Shown in pieces: positions 1 to 64,000 of a DNA stretch of 64,000 nucleotides (positions are counted from its first letter, which is position 1; every line of letters begins with the position of its first letter). The position numbers were made by a program, and so were the translations under genes. Source of the DNA: Ceratodon purpureus. Lineage: Eukaryota; Streptophyta; Bryopsida; Pseudoditrichales; Ditrichaceae. The notes beneath the pieces are model-generated. The model was not told the origin of the DNA, made no database searches, and saw only the letters and a list, made by a program, of their open reading frames with translations. The stretch is from the NCBI GenBank assembly GCA_014871385.1, contig CM026428.1:3517276-3581275 (forward strand). The letters run 5' to 3'.

Positions 1-87
1 TTGAGCCTTAAAAACAGCACACTTCATATTCACTTCTTAATGATCACATTTTGCCCATTGTCGTCCACTTTATTGTGCCTCCCCCTC
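1..87. mobile_element. Right end of a ~740-bp MITE family copy
   Basis: The first bases of the window match the right-hand end of the MITE family described at 1105, 1534, 32619 and 59524. They show the same block GCACACTTCATATTCAC and the terminal motif CCACTTTATTGTGC followed by a C-rich tip. The rest of the copy lies outside the window. The element is non-coding. Confidence 0.75.
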
Positions 88-1099
88 CCCTAGATCATTT
101 TAATATCACTTGAGTGGACATTGAATCCATGTCTAGATTTCCTCACTCATCATCTTGAGTGTGTAAGTGACTGACTTTCCCAAAAAGACATTAGTGTCTG
201 TCATTTTATAGAAGATTCCTCAGAAGTCTTGAGTCTCTCTAGTTGTTACATCTCATGTAAGAGATATCAAGTCACTTGTCATTGTTGTTTCCATCAAAGA
301 GCTTGTCGCGCCTATTTACATCATTAAAGCAAGAAGGTTCATTGGAAGTGAAGAAGATTCATTAAAAGTCACATGTGATTGCTGTTTACATCATTATCTA
401 CGGTGGCTATTCACATCATAGAATAAAAAGGATTAGTAGACCAGGGACCTCACATGACTCTATGGCTTTCAACATCAAAGAAGAAAGCACATATTAGACG
501 ACAGCTGTGCATCAATATTGCTGATAATTTTATTATGAGTTGAACGGACATTGCATCAGTGAATGAATTTCTTAGATTACAATATTTGTCAAAAAGTCAC
601 TTGGCCTTGATGTTGGACACATCATAGAAGACAAATCCAATTGGATAGGCCATTGACTCCAACTATCCTACATGTACTAAACAAAAGATCCATTCTAGCC
701 AGACATTGTAAGTAGGAAGCATAAGATTAGAGAATTTGTTTCATTTGATTTGGCTTACATACATAAAAAATGACATCTATATATTTAAGTAATTTTTCTT
801 GTGAGTAACATATGACATCTAAGTTGTGCATTAAGTGGCTATCATCTATCAAGAGCCCTTGGATGCATCCTTCAAAAGTTAAAAACATGTGTAATGAAAT
901 GTGCCTTACAAAAGTGTCATAAATTATGTTTCAAGAAGGAAGCTGTGATGATGAAGTTAGAAATCATTTGTACTTTTGTACAGTTTGGAAAAATGACAGA
1001 TCCTGAATAGTGTCGTATCCCATTTTGGGAGCACTAGGGTAGGCCCTCAGAGGTTATGTTAAACCCAAGTTCTTGCTGTTAAAAAACAATTTTGTGTAA
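88..1099. other. Intergenic DNA; diverged arm of a segmental duplication
   Basis: No credible gene is seen. From about 530 onward the sequence is recognisably related to 59340-60830: both share a segment starting TTTTATTATGAGT, and both share GACAGATCCTGAATAGTGTC (996 and 60728). The similarity is imperfect, with many substitutions and indels, unlike the near-identical arm further right. The site corresponding to the MITE at 59524 is empty here, near position 697. Confidence 0.6.
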
Positions 1100-1104
1100 C
1101 TACT

Positions 1105-2601
1105 GGGAGAAGCACAATAAAGTGGACCACAAAAGTGCTTAGCTATTTGTCAATTTCAGCCTTTTGCAAAAATTGCACAAAAGTGATGGAAAGATGTACT
1201 GAAGTCAATTTTTTCTGCTGCTAATATGGATGAACACAACTTGTTTTTTCTACAAGTTGAAAAAGTTTCGTGCAAAGTAGACTCTTTAAAGTTATTGTAT
1301 GAAGGCTTTAAATCCAACTAAAGTGAATGCAATCATTTGAAGAAGTGTCTAGAAATGAACCAAAACTATCTAAAAATCACTTTTAATTAAGTGGTGCCCT
1401 CCGTATGTTTAAGAGGTATTCTAAAATAGTCAATTCATATACTTGTTAATTGTTTAAGGTTCCAAAAGTACCGCAAGGATGTTTTTTAAGAGGGTCACTT
1501 CCGCGGTACTTTATGTCGTTTGCTTTCACGGAAGGGCGTAAGCATGGTAAAGTGGACCAAAAAGTGCTTAACTATTTGTCAGTTTCAGCCCTTTTGGAAA
1601 AATTGCACAAAAGTGACGGAAGATGTAATTGAAGTCAATTTTTTTGCTAATATGGATTCTCAACTTGTTTTTCTACAACTTGGAAAAGTTTCGTGCAAAG
1701 TACACTTTAAAGTTATTGTATGAAGGCTTTAAATCCAAGCAAAGTGAATGCACTCATTTGGAAAGTGAACATAACGGTTTAGGGTTTTGTCCGAAATCAC
1801 TTTTAATTTCGCGGTGCCCTCTCTATATTTAAGAGGTATTCTAAAATTGTCAATTCATATACCCATTAATTGGTTTAGCATTCCAAAAGTACCGCAAGGA
1901 TGTTATTTAAGAGGGTCACTTCCGCGGTACTTTTTGTTACTTTTTTTTCACCGAACATTGTTTTTAAAATTGAGAAAAACATCCTCTAAAGACAACAGAG
2001 GGCACCAAATGAAGAAATCAAGACTTCGGAAAAGTTCATTTTCATGATTTACAACTAGTGGTCAAATTTAGTTTCAATTCAAAATGTTTTTTTTAATGAA
2101 CTTGTGTAAGATACCTTGCGACAACACCCTAAAATGTGACTAAAATGCTCAAAAACTACAACCAAAATGCTCAAAATCAGCTTGAGCTTTAAAAAAACAG
2201 CACACTTCATTTCACTTGTTAGTGGTCACATGTTGCACTTTGTGGTCCACTTTATTGTGCTTACACAATCCGGAACAATAAACATTGTGTTTTCAAATTG
2301 AAAAAAACATCCTCTAAAGACAACAAAGGGCACCAAATGAAGAAATTAAAGACTTTTGAATAGTTCATTTTATGATTTAGAATTAGTGGTCAAATTAAGT
2401 TTCAATCGAGGATGTTCTTTTTATGATGATGGGTGAAAGATACCTCAGTGACATCCTAGAAAGTGACTAAATGCTCAACACTACACCAAAATGCTCAAAA
2501 AATCAGTTTTGAGCCTTTAAAAAACAGCACACTTCATATTCACTTCTTAGTGATCACATTTTGTACTTTGTAAATTGTGGTCCACTTTATTGTGCTCTCC
2601 T
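1105..2601. mobile_element. MITE copy A1, interrupted by copy A2
   Basis: A1 is a non-coding terminal-inverted-repeat element. Its left end carries AGCACAATAAAGTGGACC and its right end the inverse, GGTCCACTTTATTGTGCT, with G/C-rich tips. It is flanked by CTACT at 1100-1104 and 2602-2606, consistent with a 5-bp target duplication. Removing the nested copy A2 (1534-2270) leaves about 755 bp, matching the other family members. The corresponding site near 60832 in the duplicated arm is empty, which supports both boundaries. The transposase superfamily is not clear from ends and duplication length alone. Confidence 0.8.
1534..2270. mobile_element. MITE copy A2, nested inside A1
   Basis: A2 is 737 bp with ends related to A1 (GTAAGCATGGTAAAGTGGAC on the left, the inverse of GTAAGCACAATAAAGTGGAC on the right). 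It is flanked by exact CGGAA at 1529-1533 and 2271-2275. A1 sequence resumes after it at the homologous point. Inside is a 10-bp inverted repeat, AAAGTACCGC versus GCGGTACTTT, near 1885-1933, that recurs in copy 32619 and, degraded, in copy 59524. Short ORFs here are chance readings of the repeat. Confidence 0.8.
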
Positions 2602-4700
2602 CTACTTTCAACATTAGGGAATCATGCAGTGTCATGTCTTGGCCCTTTGCACAAGCCATCATACGAAAGGTGGTTTAGAGTACTGAAATTACGCTACTTG
2701 GTGAAGGATCACGAACCTGCCTTAGCTGCACAATATGGAGATGGTGAGTGAACACTGCGATAATTAGGCAACGAACATCTGGTTCTCCTCCCAATCTCCT
2801 TTTGGTTCCAAGTTCTATGGTAGAACGACCAAAAATGGCGCAGTGCCAAAATGGAGCTCTAGTCATCTTCCCTCAGAGGTACATAATAGCTTCCCCACCC
2901 AACAGTACCATGTACTGATGGAAAACATTATAGGGTGCGATTTTAGGGCACCATTTTAGAAACACCTATGAATCCATCTTCAAATATTCATAACTAATTG
3001 TAGAAGAATCCAAAATGATGATTCCACTTGCTCCAACTTTTTAATTAGTTTCCCCATGCATGAAAATTATTTGCACTCTTAAATTTGCAGTAGATTCACC
3101 AGGCTGAAATTTGCGCCATTATTGGACGCTTTACCATAACTTCTAACTTAGTCCCAGCGGTAACCAAGTTATTTTCTGCATCAAGGCTCTCTCAAATTTC
3201 TTGAGCTGCACTTTAAACTTCAATCTCTCTTCAAAGTTGATTCTTGCCATAGCCCAATGGCCAACCAATATCTTGATATTCTCACCTGGATCCACCTTGA
3301 CCTACCTTGAAGTCCAGAGCAGATCACAAGAACAAAACTTGGCCAGTGCTTGTGCCTGATTCCTGAAGATTTGTGACTCCACCAAGGAATCACCTGGATT
3401 TATATGGTCATGCACTTAAGCCCTTACAGCTTCACAGCTGAAGTTGGTGCCTCAAAATCTTACACCTGTAGCCTTCTGAATTCTTACCTATCGCTACAAA
3501 TACTGGAATTTACAGTAAGTGGATAGAGTTTCAGTATCCATTGAGCTCATTGTTCATGATGCTTGCTGCACTTTTGAATCCCACCTCTAAGGCAGACTTC
3601 AGATTTGAATGCCACTTCTCCACAGCTGTTATCACCAAAGGCTGCTTGTTTTCATTCCTGAATTAACTCTTGGGCAACTCAATGATGCTAAGTAGAATTC
3701 AGCATTGGTTATTTGATGATGTGTCATTAGAATGAAGCTTGTCAAGCACTTATTAAGTTTTAACCCCACACCATAATTACTTCCCTAATGCACTTGAGCT
3801 GTTATCATAAGGACTTCACTGGGAAGAAATTAGAATTATGATCTCACCTCAGGGCCGGCTACTCACATCTCACTTGCAACCCAAATTCCCACCTATCACA
3901 AATTACGCAGAATACCAAGGCTCAATCACGGTGACTCGCACCTCAAGGCACATTCCCCAACTCATTTCCAAATTACTCTTGGAACATCAGTAAACCCCTC
4001 TGGATCTCCCATTGTGAAAACCCATCACCATTGGTCCGCTCCCAACTCTATCAGCTCATGTAGCCTCAACCCCCAACAAATAGCCCCACCAACAAACCAA
4101 GTAGCCCAACACTTTAACCCCTCCAGAGCCCTCAGAACCACCCCAGGGCAGCTGCAACATTAGAATCGGGGGGAATAAAAAAGAAAAAAAGAAACACCAC
4201 CATTGACCAAACCAGTAACTTGGCACCACCTGTCAATCAGACAAACAAACCACCCTCGGGCCTCGGGCAGCTTCAGAAATAAAAAACAAAGATGATTCAC
4301 GAAAAGCCTTGCCATCCGACAAACCACCAATGGATGAAACAAATGCAAAAATCACCCTGAATAAAAAGATGGACAAGGAAATAAGATGATGACAAACGAA
4401 GTTGCTCAACTCATTTGACTCGTTAAAATGAAATTAAAATGAAAATGAAAACGAAAATATTGAAAATGAGAAACGAAACCGGATCAGCAAAGGCATTGGA
4501 CTCGTTGGACTCCGGGCGAGGGAGCAGGCGAGGGCGATTAGTGGGGACCAGCGAGAAAAGCGTAAGCTAATTAGTGAAGTGACGCGGTACGTAAGACGGC
4601 CTCATGCAATGGCATTCTCTGTAATGACGGGCAGGCTCGGCCCCCTCCCCGCGGGCAGACGCAAGCGAAAGAGATCCATTCACACGGCGACAGAGGGGCT
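2602..4700. promoter_or_regulatory. Upstream region of the BELL gene
   Basis: No coding sequence is supported. The stretch from about 3130 is nearly identical to 61074 onward, so it belongs to the same recent duplicate unit as the BELL leader and first exon. A left-only segment of about 300 bp (roughly 2825-3130) is missing from the right copy. From about 4490 base composition turns GC-rich, fitting the start of a promoter or long 5' leader. No TATA box or start site can be assigned with confidence. Confidence 0.45.
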
Positions 4701-4708
4701 CGCCGGGA

Positions 4709-4734
4709 AGAGAGAGAGAGAGAGAGAGAGGGGC

Positions 4735-4767
<33 letters not shown>

Positions 4768-4808
4768 AGGGAAAGAGAAGGGGGAGAGAGAGAGAGGGCG
4801 AGTGAGTG
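4709..4808 (+). repeat. (GA)n-rich microsatellite in the BELL leader
   Basis: An interrupted GA/GAGAGC tract. Plant 5' leaders and core promoters often carry GA/CT tracts, some bound by GAGA-binding BBR/BPC factors; that role is inferred here. The homologous tract at 62645-62750 differs in length and interruption pattern, as expected for a fast-mutating microsatellite. Confidence 0.8.
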
Positions 4809-4859
4809 AGTGCGCGACCAATTGCAACCTTGAGCCTGGTGAGAGACGCCGGAGGGCGC

Positions 4860-5708
4860 GTTGAAGGCTTGCAGAGCGACTAGAGCTTATGACTTGAGGC
4901 ATGAGGGCGAGGACGACGACCACAACAGCAGCAACACTCTGAGAGGCGGAGCGCACGTCTCTCTCCATCGACCGCGACTAGCCTCGCTCGTGCATCTCCA
5001 GCCGGAGGAGGACGGCGACTGCGACGTTCGGCCGGGTGCCTAGCCTTGCGAGCGATATCGACATCGAGCGCTGTGGTGCATCATTGCGGCCGTGGGAGGT
5101 CGCCGGCTTGGGAGACTGCTATCATACCGCACTGTGCGTTTCTTAGCGCAAGGGTGAACCGTTTGAAATGGCGCGTGGCGTGGTGCCGTGAGCGTGGGAG
5201 GGAGGAGAGCAAGCCGGTGGTGAGATATTCATCGCGTGGCCCTCTGGTGTGGTCCTCTGCGGGGCGCTCCGGTGTGCGGTCCAAGCTGGAGGAGTTGAAG
5301 TTAGTTTGTTTCTGATGGAGGTGCTGGGAGTGTGTTGAGTTGGAGGAGGCGAGCTGCGGGGTGATCAGTTCATGCTGGAGGTCGGGGGTGATTGTGCGGT
5401 GGACGTGGGAGAGGAGGAGGAGCTTAGAGAAGAGAAGTGACGAGAAGACAAGGGAGGAGAAGAGAGGAGGACCGTGCTTGTGTGAAGGAATCGACGGGGA
5501 AATGGCCGGAGTTTGGTGCGCGTGACGGGAGGCGTTGCGAGGTAAAGCCCGGCGGTTTGAGAGCGCGTGGATACTGCTGTAGGTTAAGGTCTGAGGCGTG
5601 AAGCGTTTTGGTTGTGCGGAGGAGGTTGCTGCGGAGGAAGTGTTCGTGTTGGAGTGGAATCGAGCAGGTAAATCCCGCGGACGGTGGGTTTCCGAAGACG
5701 TTCTTAGA
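4860..5708 (+). promoter_or_regulatory. Probable GC-rich 5' leader of the BELL gene
   Basis: This GC-rich stretch precedes the first good ATG of the homeobox gene at 5709. The reading frame is open upstream to 5598, but that position is GTG, so the extension is not a normal eukaryotic start. A long leader with possible upstream ORFs is plausible. The copy at 62808-63671 is almost identical but has one extra 15-bp repeat unit near 63576-63600. Confidence 0.5.
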
Positions 5709-8700
5709 ATGGATCCAACGGACTCGTCTTTGCGAGCGTACCCCGGCGAGACAAGCCAAAGCTTGCAAGCTCCTGATCATCAGTACAACAACTCCATGGT
5801 AGCTGCCGACTCCTACAACTTTGTGACGGGGGGAGGGGTGCTGGTGGCCCCCCTCCAGGATCAAGCAAGCCAGCTGCAGTTCTCAGAGGAGGGGGCAGCA
5901 GGCCAAGGCCACCCTGCATCGGGTGCAGGCTTAATCGGGACACTCTTCACGGGGGCCTACCCGAGTCAGTCGCCATCTGTTCCACCGTCTCTCTGGGAAT
6001 ATAGTAGAGGCAACGGAGGGTTGTACGACAATCCCAGCATGCAGAACCTCCAAATTGGTGGAAGCGGCATGATGACGGCACCTCATAGTGAAGCTCAGCT
6101 CCTACTCGATTGTTTTCAAGGAGGATCCTTCAATGTTGGCGGTCATAGCGACCATGGGGGTGTTTACTACCCTCCAGCACCCAACAACCAGCAAGAACCG
6201 ATGGCACAGGCTCTGCATCATGTGGGTACAGCAGGATACAGCTCAAACGCCGGTTTTCATGCTGATGGGCGGGTCCAAGCTAGTGCTACCACGTCGATGT
6301 TGTATCCGACACACGATGAAGGAACTGCAACACCACAAGCCGCCTGCGACCAGGGCCAGCAACAGTATGGTGTTGATCCATATCTAGCCGCATCTGTAGG
6401 GGGGCTTCCCCTGTCGCTACTTGATCAGCTCTCAGCAAGCCGCGGTGCAGATCCAAACTTCGATTGGCGAAATGTGGGGAATGAACATTCGTTTCTACCT
6501 ATGAATGAAGATTCCCAAATTCATCAGTCCCAGTTTGAAACTGATCCCCGTGTGCCTCAGTTTAATGTATCACGTCACGATCTCTCACATATGCAACAAA
6601 CAGACCACATGTCAAATGGAGTTGGATTGCATATGGAAGGCTTGGAAGGCATCGCCGTCAATGGGCAAGGCTTGTCCTTATCTTTGTCTTCACATCAATC
6701 GCAGTTCCATTCGGTGGGAGGTCAGCTGCAAGAAAGTGACCAGATGGGAGCTCTGGGCCAGGCGGCTGCTATATCGAACACCAAGGAGCTCGCCTCAAGG
6801 TATTTAGCGGGAGGTAATGCAGATTTGAGCCGTTTCCGAACCCACTCCAGAGATGACGCCACGATGGGGGCAAGATTTCTACAGGAACATATCGACAGTA
6901 CTGCAGGCCGGCAGCATCTTGCCGCGAGCAGTCACGGTAATCTATCAGGTGCCGGGCCGAGCAACCATATATCCGCGTCGAGGTTCATCAGGTCGGCTCA
7001 AGCCATACTCAACGAAGTCTGTAGGGCGACCGCCCTGAAGCGGCCTCCAAGGCCAGCCAGATCTTCCGATCATCAGCAGTATAACAACTGGCACAGTATG
7101 GCTGGAGCAAGCGCGTCTGCAGGTGTGGGTGGCACCCTTACGGACAATATTGGAAAGGAAATCTCGGCTGGCTCCTCAAGTACAATCCCCAACGGAGTGA
7201 CCTCCGGGAGGAATTCAGCTGCCCCAGCATTCAACATTCACTCCTCCCCACTTCTAGCTGTTTCTCAAATGGCTGTAGTCGACTACTCGCAGATCTTCGC
7301 GGGTCGCGCTGATGCAGCCAGCACGGAGATCGGAAACGGTCTCCAATCGAAGAAGCAAAAGCTTGGCCTTCTGCTTGAGGAGGTATGTTATTTCTGTATT
7401 TTGGGATGCCTTTCTTCGCTGATTCTCCAAGTTTGGATCGTTTGATCATGGACATCGTAATAACCCTCGAATCCGTTCCACTTACAACAGCATTGTACTG
7501 TCATTAGCAGGTGGAGGCTAGTTATCGCCGGTACTGTGATCAACTTCAGCTCGTCGTTACTGCGTTTAACTCCCGGGCAGGGCCGAACACAGCAACTCCC
7601 TATACCACACTCGAGTTGCAAGCAATGTCACGCCACTTCAGGTTTACTAAATGATGCCAAAATCTCATCTGTGATTGGACATGGATGCCTCGGAATGGTT
7701 TCCGACAGTGAATCGTCCTGATTTAATTTCCCTTTTCCTTTCGAATTTGATGTTAGGACGTTCCTTGGTTGATGTACAGATGATGTGAATGTTACCAATG
7801 CGTACTAGATGAAGTCATGATACACGTAACATATAAACAGTAGTGTAATGATGACTGAACGCACATGATATGTCCTGCTCAATTCCTGAAGGCTGTTAGG
7901 AACAGTAAATTCTCAAAATCCGCTCTGGTAGGTGTTTTCCGACACTGGATGAAATCGAGGAAGGGTGACTCAACTTGATAACATTCTAACCCATCACTTG
8001 AGGCCTGATTCAAACCCCAAGTTTATCCTCAAACTGACTCCCCTGGACCGACAGGGCCTGCACGGGGACCTTCCATTAACTCTGTCGTCACGAAGTCCAC
8101 CAGTTCCAGCTTTGCGCCTAATCCGTTTTTAATGTCATTCCTGTGAGGCATATCGATGATGATGCTGTGAAATTCTGAGAAAAATACGTCCGTGTACATG
8201 TGTAGCACTAGTGTTAACTTTTAAGTCCTCACTAAAACTTGACATCGGCTCTTCGTTCCTTGACGCTTTGCAGACGCTTACGGGACGCGATCGGGAACCA
8301 GCTGAAGGTAGTTAAAAGAGCCCTTGGGGAAGAGGTTGACAGGAACGCAGGATTAGGAGAATCCTCAAGACCACGCTACGTTGACCAGCAGCGTGCGCTC
8401 CAGCAGCTGGGAATGCTGCCGCAGAATGCGTGGCGACCCCAGAGGGGCCTTCCAGAACGAGCCGTTTCTGTGCTGAGGGCCTGGCTTTTTGAGCACTTTC
8501 TGCATCCGTAAGACATCTATCATTCCATCTCGTGATTCCCAGAGAACACCGTGCACAAAGAGTAGGCTGTTTTCCAACATCTCGAGTGCTAGACTCGTAT
8601 ACTCTGCACTAGTGCTCATATCGATTCCATCAATTCCAGAGTCACAGCGAGTCTTGCGTAAGCGTCTCCCAACAACCTATCGAACGTCAGATCGGACGGC

Positions 8701-9838
8701 ACTCGACATGTTTGCATTCACGTACATGCATCCAAGAAATCCTTGAAGTCTGAAAGTGTCCGAGTGCATGATGTTTCGTGTGGTGAATACTAATTAAGCT
8801 CATGTTGATTTGAGCAGATATCCTAAGGACGTTGACAAGTTATCTCTCGCGAAGCAGACCGGCTTGACAAGGAGTCAGGTACTTTCTACTCACTGAAGTG
8901 CATAATTCTTCGTCGTGCGATGCTGTGCTGATAGACGCTGGGTGGCTCCAGATCAGAAACAATAAATGAATAATTGAACAGTCCACTGACCGGTAGAAAT
9001 CAAATCTTGATGCCATGCTTGCAATATGGTTGTCTGACGCTTTCGAGAACAGGTTTCCAATTGGTTCATCAACGCTCGCGTTCGGCTTTGGAAACCAATG
9101 GTGGAAGAGATGCACGTCGAGGAGCAGAAGGAGAGTGACGAGCGCCAGGCGGCTGAAAGAGCTGCGAGGAATCAGGCGGGAGTTGAGAACGGCACCTTTG
9201 AGCAGTTTGAAGGCGACAGAGGTAATTCTGGCTTGCTTCACGAGGTCAGTGCAAACGCACAGGTGTCCAGGCCGATTCCCAGTGCCAAGACGAGAAACGA
9301 AGACAAAGAGCATGTTGATAACGGTCCCATCGTCGTCACGGAAGTTGGGGGGACATCCGCCGAAGTTCATCCACATCCCGTGATTCCCGCGGGTCGAAGT
9401 CTGGATGCTGATGTTGCGGGAAACCACAATCAAGACGGTCCAGAAACGAAGAAAGCAAGACCAAATTCTGCCTCCGAAGGTTTCAAACCTGTTATCGCAT
9501 CCCCGATGCCCCCTGGAATGAACGTCGAAGGTGCAGAACCAGGGGAGTTCACCAAGGGGAGTGAAAGCAGAGTCAGAAAGAATTATGTGGAGGTTGGAAT
9601 AGACGACGTTGATGAGAGCGGAGAGATAGGAATTTTTGAAGACGAAGGTCTTCCAGATTTGAATGGTGACGCCGAAGTTGAAAGTCGGGAGGGAGAAGAT
9701 GAGTCCGTTCCAGACTCTCCCAAAGAGAAGGCTATGCCTGCACAGAGTGGTGCTAGCGAAAGTAGCAGCTCCAGCGGGTCGAGTGACAGTGATTCGGAAA
9801 GCTCAGATAGTGGTGATAGTCGCAGTGGGACTAGGTGA
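5709..9838 (+). CDS. BELL-class TALE homeodomain transcription factor (BEL1-like)
   Basis: BELL proteins pair with KNOX proteins in the nucleus to control plant developmental programmes, including the haploid-diploid switch in bryophytes. Exons by eye: 5709-7382, 7511-7641, 8274-8507, 8818-8878 and 9053-9834, all GT-AG and in phase. The long first exon ends with a SKY-like segment ([15 protein letters not shown], about residues 423-437). Exons 2 and 3 give the BELL domain ([32 protein letters not shown]). Exons 3-5 give a complete TALE homeodomain at about residues 654-716, with the PYP loop and [16 protein letters not shown]. The start is the first ATG, MDPTDSS. The exon then runs through an acidic, Ser-rich tail to TGA at 9836-9838. 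A donor at 9835 instead leads in phase into the ELL-like exons, so BELL-only and fusion products are both possible. Confidence 0.88.
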
Positions 9839-10031
9839 ACTAAACTTCGTCTTTAAGACGATCCCTTGACTTTTATCTTCTCTTCATGTTCAAACTTCAG
9901 TGTTCATTTTTTGTATTGCTTTTTGTCTTTTTTTGTCTTTGTTTTTGTTTTTGTATTTTTTTACCCTCCATCATTACTAATTGATGGAGTTTCCCATGAG
10001 TTACTGATGAAATTATTACTGGTTGTGACAG

Positions 10032-13000
10032 TGGAAGCGGGAGTGACAGTGACAGTGACGGGAGCAGCAGTGACAGCGACGACGATAACATGGATGAGGA
10101 TGTTGAGATAGTGAGCGATGACGAGGATGGTGATGCAGGACATCAGAAACCTAAAGCCATCGACAAAAAGGAGGTAAAAGCTCAAGGGCCTCAGCTCTTT
10201 CCTGAAATTTCAGCCCACTGTTGAGATAGTAATAATAACACTAAGTCTCATTGTTTGAGATTACTTTGACCTGCCAAGTTACATTTTTGTTCTGGTCTTG
10301 TCCCAATGTTCGGTTTGTTTATTTATCGACATATGTTGCAATGATAAATCTTCATTAATTTTAATGTATCTTTCCATTGGTTTTGAGTCTGTCGGGATAG
10401 ATTATGGCGGTCAAGTTGTTGTGTATTCTTACGCATTGTCAACTTCAGCAAGTGCATTGTTCTTGATGGTAGACACTATTCCTGGGTAGACATTGTTCAA
10501 GTATAGCAATTGCCTATTACTCACCATATTTATTAATTATCACAAAACAGGCATCGCATCAGTCGAAAGATGCTAAACGAGCGAAGCTGAAACCTCCAGA
10601 GAAGCTTCAGACTCAGGAATCAGAGGAAATCGACATTGGAGGTGATGAAGGATCAGGTCAACCTGTGGTCGACCCAGAGGAAAGAGCTAACGTGGTGGTA
10701 GAGAATTTGGACATTATTGACGACGAGGTGGATGTTGTATCCGTGGGCGATGGTGTCTCACCACAAGAAATGGGCTCTGTATCACCCGAACGACAAACGG
10801 CAGAAACCAAGATAGACGTTGCAGGTACACCCGCAGATGTAGAGGATAATAGGGATTTGTCGCTGACATCTGCTGCAAGAGGAAATAATTTAAGTCTGTC
10901 GAAGGAAGAACCTGATAAGACCGGTGAAGTCGGGTCACAGAAAGATAGCAGTCTTGGGAAACCCACTGACGCGGAAAGACCCAAAGCGGGTACTTTGAAA
11001 GGACGTATTAACAGCATGGCTAACAATCGGATGCTTGCTAAGAACAAATCTCCGAGTACCAGTTCCAGAATTGCAGCTAAGGAGTCTCCTGTACATATCA
11101 ACAATAGACTACCTGCAACGGAGTCTCTAGCACAGACGTCCTCCCCTCCAAGACCAGAGTCTGGCGCGAAATCATTGCTGAGTTCTCCTGCATTGAAAAA
11201 AAATGGAACAGAGGATAGTCCTAGACGAGCAAATGACAGTAGTGCGAAGAGAAAAATTAATACTGAAGCTCGGAAGTCCTTTTGTATGGACGGTAAAACC
11301 GAGAGCGAGGAGCTTGTGGATAAGCTTGTTGAGGCACCCATGCGGCCTTGGCCCAGGCCTGGTAAGTCGGCCCATCCTTCGCAGTCCTTCAGCGCAGATG
11401 CAACTCCAGAGTCTGGTGTTAGAGGCTCTAGAGATGGTGAAGGGTCGGGTCTTGCAGGCAGGGAAACCGAAGCTGAGACTCTACCCAGTGTCTCCAGGCC
11501 ACTTCGCGATGGGTCTTGGCGACACAATCCAGATGGACCCGGTTTACTTGGAAAACCCGGAAAGAATGTAGAGTATTTGGGACGATCACAAGGTAGGGAA
11601 ACAGAGGCCAATGTGCCGAGTAGTAGGCAGGTGAAGAATATGCGGAGAGGGAACAATGATCCAGAGGGAGCTCGGAGAAATGAACCAATGAATGATTCTG
11701 ACTCGTGGGGTAAGCCAGCCAGAGATCTAGATGGGCCCAGGTTAGGAAATGATGGAGAGGTAATGGTTAATAGGCTTAGAGAAGGTAGAAAAGAGCTGAC
11801 CAGGTCGGAAGGTCCAAAAGCGTCTTCGTCTGGCGGTTTTAACAGACAAAATGATAAAAAAGGTAGAGAGTCTCCAGATAGAGAGTCAGGTGAGTGGAGA
11901 GAAAGTACTCCAGGTGTAGAGCCGATGGATATGAAGGGGAGAGATAGCCTGCGAAATGATCAAGTGAGGTTTAGGGATGTGGAGGCAGCGGCTGTTAGTA
12001 GGCCAGCTCCGAATAAAGGTCAAAATAGAGATCTTAGAAAGCCTTCACCTGCAAAAGCAGCCGGGGACTTCAGTAAAAGACCATCTCCTATCAAATCAGG
12101 TCCAGATTTCCGGAGACCATCCCCCAGCACTGCTGCTGGTGACTTGAGGAAGCCATCTCCTGTAAAGCCAGTTGGCGACTTGAGGAAACCTTCTCCTGCG
12201 AAGGCTGCTGGTGACATAAGAAAACCCTCACCTGCAACTTCAAATGCTCAGAAGTTTTCCCAAATTGCACAGAAGGAACTGCAAAAGATTGATCAAGGTG
12301 TTGCTAGAGATAGCAATCGTACTGGTACTGGTTCGGGAAAACCTTTATCTTCCAGTCAAGGAGAAGATAGGCTAGAGGGTGGCCCAAGTCGCAACGGTAG
12401 GGCTACCAATGATACCTTCGAGAGGCCAATGGAGTCTCGGGGTGTTAAACGGCAATTGGATAAGGGTAGCAGTGAACCTCCAAGAGTGTACAAGAAACCC
12501 TCCATTGCTCCTGTTGCACCTTCATCATCCCTCAACCGAGGCGTCTCAGACTCTGGTTCTTTAAGGCCGACAGATAAGAAACAGGTGAGTCCTGATCTAG
12601 GTTTTAAGCCTCAAAATTCAGAGTCAGGCAGAGGAGGTTCTTCAGAAATACCCGCTAGTTTAGCAGGTCCTAGTGCGAAAGCACCCAGTGGAGTGAGCCG
12701 TAAACAGAGACCATTGGATAAAGGTCAGAAATCTTCTGCTAAGGAAAGCATGAAACCTCCAAAGGGCCGTGACTGGAAAGCCAAGAATGGCGCTGGTTTG
12801 CTTGGACCCGGTGGTGATAGGAGGAAAGATAACCCTCAAGTAGACCCGGGGCTGAGTAACGGCAAACATCTGAAGTCTTCATCAAGCCCTGAAGAAGTTT
12901 CTGGGAAGGAATATTTTGCAATGTATGAGAAGGACAGTCCAGATCTGCGAGGACCTATTAGGTCCCATGAAGAGTAAGTTGTTTATCCTTTAGGTTAGTT

Positions 13001-14223
13001 GGGACTTTGCATTTTGAAGTACGTACAGGCGTCATGGTCATCACGTTATTTGCTGTTTTTACATGTGCTGCTTTCCCGGAAATCCTACCTAGTTTGCTGT
13101 GTTCCTGTGTAGTTTACAGTTGTTGAGCAGTTCAATGGCTTCAATGAGTTTCGCCGAATCATTGATTTTCACTAATTTCATTAAATGCGTTCGCAGAGCT
13201 GAAGCATATCGGAAGGAATATCAAACTAAGTACCCTGTGTATTCTCGTCTCTTCAACGACCTTGATAAAAACGGGTTAGTATCCTGGACTTTGTAGCACT
13301 GAATAATTGGTCATAAGTGAGCAACTGCTTCTGCATTCTTGGTTTTCAGCCACAACTGGATCTACTAATTCTCAATATCACATTTAGAAAAAAGGTCACA
13401 TTTTGAAATGAGTCACCTTATTAATTTTCCCAATATAGGAAGTTTTAAATATTCTGGTTAGATGTCTTTCTGGAAATCTTGAACTTGGAACCATCAAGGA
13501 CACCCACCACAAAGTGAGATGATAGGTCCTCATCTAGCGAATCGAAGTGCCGATATGCTCCTAGTGTTCTTGAATATGTCACAGCCACTATTTCCTTTAC
13601 TAGTAATTTACCCTTCCTGAGTTCGGTTTATGGCATGAATGAATATAATTGTGACTCACTGGATGTGATTCTTACACTTGCAGGGGGCATTTCAGTTTGT
13701 TCAAGCGAGAATTGGTCCAGGCAACCAGCCACTCCGATAAGCAACAGATCAGTACCAAAGTGCGGAGGGAATTCCACGCGATCAGGAAGGTGAGACTGTA
13801 GTTTGAGTTGTTGGTCGAAGGACTTCTGTTCTTATGTGAAAGCAACACTTACTGAACGCTGGTCTATGATACATTGATCTTTCTATGATTTGTGTTGTAT
13901 AGTTAATGAGTCACAAGCACACTGTATTGCTAAAGAATATTATAGTCTAATCGTAGTTTGGCATTTCCTTGTGATGCAGGAATTCAAACGTATGCAGACG
14001 ACCTTTGACATCTTGCATGAAGAACTTCAGGTCGGATGTTACATCTTTTTGTTACACCTTCTAAGTGATTTGCTTGTGCCTTTTTTTTTTGGTTATGTAC
14101 TGTACCCATCGTACACAACTTGGATTGTATCGAAGACTGGTGATCTGAGCGATGTGCGTGTGGTGAATGCAGACAATCAAACAACACCTGGAAAACTTTG
14201 CAGGAAAAGCCGGACAGGGATAA
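10032..14223 (+). CDS. ELL/occludin-homology-domain protein, C-terminal part; in frame with the BELL exons
   Basis: Exons by eye: 10032-10173, 10551-12973, 13197-13274, 13684-13789, 13980-14030 and 14173-14223 (stop). The first exon encodes a Ser/Asp repeat followed by DNMDEDVEIVSDDEDG, a pattern known from plant ELL-type proteins. The long exon is Ser/Pro/Arg-rich and disordered-looking, with tandem DLRKPSP-type repeats at about 12030-12240. The last four exons give the occludin/ELL homology domain (EAYRKEYQTKYPVYSRLF through EEFKRMQ-like helices, ending KQHLENFAGK). ELL proteins act in RNA polymerase II elongation complexes. The usual N-terminal ELL domain is not found upstream. The exon beginning at 10032 needs two bases from a previous exon; donor 9835 supplies them and makes one 1910-residue frame with BELL. 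A separate promoter and first exon cannot be excluded. Confidence 0.75.
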
Positions 14224-14249
14224 AATATAAATTATGTTGTTTTTGTATC

Positions 14250-14255
14250 AATAAA
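14250..14255 (+). terminator. Possible poly(A) signal AATAAA
   Basis: A canonical AATAAA lies 27 bases after the stop codon of the ELL-like reading frame. Plant poly(A) signals are loose, so this is suggestive only. Confidence 0.45.
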
Positions 14256-14259
14256 CGAG

Positions 14260-17200
14260 TTGGGAGTCGAGGCTGTAACTGTTTGTACGGCATCCTCCAC
14301 CACCTGAAGAGACTATTTTCTAGCTCATTCTTTTCAAGCATCCGCGAAACTAGAGTTGTCCCTTATTGAGACATGCTTTGTGTGAATTTTGTGTGTCTTT
14401 ACATGTAAATTATGCCACTCGCTGCTTTCACCTTCATTAAGTTCTCACTGCGGAGGACCTTATTCGAAATTTGGATATGGAAGTATCACTACGCTCTTCT
14501 GAATTTTTCAGGAGCGTAGTGATACACAAAGGAAATGCCAAACTACGATTTCTGAATCTTTTCTGTGTATCTCTGTGCGGATGTCTTTTTTTGCAAGGGG
14601 TATGAGAAAGTGGATTGAATGGATATGGATACATATCAGTCTCACTAATAGCAATCTGGCTCTCCAGATTCATTCATTCATATGCTTCTTTGAATTGAAG
14701 ATATACTTTGAAATCAGAGAAATATATGAATAATGAATCTGTCTTGGTATTGGTAGTAACTATTACTGCAATATACAAGGCATAAGAGTAAATACGTGCG
14801 GAGATGCTCTATGCTAAGTTGCTAACCTGAGCTTCTTCAACACTGTGGTTCCTCTCATCGATGTAGTCAAGGGTCAATTGTCCAATCTTCTGAAGCACGG
14901 GCTGTACTAGATGCAAGAACACTGTCTCTTCATATGAATCTTCTTATGGAAGGTCGATTCTTTCGGGACTTTCACTCCGCCCTAAATTATATGCGATCGA
15001 TTTGCTGACTAGCAACTCATGAGTTGTCTTTAAATTTTGGTGGCTTTGAAATTTTCGAAATTTTCGATATTTGTCGAGGAGGTTTTTCCGAGACTGTCTC
15101 CGAGGAGATCTAGATGTCAATGACGTGTGTCTCAGGCCCCTCTGTATCACAAAGCTCAATTCTTAATGCACTCAGAATTCCGAAGATGATTGCGGTGAAA
15201 AGTGAAACATGAACATAGGCAAAATCAAAACCTTTTAGCGTGCGGAAAATTATATTCAGGCCAAACACAGACCGTGGAAGCGTTTGACTTCTGGTCCTTA
15301 GTGCCGCTAAGGAGCTCCATGTTGTTCGTCCACTCAAGCTCCAATGCGACCATCTTGCTCTCAAATTGTCGCTCTGCCACGTCTTATTTGCTGGATCTGT
15401 TTTGCTTGAGATTCTTTTTCTGATTACGCCCTGTGTACATTGCCAATTTCAGTTCGTTCAGCCTCCAAGTGCATGATTCTGACCTTCCCAAGCTGCACTG
15501 CGATGATTTAGCAAAAGCATTGTACTTATGAGGTTCATTTCTATCACAGGATGCCCGTCCCGAGGACAAAAAGATTGTGATCTAGATGGAGGATATATTA
15601 AGCTAAACTACTGTTGACTACTGTGATTGTCAATACATATCTGGAGGACTCACCTGATCACGTGCTCTAATCGGCTTGTATGTACAACAATAGCGATAGC
15701 CTCGAAACTTCAAAAAGGAATATGTTGTTGACGATGATTGTAGAAAAAAATTTGTTCCAAATTACTGATGAGGTCCCATTTAACCAATCGCATACTTCCT
15801 TGATGCAAGAAAGATGGGACAGACTAAAGGAATGTTGGAGTTAGGAATACCATCAGCAAGAATGGGCTGCAACCAGAGCTTCACAGCGGCAGATACTCTC
15901 TTCGATTCCCAAGTCGAGTTCGCTCTTTCCATCCACGGGCACTTTCTCTTCTTTTCGGGCTACTATGATGCGCAGCCGCGCCTTCCAACACAGCAACACT
16001 TCTCTACAAAATCTCAATCTTGAATTTCAAGTAATGCTGCGGCTTCACAACATTTCATAAATGGCCTATCAATATCTCTCCCTCACGATATCCAGCATGA
16101 GGACATCACATCCCAATGTACTCTGGAGGTCTACAATTCATGCGCGAGCTGAGTGTCACTCCCCTGAGCTGGATGCGGTCTCCATGACTATTCTCACCAA
16201 TGGCATCATTTCTCCAAGATTCTCCAAACAATGTCAAATCTCTATCCCCAGTGTCAAATTCTCCATTGGTTGTGCTGGGCCTGGAGAACTAATCTGTTGT
16301 AGCCCAACGTGTGATACTCTTTAACTGTACTGTCTTCTACTTAGGCATTCACAGGCTCTTATGTAACCTTCTGACAGACTTATCTCAAGCTTCGCTGCCC
16401 TGTGCCATAGTCATGTAAATTTTGACTCCGCAAACGCAAAGGAAAAAGCACGACCCCAACAGTTTCCGCCGTTCAAATCCACCAGGTCTTTCCTTGCTCT
16501 GTTTTAAGGCAGCTGTTTCAAGAACCGGACAGCTGTAGATACGAATGAAGTGAATTGTTTAGTGGAAATTCAGCTTAAAAACTGAAATCTCCTCAATTTA
16601 AGACATGAAAAATTGTGCAACTCGCTGGATCCACCCCCATATTGCTCCCGCAAACGCAAGTGACTTGTTCCCAGTGTATTTGGCTCCGAATGGAAAGAGC
16701 TCATGAGACACTTCACAGTGCTCAACCCACACTTCAAAGACGGTTATCTCAGGTTGGCTTGTAACGGTATGTCCCGGAATTTGAACAGTACCGAATTCCC
16801 GTCACTGATGTGCTGCCACGGAAATCTCCAAACATTTCTCGTGCGCAGAATCTACAAACTTGCTAAGAATGATAATTCTGTGCTCTCCTCAGGAACAGAA
16901 TTACACACAGGACCACAGCTAGTGGCGATTGCAGGGTAGTAATTTCGCTTGGTCCCATTCGACCGCATGTGATATACCGGCCTCCATGAAGATCTCTGTC
17001 GAAGACAACAACAGCATTCCGGGTCACTCTCCCAAGCTTAAGATTCCAGTGAGTACTTTTTAACATTGAGAAGATTCAAACTATGAAATGTAATGCTGCA
17101 AATCAGAGAACCGGACACATAAGGATCATGTGTTAAGAAGGTAAAGAATTGTTCAGGCCTTCTTCAAGAGTACTTACAGAAACTTGATGCCGTACCAAGG

Positions 17201-19600
17201 ATGTGGACTTACCTCACCACCGTGAATACTGCAGAACTCTGGTCGAGTCTCCCTCCAATCTATTTCGGATGAACAGTCTGCCTACAAGCCCCCGAGCCAC
17301 CCGTAAATGAAAGATAGCGACTGGTTAAAGGAACCAGCATACAATTTCACATGTAGAATGCTGTTACAAAACCGTTCCAATGTCTTCGTTCGCTGCTTGG
17401 AACACATCGCACCCACCAGTCTAAAGCTTCGAACACGATGTCAAGACGGATTAAGGATTTCAGTAGGAGCGAGTTCTTTCTCCATCATGTGCTGTGTACA
17501 GGATTGATTTGCAGGAATTCACGTGTTCTTTGCCCATGCGTTCTGCTTGGACCATTTTATTGATAAAGCATGCCATTCTTCGCAGTTCATAGATGAGTTT
17601 TGATTCTCAAGCAGCACATTGGTGAGAATTCGTTACAGCATAATTTCCAAATGCCAGCGTCTGTTTATATCAACAATGCCTTGTCGTTCTAAGCAACTGG
17701 AGGAACCAATCAAACAGGAATTAGACTAGTCAGATGACTTTTTCTTCTTAACCGAGTTCCAGACATCGGCCATAGCCAGCCACTTGCTTCGTTGACAGTG
17801 GCCGCTCAAAGTTCGGGACTTGCAAGGCCCTCCATGATGTACTCGATGTAAAGAAAACAACACCTCATGTGAGATATCTGACTACGTTTGCAGAGCACCT
17901 GTAGGCTGAGATTACCGCACAATAACGGACATGATTGTGGTCACCGACACAACGACATGCACTCATGCAAGAGAGGTCAGACCGGTAATTACAGGCTGTG
18001 GAAGCAATTTCAGAATGCAAGAGGTAGATATTGACATATACTTACTGCAATCCTGGCCAAACCTATCGCCCTCACACATAATCCTCCACCTAACAAGAAC
18101 TCTGTGCCCCTGTGAATATCAAGATGAATCATACACACGACGTACACCAGGCCTGCGTACATGGTTGTCTACTGACATGCAGGTATGGCTACAAACGACG
18201 GAGTAAAACCCTGACAATTTCTGAAATAATCAAAATGTGCAAAAGACAGCTGCAGTAATGCGATCGTCGTCCAATGTACAATCATCGGCTCTGGCTACAA
18301 TTGAAGCGGCATTTCGCCCGTGACCCGCTTCCACCGCCAGTAAACGCCATGTATCACGCGCTTGCACTTCTCTTTGAAACCCTGCATTATGCTCCACACA
18401 TAATCACACCCGTAAAAACTGGCTCTCCTCTCCGTTCCCAATCCTAAGCTCGCACTAAACCTATCATGAACTCTAATCGTCAAATTTAATTCGGATTATC
18501 GCCGTCTCGCATGTACATGGTTTATAGCTGAGAAAGTTTGCATACTAAGTTCCTGCAGCTACAATCTTCGTTCTCTACTTCCCGTGTCTCATCTTTGGAC
18601 GAGGAAGCTTAGGACGTATTCATCTTACATCTGTGATTCTCAAACGTAATTCGGAATAACGATATCGCTCACATTAACTTATGACGAATGAATACGTGTG
18701 ATTCCATGATACCGTGATTATATTCTTCATGCTTTCCAACTTGATTCCCTCTGTCCTCGGTAAACCTCCAATCGTCTCAACTAATTCGGATTGACGCCTC
18801 TTTGTTGCTAAACCTAATCAGATGCTTATCAACACCTTGTTAGTATCGGTAGATGACCTCGGATCGTCTCTGATACTTCTTATCAACGCCATTAAGCACA
18901 TCAACTTCACATTGAAATCCTACACGATTCACAGATCCTACCACTCATAGAAAATCGTACCGTACGATGCTGCATGGCTCCTGCTTTGATAACCGTTGCT
19001 AAGCCTGAGGCGCTAAGCCTGTTGGTAATCTCTAATCATCTATCTCTAATCGAGTCGGGCTAACTTTACTCTGCACATGAACATCACATTGAAACCCTTC
19101 AGGATCTACTGAAATCACAACAGCCATCGAAAAACTCACATTAAGTCTCCCGCAGCTCCATTCGCGGTCGATTCGGCCTCCTCCCTTCCAGTGCATGCTA
19201 GGCTTGCTGTTAGTCTTGATAATCCTCGCATTGTCTGATTAACCTGATGGCGCACCGGAGGTGACAATGCCAGACGAGCAAGTTCGGGAGCCCTACTTCA
19301 TGGAGGCTAGGGATACCGGATCTGCGTCAAGCTGTACTCCTCCACATGGTGCCATATCTTTCACGCCTTGCGCTTTCGGCTTTTCCTTGACCTTATCACA
19401 TAGCCTGCGTATATTACGATCTGAGCACGCTGTGAATGGATCTATGTCTATGTGTCGAGATTACGATGCGGCCAGCGATGGCGATTACCAACCAGTTCAC
19501 CAACAACAGACCGTACTCGAGGATGTGACCTTCTTTGCACCAGAAGAAGCAGAGCAAGCTTTGTCTTGAAACCTTCATAACTTAGCTCCTATCGGTTGGG
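14260..19600. other. Intergenic region, no gene recognised
   Basis: Composition is intermediate and short ORFs on both strands show no recognisable domain or convincing exon chain. It contains a perfect 14-bp inverted repeat at 14483-14525. Between about 18480 and 19060 there are recurrent AATTCGGA-like motifs, spaced irregularly by roughly 130-160 bp, that may be a very degraded tandem repeat. A 102-codon ORF at 19261-19569 has no recognised features and is not called as a gene. Confidence 0.5.
14483..14525. repeat. Perfect 14-bp inverted repeat (hairpin)
   Basis: GTATCACTACGCTC at 14483-14496 is exactly complementary to GAGCGTAGTGATAC at 14512-14525, with a 15-base spacer. It sits about 260 bp after the ELL-like stop codon. 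It could be a structured RNA end, a protein-binding palindrome or a transposon footprint; nothing decides among these. Confidence 0.8.
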
Positions 19601-22600
19601 TCTCCATAGCCAGCCGGAAAATCCACTTCTGTGTCGGAACACCATGGCTACCATGTTCAGGTTAACTCATTCACCACTCAAAGTTCCCATCATGGCCATT
19701 CTTCTGAGGTTGTGAATCAATTAGCCCCCAATGTCGAAAGGCCTCGAAACTGCCAAAAACTCTCAAAACTGGACTCTTTTCAATACAAGGTGTAAGTCTT
19801 CAAGTTTAGATGCATTTTGGGATTAATCATAGGATTTAGTACCGGACTTATACATGTATATGTACGCCGAATCTTACATTCATACTTTTAAAATCGGTTT
19901 TTTTGGCTCACAAAACACTTCGAACCTATTCATATTCATATTCTTGTCCCTACTTGGATTAAAGATATGTCCATGCATTTTTTCCCTCATACTACCTTGT
20001 AATTCCAAGCCATGAGATCATGCCTTCAAATTTTATTTACATGTTCAAATGACAAAACTTTAAAAAAAAAGTAAAATCTCAATTTTTGGTGAATTTTTGA
20101 AGTTTCTATGATAGAATTAATTTTGGGCAGATTTTGAGCATATACAGCTAGCTGCAGTTTTGGGCACATTTCAGCATGCCCTAATAGTGTTTTCAAACTT
20201 TGACTATGAATATTTCTTAAAGAATGAGGAATTTTGAAGCATGAATGTTATTGTTAGAAAGATATGATAATTATCTATACTATGCCAAAATTATAGCATT
20301 ATTTTGTAAAAAATTGACTCATTGAGAACCTGACCGGACCATAAATCAAGTTCCCATTTTTGTTGATTTGATGCGTTAGGGGTTAACCTGAATTCTAAAT
20401 GTATTTGTGTTTTCCCTCAAGGAATTAAGGTCGTACTATTTACAATAGTCAAATATAAATCGGCAACTGATACTACATTGTCAAATACAATGAAAATGTA
20501 TTCCACTGTGGACTTGTCGATCTTCCCATATGATAAACTTTGGTTCCAGGTTTGATTCATGCTAATGTTTTTATGAATTAAGTAGGAGTTGCTGTTCTTC
20601 AAATGATTGGGATGAGCAGCTCTACTGAATACCGCATGTGATATGCTGGCATTTCTGTAACCGGTATCATGATGCAATTCTTTCTCTATCAATGGAGTTG
20701 TGCCCATCCATGTATAGTGATGTAGCAATTTGTCCACATCACGCTCTATTGAGTAGTGAGGGGCAGTTTGATGTTTGATAGGGCTGGCGCACAGTTGCTC
20801 CCTCTAGTGAGCTGCATTGAACAAATGAGTGATGAAATGACTTTTGCACAGATAGTGAAACTACCCATGGCAGGTCGGTTTCTCATGAGCATGTATATGA
20901 TCAACTCTGATGAGACTCCACGAAATGGAGTGACAGATTGAGTTTCTGGAGAATTACAGATAGTATGATCCTCAACTAGAATGGAGTTACAGTCTGTTAT
21001 TACTAAGATGTTAGAGGTAACTCTACCACTGATATTTTTAAAACCCCCCATAGGCACAGTGTGTGCAGACTGCTGATTGAATGCAGTTCATTAATTGAGA
21101 TGTGACCGTGCATAGTGGCAATGAGTCAAGTGGGGTGCCAAGGATGTGCGCGAAATTGGTACAGAATGCACACACATGAATTATGAACTTGGTCTTCAAC
21201 CCCGGCCTGCACTACAAGTTTCACAGAGTAAAATTTGAAAACTGCAGCCAGGTCCAAGTTGCAAGGAGCTGCTGTCTGTGAGACAAGGACGTGGCAGTAT
21301 GGACTTGTCCAAGGCTGCAGTGGTTTTCGCAAGTTTGGAAAGGTCCACATGGATCCATGGCACCAAGAAACACGCGTGCAAACAAGTTGATAGGCAACCA
21401 ACCAACTTGAGCCTCCCAACCACACCAGTGAAAACACCACCTTGGACAGGAGTTGGGCCCCTGTCAAAGCTCTTGCCTTGAAGTAAGTCCATCACTTTGA
21501 CAGGGAAGCACTGGAGTGTGACTCTCTACATATTTTACAACACATTTTGCTGGGAAAGCTCTTGGAGAGACTGCCTACAAGACAATAAAGTAGTTCCATG
21601 ACTGATACGCCTACTAGAAAAGAGCAGCTTGTGGGGTCATTACTCTTGAACCAGCTACCTTGGATTTTTATGAGGAATTTAAGATCTTTACACACTGCTC
21701 ACATGGAAATGTAACAATATCAACTGGGAACTTGCAAGTTTTCTTTAGTAACTTGTCTATAACTTAAAGTGTGAGGAGACACTTCCATCTCTCATCATTG
21801 ATTAACCTTTAACATTTCTTGGTGTTTTTTAGGTGCAAGATTTCCAAAATTGGAACCTTCCTAATAGTAACGTTCTGATTTTTTAAATTGAACACTAAGC
21901 AAAATTTGTAACCATATTAGGATTTAACATCTACTTTGTATTAACCGCTAAAAATCCAAGAAAGCCAAAATGGCTTTTTGCAATTTCAGGCAGCCAAGAT
22001 GAAGGGGTTAAAATTAATATTTTTTTCCTAAGATTTTTACTAGATGCTCCCTATACTGCAAAGTGTATGTGGTAAAATTTTCAAAACCAAATTCCAATTT
22101 TAAGACCTTCATCTAAAACATTTAGGTTTCAAGTCTAAAATGGGCAGCTTAAAATTAGGCTTTTTTTTTTAAGAAAAATCTTGAAATATGTTCATAACCA
22201 AAGAACCACTCAAATTCCAAAGAGACCCAAGTCAAAAAATATACCAATTTTACAAGGCAGCCTCTAAAAATTACAAAGACAAGCTTCAAATTTTTGAATT
22301 ATTTCTTTCAAAATTCGTCAAAATTTGAGATTTTGAAATTTATCAAAAATAATTTAGCTCAAAAATCAAAAATTTATAAAGGCACCTAACCACCGTTTGG
22401 ATTTTTCTAAAACCAAGTATACATAACATCATACATGTTTTACTATATCAACGTTTTTAGACTTGCTTCTAGAAAACAATTTTTATGAAGGTCCTAATAA
22501 AGGAATGAGTCTCTAAAAATTTTCATGGAGGTACCCAACTTGATTAATTACATGGAAAAAAATATGAGCAAAATGTTTGGGGTAACAATCTTCAATTCTT
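19601..22600. other. AT-rich intergenic DNA, no gene recognised
   Basis: Base composition shifts to strongly AT-rich at about 19750. ORFs are short and show no domain. The stretch 20417-21700 is less AT-rich and holds several 60-113-codon ORFs on both strands, but none resembles a known family or forms an exon chain. Confidence 0.45.
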
Positions 22601-22609
22601 CCTTTGCAC

Positions 22610-22890
22610 CATTTTGACTATGTCATTCGAGCAATGCCCAAAAAAAGTTTTGCTGCAACTTTGAATGTTATAAACTCTAAGATGGTAAACATCCAACGGC
22701 TGAAAATTTTACTTATACTTCTAAAGAAGGTAAAGTATAAGATCTTACGGTTGGATGTCTTTAAAAAGCAACTGTTTTTGGTCCAAACCGTCGTTCTCAC
22801 AAGGTGGTCAAAAATGGCTGTTTTGGGTTTTGGAACCTCCAAAACCAGCTAGATTTTTAGGGGTTAAAGGGTGTACACCAAATCGGAGCT
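22610..22890. repeat. Dispersed repeat, copy 1
   Basis: The segment around AATGTTATAAACTCTAAGAT and GTTTTTGGTCCAAACC, ending in TTTAGGGGTTAAAGGG, resembles 34370-34590 in the same orientation (AATGTTATAATCTTGCAATC, then GTTTTTGGCAG and TTTAGGAGTTAAAAT). Similarity is moderate. It is probably the body of an old transposable element whose array-like end follows at 22970. Confidence 0.5.
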
Positions 22891-22969
22891 CAATCCACCA
22901 TAAAAATTGGGAGATTAAAAGGTTCAAAGTCAATGAAAACAGGATGATATATGTTAGCACTACATGAAA

Positions 22970-23172
22970 AGTGATGGATAGATGTAAATAAAAAATGTGA
23001 ATGAAAAAATTGATTTGGATGAAAATAGACCTATCAATGGTAACTTTTGTTTGGATGAAAAATTTGAAGAAAATATAGCCTCTTCGGATGGAAATTCTTA
23101 GTTTGATGAAAAATGTTCTCTAGATGAAAACTACCCACAATGTTTATTAATGAGAAAATATTGGGCCCATTA
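22970..23172. repeat. Degenerate GGATGAAA array ending in TTGGGCCCA
   Basis: Several short irregular repeats of a TTTGGATGAAAA-type motif, at roughly 20-50-bp spacing, run up to AATATTGGGCCCATTAT at about 23157. An inverted counterpart starts at 33703 (ATAATGGGCCCAATATT, then many TTTTCATCCAA motifs). The two may be opposite ends of copies of one element family. Confidence 0.6.
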
Positions 23173-23451
23173 TGTTGCAAGTGCCACGTTTTGAAGTTTA
23201 GTCTTGTCTCTTTTTGCCCTTGTAAATGAAGGGCACCATGGGTATAAAATGGGAAATTGTAAGTAGTTTTTAGGTTAACAAGATTAAGAGCAAATTCTTC
23301 TAAATTCTATAACTTTTGCATCAAACTTCAAATCGTTAAAAATTTGTGCTTTTGAAAAGTTACTAGTGAAGGCTATGTATTGTAAAATATTTAAAAATTT
23401 TAAAAGTATAGAAACTTAAAATAGCATGCCCAAAAGTACTACAACTACAAT

Positions 23452-23715
23452 CAGGGTTTTCTATCCCGTCTGGTCGTGACTATGCCGTCGCGACGTCGGA
23501 ATGGGTCGCGACGAGGGTCCTCCGACGTCATAATAGGTTTTGTAATGTAAAAATGAAAAAATATATATGAAAAGGTTGCCTTAAGGCTTAAGGAGTTGGG
23601 CCGTCACAATAAAGACCGAATGGGTCGTCCGCTCGTGAGTCGTGACTCTAAACTGTCTTGATGTCTCGACATTATGACGCAAGAGGGCCACGTCACAACC
23701 GAATAGAAAACCTTG
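23452..23715. mobile_element. hAT-type MITE with 8-bp target duplication
   Basis: This 264-bp, locally GC-richer segment begins CAGGGTTTTCTATCCCG and ends in the inverse of CAAGGTTTTCTATTCGG, giving imperfect terminal inverted repeats. It is flanked by an exact 8-bp duplication, ACTACAAT, at 23444-23451 and 23716-23723. CA-starting inverted ends with an 8-bp duplication are characteristic of the hAT superfamily. There is no coding capacity, so it is non-autonomous. CG-rich internal motifs such as GTCGCGACG set it apart from the surrounding AT-rich DNA. Confidence 0.85.
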
Positions 23716-23723
23716 ACTACAAT

Positions 23724-26700
23724 CTAGTCTCAAACAATTTTTGGGGTTAGATAATGGTAGCTAGCCTCTAAGTAAGTGTCATTATACCATATACAGCTAG
23801 ATATTAGGTTCAAGGATAGTAAAAATGATCCAAACAAAAAAACAAAAAATACAGTCAAGCCCCTTCGCGGTTGAAGCTGATTCATAGGGCATTGTCAAAT
23901 CATGGCCTTTCAATGTAGAATTTGCTTAACTTCAATGTAGAATTTGCTTAACTTGACATCAAAAGATCATTAAAAGATGTAAAAGGAATCATCACTCGCT
24001 TGGAAGTCTCATGGGATCCTTTACAAGGTAGTCATTAATATAAATCATCTAATAAACTACCCTTTATCCTATTAATGTTAAAATTTCAAAATCTAATGAA
24101 AAGTATTGTATATCTCTTTGTATGTGTGCGTGGGGTGACAACCTTAATACTTGGCCATGGTAGAAAAGGAGTAAAGCATATGTATCTAGTGTTTTCAGGA
24201 TCTCAAGAGAGTGGATAATTCTTCAATCTCTTCAGCAAACAAAAGGATGATGCCAATACTGAAATTGTTCAAAAGAGAGTGTGGTCACTAACTGCTAATA
24301 TGTAAAATCAAACCAGATTGTATTGGAATACCAGAATAAGGCTATCTCTGGCATATGAAACATGTTATACAGTAGTCACTTAAGTTCTTCATGGCATTGC
24401 CTTCCAGACCTACCCACTGCATTGAAAAATCACAGGAGTTGCTGAGTCAAGGTGGCAAAGCCTCAGTTAAAATGGACTAGAGGTAAAGTGGAAGCCGCAA
24501 GATGAGAAAGCACTGAAATCGCAATGGTGTGGCATCACATCAGTCCTGTGTTGGGTGGGTCCTGGCCTTATAATCATGCCATCTGCTTGTGCTCTCAATC
24601 AATGGCTCTTTTCTACCTCAACTTCAACCCAGACTTGTACAAGCCAAGTTGTAAGCAATGATAAAACTTGGGCTATTCTTCTGGTCCCACACCTCAATCT
24701 TCTGAGTTTATTGTACATGTAAATACCAGATAAAATCACACTTACAACATTTGATTAAGTACACAAAAAAATTTATATGAATTATTAATTGATTTTTACA
24801 ACAGTGTGATAATACTCCTTCAGAAATGATATGGAACAAAATACACAGCTGAAAATCAACATGGGATCAAATGAAAACTGAAATTTACATCCTGATGATG
24901 CTTTTACATGAAAAGGCTCTAAGTGAGATCATCCTGTGCTCCACTCACTCGGGGCCAGCAATCCATAAAGTGGTTGAAACAGTTGGTTTCTACGATAAAA
25001 ATCAGGATACTAAATTTATAAAGGTAAAAACTGAAATGGAGAATGAAGTAACAGCTCACTATCTCTAGGGTATTGCAGGAAATCATAGAGTTATAGAGAG
25101 TATTATGCGTACTGGGTAGCAAACATATCTACCATTCATGTGGGGGAGGTAGCATTCTGTGATAAATGTTATGAGGTGGTTCTGGGATCACTGCTTGGGG
25201 CTTAGATGTTGTGCTTGCATGCACAATATACACATTTCGATACTGTGGTGACAGATGCAATCGGGATTGCTCATGGAAAGCATCTTCTCAAATCAAACAA
25301 ACTGGTAGGCTGGAGACAATGACTAATGCAAATGGTTCAGCCGCAGTCCCCACCATGACATGGGCAACCAATTATATGCTACCAATCTGAAGTTGTAGAA
25401 GCAGAGTGTTTCAAAGCCATAAGCAACATGCACATTGACATGACTGAATCTGGGTCCACAATGCTGCTAACACATTGAGAGTGACAATTCCAGGTGGGTA
25501 GTTAACTTAAATCTGTGCACAAACTGCTATGGTAGTCTGTTCACATGGAGGCAACAATCCCTCTGTATAGTGTGAGTGAAAAGTGTTGCCAAAGAGATTG
25601 TCCTCACATAACTAAGCTGGACCTACAAGCACTAAGATAATTCAACAGGAGTCAGATGATCTACATTTAAAACCCGTTTATCCAAGTTCATACTTCATCC
25701 TTCAGGCTTAGCTTCAAGCATCATTTTTGAATTTGGAAGTCTCACAATTTCTAGAGGTCTACAACCAAGACCGGAAATTGAAAGAATATAATTGACCAGG
25801 AATACAGTAAACTGACACTGAACCTCCAGGTATCTTTTCACTTCTGGAATCTGGTTGTATAATTCCTGGACTCAAGTGTAGAGACACACTAACATGCAAC
25901 CTGCAGTGCACAAGCTGAGCTCATTTCTTTTCCATTCTGCAGTGTAACTGGTACTTTTGGACCTACTCCCTACTTCACATGAAACATGTGAGTCTCTGTG
26001 TTCCAGCTCCAGTCATTAAATTATTACCCCTCTGAGTACAAGCAAATATCATTGGTCTCTCAGCAAATCTGATGCATCATGTGTAGATATGACATACTTA
26101 TGAATCGCAATGCGTTCATAGTATTTGACAACCTCTCTTGTGATAACGATAGCAGGAGAAGGACGACTGAGGACTCCCTGAACTTGTCTGATAGAGTAGT
26201 GACCACATTAGCAAGGGTGGAGAATTTGAGAAACAACATGATGGTAGAATTCTTGGCAAGATCCACCAGTCTAGTTAGATTATGTTGAGTTTGAATCAGA
26301 TTGCATTGGAAATGCCTGGTTTGATAGTGTAGATGGCGAACTAAACTCAACTCATCATTCTCATTGTGAAGTTAGGTTTAGATGTGCAGGTTACCCCAGT
26401 CAACATTCCCGCAGCCCTAAGTACTGCCATCCAAATAAGAGCCTTGTAGTGCACCCACTCCACTGCACAGTGCATGCCCCAGGAGCTGCTTACGCAACAT
26501 CAAATTAGTGGTTCAAGTTGATAATGTATACAAGTTCCAATAAACCATCAAAGAACATCCTTTTCCATACTAACAACGACTCCAGATTTTGTGAAAGAGA
26601 GTGGTGGTGGTAACATGGTCATTCTGCAGTGCACACCCATTGAATGAGACAAGGATTTTGGATTGCCCTGCCCACTAATCCTTCCCCTGTTTACTGTCAA

Positions 26701-29700
26701 ATCACCCGTTTGAGAATGAAACACAGTCAAAATGGAAGAGGGTCTTCTGGGAATGAAATACAAGGCGTACTGGGAATTCAAATGGGAGATCAATGAGTCA
26801 TGTTCCTCTGAAAGAGATGTGCCTCCCTTTTCAGTGAACCTGCTTGTACAAGTCACAACTCCTCAACAGGTTGAGGGGCAGGAGGCTGGAACTGGCAAGT
26901 GCTGGCATAATTTAGCATTTGAAGTCTCTCAGAAGGTAATAGCACCACAAACTGCCACTTTCAGAGTCTCTGAACTAGTTAAATGGCACAATTGGTGTGG
27001 AAAAACAACTGATTGGATGAGCAATCACAAAGATTATGAAGAAGAAAAAAAACCAAAATTCTTGGAATTAAATTGAAATTTCTCTGATTCAAAATTTAAA
27101 GGTATGAACTTAAAGCCAGAGCTCCAGAGGCTTCAATTTTGTCATGATTGACTCTAATAAAAATCCGAAATCATGAAGACGAATGCTTATTTCGGATAAC
27201 CCGATTTAAGGTTCCAAAACAATTCAATAATTGGACAATGATGTTGAAATTTAACATTTTTGGCTTCAATTTTACATCAAAGTTTGATAACAGACATACA
27301 TTATTCCAACTAGATGTTTATTATAGTTAGATAATAGAAATACAATATTCCAATTAGATGTTTATAATGATAATAAAATATTAAAAATAAAATACTCGAA
27401 CGAATAGCCTGGAATCCTGGATTAATCATGCGTGAATTCATGGATGGTGTACAATATTGTTGTGCACATAAGGGTGCTTGACCCAGTTGCTGCTTGACCC
27501 AGTTGCTTCGAGACATTTACACGTGGCTCAGCCAAGGATAGATGTTCATTTACCCACAATAGACTTCCATTGGGAACTCCAAGAATGCATTAATGACTAT
27601 GAACTCAGTTTGTATGATGTCTAATGACATTTGAAAGATTAGTCAAAATTTCCTGCATTGATAGTGACAATGTATAGTACATACATCCTCAGGAGGCTAG
27701 TTCATGCATCTAGTTTCATTCCAAAATACATCAACCCTCACACAGCAACCGTATGGCCATCCACCATAATGTTTGTTGAACCTTTTTTACCATAATGTAC
27801 ACTAGCCATGTCACATGTGGCTCATCCATCTTCCAAGGAGAACTCCACAATCCCATCAATTTTCAGTCAAGGTCTCCACCATGTGTAGACATAGAGAAGA
27901 TTACTCAAAGAATGAACACCGTTTTTCCAAGAGAATTAGGACTTACCTTGAGTTTTGCACTGGATTTTGCACCTCAAGTTCTTCACTTTGTGTAGACGTG
28001 GCTAGTGTCAAGGGGTTGGACAGAAATGAGTTCTCTTTGCAAGGGAGTTGGAGTACCAATACTTCAAGGTGCATTGGAAGGTCTCCCAGTTGCAACTGAT
28101 AACCTTTAAATGTTATCTCATGTGTGCTGCAGCTTTTGTGTAGCTGTACATGCAAGGTCGGTGGGGGTCTCTATCAAATAACTCTCAGCTAGCTGGTCTC
28201 CACAAACCCTTGCTCTGAGCAGCCAGTACCACCACTTCAAGCGCTCAGAGGGCACACTTTAGCACTCTGAGAACTTTCAATTTCAGAAAACAAATCTTCT
28301 ATTGCGTGGGGTGATCAATAGTACCACACAAGGAGCACTCAAGAGGATGATCACCATTAGTGTGCTTGGCCTTGCTAAGCAAGAATCATGACCATGGCCA
28401 TCGAGATCTTGTATGCTTTGTTTTACATCTCATTTGCATAGCATCGGTTTTCTCCCAGTACTCATCAACTGGTGTTCTCATAGAAGACAATGGCATTGTG
28501 GACTCATACTCAGTCAACCTGGAACTTGAAGCTGAGGATTAGTGAAAGTGACAAGAAATAGATCACCCAGAACAGTGCATTTGAGGATGAGTGCATTGTG
28601 CTGGTGTCACTTTCTTTGACAAGGGTATTAAATTATCTATTAGCACTAGCAGCATCAATTAGATGGGTATGTTTAGAACTACCAAACATACAGTAACTTT
28701 GGTCAATGTGTACTGATACCAGTTCTTGTATTTCTGTTTGTGTTTCCATCTATTGAGCATCCTGACAAATTACAGTACTCCCAGGCTGCCTATAAACTGA
28801 TAATGAACTGTCATTGAAAAGAAGCCCCAGGTGTGCAAAACAAATCCCAAGCCCGCCACTTCACTGGGGGTTAACCTTTAAGGGGTCAAACGGCCTGCTA
28901 CCTAGAACTTCATTGGAAGTGTGCAAACTAACCCATGTTAAGATTCATTGTAGGAATGACAAAGAGTGCTCGGAGAGAGGGAGTTGGCTGCATTTTTCTT
29001 TCACATGCAGCCATCATTGATAATCTACATACTTGTTATGTGCTACAGGAAAATTTGTACATACTCACATGCAAACAAATGTGGATGAAAGATGAATGAC
29101 AAGAACAGTTCAGACAATTGAAACCAACATTATTTTGGGTCAAGCGGGCAGTTCATGGCTGAATTTGAACAAACAGGCTCCATAGCTGGTCACTTGTGCA
29201 CTGGAGACCTGTAAGCAGAGGACAGTAGCGATGGAGACTGGTATTGATGGAGGCCTTCTGTCCGGCTCATGGGTCTTGCACCCCTGCTTTCTCAAGGAGA
29301 TTGGGTCAACATTATCAACAGTCTACGTGTTCAACTGGTGACCATATCAAAATTACTCAGCATTCTTCCTGCCTGCAACTCCTCTGCACACAGCCTCATC
29401 TAACTTGAATAAACTACATTCAAGAGGTTTCCAGCCAGTGTTGCAACCTACCATTAGTGTGGCTAATACTATGTCATCTGGTGAAGCTAAGTTCCTGTCT
29501 GTGACAACTTGAATCACTGGGCAGAAGTCCATTCTTTTGCTGTGGCCCATGTCTGTCTGATGAATGTTGTCCAGACTCATAGAATTGCAGTCCATGGGTG
29601 TGAGGATCACTCATGAAACTAAGATGGAGCTACTGGGTTAACTGTCTGGGAGCATGCTGAAATTTTGAGTAGAATATATCAGTGAGGGCCATATGGTTGA

Positions 29701-32150
29701 CGAGTATGTCACTCAGCTAGTACAAACTTCTCAGATCTGTTATGTGCTGACTAACTCAATCACAGGAATTCCAGTTGAGATCACATGAATGTCATCATCC
29801 TGTAGGCTGTGGGTAATTCTCTCATACATGGGATAATGACATATTGTAGAAGATGATTATGATCTATCTAGTTCTTGGAATGCTGGGTAACCTCAGCTTA
29901 AAGAATGGGATAAGTCTGAAAAGCAACTTGAAAGCAGCCTGAAAAGTATCTAGAAGATGTATCACTAGCCCAAAGTAAGATAATCAGCAGAATAGCCCTG
30001 GGCAGGAAAACATCAGAGGGGACAAATCAATCAACAAGTCTTAATCTCAAGCCAATAAGTAGCAAGTAACTATCAACCCCACTGAAGCAGCACTAGATCA
30101 TCAAGATTTGACAATTAGCTTAAGCTCAGACCTCAAGTCAAATTGTGGATTTGACCACCATTCTCTACCTTGTCAATTCAACTCAGAACTTAGTGTTTCT
30201 GTAGTAGAGTGCCTGGGCAGCTAGGCCAGTAAATGCCTGATTAAGTTATTTTAAGTCTGATCGCAAAATGTTAGGGTGGAAGTGACGCTTTCCAACTTAG
30301 GAGCAGGAGGCAGCGTATGACTCAAGCCCAGGCCCCAAACTGCATCAAGATAGCAGAATTCACAAGTTTGAGCAGCCAGCTTCAGAGTTGGTTGCAACTT
30401 GAGCAGTATCAAACTTGTCTTTTGGAGCATGTTCTGGGTGTTGTTAACCTGGGCTGGTTTATCTCGCCTTCTTTGGAAATCCACTATGAGATTCGCCTCA
30501 GAAGGGCTTCTCCACCACAAACATCAATGTCACACCATAGGGGCCACTCTTTTGCTTTTTGAAACAAAATCTTGCTGTAAAAATCCCTCAGGAGTCAGGG
30601 ACGGGAATCAAACCAAGAAATGAAACGAATAAAAAAGCTTGCCTCCACATAGCTCTCAAGTTGTGTACATGTAAAACCAATTATATTGAATTGATGAACA
30701 TGATTCAAAATAGGATTCAGTATGTGAAATCTCTGGGAAATTTACTTTTTGGTGCTACTTGTAGAACAATACTTCAGAAGAAAATTAACAATATGGTGGC
30801 AACTTGTTGATGCAATATGCAGGCTTACCAGCAGATTCTGGCAAACATGGATCACATTGCACTCTCCAGGGCACTCTAAACTACGTTATCTATCCCCATT
30901 AAAAAATTGCACCTAACCATGGCCCAATTATTTTAGAAGCTATGGGACGTACACCATCTCAAATTCTCAATAGCTGAAGTCTGAAGAAACTAGAACTGTT
31001 GTGACAAGTATCTTCTGTAACCAAAAAGACAGAAGGGCACTGCTCCATGCTTCCTTCCATTGGCCTGTTAGAAATTCAACTTGCTCACTACAGGAAGTGA
31101 GTGAGGCTAAGGTAGGTACTTTGGCATTGAAGGTAATTATTATAGCGGGTACAACATAAGCTCAAAATAATCATGACTTCTTAGCTAATTGAAAGTGGAT
31201 GTAAATTTGCATGATTCACCTCCTTCATAGTTTGTACCAATTAATAAAATGTGATAGAGTGTGTCAATTGAAATTTGAGACGTCCTAATTGTTAGGCTTA
31301 TAAGTACAAATTTTAATAAAAATTGATAGAGTTCATTTTAATGATGTTGGATTAAATGATTGTAATTTGTACTATGGTTAGTTTTACAAACTAATTTGAT
31401 GTTAATAAAGTTTACAGAAAAACATCAAATTAGTTCTAGGAATTAGACTTAAAATGGACAATTTTGAAAAACATGATGGCCTGTATGATTTACATTCAAA
31501 TTTTGAAGTCTAGAAATAAATGTACAATTTCATTCTATAAACAAGTGGAGCAGTTTCAAATTTCAAGTATATGACCATTATCAATTACTATTTAACTTTT
31601 TATAATATTTTTGGTCATAGTGCAGTTTTGCTACAAAAAATGAATACATATATAATATTAAGTCTAATAGAAATATGGTATTTTGCTAATAGTTACAATA
31701 TTAGCTTGCCTTTAAAAGAGAACTTGATGTTTAATTTTGAATAATGGTTGTTGTGAGTCGTGACCAATTCTAAAAGTCCAAATTTCTTATCTCAATGTGG
31801 ATTTAGAAATCGTCACTTCGTGGAAGAAACAAATACTTTATTCAAAGTTTTATGTTTATCTCTCCTTTGTAGAGAGGAAAGAGGGAATATGAGGTCTTCT
31901 TTCTATAGGATTTTTACAATAAATATTAAATGCATCCAATGGTAATATTTTGAAGGAATTAAAAAATGATGCAATGTTCTAATACAAAATTTATGGTTTG
32001 TTCTTGAGGTATTTCTAAATTGTAAGAAAATTAAAAATACTTGCAAAACATCTGTTGCAAGATCATAATGTTTTATTCTTGAAAAAGCATGCTGAAATTT
32101 TACTACCAACACATTAGAAGTAAAATTCATTTTCAAAACTACTTAGATGA
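23724..32150. other. Gene-poor AT-rich region
   Basis: No gene, RNA gene or recognisable transposon protein is seen. ORFs are below about 115 codons and lack motifs. Small local duplications occur (GCTTGACCCAGTTGCT twice at about 27477-27508; an ATTCCAAYTAGATGTTTAT motif twice at 27303-27370). Parts between 24.1 and 30.9 kb are somewhat less AT-rich and may be old decayed repeats, but no family is identified. Confidence 0.4.
23908..23952 (+). repeat. 22-bp tandem duplication
   Basis: TTCAATGTAGAATTTGCTTA is repeated twice in immediate succession. A simple local duplication with no evident function. Confidence 0.8.
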
Positions 32151-32152
32151 AA

Positions 32153-32159
32153 AAATATA

Positions 32160-32227
<68 letters not shown>
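32153..32227. repeat. (TA)n microsatellite
   Basis: A nearly uninterrupted AT dinucleotide tract with one early G interruption. Likely length-variable and prone to assembly error. Confidence 0.9.
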
Positions 32228-32232
<5 letters not shown>

Positions 32233-32618
32233 AATTATGAAATTGTTTGAATTCATCATATAAAGACATTGTTAAAAAAAATCTCTTGACGAAATTTGAT
32301 GTACTCTAAAATGACCTTGTTTTGTCAAGAATTAGCCAAAAAACTGACCCATTTGACCCAAAAAGCAAAAAGTTTCCAAAAGAGACCCTTGCACTAAAAT
32401 AACTTCTAGATATTCATTACAACTTGAACTGTCATGAAAATACTACCACGATAATCAAACTTCAAGATGAACCTATCCCAACAATTGTGATTGGAAACAA
32501 ACATAGGCTAAAGGAGAAAGAAGCCTCTAAAGTTGCAGCCATTAAAATTTAAAAAATGTACAAAAATGTCCAGAATTAAGGCCCATGTTTTCAAATGATT
32601 CCCAAAAATTTAGTACAT

Positions 32619-33362
32619 GGGGGGAAGCACGCTGCACAATAAAGTGAACCAGAAAAGTGCTTATCTTTTTTCCAATTTCAGCCCCTTCTGTAAAGACTAG
32701 AGAAAGTGGGATTTACGTTATGTGATGCAAAATTAAGTTTGGGATACGGAAAGTAGACTTGATCTTCTTCAACTTCCCAAAGTTTTGAGAAAAGATATTG
32801 ACTTTACAATGGAAAACAGAGACGTCAAAGTCAGGCAAAGTGAATGGTCGTCATTTGGAAAAGTGAACATAACGGTTTAGGGTTTTGTCCAAAATCACTT
32901 TTAATTTCGCGGTGCACTCTATATGTTTAAGAAGTATTCTAAAATAGTCAATTAATATACTCATTGATTGGTTTAGGGTTCTAAAAGTACCGCAAGGATA
33001 CTTTTTAAGAGGTCACTTCCACGGTACTTTTTGTGCGTTTTTTTTCACCGAACATTGTTTTTCAAATTGAAAAAAACATCCTTTAAAGACAATAGATGGC
33101 TCCAAATGAAGAAATTAAGACTTTGGAAAAGTTCATTTTCATGAATTAGAACTAGTGGTCAAATTAAGTTTCAATTGAAGATATTCTTTTTATGAAGATG
33201 TATATAAGATACATTGTGACATCCAAAAACGTGACTAAAATGCTCAAAAACTACACCAAAATGCTCAAAATCAGCTTTGAGCCTTAAAAAACAGCATACT
33301 TCATATTCACTTGTTGGTGGTCACATTTTGCACTTTGTGGTCCACTTTATTGTGCTCTCCCC
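32619..33362. mobile_element. MITE copy B of the ~740-bp family
   Basis: This 744-bp element opens with a G-rich tip and GCACAATAAAGTGAACC, and ends GGTCCACTTTATTGTGCTC plus a C-rich tip. The flanks TACAT (32614-32618) and CACAT (33363-33367) fit an imperfect 5-bp duplication. The internal inverted repeat AAAGTACCGC/ACGGTACTTT is retained. Non-coding. Confidence 0.8.
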
Positions 33363-33702
33363 CACATCTTGGATTGATCTGAAAGTTTTACCACATAAAC
33401 CTCCCTAAAGGCCCTTGAGACCCGATTTAGGTCGCAGCACTTCTAGGCAGGCTATTCTAAGGTTTCAGAATTTTATTATTTTCTCAAAAACTTTATGATA
33501 TGTAGCTCTTAACGATAGCTTTCCAATGGCGCAAATTTCAAAGAATTTGGAGTTACGATGCAAAAGTTATGAATTTAGACGAATCTGTTCAAAATCCGAG
33601 CAGCCAATAACCAATCAAAGTCTATTATTTTCTGCCCAAGTTGCCCGTCATTCAATAGGGCAAAAAGTTACAAGACAAATTTTCAAAGGGTGGGCACTTT
33701 CA

Positions 33703-33940
33703 AAATAATGGGCCCAATATTTTTTCATCCATACACATTTATGACGATTTTCATCTAATATAAACTTTTTATCTAACTAACCATTTCCATCTAAAGAAGT
33801 TGCTGATTTTTTTCATCCAAATGACAATTATCATCTAGACCTTAGATTTCATCCAAAATCTATTTTTTATCCATATAAAATATTTCATCCCATCTTTATT
33901 TTCATCCAAACTTAATAAGTTTCATCCAATATCTATGATG
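33703..33940. repeat. Inverted TTTCATCC array starting at ATAATGGGCCCAAT
   Basis: Ten or more degenerate TTTTCATCCAA/TTTCATCTAA motifs follow ATAATGGGCCCAATATT. This is the reverse-complement arrangement of 22970-23172. The two arrays lie about 10.5 kb apart in opposite orientation and could pair or represent the two ends of an element family. Confidence 0.6.
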
Positions 33941-34339
33941 TGGCACGGGGTCCATCTATAGGACCTCCTTTTTCCAAAACTGTCTATTGAAATAAAAGAG
34001 AAATATACAATTTACACTTCAAAAAATTCAAGAAATTGAGATCAATTCCAATTGCATTGAAATTTTTGTGGTTCATTTCCTCATTGACTTCAACATATCT
34101 GCCGTTTGGGTTTTAAATTGGACATTTTCAGACTATGCTTTAAGTAGTTTTAATTTTGGAGAATTTAAGGGAATTTCAGCACACCCCATTTCACAAAATC
34201 AAGGTTTTTTTCGCCTTCCAAGCCCGTATGAGTGTCAAACTTTGTAAGCTTATACCGAACTTCCATACCTTAAGGAATTGATGATCCTCTATGGATCAAA
34301 TATGTTTGCAAAGTATAATTTTTGGGCATCAAAACTATG

Positions 34340-34600
34340 GTATACTGACAAAGTAGTGTCAAAAAAAACCTTCTGCAGTAACTTCAAATGTTATAATCTT
34401 GCAATCTATACACTGGATTGTCCTCAAAATTGGTATACATGTTTTTGAATAAGGCAATTGAAAGATCCTACAGTTAAATATTCAATTGGATATCTAAATT
34501 AAAAAATCAGGAGGCGTATGTTTTTGGCAGTTTTGGCTCCAATAACACCAAGGGCCTTTAGGAGTTAAAATCGAACACTTTATACAAAAATTACAACTCT
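34340..34600. repeat. Dispersed repeat, copy 2
   Basis: Moderately similar to 22610-22890 in the same orientation, with matching blocks AATGTTATAA and GTTTTTGG and a shared end TTTAGGRGTTAAA. Non-coding. It lies downstream of the inverted CATCC array. Confidence 0.45.
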
Positions 34601-35647
34601 TCAAAGACGAAAGTACTTCAACAATTGTTCAAAAAACGGATGCGGAGGCAATTAGAGATTAAAGTACGACCATTGATTTCATTTATGTGTGAAGATGTAA
34701 ATCCTTTCTTTTCTTCTAAGAATTTTAGTTTCGAATCAAGATTGTTTGAAAATAATTTTCTAAAAAGCTTTATGGTTGATTTTGGAAATTGCCTATGAAT
34801 GAACCTTCGATAGCATGCATGCATTGGATAACCCTAGTAAGTATCAAAGTAGGAATGTATTTTTTTGTGAGCCATAATGGCATCATTTAAATTGTTATGT
34901 ATGTAGTACCAATAAAAAGATTTTGAAATGGAAAGGTACATTGTCTTGGTCTCATAGGAAGCTGACTTACAAAACAAAAAATTGTAGAATTTCAAAATTA
35001 TTGTCCATGGAGGAAAGGAAAAAAAAACACTTTGGAAATTGAAGATTATTTTTGAAATTGCTATTTTGACACCTCGACCTTCAATAATTATGTTGAAATT
35101 AATTTTAAATTCAAGATCTAATCATCGTTTCAAGTAGTCTAATGATCAAGTAGATAAAAGCATGATTTTAAAGATCAATGGTTTATATTATCCTAAAAGA
35201 GCATGAATTGAAAATTTTGATGGAAATGCCAATGAAGAGTACCATAGATGAGGCTTAAATTATAATTTTATATTTTTATATTTTTTAGATTATACCTTTT
35301 ATTAATATTTCTTTAGCCTTAGATATGTCAATATTAATATAAAGTTAGTACATTACATAAGATACAATGTATGTTTTATCTTATCATTGAAGCTAAAAAC
35401 AACATACTTTTGGTTCTCTAATAGCTATGTTTAATTAAATGTTGAAATTATAAACATAAGAAAGAAAAAAATGAATTGCATACAATTTGAAAAGAAAATA
35501 TTTCCATGACTATATTATAGAAATTTTGTTATTTCATAACCTCTAGGGAAATACCCTATTTATTCCTGCGATGCTATCTTGTAAGCGATGAGCGGCGAGC
35601 AGGAAAATAAAAAATTATATACACACATATAAAAAAAAAATAAAAAT

Positions 35648-35678
<31 letters not shown>

Positions 35679-36223
35679 ATTTTTATTTATTAATTTTTTT
35701 GAGAAAATGAATTTTTTTAGCGTTGTTTCAATTTGCGAGGGCACTTTTTGTGGACATGTGATTTGAGTATTATTAAGGCGCCTATAACTGTAGACTAAAT
35801 TGTAGAAGGGAATTTGTTCATGTGATACTTATTTCTGTCATCATGAACAATATTTATTTTTGCCCGCTGGTACATATTAAATAAGAGAACTTTAATCCAA
35901 TGGCAAGAAATTCTCTTCAAGTGAACAAGTTGTTTTCAAAATACCATATTTATTTATCTATTCGGATTCAAATACAAATAAAATCCAATACAAATGAAGT
36001 CTACTATGAGTCTATGACACATTGACAAATTAGAAAGCCCTGAAAATCAAAACCACTATCCAAAGCGGAAGGCTATGACTAAAGTTCTAAAGTGTTTCAG
36101 CAACTTTAGCCACCCCCAAGACACGCATAACTTCATTGTAGTTGAATTAGGGGCATGCATGAAAGTATCAACTTTATAATCCATTTTGCAGAAATAAATG
36201 AATATGTACTATACATGCTTGCA

Positions 36224-37100
36224 CTAGCTCCATTGGCCTTTCTTCTCCAGCGTTACATATGTCATCTTTAAAAAGTCAGGGCAAGTACATCTAGGGAAGT
36301 CCGTAATGGTAATGCAACATAATTTCCCATTTCCATTATCCATAGAGATGACACAGCCAAATCCCGCATATAGTATTAATGTATTACTTGTCACGTAGCA
36401 ATTGTTCATGAGTCCCGCTCTACCCCACTTATTGCGGTCTTGGTAGTAAAAGCCTAAAAGCTCCTCTTAATGGAAAATCTGTTTCAAAAGGTTGGATGTG
36501 TATCCCGATTTGCCGAAATAGGAAAATGATCTCTTGAAAGTCGCATATTTGCAGCAATTCGGAATTGACGACGGAGTGATAATTCTACATTGTTGGAGTT
36601 AGAAGCCAGCCTCTTCAAGAGCCAATATCTCTTTGTGCCCCTTTTCACTGGTGAAGTTTGTGGGATAGATGGCCAAGCAATCACAAACACCTTCTTGGTG
36701 CCCTTCACACATCTACTAATGTCATCTGCACAAAACGAGAATTCAGTAGAAACATTGGGATGAGTTTTGTACTCCTTCTTCAGATCTACATATGTAGAAG
36801 CAGGGGCGTCATGTGGACCTTGACTCACCTAGCTATTGCATTTTTCATTTATATGAGCTTGCATTGCTTGACATTTTTGAGATGACTTGCTGGACAGCAT
36901 TGCAATATGCCACTTTGAGGGATCACAATCCGTTTTTCTGATACCATTATGTGGAATAGAGTAATTTACTGTATCAAAGCGATGCAAGTTGTGACTTAAA
37001 CTAGGTGGCAAATCTAACTTACGCTTTGTAGAACCAAAATTTATCTTTGCACCCTCCAAGCCTCCTTTCTTGGGTAAAAGATCTTCATCCCTCGGGTATG
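36224..37100 (-). pseudogene. Decayed MULE transposase, C-terminal part (SWIM region)
   Basis: Minus-strand pieces align by eye with the intact transposase at 38803-40296. KKEYKTHPN..TEFSFCADDISRCVKGTKK corresponds to the segment containing FLFCSDDIERCVKGSK. GFGCVISMDNG plus FPRCTCPDF corresponds to GHGCIIGLDSG plus YPGCTCPAF at the SWIM zinc finger. Upstream, CDPSKWHIAMLSSKSSQKC corresponds to KEWHISRLHKLSAKC. The frame is broken by shifts and stops. It ends at 37110, where the younger element is inserted, and continues at 52840. Confidence 0.8.
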
Positions 37101-37110
37101 AGTTCACACC
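37101..37110. repeat. Target-site duplication, left (AGTTCACACC)
   Basis: An exact 10-bp match to 52830-52839, immediately outside the inverted ends. Eight to eleven base duplications are typical of MULE transposition. The duplicated bases belong to the older transposase gene that was hit. Confidence 0.9.
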
Positions 37111-37189
37111 GAGGGTAGCTTGTACGTGAGCGCAGAGCGCAGAGCGGAGAGCGGTGAGCGCAGATTTGGAGAGCGGAGAGCACAGAATG
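37111..37189. repeat. Left terminal inverted repeat of the 15.7-kb element
   Basis: After a less conserved 11-bp tip it reads GTACGTGAGCGCAGAGCG and then iterates GAGAGCGG/GTGAGCGC. It matches the right end with two mismatches over about 43 bp, and beyond that with one small indel. The repeated GAGCG units could be transposase-binding sites. Confidence 0.88.
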
Positions 37190-38095
37190 GGGGACAGAAC
37201 CTAAAAATAGCACTTTTTTTACTAAAAATAAATCATAAAATTAGAAGATTCGAATATTCTTAATTTATTTTTGGGAATTTACTAATTTTAGTAATTTAAT
37301 TGACCCTATAACCGTGGACTAATTACAGTATTTACATTGAATTTGTAGTTCGTTTTCTCTTTTCTTGGTGATTAATTTTTTAACGTGCACCAATTACTAT
37401 GCTCCAGCTCCTTCTTACTAGTTCAGGCATACAGTAATTCCCCTTATCTCCTTAAATTTATATGCAAATTACTACTTAAAATGTATTGGTATTGAACCTC
37501 TGAACAGGGATCAAGTAACATTTAATTTCGTAACATTTTCTTAACATTGGTAGAATTCATCCACCATAGTCTACACGCCTTTTTCCTTTTTTTTATTTTC
37601 TTTTAATTTTTTTGAAATTTGTCTTGTATTTTTTATAAAATTTTCTTTATTCTATCTATCCTGTTAGAGGGGTCAAAAGCCTCCTTTCATTTAATTCTCT
37701 CCTTCATTTTATTTTCACAATCATTTTATTTTCACATTCAATTTGTTAATCTTCTTCATATTATTTTCAACCTTCATTTTAAATATTGCTATTCTTTTCT
37801 TTAATCTTTTTAATTTCAATTTATATAAATGTTTTTTTTTTTCTTTTTTCTTTTTTCTTTTTTTTTTCATTCTTTAATTTAAAAAAATAAATTTAAATGC
37901 TAAATGACCTCTGCTAAACCTTCATCTTTTTCCATTCGGTTTAAGAGGATGACAACTTCTCAATGAATGAATAGCCGATTTTCAAGGGCGCCAAGCATCT
38001 TCTTCGCGGATATTTAAGATAAGAGTAGGGAATGTCTCTGCCTCTTTTGTGTTGGTGTTATGTGAAGCTCTTTTCCGTAGTGCGGGACAGCAGCT
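37190..38095. promoter_or_regulatory. Left non-coding flank of the element and promoter of the first ORF
   Basis: AT-rich DNA with long T and pyrimidine tracts (about 37580-37880) and no gene. A TATTTAAG at 38011-38018, about 80 bp before the ATG at 38096, is a possible TATA-like element. The same octamer sits about 70 bp before the ATG at 43090. Confidence 0.5.
37302..37318. repeat. Left subterminal motif GACCCTATAACCGTGGA
   Basis: An exact inverted match to 52711-52727, about 190 bp inside the left tip and 100 bp inside the right tip. A related motif lies near both ends of the older element (about 35784 and 58468). Conserved subterminal motifs often bind transposase; that function is inferred. 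Confidence 0.75.
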
Positions 38096-38548
38096 ATGGA
38101 AGACGTCAGAGATATTGTTGTTTCACTTGCTGACGATGTTTGTCCATTTCAACCATATGTTGAGGTGGAGGACGAAGAAGAGGTGATGGCCAACAGCCAA
38201 GGGCGTCCTTCGACAACGGATGTTGACGTCCAACCGGATGTAAGAGCTGACCCTCCACGTTCAGAAAATTCGGATGAAATCATAGTGCTAGAGAAGGACG
38301 CAGATGTGCCTTTGCAACCACATGCATACTCGAAGGTTGGAAAGATCCCAAGGGGAACCTATTCCAGGGAATCAGTTAATCGGAGGCGGGGAGGTGGGCC
38401 ATTGCTGAAACGATCATACCAAGGACATTTGCCAAGTGTGGGAACGAAAGTGAATGCGAATGTAGTTTCTCCTGTAGTACAGTCAGCGGCTGGCAGTCCT
38501 GCTGATAGTGTAGTGGGCAACCCTAAACGTGTTAGGTTCGAAGATTAG
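38096..38548 (+). CDS. Small acidic-to-basic protein of unknown function, transposon-encoded
   Basis: A single-exon ORF of 150 residues from a good ATG. The N-terminal third is acidic (VEVEDEEEV). The C-terminal half is Arg/Lys-containing (SVNRRRGGGPLLKRSY) and ends NPKRVRFED. No known domain is recognised and no membrane segment is seen. It lies just inside the left end of the element, convergent with the transposase gene, and is followed by AATAAA near 38578. A nuclear accessory role in transposition is possible, but only its location suggests this. Confidence 0.55.
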   Translation: MEDVRDIVVSLADDVCPFQPYVEVEDEEEVMANSQGRPSTTDVDVQPDVRADPPRSENSDEIIVLEKDADVPLQPHAYSKVGKIPRGTYSRESVNRRRGGGPLLKRSYQGHLPSVGTKVNANVVSPVVQSAAGSPADSVVGNPKRVRFED

Positions 38549-38802
38549 GACATCTAATAACAAGTATATGTTTGCCTTAATAAAGGGTACATGTCAGGGG
38601 ATACGAGGTATATAGTGCACTTCTTCAAGATACAATGTATTGAAATAGAATGCAATTAATGTGAACGACAAAGCCCTTAATATAATGAAAAAGTCAATAC
38701 AGCTTCTATATTGCTGACTTAGTACATGGGATATTACTAAAATCATTCACTACGTGACAAATGGCCATTGTGGAAATGGCAGTTCTAAAGTAGGAGGGCT
38801 AC

Positions 38803-41800
38803 CTACTTCTTCGCCAAGGGGTGACGCAAGATTCCACTCTCTAGGAGAAGCTTGACCTCGTTGAAGCTAAAGGTAGGCGCATGGATGAAAAGCTCCGCTT
38901 CGGGATCACGGTTGCAGACCTTCAAGAGTATGTAGTATAGGTGCTTACAATACGTGAACAGAGTCTTGCCACGGAACGTAGTCATCGTCTTCTTGAATGC
39001 TGGGCAAGTGCAACCAGGGTAAGAACTGATGGTAATCTGGTACCGTGTGATGTGTGGAGCGATGCCCGAATCCAGCCCAATGATGCAACCGTGGCCCGGC
39101 TCTGGTATCATGGTGACGGAACGGAGGCGCGCTTTAAGAGACTCGGAGGAGCCCATGGAGAGTCGCTGCGCTTGATTGGGACGAGTGGCAGTGCGCTTCA
39201 CCATCTTGCCGTCTCTCTTGCCTGGGTAGCGGTCAGCGTCTGCAGGGACTGGCAGCGAGCTAAGATTTGCAGGGGGCGGGGCAGAGGAGAAGAGGCGTCT
39301 TGGGGAGACAGGTTTCTTCTGCGGAAGTTGAAAGCCCGCTGCTTCGAGGGCAAGAATCTCAGTAAGTTTTAGGTTAGTACCTAGTTTCACTGGCCACACC
39401 TCTGGAATGGAGGGGAATTCCTGGTCCTTTGAGTAGTGTGCTACCCACTTGCGCTTAGAGCCTTTCACGCAACGCTCGATATCGTCGGAGCAGAACAAGA
39501 ACTCTGTCTTCTCCACTGTGTTCCGGCAATAGTTAGTCCAGAGCCCAGTGTAGGTCGGTGCAGCTGTGCAATGGGGCCCCCTGACGATTCTCTCAGTGCA
39601 CTTCTTCTTCGTTTCAGCTCTTTGGGCCCAGCAGCACTTCGCAGAAAGTTTGTGAAGTCTCGAAATGTGCCACTCCTTCACGTCCACCTTGGTTTCTTCA
39701 ACCGCGTTGACATGGCGAATGCCGCCCTTGTTCACAGGTGAAGGTAAAGGGGAATCAACTTCCTGGGCAGGAGGTTGGGTACATTGTACGTCGGTGTCGT
39801 GTTCGGAGTCGTCTTCCACAATGACGGGCATCTGCATAGGGCGAGCCCTGACGGCACGTCTTGGGCCTCTTGGGCGTGAGAAGTTGGTCTTATCCGGGCG
39901 ATGAGACTCTTCGTCAGCTCCGATAAGGACGTCGGCTTTTCGCTTCTGTGAACCGAAGACTTCCGCTCCTGGCATGATGGGCTGACGGGTGCAGAACTCA
40001 TCCGCGCCTGGCATATCGAGCATGGGCTTGTCGAGCAGTGTAGGATTTCCCCATTTCTTCGCGTTGCGTTCAGCCATGCGAAGCCTGAGTTCCTTCTTGG
40101 ATGGTCCTGTTCCGCCGACGTCACCTTTGAGGAACTGGTAGTAGTTGACAACCTGTAGAAAAGCCCGAACGAAATCGTCCACGGTAGCAACGTACAGGTC
40201 GTTCCCGTTGTTTCCTGAGGCTTGGAGCCACTTGTTATGAACTGTTTCGGCGAGGTTACAGGTGGGCATCTCTGTGAGTTCTTCCTTCGTGAATTTCTGC
40301 AGGTGTGACAGTAGGTGCCGTTAGATTCACGGATTACAGGTTTCTAGGTTAGGGCTAGGTAACCAGTATCAAAAACATGAAAACAGAGTGCAGAGATAAT
40401 ACCTCGGTCATGAATCCCCCCCACTGGCGGAAGCGGTGGTGCCAGAATGACAGCCACTGATCGAGTTTTATGAGCCCGCTCTCGCCAACGACCCCGGTGG
40501 ATGCCCACCATGCTCGCAACGCGTGGTACAGAGTTTCCGCCTCTGCCATGCTGGTCGCATTCTTGTACTGAGTGCACATCTTCTTGTGCTGTTCCCAGAG
40601 TTCTTCGGGGAAGTGCTTCTGCGTATACGCCACCATGTTCTGAGTCCAGTGGAACAAGCACGACCTCTCCCGGTCCTCCATTGGGTCCTCCTTGTTGCCA
40701 TTGCCGTAAAGGATTCGCACTGCATTCCAATTCGCCTGTGCGTTATCCGCCATGAACCCCTTGAAGTTCGGCGCTGCAACGCCATTGATCTCCATGACCA
40801 GGTTCAGGTTTTTCCAGAAGACGAGCTGGGCGTTCGTGTCCTCGGACTGCATGTCGCAAGTGGCGATTGTCATCACGCGGCAGTAGGTGGCGTCGTACAC
40901 ATGGCACGCCATGGTCGACCAGTCTTTGACGCGTTTGACATGGTCGAACATGATCCATGCGTTCTCCAAGTCGCCACCAGCTTGCATTCGGCTGACCAAG
41001 TCGACACCACTGCCCGGCCCGACCTCCGACATCTTGAAGACAAAGACTTTGTCACGCATAGATCCCTGACCAGGAAACCTATTCTCCTGGACATACGCCC
41101 AAAGACTGTTACCACGGAGCTTGGTGATACCGTCCATGATTCCGTACCTTTTGAATTTTTTGAAGGTGGCGACTTTGTTGCGGATGTTTGGTGACGCCAT
41201 GTCTTTGCATTGATCCAGAACAGGAACCAGCTCCTCCATCGTCAGCTTCCTCGGTGGTGCATCCTCGGGCTGTAGAAGGTAGCTCCCGATGAGGAGTTTG
41301 CTCGCCTCCAGGACAACGGCGCTCTTTGTTGCTTTGTTGTTCATCTCTACCTGCTCTTCTATTAAGCTACTAATCTCTGCTTTAGAGTCTCTATAGTCTC
41401 CTACTTTCACTGGATGATCATGTGTTCCTATGTGAATACAAGCTCTGGTCTGATTCGGTTTGCCCACAACGTAATAAATCTTAGCCTCGCATGTAGCTAC
41501 ACATGATGGAGGTTCTTTACATACCTTGCACACTAGCGTGGAGTCAGATGGCGGAGGCTGATCCATGAGAAAAGCTTGCAGGGTACAGCCTTCGAACTCA
41601 GTCTCGTTAACGTCGAAGATCTTGGGAAGACGCTTCAGAAAGTCACACTCCTCGTTGGTGCAGCGCAGCCATCCGACGCAGGTGGAACTACGAAAAGACA
41701 GTCCGAAGTCGTTTTTGATGTTTGTTGTGATGGTCTTGGTCCACAAGTGTCCGTCGTATCGTTTGTCCATTCCCTGCATTGACTTGGCGGCGACCTTAGA

Positions 41801-42484
41801 GGATCCTGTAGCAACCGGGGGCAACTCAAAAAGAACCGGACCATCAAACTTCGCAGGCAAGTACTCAACTCTCTCGTGTCTGATAGTGGAATAGTCTATC
41901 TTCTTCAAAATGTTTTTGGACCCACGCGTCTTAGCAATCTCTTTAAGGAGCGGAACAATGCTAACTATGACTGAGGACAATGGAGGAGACACATTGGAAG
42001 GAGGAGCATCTGCGTCGACCTTAGGCACCAACTTGACGGGACTGACTTCGTCATCAGAGGAGAGAGAAATGACTGTTGGAGGAGGAGGTTTCTCTACGTC
42101 TGAAGTTTCAGTACCAGGCTCGACTTTGACCTTGACATCACGAGGTAAGGGAGTCTGAATTGTGCAAGTAGAAGAGCGACGGGGGGTGAGGATCTCAGTG
42201 GATGCAGCCATCAGAGAATCAGTAAGACCATAGACTCTATAGGATCCAGGAAGGAGTCTCCACTGCAGCATATTGTTTTCATCTCTCACTGAAGGTTGCC
42301 CGAGGGTGTGGGTAACCTCGGCAGTAACGTCATCAAAGATCTCCTCCTCTATACTGATGGTATCTTCACGGAAGTGGAATCTGAGACTCAGGCGAAGAGA
42401 GGAGACTGTAGCTAGACCATCGTCATCTACGCGAAACCTAAGAGGGATGCCCATGCCTTGGGCGTACAGACAGACCATCCCCAT
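38803..42484 (-). CDS. MULE-type transposase with DDE core and SWIM zinc finger
   Basis: Two exons on the minus strand, 42484-40403 and 40296-38803, with GT-AG boundaries in phase 0, give 1191 residues from ATG (MGMVCLYAQG). The DDE-fold core of Mutator-like transposases is recognisable: first Asp in HVYDATYCR (about D531), second Asp in FMADNAQANWNAV (about D580), then the C-x2-H of CLFH (C609, H612). The C-terminal SWIM zinc finger has the full CxC...CxH set (C1123, C1125, C1144, H1146). A Cys-containing segment ahead of the core (LRCTNEECDF, CKVCKEPPSC) may bind zinc. The enzyme would cut and paste the element in the nucleus, recognising the GAGCG-rich ends. No frameshift or stop was seen, so it appears intact. 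Two older broken relatives flank the element. Confidence 0.88.
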
Positions 42485-43089
42485 GTTCGCAGGGAACTCA
42501 GTGATACTAGTGAAAGATGGGAGGAGAGTGAGAGAACTAGCGAAGCAGTATCGCGATTACAAAGTGAGAGGAATGATGCGTCGCTGTTGATCATTTTATT
42601 CTGGTTGGAACGCCCAGTAAACAGTTAGAGAATGATTCATTCTGTTAGGTAACGAATGTAAGATTTAAGAGAGACGGCGCCAACTAATTACAATGCCACT
42701 TTTTGCAGGTCTAAGTATATCAGGTCAAAAATTTTAGAACTGTTCTTCAACAATTTGAATCGTGAAGCGGATTCTATTTGTCATGATGTATTATAAGATT
42801 AGAATGAGCCGTCATTTAAATTCTACAATTATAACAATTAATATAAAAAGAAGCATGCATTGAAATGCTTGAATCAGATCTTTTAGATTATGGTATTCTT
42901 GGATTTATTCTTTTTAATCAAAGGTTCAAATTATTAACTTTACTTCCATTAAATGAAAGAGGGTAGAGAATGTGTCAGTTTTTAAATTTGTATATCAAAT
43001 TAGGGTTCTACGTGATAGGTATTTAAGGTGGGAGGAAAGTATGAAGAGAGTCTTTTTTGTGTGAGAGAGTCCTTCCTGGGGTTAGACAC
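42485..43089. promoter_or_regulatory. Divergent promoter region, transposase (minus) and small ORF (plus)
   Basis: A non-coding AT-rich interval separates two divergently transcribed genes. TATTTAAG at 43020-43027, on the plus side, mirrors the octamer upstream of the ORF at 38096, suggesting shared promoter design within the element. No clear TATA was assigned for the minus gene. Confidence 0.5.
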
Positions 43090-43566
43090 ATGAAGGAGAG
43101 TGGAGGGCCATCTCCCTCCACTTATGTCACTCCTAAACCTAGAAGAAAACCAGGTGGTACAGATTTCACGGATAGGAGAGCTAGAAAGAGGAGAGCATTA
43201 CGTAAGAAGGTAGTTTTTAAAGGTGACAATTTGAGTGCTCCTGTAAAAAGGAGAGGAGTCGGCCTGCCTGTAGCATTGAAGTTCTGTAGCATTCGCAAAC
43301 TCATTCTCGAGTCTATAGTGGAGGAGAAGGAAGAGATATTAGAGAACATCGTTGTTGAGCGTCAAGAGCACGAAGTGGAGGTACTCGTAAGTGGAGTTGC
43401 ACGTGAGGCCATGACGGATGAACTAGTTTTTAATTGTAGTCAGAGAGTAGAATCACCAGAGACTTCTATCAGATTCATTGACTCTTTGACAAGGGGCCCT
43501 AATTCTCAATCCGAGCATGACTTTAATTCTGTTGAAGTAAGTGTACCCAGAGAAAGTGTAATATGA
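43090..43566 (+). CDS. Small basic protein of unknown function, transposon-encoded
   Basis: A single-exon ORF of 158 residues from the first ATG (MKESGGPSP). The N-terminal half is strongly basic (KPRRKPGG, RRARKRRALRKKVVF), like a nuclear or DNA-binding region. The second half is acidic and probably helical (ESIVEEKEEILENIVVERQ), a possible short coiled coil. No family is recognised. It lies between the divergent transposase gene and the ParB/methyltransferase gene. Confidence 0.55.
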   Translation: MKESGGPSPSTYVTPKPRRKPGGTDFTDRRARKRRALRKKVVFKGDNLSAPVKRRGVGLPVALKFCSIRKLILESIVEEKEEILENIVVERQEHEVEVLVSGVAREAMTDELVFNCSQRVESPETSIRFIDSLTRGPNSQSEHDFNSVEVSVPRESVI

Positions 43567-43771
43567 ATCTCTTATGTACATGTGCAATTTGAATAAAAAT
43601 ATAGCATTTATTTTTTGCAAAACTAGGGTATGATTTAATCAAGTTTATTACATTTGACGGCCTTCAACTTATAATCCTTATTTTTTTCCTGATTTTACAA
43701 AGAGTAACAAGTGGATAAGGGAGGTGGGAGTTTCAACTCCACTCTCACTTGTTGGAGAGGGCACCGAGAGC

Positions 43772-46700
43772 ATGCGCTTGCGAGAAGTTGCGAGGAGAGC
43801 CAGGGAGGGGATATTGCAGGGTGGGGAAGGTGGGGTTGCGATGGCGGCCAAGGACTTGGAGCAGCAAGGGCGAGTCGAGGAGGACGGACAGGGAGATGGA
43901 GGAGAGGCCCAAGGCCTGGGAGAAGACGACCTGCGGATGGAGGAGCCCGAGCCTCAGCCTGAGCTCGGGGTTGGAGCTCCAGGCGGGAGCGACGGGAGCG
44001 AGGGCAGCGAGGAAGACGAAGAGGAGAATCCTCTCGAAAACGAGGAAGAGGAAGACCAGGTACCGCCCACCTCCTCCATCTTCATTCCGAGGACGATTGT
44101 TTAAATGATGGGTTTTTTGAATATTGGGTTGATTCTCTCGTACGGACTTCATCTCCATCATGAGTGCGTACGGCCAGGTTTGTGATTATGATTTTGTACA
44201 ATGTACTTGGATTTGAACATTATTGTGGTTTAAAATGATTCGGGTTGTGAGTTTGCATTTGGATTCGGGTTGTGAGTTTGCATTTGGATTCGGGTTGTGA
44301 GTTTGCATTTGGATTCGGGTTGTGAGTTTGAAATTGGATTTGGGTTGTGAGTTTGCATTTGGATTCGGGTTGTGAGTTTGCATTTGGATTCGGGTTGTGA
44401 GTTTGCATTTGGATTCGGGTTGTGAGTTTGCATTTGGATTCGGGTTGTGAGTTTGCATTTGGATTCGGGTTGTGAGTTTGCATTTGGATTCGGGTTGTGA
44501 GTTTGCATTTGGATTCGGGTTGTGAGTTTGCATTTGGATTCGGGTTGTGAGTTTGCATTTGGATTCGGGTTGTGGGCCTGTTGTTGGATACTTGGGCTTG
44601 GTTGTGAGCTTTGGTTATGTTGTTGGGTGCTTGGGATTTGTAGTTGATTACTGGTCCTAGTTTGGATTTGTTGAGGCTCCCCTCTGCTCGAACTCTTGCA
44701 GGCCGAGGAGGCTTATGCCTTCGAGGAAGCCTCGGTTTTGTATTAATGTCTTGATGCAGTTGATGTTTGAGCACTCGAGCCGAGGAGGCTTCGGCCTCCA
44801 ATGAGGCCTTGTGCATTTGTTGGATTTTTTCGCATTTTCTTTGTTTTATTTTTTTAATTTCTGAATTTTAAATTTTGCATTTGGGTAATGTTGATGCTTT
44901 GTTTTTTAAAAAAATAATGTTGAATGTTTTTTTTTTTAATTTTTGAAAAATAAAAAACCCGCCCACCTACTGTCGTCAACGACAGTAGGCCGGGAGGGTG
45001 CTGGTCCTTGTCGGATTTTTGTTTTTTTTTTAATTTTTTTTTTTGTTCATTGAGTAATTGAATAATTAGAAACGTATTAAATCTTAAAAATTTGATAAAT
45101 ATGTGTTCTTTGTTGATGATGGTATACGTATTTGAATGTTTTTTTTTTTAAATTTTGAAAAATTAAAAACCCGCCCACCTACTGTCGTCAACGACAGTAG
45201 GCCGGGAGGGTGCTGGTCCTTGTCGGATTTTTGTTTTTTTTTTATTTTTTTTTTTGTTCATTGAGTTATTGAATAATTAGAAACGTATTAAATCTTTAAA
45301 ATTTGATAAATATGTGTTCTTTGTTGATGATGGTATACGTATTTGAATGTTTTTTTTTTTAATTTTTGAAAAATAAAAAACCCGCCCACCTACTGTCGTC
45401 AACGACAGTAGGCCGGGAGGGTGCTGGTCCTTGTCGGATTTTTGTTTTTTTTTTAATTTTTTTTTTGTTCATTGAGTTATTGAATAATTAGAAACGTATT
45501 AAATCTTAAAGATTTGATAAATATGTGTTCTTTGTTGATGATGGTATACGTATTTGAATGTTTTTTTTTTTAATTTTTGAAAAATAAAAAACCCGCCCAC
45601 CTACTGTCGTCAACGACAGTAGGCCGGGAGGGTGCTGGTCCTTGTCGGATTTTTGTTTTTTTTTAATTTTTTTTTTGTTCATTGAGTTATTGAATAATTA
45701 GAAACGTATTAAATCTTTAAAATTTGATAAATATGTGTTCTTTGTTGATGATGGTATACGTATTTGAATGTTTTTTTTTTTTAATTTTTGAAAATTAAAA
45801 AACCCGCCCACCTACTGTCGTCAACGAGAGTAGGCCGGGAGGGTGCTGGTCTTTGTCGGATTTTTGTTTTTTTTTTAATTTTTTTTTTGTTCATTGAGTT
45901 ATTGAATAATTAGAAACGTATTAAATCTTAAAAATTTGATAAATATGTGTTCTTTGTTGATGATGGTATACGTATTTGAATGTTTTTTTTTTTAAATTTT
46001 TGAAAAATTAAAAACCCGCCCACCTACTGTCGTCAACGACAGTAGGCCGGGAGGGTGCTGGTCCTTGTCGGATTTTTGTTTTTTTTTTAATTTTTTTTTT
46101 TGTTCATTGAGTTATTGAATAATTAGAAACGTATTAAATCTTAAAGATTTGATAAATATGTGTTCTTTGTTGATGATGGTATATTTATTTGAATGTTAAG
46201 GTTGGGGAACCATTTGGGATTTCTGATAGTTGTTCCATTTTTTTCTTCTTTGATTTTTTGTGTTGATTGAAAGGGTTTTAATTTACGAAGTCTTAAAAAA
46301 AGTCTTATAAGTTGTTATGAGTTTTAAAGGTTTTCTAGGGAGCCTTCTCGTGGTTTTGGTTTGTATATTTAAAGTTCCTGTTCTTTCTGTTACTTACAAC
46401 ATTGTTTACAATTAAGGACTCTGATGGGGATCACATGGGGAGCGAACGTCAAGACCCTACGCCAGCAGAAACTGAGGTATTTCATTCAATCTACAATTTA
46501 TATTCTTTTTTTATGTTTATGATGTTGAGTTCTATTCGCCCTCTTCCCTTCTTTGTTTCCTACTCTTTTAATTAGGGCAGTTGATCATCTCTTCATTTCT
46601 CCTAATGTAGGTATCATCCGATGCTCCTGAGATGTCCGCTACTTCCCCCATTTCTGTCATCAATGTTTCCGATCTTTCGGATTCATTTGATCAGTACTAC

Positions 46701-47063
46701 TGTACCTGTGATGTAGCCAACCCTGTAGGTGTGGAAAGTGGACCTCTCGAGGTCCACTCTCCACAGTACATGCCTACCTCTCCAGTGTACATGCCTACCT
46801 CTCCAGTGTACATGCCTACATCCCCGGTGTATGAGCCTACCTCCCCGGGCTATATGCCCACGTCTCCTCCACAGGGCTCCCCGCCGATGTCTCCACCCTC
46901 TCCTTCCTCGCCGATTAGAGTCAGGAGGCCAGCCCATGTGGTCTTTGCTCTGCCGGCAATTCTGCCGTGCCCTGTCCAACAGACCAGGCGATTTTGGAGG
47001 AGGCGCCGTCACTGGAACTGTAGACAGTCTAAGGAGTACTATAGTCGATCCTCACGTAGATAG
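43772..47063 (+). CDS. Acidic plus Pol II CTD-like N-terminal exons of the ParB/methyltransferase gene (or a separate gene)
   Basis: Exons by eye: 43772-44059, 46417-46476 and 46611 onward, all in phase 0. The first encodes an acidic segment (EGSEEDEEENPLENEEEEDQ), the second DSDGDHMGSERQ. The third carries five heptads at 46767-46871 of the form YMPTSPV (three exact, then YEPTSPG and YMPTSPP), followed by Pro/Ser-rich sequence, then an Arg-rich stretch and a stop at 47063. The heptads resemble the YSPTSPS repeats of the RNA polymerase II largest subunit. The 2.36-kb first intron contains two tandem arrays. No clean in-phase donor links the third exon to the ParB exon at 47209, so whether this is one protein with it is unresolved. 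Confidence 0.5.
44242..44574 (+). repeat. 25-bp tandem repeat array, about 13 units
   Basis: Units of 25 bp contain GGGTTGTGAGTTTGCATTTG; thirteen nearly identical full copies plus a partial one occur. They lie within the presumed first intron of the ParB/methyltransferase gene. Because 25 is not a multiple of 3, every frame cycles through three phases, which creates long artificial minus-strand ORFs. Confidence 0.92.
44910..46195 (+). repeat. Six ~211-bp tandem repeats, each with a GC-rich palindrome
   Basis: Core starts (CCCGCCCACC) lie at about 44958, 45170, 45381, 45592, 45803 and 46015. Each unit has an AT-rich body with T and A tracts and a 10-bp perfect palindrome arm, CTACTGTCGT-CA-ACGACAGTAG; unit 5 has one mismatch in an arm. 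The units are highly similar, implying recent expansion or homogenisation. The array fills the presumed first intron of the ParB/methyltransferase gene. Confidence 0.92.
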
Positions 47064-47208
47064 TTTTATCAATCACAGATGATGATTGAGTTGTTAAAAG
47101 AGAGATGACAGTATGAAGATATATTGTTACTTTCTTTTACATACTTGTCTACTTTGCATGACTTTCTTCGATTGTGCTTGTTTTCCTAATTTGCGCACCC
47201 CCTCGCAG

Positions 47209-50200
47209 GTTACGCAAACACAAGATGTTTTGGTGAAACCATCTTGTCCGATAAACTTGATGACTGCTACAGAAGGGGAATTAGAACATCAGACCTTATA
47301 CAAGGTGGACTCCAACGCCGTCATCAACAAGCTCAGGATCAAGCCATCGCAGAAGTCCCGAATGTTGGTGCCCCTGTGTCGGATGATCCCAATGGCAAAG
47401 GTCAGACCAGTGGGCGAAGTGGGTGTGCAGCATTTGGAGCGGGAGTTCGTCAAGGGGTATAGAGATGGCGATCGCGTCATGTACATCTCCATGTACAACA
47501 ACGAAGAGCAGACAAGAGATGTTACGGATGAGGTCATGGCTAGATGGAGCCCATTATGGAGGGACGCGAATGATGCCTTCGAATTTCAGCTTCAATGTGA
47601 CGAGGACTGGTCTCAATTCTCGGGGAAGATGTTCTTTGTCTGGGAAGGTAACCATCGCCTCTCAGCATGGCTTCGTCATATCAACAAGCATCATGCAGAC
47701 GACCCGTCTTGGCACATCTCTGTGCACTGCATAGTACTCGACCCCCGTGGCCACGTTGGCAATCTTCTTCACGCAATGCACGACATCAACTGGTAAGTAC
47801 TTGTTTCTTTTCTCCTGTTTATCATTTGTTACTTTATCTCATCTCTTTTATTCATCATACGTTTTTTTGGTTTATTTTCAGGTCGACTGAGAATGACCAC
47901 GTCAAGAGTAATCTCCCTGCAAAACTATTTCGAATCCGCTCTTTCGGAATGATGAAGCTGGAGGAATTCAAAGACCTCCTCAGTCCTCAAGAGTATGAAG
48001 TCTGTTTGAAGAACAAGCCACCTAATCCCTCCTGGTTTCCCTTGACAACTAAAGTTTTCATCGCATTTTTGTACCGAGTAAGTCCTACATCATCTCTCTA
48101 TTTGCTTCTTATTATTCAATACTCATGGATTTTCCTAAGTCTGAATTCTCTTTCTCCAGCGGGAACTCGCAGCGGCCTCCGACGAAGCAGCCAATGCCTA
48201 CCGCATGAAGACACCTAAGGATGAGCAGTCTGCAAGTGCAGTTTGGGATGTCATGAATGAGGCATCAGAGAGAATGGTCGAAGCCATCAAGAAGAAGGAC
48301 TTCACCAAGTACTTGGCCATTGCAAATCCCAAGAATGGTGACGACTTCCTCAATGAGGTGACTCACTGATCATTGTTCAATTCGCTGTTTCGCATGACTT
48401 CAATAATTTCTGTATTTATCTTTCTCAAACTTCGGTAATTCTTGCAGATTAATCGCCATTTCAGTCTCAACAATAAGCCTGAGATGTCAGTGGATAAGCT
48501 TCAGAAGATTGTTCCTGCGGCCGTTGAGCCCAAATACAAGGCTCGTTGGTTGAAGTGGTGGAACTCATCTCCGAGTGCTCGAACGTCTTACAGATTTCTG
48601 CCATCTGAATTCAAAGACACCGACTTCGACCCATGGTTGAACAAAGCTTCATTCTGGGCTGGGGTAATTTTTATAAGAAATCCATTCCAATTCCTTGTTC
48701 CTTTATTTTTTTACCGTATTCCTTCTTCGTTGCTAATTATATCACTTTTGTATTACAGTTGGAGGAAGCCGTCATCCATGAAGTCGAGGACATATTCAAG
48801 ACGGAGAACCTCGATATAAATTGGATGGCATTTCCTGATGTCCAACAGCCGGGCGATTATGTGGAGAGTTCACGTATTCTCTTGTGGGACAAGGCCTTCC
48901 CTACGTTCATTGGAAAATCAGCAGATAAGCCCTTCGACAAGAAGTCCATTTTTTCTAAATTTCCTGGAACCGCCCAAGTTGTCAAGCGGGTTACTTACCG
49001 GTACGATACATTCCTCTTAATCAGATTCAAATTCCAGAACGAGGTCTCTTTATCTCTTTGATACTAACCTTCTACATATTGGTTTACATAGGTACTTCAA
49101 GCGAGAGCTTGTTCTGAAGGGGGTAATCAAGGTTCAGCAGTTCCCGAGCTACTTCCTTTCTTGGACGTCGAAAACCTCGGACCAGTGTATCTATTCTCCC
49201 CAACAGTTGAAAAGGTACAAAGCTCCTCACTTGCTTGAGGGATGCTGGTATCTTGATTGCTCTCGTGGTTTCACGATTGACTCAGAGGCGGACGTCAAGA
49301 CTCTACACGATGGGGGTGAGGTTGTGGCGGAGGACTCCGTGGATGATGCAGAAGGTCGTGAAGGAGAACAGGATCAGTCTTCTGCTCCACCACCGAAGAG
49401 AGGGAGAGGAAGGCGACTGAAATCTCTGCGTTCTCAGTCTGAGGCATCACAGCAAACTGGTGCAAACTCTTGCGCGCCAGCTGAGAAGGCACCAGAGCCC
49501 TCTCCGGGTATGATCGTTACCAACCCTTCTCCAGCTTCTTCGCCGGCTCCTTCATCGATCAGTGCTTCGGAGATTACCAGAGGTCTCCTTCAGCAGAGGA
49601 AGGCCAAACTATATCCTCAAACAACTTCTTCCGCTGGAGCTTCGATTTCCACACATGTTTCCGTCTTCAACTCATCTGTGGATTCCCTGTTGCGGCGAAA
49701 TAGGAGACAGGAGAGAAAAGGTGGCGACCCGGATTGGATCAAGATTCAAGACTTCATTCGCAAGGTATGTTCTTATATTTTGACATTTCATGGATTCAGC
49801 CACCTCTACTCGCTTTGTAGTTACTAACTCTCCTTTCTTGTTTCCTGCAGTTTGGAGCAGGCCGCGAAAACGAAGTTCCGGACCGGTGCAAACAAGAGGA
49901 CCATCTGGGAGTCGACTTGATCATTGCCGACATCCCTGAGAATCTTCCCGTCCCTTCCGTTTCCGTTCCCCCCACGAGTATTCCGCCTTGGAACTCTCGC
50001 TACAAGGATTATTTGTACGACATCTTCCATTTTGCAGATGAATTCCTGCAGAAAGATGGTGCCATCTGCCTCATCTACAACACTGATCAGAAGCTGGCTA
50101 AGGATATCGAGGAAGAAGCTGCTGCTGGTGGATACGTGCTGTTCAAGGACTGGTGGGGTGTCAATGTACTCGGCCTGACTTCTCCTACGAACCCCGAGAA

Positions 50201-51167
50201 CTTGGTACTTTTCCTAAACATGCCCTTCTCTTCGCTTACTGATAACCCCTCCGCTTCATTTTACTCACTAGTTTTGCTTGATTGCAGACTATGCGATTCT
50301 GGATTCGCGTCTACGTTCGTAGTGGCAGTACTTTCTCCTTCGAGACGAAGAAGGAAGACCTAATACATGGGCTCCTCAACATTACCGAGAGTGATGCCAT
50401 TTTCAACTTGACCAATGTGGATTCGCAGCTCATGAATGGGGAGGTGCCGTGGAGAGGCCCAAGGGAGAAATCCATCGAGATGATGCAGGGCATACTTGAG
50501 GAGCTGTCGAAGCCCGGCGACATAGTTGTTGATTGGAATGCTGGGACAGGTAACTATTCATGCATATCTTTGCTGAATTATTCTTCTCGTTTTTACCACA
50601 GTTTCTCATTTCTTTGTATCTCTCCGAGTTTCAGGAGCCTCCATCAAGGCTGCCCAGGCTATTGGTCGCCACATTCTCGCTTTTGAGGAGGACGAAGCCA
50701 TATTCAACGCCCTTCTCAAACCATCCGCCATGGGTCCTCCTAAACATCCAAGGCCGGCAGCAGCAGGCGAAGCGCCTCCAAAGAGAGCAAGAACTGACAA
50801 GTGGTGTAAGTCTTCTATTCTTTGTTTATATTATCCAATCATTACTGCTCTTTCTAGCTCTACGGACTCTATCTAACCACAGTCGGTTCTCTATTGCAGA
50901 GTAGTTTCCGCAACACCGCCACGTGGGCCAAGAGCAGTGTCCACTCCATCGTGGCGTCTTCATTCCAGCCCGATTCAGCCTTTCATACTTCCGGACTACG
51001 CAGAGGACTTAGCACAGGCGTTTCAATCTGGAGCCCTTACATATGTTCCTAGTCGGCCAACTACTTTTGATCCCAGGGCCCTTCTATTCGTCGATGACGA
51101 GGCGGTAGAAGGAGATTCAGAGTCATCTAGTTCTGAGAGTGGAAGTAGCGATTTTAGCATGTTGTGA
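47209..51167 (+). CDS. ParB-like domain fused to an N4/N6-type DNA methyltransferase-like domain, transposon-encoded
   Basis: Exons by eye: 47209-47792, 47882-48077, 48160-48357, 48448-48663, 48759-49000, 49092-49764, 49851-50204, 50288-50549, 50635-50805 and about 50902-51167, phase-consistent for 1053 residues. The first exon has a ParB/Srx-type pattern: IPMAKVRPVGEVGVQHLERE and, about 95 residues later, FFVWEGNHRLSAW with the ParB-box Arg (codons at 47647-47658). A charged, Ser/Pro-rich linker follows. The C-terminal half resembles a beta-class amino-methyltransferase: DLIIADIPEN in the DPPY position (49917-49943), GPREKSIEMMQGIL in the HPTQKP position, then KPGDIVVDWNAGTGASIKAA as the SAM-binding motif. 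DPPY is altered to DIPE, so catalysis is doubtful although SAM binding may persist. The last acceptor is uncertain: the best-looking AG gives an immediate stop. Confidence 0.7.
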
Positions 51168-51687
51168 GTTTGAAGGAGGCTTCGGTCTTTCATTGTTTTC
51201 ATTGGATTTGATTTGATTTAATTGGAGTTCATTGCGTAATCCTTCCTCTACTCTACTACCCTGATTCCTGAATCTATACTTGTTACGATTCTCATTTCCA
51301 AATCGTCTCCTCCTATATTGAGGATGAATTGTCACAACCGTAATGCTCAAAATATAATATGAAGAATGAAATGTTACAAAAGAAATGCTCAAAATTTAAA
51401 TTGCGCTGTAACTTATATTTTAACCATTCAAAATCCCACATGTCCTAACCATGTTACCTATTCTTGAGTTGGTGTACATCTTGGTTTCTTCTACTCCATT
51501 ATTCTACACGAACTCTGAAATATTCCACGAACTTTGAAGACCATCTCTTTTAGTTGGTTTCGAGTTCTCTTATTCCTAGAATCATCTATATTATCTAAAA
51601 CCATCATGGTGGAATACTCGTATCTAGATCCAATGAGGGACCACATCTAAAGTAATGTATTCGAACACCCCACTAGACTTCACAGTA
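51168..51687. other. Convergent intergenic spacer inside the element
   Basis: AT-rich sequence between the stops of the methyltransferase gene and the minus-strand ORF. It presumably holds the 3' ends of both transcripts. An AGGAGGCTTCGG motif at about 51174 also occurs near 44783 in the first intron. No gene seen. Confidence 0.5.
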
Positions 51688-52287
51688 CTAATCCTTCGGA
51701 GGATATACAGTCCAACTCTTGTCGATATCAAACCAGCAAGTTTCGCCATCCGATATGATCACTTCGGGCAGCTGAACAAGTGGATTCTCATCGACGTTCG
51801 ATAGCAAGGGATACGGGATTAGAGACAACTCCATAATACGGAGAAGCTCATTGGTACAAAGCACTGTCCAACGCCATTCACCTTCACCAACATGTAGGCT
51901 TCCGATGTGCCTAAACGGTGGCAAGTCCATGCCTCGTTCTCTAGCGCGCTCCACCTCCAACAGCCACGGCCGCAGCTCCTCATAACTCGCCGGTGCCTTT
52001 GGGGGCAAACCTACAGCCGCTCTCGTCCTCCTGGATCTCGCATTACACACCTTCGGCATCGCGCAACACACTGAATTCTTGTAGTCTTCAAACGTTACAG
52101 TCAAGCTTGTAGATTGACATCCCCGAACTCCTACGCTACCTTCGCATACAGCACAGAATGCCAAGGACTGTGTCACTATCCTAATAGGCCACCTAGAGAC
52201 AAGCTCAAGAAACCAAGAGTGACCTCCTTCCCTGGAACCCAGCTTACCAAGTGCTGTTTGATGATGAAACTCTCCTACTTGTATCAC
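51688..52287 (-). CDS. Cys-containing protein of unknown function, transposon-encoded
   Basis: The minus-strand frame is open for 199 codons. The first codon of the open stretch is GTG, so the real start is either an internal ATG (MPKVCNARS, about residue 77) or an upstream exon joined at an acceptor-like TTCATTTCAG next to 52290. Clustered cysteines (FCAVCEG, VCCAMPKVC) could bind zinc. The C-terminal part contains a Trp-rich segment (WRWTVLCTNELLRIMELSL). No family is recognised. It lies near the right end of the element, convergent with the methyltransferase gene. Confidence 0.5.
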   Translation of the reverse strand: MIQVGEFHHQTALGKLGSREGGHSWFLELVSRWPIRIVTQSLAFCAVCEGSVGVRGCQSTSLTVTFEDYKNSVCCAMPKVCNARSRRTRAAVGLPPKAPASYEELRPWLLEVERARERGMDLPPFRHIGSLHVGEGEWRWTVLCTNELLRIMELSLIPYPLLSNVDENPLVQLPEVIISDGETCWFDIDKSWTVYPPKD

Positions 52288-52758
52288 TGAAATGAAGATG
52301 CTTCGCTGCCTAGGAAGAGAGAGTAATCTTCGATGAAGACAAGGACTCTGACAAGGTATATCTTGGTTTCAGCAGTCAAGATATTATACACGAATTTTGA
52401 AATATTCTAGGAAATTTTCAAACCTTGCCTCCTTTATGTTCTGTGATATTTGTTGTTTTCCTTGTGCATTTACATAATCCCATGAAAGAATTATTTGTTT
52501 GATCTAAAACTGAACGCCTGATCATTATATCTTGCCTAAACCCATGACAAATCTAAAGGAATGTATGCATGACGTCATCATGACATCAGCCCTAATTTGT
52601 ATCTTTGAGAACAAACGTAATAAATTCTTACCAGAGATAACCCTAATTTCCACGGTAATATACTCTTTTCCTAAAAAAAGTGTCAAAATTAAGCCTTAAT
52701 TTAGTAATTTTCCACGGTTATAGGGTCTACTTTGCTTTTGAAAATTTTCCTAATTGTC

Positions 52759-52829
52759 AATTCTGTGCTCTCCATTCTGCGCTCACCGCTCTCCGCTCTA
52801 CGCTCTCCGCTCACGTACGAACTTTCCCC
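52759..52829. repeat. Right terminal inverted repeat of the 15.7-kb element
   Basis: Read inward it is a G-rich tip, then GTACGTGAGCGGAGAGCG and further GAGCG iterations, matching the left end. It is followed directly by the second copy of AGTTCACACC. Confidence 0.88.
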
Positions 52830-52839
52830 AGTTCACACC
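52830..52839. repeat. Target-site duplication, right (AGTTCACACC)
   Basis: Exact partner of 37101-37110. The older transposase frame resumes immediately after it. Confidence 0.9.
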
Positions 52840-54868
52840 CTCAGCTATCAACTTTGGGTCTCATGAATGTTGTGTGTGACATAAACGGAGCTCAACCTTG
52901 TTAGGTCCCTTTCCTCTCTTCCCTCCCTTTAACATGAAACGATAACTTGTAATCTGCATGAAGGCACAAACGAGATCGTCCATTGTAACTTTGTACAAAC
53001 ACAACATTGTATTGCCGCGCAGTTGAAGCTAATGGTTGTCAACAGTTTTGGCAAGATTGCAGGATGGCATGCCCACTCTCTCGTTAAGAGTGAGGTTCTG
53101 AATAAATTACATGTAATGGTTTAGGATTGATATTAAAATATGTGAATATAATTAAAATGAAAATTACTTGCGATGAGAAATTGAGGTAAGACTTCCAGCT
53201 GTATAAAAAGTTCCATTGTCTATATCGGAAGTCCTAAAAAGTCATCGAGTCATTCAACATTCCTCTTCCATCTTTGGTTGTGACTTTGGATGAAAGCCAC
53301 CAAGCACAAATGACGTTATATTGCGCGTCCGCTTTTTCTTGAGTCTTTGCATCCTTCTAGACCTTGCACAGAGCAATGTATCGATTTTGGAATCATGGCA
53401 CGATGTTCCTCAAGGTCGCTCTCTACAGGCACTTGGTCCATTGAAACAAACATGTACGCTCACGTTCCTCCATGCATACGTAGCCTGGGTCCCCACTGCC
53501 ATATACTTTGCGGACATCGTGCTAATTGGCTCTAGCACCGTAAGCCATAAGTCCCTTGAAATTTGAATCCTCTTCTCCATTTTGAGCGTAACTTTGTTCA
53601 GTTGGAGCCAAAAAAACTCATACGCTCTTGCATCCTCAAATTGCATGTCTCAAAGCACAATGGTCATTACCTTGCAGTAATCCTTGTCGTATATATGACA
53701 GGCCTTGGTTGTCGAATTCGAAACAAGCTTCACATGTGACATGGTCGAATATGATCCAATAGTCCTGAAGATTGCCACAATTTTGCATGCTCCTACTAAG
53801 TCCACACCACTCCTTGGACAATCAACTGACATCTTGACGACGAATACCTTACCATTGTCTTCTCTCAAAAATTAATTACGGTAGATGAACTTGAATTTGG
53901 AATAGTCCTTCAGTTCCATGATGTTGTCTATTATACCACGTCCTTGATGGAAGAGTCTCTTTGTGTCTGAGACAAAGTTTCATAAGTTGGGTGAAGTAAG
54001 AATCTTGAATTGGTCCATGACAACATCCATAGACGCTCCCCGCATATGGCTTCTTCCAGGAGTTGCTAGGTGCTATGATGATAGCTGAATTCTTTGCTTT
54101 GACGTCTTCTGAACCTCCTTAGCTACGAAGTCATATAGAAATTTGAAAGGTACATTGGAATACTGGATGACTGTGACGGCCTTAGTGAATGGCAGCACGA
54201 GTGACCTCACCATTGGATGATGGTACGTGATAGATTCTAGCATGACATAGTGCTAAGCAAATAGGAGGGTTCTAACAAACCTTGCATGCTAGCATCAATT
54301 TCTCGGTAGGCCTACCTCCAACGGGAAAGAGTATCAAAACTACTCCAGACCACTGAGTGCTTTTGACCTTCCTATTGTTCTTGCAGATGCAGTCACAACT
54401 ATTTTTTAGGCATTCCAAGTGACCAGTATATGTTGACTTATAATATGTTAGAATATACTTGTTCTTCATATTTGTTATCATCGTCTTGCACCAAATGTGG
54501 TCGTCGTAATGTTTACTTATGCCATCCATACCAACTCTAAATGGTTTTAGAATGCGTTCAAGGTCGAGAGGCAATTCAAATATATTATCACCGTTGTAAG
54601 TCGCCGGTAAGTACTTTACATGTCAATATTCAATACTTTCAAAGTCAATGCTAGCAAAATGAGAACAAAAGCTTCTTCTACAAGCAGTCATTCTAATGGC
54701 AAATAAGATACTACGATTCTTTTTAGAATCAGAGTAAATAGGAGGACGATCAAAAGAGACAGATGATGAGGCACTAGACGTCCTTTTGTGCCTGGTAGGA
54801 CGTGCGGATCCGAAAACGCGTTGGAACTGAAACGGTTGACTTGAACCAATGACCAAAACAACTCCCAT
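52840..54868 (-). pseudogene. Decayed MULE transposase, N-terminal and core part
   Basis: Minus-strand fragments align with the intact transposase. KTMITNMKNKYILTYYKST corresponds to the segment KTITTNIKNDFGLSFRSST. VFVVKMSVDCPRSGVDLV corresponds to VFVFKMSEVGPGSGVDLV. CHIYDKDYCKVMTI corresponds to CHVYDATYCRVMTI and keeps the first catalytic Asp. The exon 2 start (acceptor near 53100, then GMPSCNLAKTV) matches the position of the intact intron. Frameshifts and stops disable it. With 36224-37100 it makes one gene, interrupted by the younger element. Confidence 0.82.
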
Positions 54869-54899
54869 GCGCTCTTGTAAGTAAGTCTAGATTATGTGG

Positions 54900-57590
54900 T
54901 TTTAAAGTTTCTATTCTTTTATTTTGTCATGTCCCTTTTATTAAATGTCTAATGGCTGTTTTCGCTATAAACGGGGCTCAAAAGCGTGAAGGTTTCAAGG
55001 CATCCTTTCAAGGCACCTTATGTATAACCAAAAAGCACAACTCTAAAGTTGACCTTGGCTTACTGTGAAAAAAATCAACACATGCAACAATTCACAAAAC
55101 AAAACAAGACAAGACATAAATTTGATTCAACAAACAAATACATCGATTTTTTACTGATTTTTTGTGTGCACAAATGCACAATTCCAACACATAAAATCAC
55201 ACCCTAACCACAATTTCTAAGGAATCAAATCAACTCCTATAAAAGGAGATAAAAGAGAGAGCTAGTTGCTTGAGCTAGACAATTGCTGCAACAAGGCTTC
55301 ACCAATCGAGGATTACTAAACATAAAGAGAGAGCATCTCCCTCCCCAACCCAATAATCCTCGACAGCTGCAGCTCCGTGCCTCAAATTGACTGCTTCCAA
55401 CAACCAAATATCCTTGCAGCCCTGGCCAGCCGAGCTCCAACGACCAAGAGAATACACCACAATGACAAAAAAAATACAATTGGCTCTTTGCAGCCACCGA
55501 GGAGACACAACAATGAAAATAAATATAAAAAATATAAAAATTAAACAACAAGAGACGACCACAGTAGCAGCTGCCTCAACCACTTCCAACTAGTCGCCAA
55601 GCGACCACCAGCGAACCGCTGCTGATCTCTTCACCATACGCAACCGAACAACAACAACCAACAAAACAAAAGAAAGAATTTAGCTGGGCTAGACTCCAAC
55701 CACCAGAGTTGGTGTCAACCGCTCCAACAACTTTGGAGCTCCCACATATTCACCAGCTCCAGGCACCAGCCGTAGAGCTCCGACCGCCAAGCAGATCTCC
55801 ACCGGCCTTCTCCGCTTCGACACCCAACCGTAGCCAATCTCCAACCGGCCTACTATCGACCTCCTCTCAACCAACAACGGAATTCACCGCCTTGATTAAG
55901 TAGAAATCAGTGGCCCTCCTTGAGCTCGCAGCCTTGACACTCTCCTACCACATGCACCAGTAGCCGTCCTTTGATGCTTCCACCAAATCCACCACCGCAC
56001 CACCAATCCACTTTCCGCCTTCTCCGCAGTTCCTCATCCAATTGCAACCCCTCCCAGCCTCCTTACGCCAACCGACCGCCGCACATGCCACTGCCGCCCT
56101 CTAAATAGAGCCCCCAACTTTTGACAATAGCCAACGACCTAATAAAATCCAGCCCATTCACAGCATCCACAACTTGCTGATACTGCTCTAGAGTCTCGAT
56201 CTGTAGCTCCACAACTACCGGCTCTCACACCTTGCACCGTAGACAGAAGGAAAAAACGCTGCTCCTCCTCTTGACCACATCACCCTTCCGCTCCTGACTC
56301 CACTGGAGCAGCTTGGTTCTCCACCTCAACGAACCTCCGTCGTTCATTGAAGTCTTGTGAATTGCAGCGCCTCATTCAATCATCAATCACCGCGACCACC
56401 GGCGTCTTCCCCAATAACACCGCAGCCGGACAGTCGGCCTCCTACTTCAGTCCTTCAATGCTTTGTCTAGTTACCGCAGCCATTGACTGCAACTAAAAAA
56501 AACCTTTGCAGCTACCGCTCCACAAATCTTCCGGCGAACGCAGCCAACTTAAGCAGCTCCACACCGAGTCAAAAATGAAGAGTTGCCGCTTCAGCTTGCC
56601 ACCAATCTCAACCAGCGCTCCTCCTTCTGACTGATGCCTCACTACCTAGCCTCTACCTAAAACCCATTGCCGGTGTCATCTCTCAAGCCAGCAGCCACTA
56701 ACCTAGCCTTTATCTACAGCATGCTCCAGCAGCCATCTCCTAACTCCTAACTCAAAAATTAACTCCTTATTCACTATTCAAAACTTGTGCAAATCACTGG
56801 CTTACATCCGTTGCCTCTCCTAATACTCCATACCTAACACACTGCCATCCTAACTTCTGCTAACTTCAAAAACTAACCATATCTCCTTAGAGAGACACTC
56901 CCTCACTCCTAACCAGCTGCCTTAAGCCGCCATTCTTTCTCATGATACCATGCCCATGCCATGCACATGCGCATGCACTCTATACTCCATTAGCTAGCAT
57001 TTTTTTATTTTTTTTTCCACCTAGCATATTTTAGACTACAAAACTAAATTGGTAATTTGGTAATTTCATTTGGCCACTACCCCTAACTACTAAATCCTCC
57101 GTTTCTTGACCCACGACTTCTCTAGTTCTAAAAACTAGGATCCTCATAATTTGCGTCAATTCCCGTTTTTCTAATACTAATTTTCCTACTACACCAATAA
57201 TAGCTCATCTTGAATTGTGCGCTCGTCCGTAAATTCTGGTGGCTGCATAAATGTAGTCGCTTTAAGTTCTTCAATTTTTCGAGAAACTAAAAAAAAAATC
57301 AAATATTAAAAGTGGGATAATGAAAAAATAAGTATAAAAATAGGAAGTAAAGGAAAAACGGAAATTAGATTTTAAAGAAAAATTTAAAATAGGTACAATA
57401 AAAATTAAAAGATGAATTGGAGTTTAGGAAAGGAAGAGAAATAAAAGAATAAAAAAATTATAAAAAAATAAAAAAATATAGAGAAGTCAAGACTACAGAT
57501 TTTGGAAGAAATTTGTAAAAATGGAATAATTAGTATTCAAGAGTCTAACTATTCTAGCTTTGATTACTTTTTCATCTAAAAAGTGCAAAT
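54900..57590. other. Remainder of the older element: C-rich segment of unknown origin
   Basis: From about 55080 to 57000 the plus strand is unusually rich in CCA, CAAC and CTCC, with no long ORF or known protein. A good TATA-like CCTATAAAAGGAG lies at 55235-55247, just before the C-rich part, so this could be a captured promoter with leader or an old LTR fragment. No matching terminal repeats were found. 57290-57540 is A-rich simple sequence. Confidence 0.4.
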
Positions 57591-57595
57591 TCCTA

Positions 57596-57813
57596 CTCCC
57601 TTTGTCTTACTAAAAGAGCATAGTTTGGTAAAATAATCAGTCTCAAAAAAAAAAAGTGGTTTTTAAATTTGGCAAAATTATTTTTAAATTTGGTCAACTA
57701 ATTTTTAAATTTTTAAATTTGTTTCTGAATTTGGCCACTTATTTCTAAATTTAGAACTGTCTTTAAATCTTTTATTATTAGCAAACCATGCTCTTTTAGT
57801 GAGACGGAGGGAA
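57596..57813. mobile_element. Stowaway-like MITE
   Basis: A 218-bp element with ends CTCCCTTTGTCTTACTAAAA and the inverse of TTCCCTCCGTCTCACTAAAA, flanked by TA at 57594-57595 and 57814-57815. Ends of the type CTCCCTCCGT with a TA duplication are the hallmark of Stowaway MITEs, mobilised by Tc1/mariner transposases. The interior repeats AAATTTGG motifs. It is inserted in the older MULE element. Confidence 0.88.
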
Positions 57814-57815
57814 TA

Positions 57816-58550
57816 CTAAAATAAGGGATTTTGGAATAAAAAGGGGAAAGTGAGCAAATTTGATGGTCAGACCTTAGCAAGGTAAGAAGCCCCATTTGTC
57901 CTTTACAACTTCTTTATCATGTTGAAATTCTTCCAGAGGCGTATGCAGAGGCTCCATCTCTTTCCTCGGCACCTTAGTTTAAACCTTGATGCAGATAAGT
58001 ATTTTGACTTTTTTGTAGAGGTTGATAACAAAGTAGTACTGTCTAGTGACATTGCCTGTGAGAATGGGTAGATTGAGCCATCTAATGATGATAATATGTC
58101 ATCTTTGATCAATCCTTTATTCCTTAAAAAAAACTTGTTTTATGACTATCTGATTTTATAAAATCTCAAATCTCTTATCTTGTGTTTTTTATTTATTCTG
58201 TGTTATTATTCTATAAAACAGACTATTCTGATCAATGCTCAGGTTTGCGAAGACATAGAGTCGATGTACAAGTCCTCGAGTCTGATCAATGCTCAAGTTT
58301 GCTAAGACATAGAGTCAATGTACAAGTCCTTGAGGTTCATGCTCAGTTATTCAATTTTGTTTGCTCAGAACATCATACTCATTTGCCACACAAAAATAGG
58401 GTGTCTAAATGTGACCTTTTGCGGTTTATTGGTCATTAGTTTCAATAAATATGCAAAAACATATCCCCGGTTATAGAACCCCCTTTTTGCATTTCATTCA
58501 AAACATCTCTAAAAGTTTTCTAGAATATCAAAAATTACGCTCATTACACA
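57816..58550. other. Right arm of the older element with a 58-bp direct duplication
   Basis: No gene is recognised. About 58227-58342 holds two copies of a ~58-bp unit (CTGATCAATGCTCARGTTTG, then AGACATAGAGTCRATGTACA). A CCGGTTATAGAACCC at about 58467 resembles the subterminal motif of the younger element. Confidence 0.5.
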
Positions 58551-58584
58551 CCGCTCACAGCTCACTGCTCACAAGATAACATTC

Positions 58585-59523
58585 TTGCTATTCACTCATG
58601 TGTGCACTAAAAATATAGAAGAAGAAATGTCTTTAAGTTTTTAGTATATTGAAATACCCAAAAAAATTGTCCCTACTTCTATAAATGGATTGTAATTATT
58701 GGGTAGAAAAGATTGTCATATACTGGCAAAATTAGACCTAGAGTAGCTAAAATTTTATTAGTTTTTAAGAATGCTCATAGTTTGTTGAAGTCAAATGTTG
58801 AATTTATAATTTGGCTTTATCATTATGTTAGGTTATGATAGCACAATATTACAAATTTATAAACATTGCAAATCAAAATAATGAAATTAAATAACTTAAA
58901 ATTGGAATTTTTATGATATTAATATTTAACTTCAAAAAAATATCAATTAGATTCATAGTATTGATTATAATTATTTTTGCCTTATACTTCAAAATTTGCA
59001 AATAGAAAATTTAGAATATATATAGGCTTTATTATAAAAGTATCAATGTTTAGATTTTTGTAGCTCATCAATTCAATTATGTTTATTCTTGGCTTTTTAA
59101 ATTATGGAAAAAATTCAACACAAAAATTTCATATTTGAAAACATTAGAAGTGCAATGAGTGCCTTACGAAACAACAAATTGGATACAATTCAAGTTAGAA
59201 ATAACAAGAGATAGTTCATATTTATTCTAGCATAAGATTAGACCATTTTTTGTTTAGAAATGTGATTGGTCATCTTGCTATTAATTGATTAGACATTGTA
59301 ATTTTATTATGAGTGAACATTGGCTGGTAATTTTATTATGAGTGAACGTATGGCTGGTAATTTTATTATGAGTGAACATTGCATTTATGAATGAATTTCT
59401 TAAATTAGATGCTTCATCAAAAGTCACATACTAAAGTTTGATGTTGTATACACTAAAGGAGACAGATCTAAATCGACAGCTCTACTCTAACTATCATACA
59501 TATCAAATTAAAGATCCATTCTA
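58585..59523. other. AT-rich intergenic DNA with a 30-bp tandem triplication
   Basis: No gene seen. Three tandem copies of GGTAATTTTATTATGAGTGA (unit about 30 bp) lie at about 59299-59390. The homologous place in the left arm, near 525-550, has only one. Homology to the left arm starts here. Confidence 0.6.
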
Positions 59524-60248
59524 AGGCACAAGCACAATAAAGTGGACCCAAAAAAACGCTTATCTATTTGTCAATTTTAGCCCTTTTGCAAAAATTGCGC
59601 AAAAGTGATGGAAGATATTATTGAAGTCAATTTTTTATTTTGTTAATGGAGATTCTCAACTTTTTTTTCTACAACTTAGAAAAGTTTGTGCAAAGGAGAC
59701 ACTTTAAAATTATTGTATGAAGGCTTCAAATCCAAGCAAAGTGAATGCAGTCATTTGAAAAAGTGGCTAGAAAAGAACAAAAATAACTATCTAAAAATCA
59801 CTTTTGAAGGAGTGATGCCTTCTATATATTGGAGAGGTATTCTAAAATGGTCAATTCATACACTCATTAATTGGTTTGGAATTCCAAAAGCACCGCAAAG
59901 ATGTTTTTCGGAGGATCACTTGTACAGTATTTTTTGTGAGTTCTTTTTCATGGAACATTATTTTTTCAATTAGAAAAAACATCCTCTAAAGACAATAAAA
60001 GGCACTTTGGAAAATTCATTTTCATGATTTAGAACTAAATTTAGTCAATTCAAGTTTTGATTGAAGATGTTTTTTTAGTATAGATGTATATAAGATAACT
60101 TTTGACACCTTAGAATATGATTGAAATGCTCAAGAACTACACCAAAATGCTCAAAATGAGCTTTGAGTTTTAAAAAACAGCACACTTCATATTCACTCCC
60201 TAGTGATCACATGTTGCACTTTGTTGTCCACTTTATTGTGCTTCCTCC
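59524..60248. mobile_element. MITE copy C of the ~740-bp family
   Basis: A 725-bp copy with AGCACAATAAAGTGGACC at the left and CCACTTTATTGTGCTTCC at the right. The flanks TTCTA (59519-59523) and CTCTA (60249-60253) fit an imperfect 5-bp duplication. The matching locus in the left arm, near 697, lacks the element. It is more diverged than copies A2 and B. Confidence 0.75.
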
Positions 60249-62515
60249 CTCTATCCAGGTCTCAGAAGCATTTTATAGAAATTATTTGATTTAATATGGC
60301 CTACTAAATTCTAAATGACATTAATATCATGTAGTTTTTCTTCAAAGGTTACCTTGTATCTTTAAGTCGTGCAATTATAAACAATAAGTGGCTATCAATT
60401 ATTACTAATCTTATTCTTAGTTGTTTTTTGTTACTGTAGTATCCATCTTTGAAAGAGGAGAGTATTTAAATGTCTCATTGTCCCCCTGTCCAGTGGGCAC
60501 TGGGTCATTGGCATTACAACCAAACACTTTATTCACGCCGGCCTTGCTAAAGGGTTGGTGTTTCTATCTATCTATCTACCTAGCTATCTTCTAGAACCCT
60601 TGGATACATTGTTCAAAACTTAAATGTCTAATGAAATGTGCCTTCCAAAACTTTAACTTTATTTGAAATAGGGAGTTGTGATGCATCAAACTTAGAAACC
60701 ATTTGTATGTTTGAGCAGGTTGAAAAATGACAGATCCTGAATAGTGTCGTATCCCATTTTGGGAGCATTAACTAGACCCTTAGAGGTTATGTTAATCCCA
60801 AGTTACTGCTGTTGAAATACAAATTTTGTAAACCTACTTTCAACATTATTGAATCATGCACTATCATGTCCTAGCCTTCTACACAAGCCATCACACAAAA
60901 AGTGATTTTACAGAGCTGAATTTACGCTACTAGTGGAGGACCATGGATCTGCCTTTGCTGCATAATGTGGAGATGGGATATTACCTGGGTTCTAAGATGG
61001 TGAGTGAACACTGCGATATTTAGGCAATGAACAGACTGGTTCTCCTCCCTACCTCCAACTGGTTCCAAGTTCTAACTTCTAACTTAGTCCCAGTGGTAAC
61101 CAAGTTATTTTCTGCATCAAGGCTCTCTCAAATTTCTTGAGCTGCACTTCAAATTTCAATCTCTCTTCAATGTTGATTCTTGCCATAGCCCAATGGCCAA
61201 CCAATATCTTGATATTCTCACCTGGATCCACCTTGACCTACCTTGAAGTCCAGAGCAGATCACAAGAACAAAACTTGGCCAGTGGTTGTGCCTGATTCCT
61301 GAAGATTTGTGACTCCACCAAGGAATCACCTGGATTTATATGGTCATGCACTTAAGCCCTTACAGCTTCACAGCTGAAGTTGGTGCCTCAAAATCTTACA
61401 CCTGTAGCCTTCTGAATTCTTACCTATCGCAACAATTACTGGAATTTACAGTAAGTGGATAGAGTTTCAGTATCCATTGAGCTCATTGTTCATGATGCTT
61501 GCTGCACTTTTGAATCCCACCTCTAAGGCAGACTTCAGATTTGAATGCCACTTCTCCACAGCTGTTATCACCAAAGGCTGCTTGTTTTCATTCCTGAATT
61601 AACTCTTGGGCAACTCAATGATGCTAAGTAGAATTCAGCATTGGTTATTTGATGATGTGTCATTAGAATGAAGCTTGTCAAGCACTTATTAAGTTTTAAC
61701 CCCACACCATAATTACTTCCCTAATGCACTTGAGCTGTTATCATAAGGACTTCACTGGGAAGAAATTAGAATTATGATCTCACCTCAGGGCCGGCTACTC
61801 ACATCTCACTTGCAACCCAAATTCCCACCTATCACAAATTACGCAGAATACCAAGGCTCAATCACGGTGACTCGCACCTCAAGGCACATTCCCCAACTCA
61901 TTTCCAAATTACTCTTGGAACATCAGTAAACCCCTCTGGATCTCCCATTGTGAAAACCCATCACCATTGGTCCGCTCCCAACTCTATCAGCTCATGTAGC
62001 CTCAACCCCCAACAAATAGCCCCACCAACAAACCAAGTAGCCCAACACTTTAACCCCTCCAGAGCCCTCAGAACCACCCCAGGGCAGCTGCAACATTAGA
62101 ATCGGGGGGAAAAAAAAAGAAAAAAGAAAAACACCACCATTGACCAAACCAGTAACTTGGCACCACCTGTCAATCAGACAAACAAACCACCCTCGGGCCT
62201 CGGGCAGCTTCAGAAATAAAAACAAAGATGATTCACGAAAAAGCCTTGCCATCCGACAAACCACCAATGGATGAAACAAATGCAAAAATCACCCTGAATA
62301 AAAAGATGGACAAGGAAATAAGATGATGACAAACGAAGTTGCTCAACTCATTTGACTCGTTAAAATGAAATTAAAATGAAAATGAAAACGAAAATATTGA
62401 AAATGAGAAACGAAACCGGATCAGCAAAGGCATTGGACTCGTTGGACTCCGGGCGAGGGAGCAGGCGAGGGCGATTAGTGGGGACCAGCGAGAAAAGCGT
62501 AAGCTAATTAGTGAA
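60249..62515. promoter_or_regulatory. Second copy of the BELL upstream region
   Basis: 60720-61065 is diverged from 990-1100 and 2604-2825. From about 61074 the sequence is nearly identical to 3130 onward. It lacks MITE A1 and a ~300-bp segment present in the left copy. No gene is seen in it. Confidence 0.6.
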
Positions 62516-62642
62516 GTGACGCGGTACGTAAGACGGCCTCATGCAATGGCATTCTCTGTAATGACGGGCAGGCTCGGCCCCCTCCCCGCGGGCAGACGCA
62601 AGCGAAAGAGATCCATTCACACGGCGACAGAGGGGCTCGCCG

Positions 62643-62644
<2 letters not shown>

Positions 62645-62677
<33 letters not shown>

Positions 62678-62684
62678 CGAGGGC

Positions 62685-62715
<31 letters not shown>

Positions 62716-62752
62716 AGGGAAAGAGAAGGGGGAGAGAGAGAGAGGGCGAGTG
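62645..62752 (+). repeat. (GA)n-rich microsatellite, second copy
   Basis: Homologous to 4709-4808 with different GA run lengths and interruptions. Confidence 0.8.
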
Positions 62753-63671
62753 AGTGAGTGCGCGACCAATTGCAACCTTGAGCCTGGTGAGAGACGCCGG
62801 AGGGCGCGTTGAAGGCTTGCAGAGCGACTAGAGCTTATGACTTGAGGCATGAGGGCGAGGACGACGACCACAACAGCAGCAACACTCTGAGAGGCGGAGC
62901 GCACGTCTCTCTCCATCGACCGCGACTAGCCTCGCTCGTGCATCTCCAGCCGGAGGAGGACGGCGACTGCGACGTTCGGCCGGGTGCCTAGCCTTGCGAG
63001 CGATATCGACATCGAGCGCTGTGGTGCATCATTGCGGCCGTGGGAGGTCGCCGGCTTGGGAGACTGCTATCATACCGCACTGTGCGTTTCTTAGCGCAAG
63101 GGTGAACCGTTTGAAATGGCGCGTGGCGTGGTGCCGTGAGCGTGGGAGGGAGGAGAGCAAGCCGGTGGTGAGATATTCATCGCGTGGCCCTCTGGTGTGG
63201 TCCTCTGCGGGGCGCTCCGGTGTGCGGTCCAAGCTGGAGGAGTTGAAGTTAGTTTGTTTCTGATGGAGGTGCTGGGAGTGTGTTGAGTTGGAGGAGGCGA
63301 GCTGCGGGGTGATCAGTTCATGCTGGAGGTCGGGGGTGATTGTGCGGTGGACGTGGGAGAGGAGGAGGAGCTTAGAGAAGAGAAGTGACGAGAAGACAAG
63401 GGAGGAGAAGAGAGGAGGACCGTGCTTGTGTGAAGGAATCGACGGGGAAATGGCCGGAGTTTGGTGCGCGTGACGGGAGGCGTTGCGAGGTAAAGCCCGG
63501 CGGTTTGAGAGCGCGTGGATACTGCTGTAGGTTAAGGTCTGAGGCGTGAAGCGTTTTGGTTGTGCGGAGGAGGTTGCTGCGGAGGAGGTTGCTGCGGAGG
63601 AAGTGTTCGTGTTGGAGTGGAATCGAGCAGGTAAATCCCGCGGACGGTGGGTTTCCGAAGACGTTCTTAGA

Positions 63672-64000
63672 ATGGATCCAACGGACTCGTCTTTGCGAGC
63701 GTACCCCGGCGAGACAAGCCAAAGCTTGCAAGCTCCTGATCATCAGTACAACAACTCCATGGTAGCTGCCGACTCCTACAACTTTGTGACGGGGGGAGGG
63801 GTGCTGGTGGCCCCCCTCCAGGATCAAGCAAGCCAGCTGCAGTTCTCAGAGGAGGGGGCAGCAGGCCAAGGCCACCCTGCATCGGGTGCAGGCTTAATCG
63901 GGACACTCTTCACGGGGGCCTACCCGAGTCAGTCGCCATCTGTTCCACCGTCTCTCTGGGAATATAGTAGAGGCAACGGAGGGTTGTACGACAATCCCAG
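63672..64000 (+). CDS. Second BELL-class homeobox gene, 5' end only (truncated by window)
   Basis: From ATG 63672 (MDPTDSS) to the window end the reading frame matches 5709-6037 codon for codon, with no difference noticed in the coding part. Only the start of the long first exon is present; BELL domain and homeodomain would lie beyond the edge. The leader 5' of the ATG has an extra 15-bp unit relative to the left copy. Whether this copy continues as a BELL-only gene or also runs into ELL-like exons cannot be told here. Confidence 0.8.
   Translation, partial: MDPTDSSLRAYPGETSQSLQAPDHQYNNSMVAADSYNFVTGGGVLVAPLQDQASQLQFSEEGAAGQGHPASGAGLIGTLFTGAYPSQSPSVPPSLWEYSRGNGGLYDNP

Follow-up and report, generated by a model that had tools for sequence, protein, structure and literature searches.

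The window analysed here, a 64,000-nucleotide stretch of the genome of the moss Ceratodon purpureus, contains a gene that raises an unusual question: what could a ParB-like, DNA methyltransferase-like protein do inside a plant transposon? The original prediction placed this gene in a Mutator-like element (MULE) and suggested that its product might mark the DNA of the element, modulate silencing or bind the repeats. We considered the element, the cargo gene and its copies, and then the candidate targets of the encoded protein.

The element and its ends

The cargo gene is enclosed in a 15.7-kb element (37111–52829) with inverted ends. Its features outside the cargo gene, apart from the palindrome array described below, are the following.

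37101–37110, plus strand: left target-site duplication AGTTCACACC, a 10-bp direct repeat
37111–37164, plus strand: left terminal inverted repeat (TIR), with GAGCGGA-type sub-repeats
38806–40320, minus strand: transposase, second of two long open frames, delimited by stops, with CxC...CxH near its end, recognised by eye and taken by us to be SWIM-like
40358–42556, minus strand: transposase, first of the two long open frames, delimited by stops, with what we take, by eye, to be a DDE-type core
44237–44574, no strand: 25-bp tandem repeat, 13.5 copies
51691–52368, minus strand: open frame of 226 codons, lying between the cargo gene and the right TIR
52776–52829, minus strand: right TIR, pairing with the left end
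52830–52839, plus strand: right target-site duplication AGTTCACACC, a 10-bp direct repeat

The left and right TIRs are identical at 47 of 54 bases. Their 35-base core occurs 347+350 times genome-wide, while the reversed control yields zero. When the flanks are joined across the element, an older transposase relic aligns without interruption. Among nine copies examined, all eight with both ends located have a perfect 10-bp target duplication; the right end of the ninth was not found within the stretches fetched. Target duplications of MULEs are described as 8–11 bp long (PMC6446971). We read the element as a Mutator-like (MULE-like) transposon that has moved recently and that encodes a transposase and an accessory protein. 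The label "MULE" comes from the length of the target duplication, from the inverted ends and from DDE- and SWIM-like motifs seen by eye. The predicted setting in a mobile element was correct, but the intact transposase that had been part of the same claim has no significant Pfam match in either frame, the MULE domain included. A location of the cargo gene outside the element is ruled out by the independent copies, the ends and the target duplications.

Structure of the cargo gene

The gene had been predicted to contain introns, and it does: the frame read extends through ten exons and 1053 codons (47209–51167, plus strand).

46611–47060, plus strand: possible 5' exon, an open frame with YMPTSPV heptads, joined to the gene by an ab initio model only
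47209–47792, plus strand: exon 1, ParB-like region, GNHRLSAW at 47647–47670
47882–48077, 48160–48357, 48448–48663, 48759–49000, 49092–49764, plus strand: exons 2–6, middle region, colinear with the diverged copies aligned
49851–50204, plus strand: exon 7, N-terminal half of the methyltransferase domain with the motif IV-like IADIPENL (49923–49946)
50288–50549, 50635–50805, plus strand: exons 8–9, motif X-like RGPREKS and motif I-like DWNAGTGAS
50902–51167, plus strand: final exon with the stop codon, VDDEAVE close to the C-terminus

There are no stops in this frame, compared to 32 and 54 in the two alternative frames across the same exons, and all nine introns are GT-AG and 82–96 bases long. 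Position 47209 directly follows an acceptor site, without an established start codon, and the protein is at least 1053 residues long. Upstream exons (about 43066–47035) may belong to the gene; the ab initio gene-finder model, the only link between them and the cargo gene, includes doubtful tiny exons. The heptads of the possible 5' exon resemble the RNA polymerase II tail (PF05001, E 8.7e-4, 19.9 bits, below the cut-off of 20.3). Near the C-terminus, VDDEAVE is similar to VDSEAVE of some diverged copies.

Alignments were made from 11 members: A2 has seven rows (two partial), A3 five, A4 four (one truncated) and A5 five. Protein-database searches with the cargo protein and with A4 gave no match; they scored some 8000 candidates of similar length that shared the most words with the query, which means that distant relatives could escape. 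Searches of viral contigs and of phage DNA provided nothing useful.

Conservation in other copies

The same cargo recurs in other copies: the transposase and the cargo gene have one layout in ten of ten diverged copies. An alignment of three copies, of which one is truncated, shows the cargo protein to be colinear along its length at about 31–33% identity. We scored 150 of 1901 candidate exon-1 matches in the genome (87–100% identity, the window's own included), and 137 of these 150 have no stop. The cargo gene is mostly under purifying selection. For the ParB-like exon, dN/dS is 0.04–0.16 in diverged-copy pairs with measurable dS and 0.11–0.12 when the window copy is compared with three less similar copies from the same subfamily. 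Constraint is weaker on the methyltransferase part in the window subfamily, where dN/dS is 0.42–0.43 between the window copy and three distant copies and 0.55–0.58 in two pairs among those three.

Five of the ten diverged copies were searched for TIRs, and none were found. Across contig C1 and the portion of C2 that was scanned, seven of the 21 scored ParB-like places are situated inside an exact TIR-core pair, and 7 of 34 adjacent TIR pairs hold a scored place, the places being the 150 scored of 1901 candidates. Five TIR pairs were sampled at the computed exon-1 position; two have the ParB-like exon, one the 211-bp array and two nothing there, although in both empty ones the other sampled spot matched the element.

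The methyltransferase domain

The predicted similarity to N4/N6 methyltransferases is borne out by a profile search. PF01555 matches residues 879–934, in the C-terminal part, with 33.9 bits against a cut-off of 26.7 (E 9e-7 for the whole protein, 4e-8 for the domain), and is found in all five members scanned, that is, the window protein and four of four relatives. The best-scoring PF01555 place, L003, is outside the set of ten diverged copies. The motif order IV–X–I, correctly foreseen, is that of the beta-class N6/N4 DNA methyltransferases, with the HPTQKP-like piece RGPREKS at 50453–50473 and the motif I-like VVDWNAGTGASI at 50525–50645, interrupted by an intron. The catalytic consensus of this class is (D/N/S)PP(Y/F/W) and FxGxG. 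The canonical motif IV is not there, as the window copy has DIPE in its place; in the window subfamily, ten of 11 sequences have ADIPEN and one has ADILEN, whereas the diverged copies have DQPF (8/10) or DTPF (2/10). Motif I is DWNAGTGAS in seven of the 11 window-subfamily sequences and is altered further in the remaining four. In the ten diverged copies it is D(L/V/F)(S/N)ASTGA(S/L), lacking the usual FxGxG; GPHEKS is retained in all ten. Hence the predicted assignment of the C-terminal part to the beta-class N6/N4 methyltransferases stands by fold membership, but catalytic activity is in doubt, as the motifs depart from the consensus. Since motif IV reads DIPE instead of DQPF, binding is favoured over methylation as the putative role in the window subfamily, and the loss of the aromatic residue of this motif weakens the idea that the window element marks its own DNA.

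The ParB-like region

The ParB superfamily box is (D/E)GxHR. The predicted GNHRLSAW is present, and (D/E)GNHRL is seen in all 11 sequences of one comparison set and in ten of 11 in the window-subfamily set, the exception being C6c with KGNHRL. However, ParB profiles matched neither the window protein nor its relatives in any library searched. A DndB match (E 0.011) in one of seven sequences is no better than the matches of unrelated families in similar scans (PtuB 0.0058, SatS 0.015), and the structure model of exon 1 from the single sequence has a pLDDT of 44. Thus, of the predicted ParB–methyltransferase identity, profile searches support the methyltransferase half; a ParB fold in the N-terminal region is plausible, as suggested by the GNHR motif.

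Palindromes

Between the divergent transposase and cargo genes lies a candidate binding array.

44920–46197, no strand: 211-bp tandem repeat, six units, a 24-bp palindrome per unit

The palindrome, CCTACTGTCGT-CA-ACGACAGTAGG, is exact at 44966, 45178, 45389, 45600 and 46023, with one variant at 45811. Genome-wide, CCTACTGTCGT-NN-ACGACAGTAGG has 1802 sites against none for the reversed control. The 50 window-type sites among the matches listed make up four full arrays plus a single site of another, and all five lie upstream of a ParB-like exon; the distance from array end to exon is 1.05–1.16 kb for the four full arrays and for that of the window. One listed copy has 20 exact palindrome units. 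On contig C1 below 18.46 Mb, one of six ParB-like places has no exact array.

The palindromes differ between the subfamilies. The diverged copies have another one, at 6–21 sites per copy in all ten copies, compared to 0–0.3 in 20 order-1 random sequences each; the window copy has zero sites of this type. Outside the coding mask are 134 of the 136 diverged-copy sites, about 44 being expected inside, although the copies are related and not independent. These sites are scattered across the introns and the internal non-coding regions, and are also found beside and within the transposase gene. This second palindrome, GTTCNGTACNGAAC, occurs at 354 genome sites, against 31 for its reversed control; among the sites listed, 23 of 50 are at most 25 kb from a listed PF01555 place (about 0.3 expected) and the other 27 are not. 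Chance origin of the palindromes is ruled out by the random-sequence and reversed-control counts. They may be binding sites of the cargo protein; alternatively, the transposase or a host factor could bind them. The suggestion that the protein binds its repeats is given a concrete candidate form by the strong over-representation of palindromes in and beside the cargo and transposase genes.

Comparison with known systems

Plasmid partition systems, ParB/parS and SopB/sopC, have a palindrome array beside the ParB gene. Here, similarly, the array adjoins a ParB-like gene, its sites being candidates only; no ParA-like gene, as in plasmid partition, is among the Pfam matches of the frames scanned. 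Prokaryotic ParB–methyltransferase fusions, such as that of Wolbachia phage WO (L001), have the same order, ParB followed by the N6/N4 methyltransferase, and the family methyltransferase profile matches prokaryotic ParB-methylases with E 1.3e-7. They differ in being about 400 residues long with canonical DPPY, and their ParB part has no match in the cargo protein: hhalign of A2 against a narrow profile of 30 such proteins left it unmatched.

The brown alga Ectocarpus has Sola1-1_Ec32, whose accessory protein of 1104 residues contains ParB-like and N4/N6 methyltransferase parts and is reportedly similar to transposon proteins of green and red algae (PMC12477816). Since this case is published, such transposon proteins are a known kind. 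The original prediction knew of no plant MULE with this cargo, and we found none in the literature consulted, but the kind itself was already in print for an algal Sola1 element. Both are giant DNA transposons with a gene for a ParB-like and methyltransferase-type protein of similar size (1104 and at least 1053 residues), transcribed opposite to the transposase. Going by the available part of the description, ours is set apart as a MULE-like element of a land plant with 10-bp duplications and palindrome arrays.

VANC, an anti-silencing protein of the Arabidopsis VANDAL MULEs, is, likewise, the product of an additional MULE gene, and the element that encodes it has VANC motifs in its non-coding DNA, tandem repeats and introns included (PMC5735166), where the candidate sites are found here as well. 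No ParB or methyltransferase domain is mentioned in the available part of that description, whereas our cargo protein has a methyltransferase domain.

Possible roles of the accessory protein

The best explanation overall, to which we assign a probability of about one half, is that the conserved accessory protein binds the palindromes and acts on its own family. The protein, with its ParB-like N-terminal region, middle region and methyltransferase domain, would recognise palindromes in the non-coding DNA of the element, and would thereby open the element or shield it from silencing, by analogy with VANC. In the DQPF and DTPF subfamilies it may additionally methylate the palindrome-bearing DNA; for the window subfamily, with DIPE, a role of the fold in binding or assembly is more probable than a catalytic one.

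The protein might instead be an active enzyme that adds methyl groups to N6 of adenine or N4 of cytosine within the element, the mark protecting or activating it. This has been put forward in print for the algal relatives (PMC12477816) and agrees with PF01555 in every member scanned, with DQPF or DTPF and with the retained GPHEKS, but the altered motif I and ADIPEN or ADILEN speak against it, and we regard it as quite unlikely. A helper of transposition, aiding synapsis, integration or copy control rather than acting on silencing, is also an unlikely role. Second genes are known in MULEs, mudrB being apparently needed for integration (PMC6446971), and the sites near the transposase gene as well as the array between the divergent genes would suit it; on the other hand, the sites run through introns and inner non-coding DNA and are not concentrated at the ends, although the diverged-copy ends were not located.

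It is possible, if doubtful, that the N-terminal region has another fold with GNHR arising by chance, the protein being a methyltransferase-fold DNA binder of a different kind. The empty profile searches and hhalign comparison fit this, while the near-invariant (D/E)GNHRL box and its position ahead of the methyltransferase, shared with the published algal protein (PMC12477816), do not. Gene-fragment capture is frequent in MULEs (PMC6431247), but a captured passenger without function for the element, as in Pack-MULEs, is most improbable given the colinear cargo and the open exon-1 matches; a random passenger is contradicted by the conserved layout and dN/dS. A tentative and rather unlikely extension is that a plant transposon has adopted a ParB/parS-like nucleoprotein system, in which the protein would load at its own arrays, spread and define the element as self, protein and palindrome diverging together between subfamilies.

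The original observation is confirmed and its interpretation partly supported. Proteins of this kind have been proposed in print to bind and modify their own transposon, and the element described here adds a land-plant example, high in copy number and with open reading frames. Its candidate target sites, with palindromes that differ between subfamilies, make binding, co-evolution and any methyl mark directly testable. Thus the conserved, bacterial-looking methylase-type gene and the palindrome arrays bring the idea of transposons marking or shielding their own DNA within reach of experiment.

The element and its copies

The element occupies 15,719 bp, and its inverted ends match at 47 of 54 bases. 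AGTTCACACC flanks it on both sides, and when the flanks are joined, an older degenerate transposase aligns continuously across the junction; therefore the element was inserted into this transposase relic. The features of the window are as follows.

3137-6037 and 61073-64000: direct duplication (98.7% identity); it bears the first part of a BELL-like homeobox gene, matched by POX and Homeobox_KN below their respective cut-offs, and related tandem arrays lie on its left side
36104-36948 and 52882-54712: degenerate older transposase relative, split by the element
37111-52829: the element
44237-44574: 13.5 copies (98%) of a tandemly repeated 25-bp unit, next to the palindrome array
44920-46197: six 211-bp units, each with the 24-bp palindrome CCTACTGTCGT-CA-ACGACAGTAGG (five exact, one variant)
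46611-47060: ORF, possibly the 5' exon of the cargo gene, with YMPTSPV repeats (46757-46843) that resemble the RNA polymerase II C-terminal heptad and score just below the PF05001 cut-off
47209-51167: cargo gene of ten exons
47647-47670: GNHRLSAW, in the ParB-like exon 1

Eight further copies were checked. Both ends are found in seven, and all seven have a perfect 10-bp duplication, its sequence differing in each. At C1:10928523 the left end is present and the right end is absent from the stretches examined; the TIR core, a 35-base piece of the terminal inverted repeat, is found 29.2 kb from the left end, therefore this copy may hold an insertion. The flanks of the copy at C8:4624168 (4624168-4624749) read as window positions 46970-47011, that is, the YMPTSPV region, which indicates that it is nested within another copy of the element. 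The TIR core has 347 + 350 occurrences in the genome (none for the reversed control). The 100 places listed yield 34 inverted pairs of adjacent cores at most 30 kb apart, 26 of them at a spacing of 14-19 kb; only 7 of the 21 ParB-like places scored in the listed stretch lie inside a pair, this count requiring an exact core at both ends.

The genome searched (G000; 151 contigs, including one of 110.5 Mb, for a total of 362,488,568 bases) contains at least 32 PF01555 places, with 150 of 773 candidates scored. Ten diverged copies, distant relatives of the element, are rows 2-11 of this list, examined with 20 kb each. In all ten, the ParB-like, middle and methyltransferase parts share a strand and the transposase is encoded on the opposite one. 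The identity of the ParB-like part is 38-42% for nine copies, and 37% and 40% for the two pieces in c6; over the whole protein it is 31-33% in three aligned copies, of which one is truncated. The best PF01555 place, L003 (G000:C8:9595672-9596436), covers profile positions 2-218 and has one internal TGA, and no open frame over 120 codons was printed for the one strand examined. Two other places, G000:C1:5958254 and C5:15306119, belong to long open frames of 567 and 569 codons and match the profile elsewhere, at positions 29-190 and 29-187; these are perhaps host methyltransferases.

A genome search with exon 1 yielded 1901 candidates, of which 150 were scored; their identity is 87-100% throughout, and 137 of them are stop-free and 13 have a stop. 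For diverged-copy pairs, dN/dS is 0.04-0.16 in the ParB-like exon (pairs with measurable dS) and 0 to 0.39 in the methyltransferase exons. Comparison of the window copy with three distant members of its subfamily gives 0.11-0.12 and 0.42-0.43, respectively, and comparison among these three gives 0.22-0.28 and 0.55-0.58 (two pairs printed). In nearly identical copies the values, with few changes behind them, scatter from 0.14 to 1.74, two being undefined.

The cargo protein

Once nine GT-AG introns (82-96 bases) are spliced out, the cargo gene has 1053 codons and no stops, and the remaining two frames of its exons have 32 and 54. The C-terminal part of the protein matches N6_N4_Mtase (PF01555) above the Pfam cut-off. 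The closest solved structures in a single-sequence search are DpnA, CcrM and RsrI (E 0.004 to 0.2), the DpnA alignment extending over motif IV (VDLIIADIPENLPV to VDAIITDPPYNISV). A five-member family profile reaches DpnA at E 4e-7 and prokaryotic ParB-methylases at 1.3e-7. There are also matches to phage methyltransferase families, the best at E 3e-10. The predicted methyltransferase domain is supported.

The ParB-like half is a different matter. The proposed ParB box is present, and (D/E)GNHRL is kept in all 11 sequences of the alignment with the diverged copies and in 10 of 11 in the window-subfamily alignment, the remaining one having KGNHRL. However, no profile confirms the ParB fold: Pfam, PHROGs, NCBIfam, PADLOC and PDB sequences all fail, and hhalign against 30 ParB-methylases leaves this half unmatched. 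The sole hint is DndB (E 0.011, one of seven sequences), which we take to be a member of the ParB superfamily; unrelated families do equally well (PtuB, 0.0058). The structure model from a single sequence (pLDDT 44) is useless. The best argument for a ParB fold is the analogy with the accessory protein of the brown-algal Sola1 transposon (PMC12477816).

Palindromes

The 24-bp palindrome has 1802 exact sites genome-wide, and its reversed control has none. The 50 distinct sites listed out of these form four complete arrays of 20, 8, 8 and 13 exact units; a single site belongs to a fifth array. All are on contig C1, each upstream of a ParB-like exon, and the four complete arrays are separated from this exon by 1.05-1.16 kb, a distance that also holds for the window. 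Of the six ParB-like places in the first 18.46 Mb of C1, one lacks an exact array. The palindrome is absent from those printed for the ten diverged copies.

The latter carry TTCNGTNCNGAA-type palindromes, 6-21 per copy versus 0-0.3 in random sequences of order 1, and none occur in the window copy. Of 136 sites, 134 fall outside the coding mask, which would be expected to contain about 44; the other two, both in c9, are covered only by a gene-finder exon that lacks homology. Genome-wide, GTTCNGTACNGAAC has 354 sites versus 31 for the reversed control, and 23 of 50 listed sites have a PF01555 place at most 25 kb away (0.3 expected). Neighbouring sites are often spaced by 42 or 63-65 bases, multiples of two helical turns; the periodicity at 10.5 bp has a Rayleigh p of about 3e-7 (ten periods tried; 32 spacings, five copies), the spacings being dependent via tandem duplication. 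The outer ends of the diverged copies were not located in the stretches examined, and the motif is also seen 13 times in 25 kb that lie beyond the 17.5-kb point of these copies.

Possible role of the cargo gene

The layout matches a two-gene MULE-like element. Passages of the VANDAL study (PMC5735166) describe VANC21 as binding a short motif and causing loss of DNA methylation; within VANC21's own element, this motif accumulates in introns, tandem repeats and further non-coding stretches. The likeness consists in an additional element gene and candidate target motifs within the element itself. By this analogy, the second gene product may have target sites of its own, the palindromes, as VANC has in VANDAL elements; the most likely reading, with a probability of about one half, is that the cargo protein recognises its own element through them, with anti-silencing as the effect.

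A mudrB-like role of the cargo protein in transposition seems less likely to us, as does active DNA methylation. The latter depends on the catalytic motifs. Motif IV, whose aromatic residue stacks on the target base in such enzymes, is DQPF in eight and DTPF in two of the ten diverged copies, whereas in the window subfamily it is ADIPEN in 10 of 11 sequences and ADILEN in one. The usual FxGxG of motif I is absent from both groups: the ten diverged copies have D(L/V/F)(S/N)ASTGA(S/L), and the window subfamily has DWNAGTGAS in seven of 11 sequences, changed further in the other four. On this basis, the window subfamily has probably lost catalysis, and the diverged copies may have kept it.

As a kind, the ParB-plus-methyltransferase transposon protein is already known. 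Our literature searches, covering open-licence papers, found no land-plant case. Parts of the MULE survey (PMC6446971) list other cargo, and ParB, methylase and methyltransferase do not occur in its main text; ParB is likewise absent from passages of a giant-transposon review (PMC6431247). So far as these searches reach, the novelty lies in the host being a land plant, in the MULE-like nature of the element and in the palindromes.
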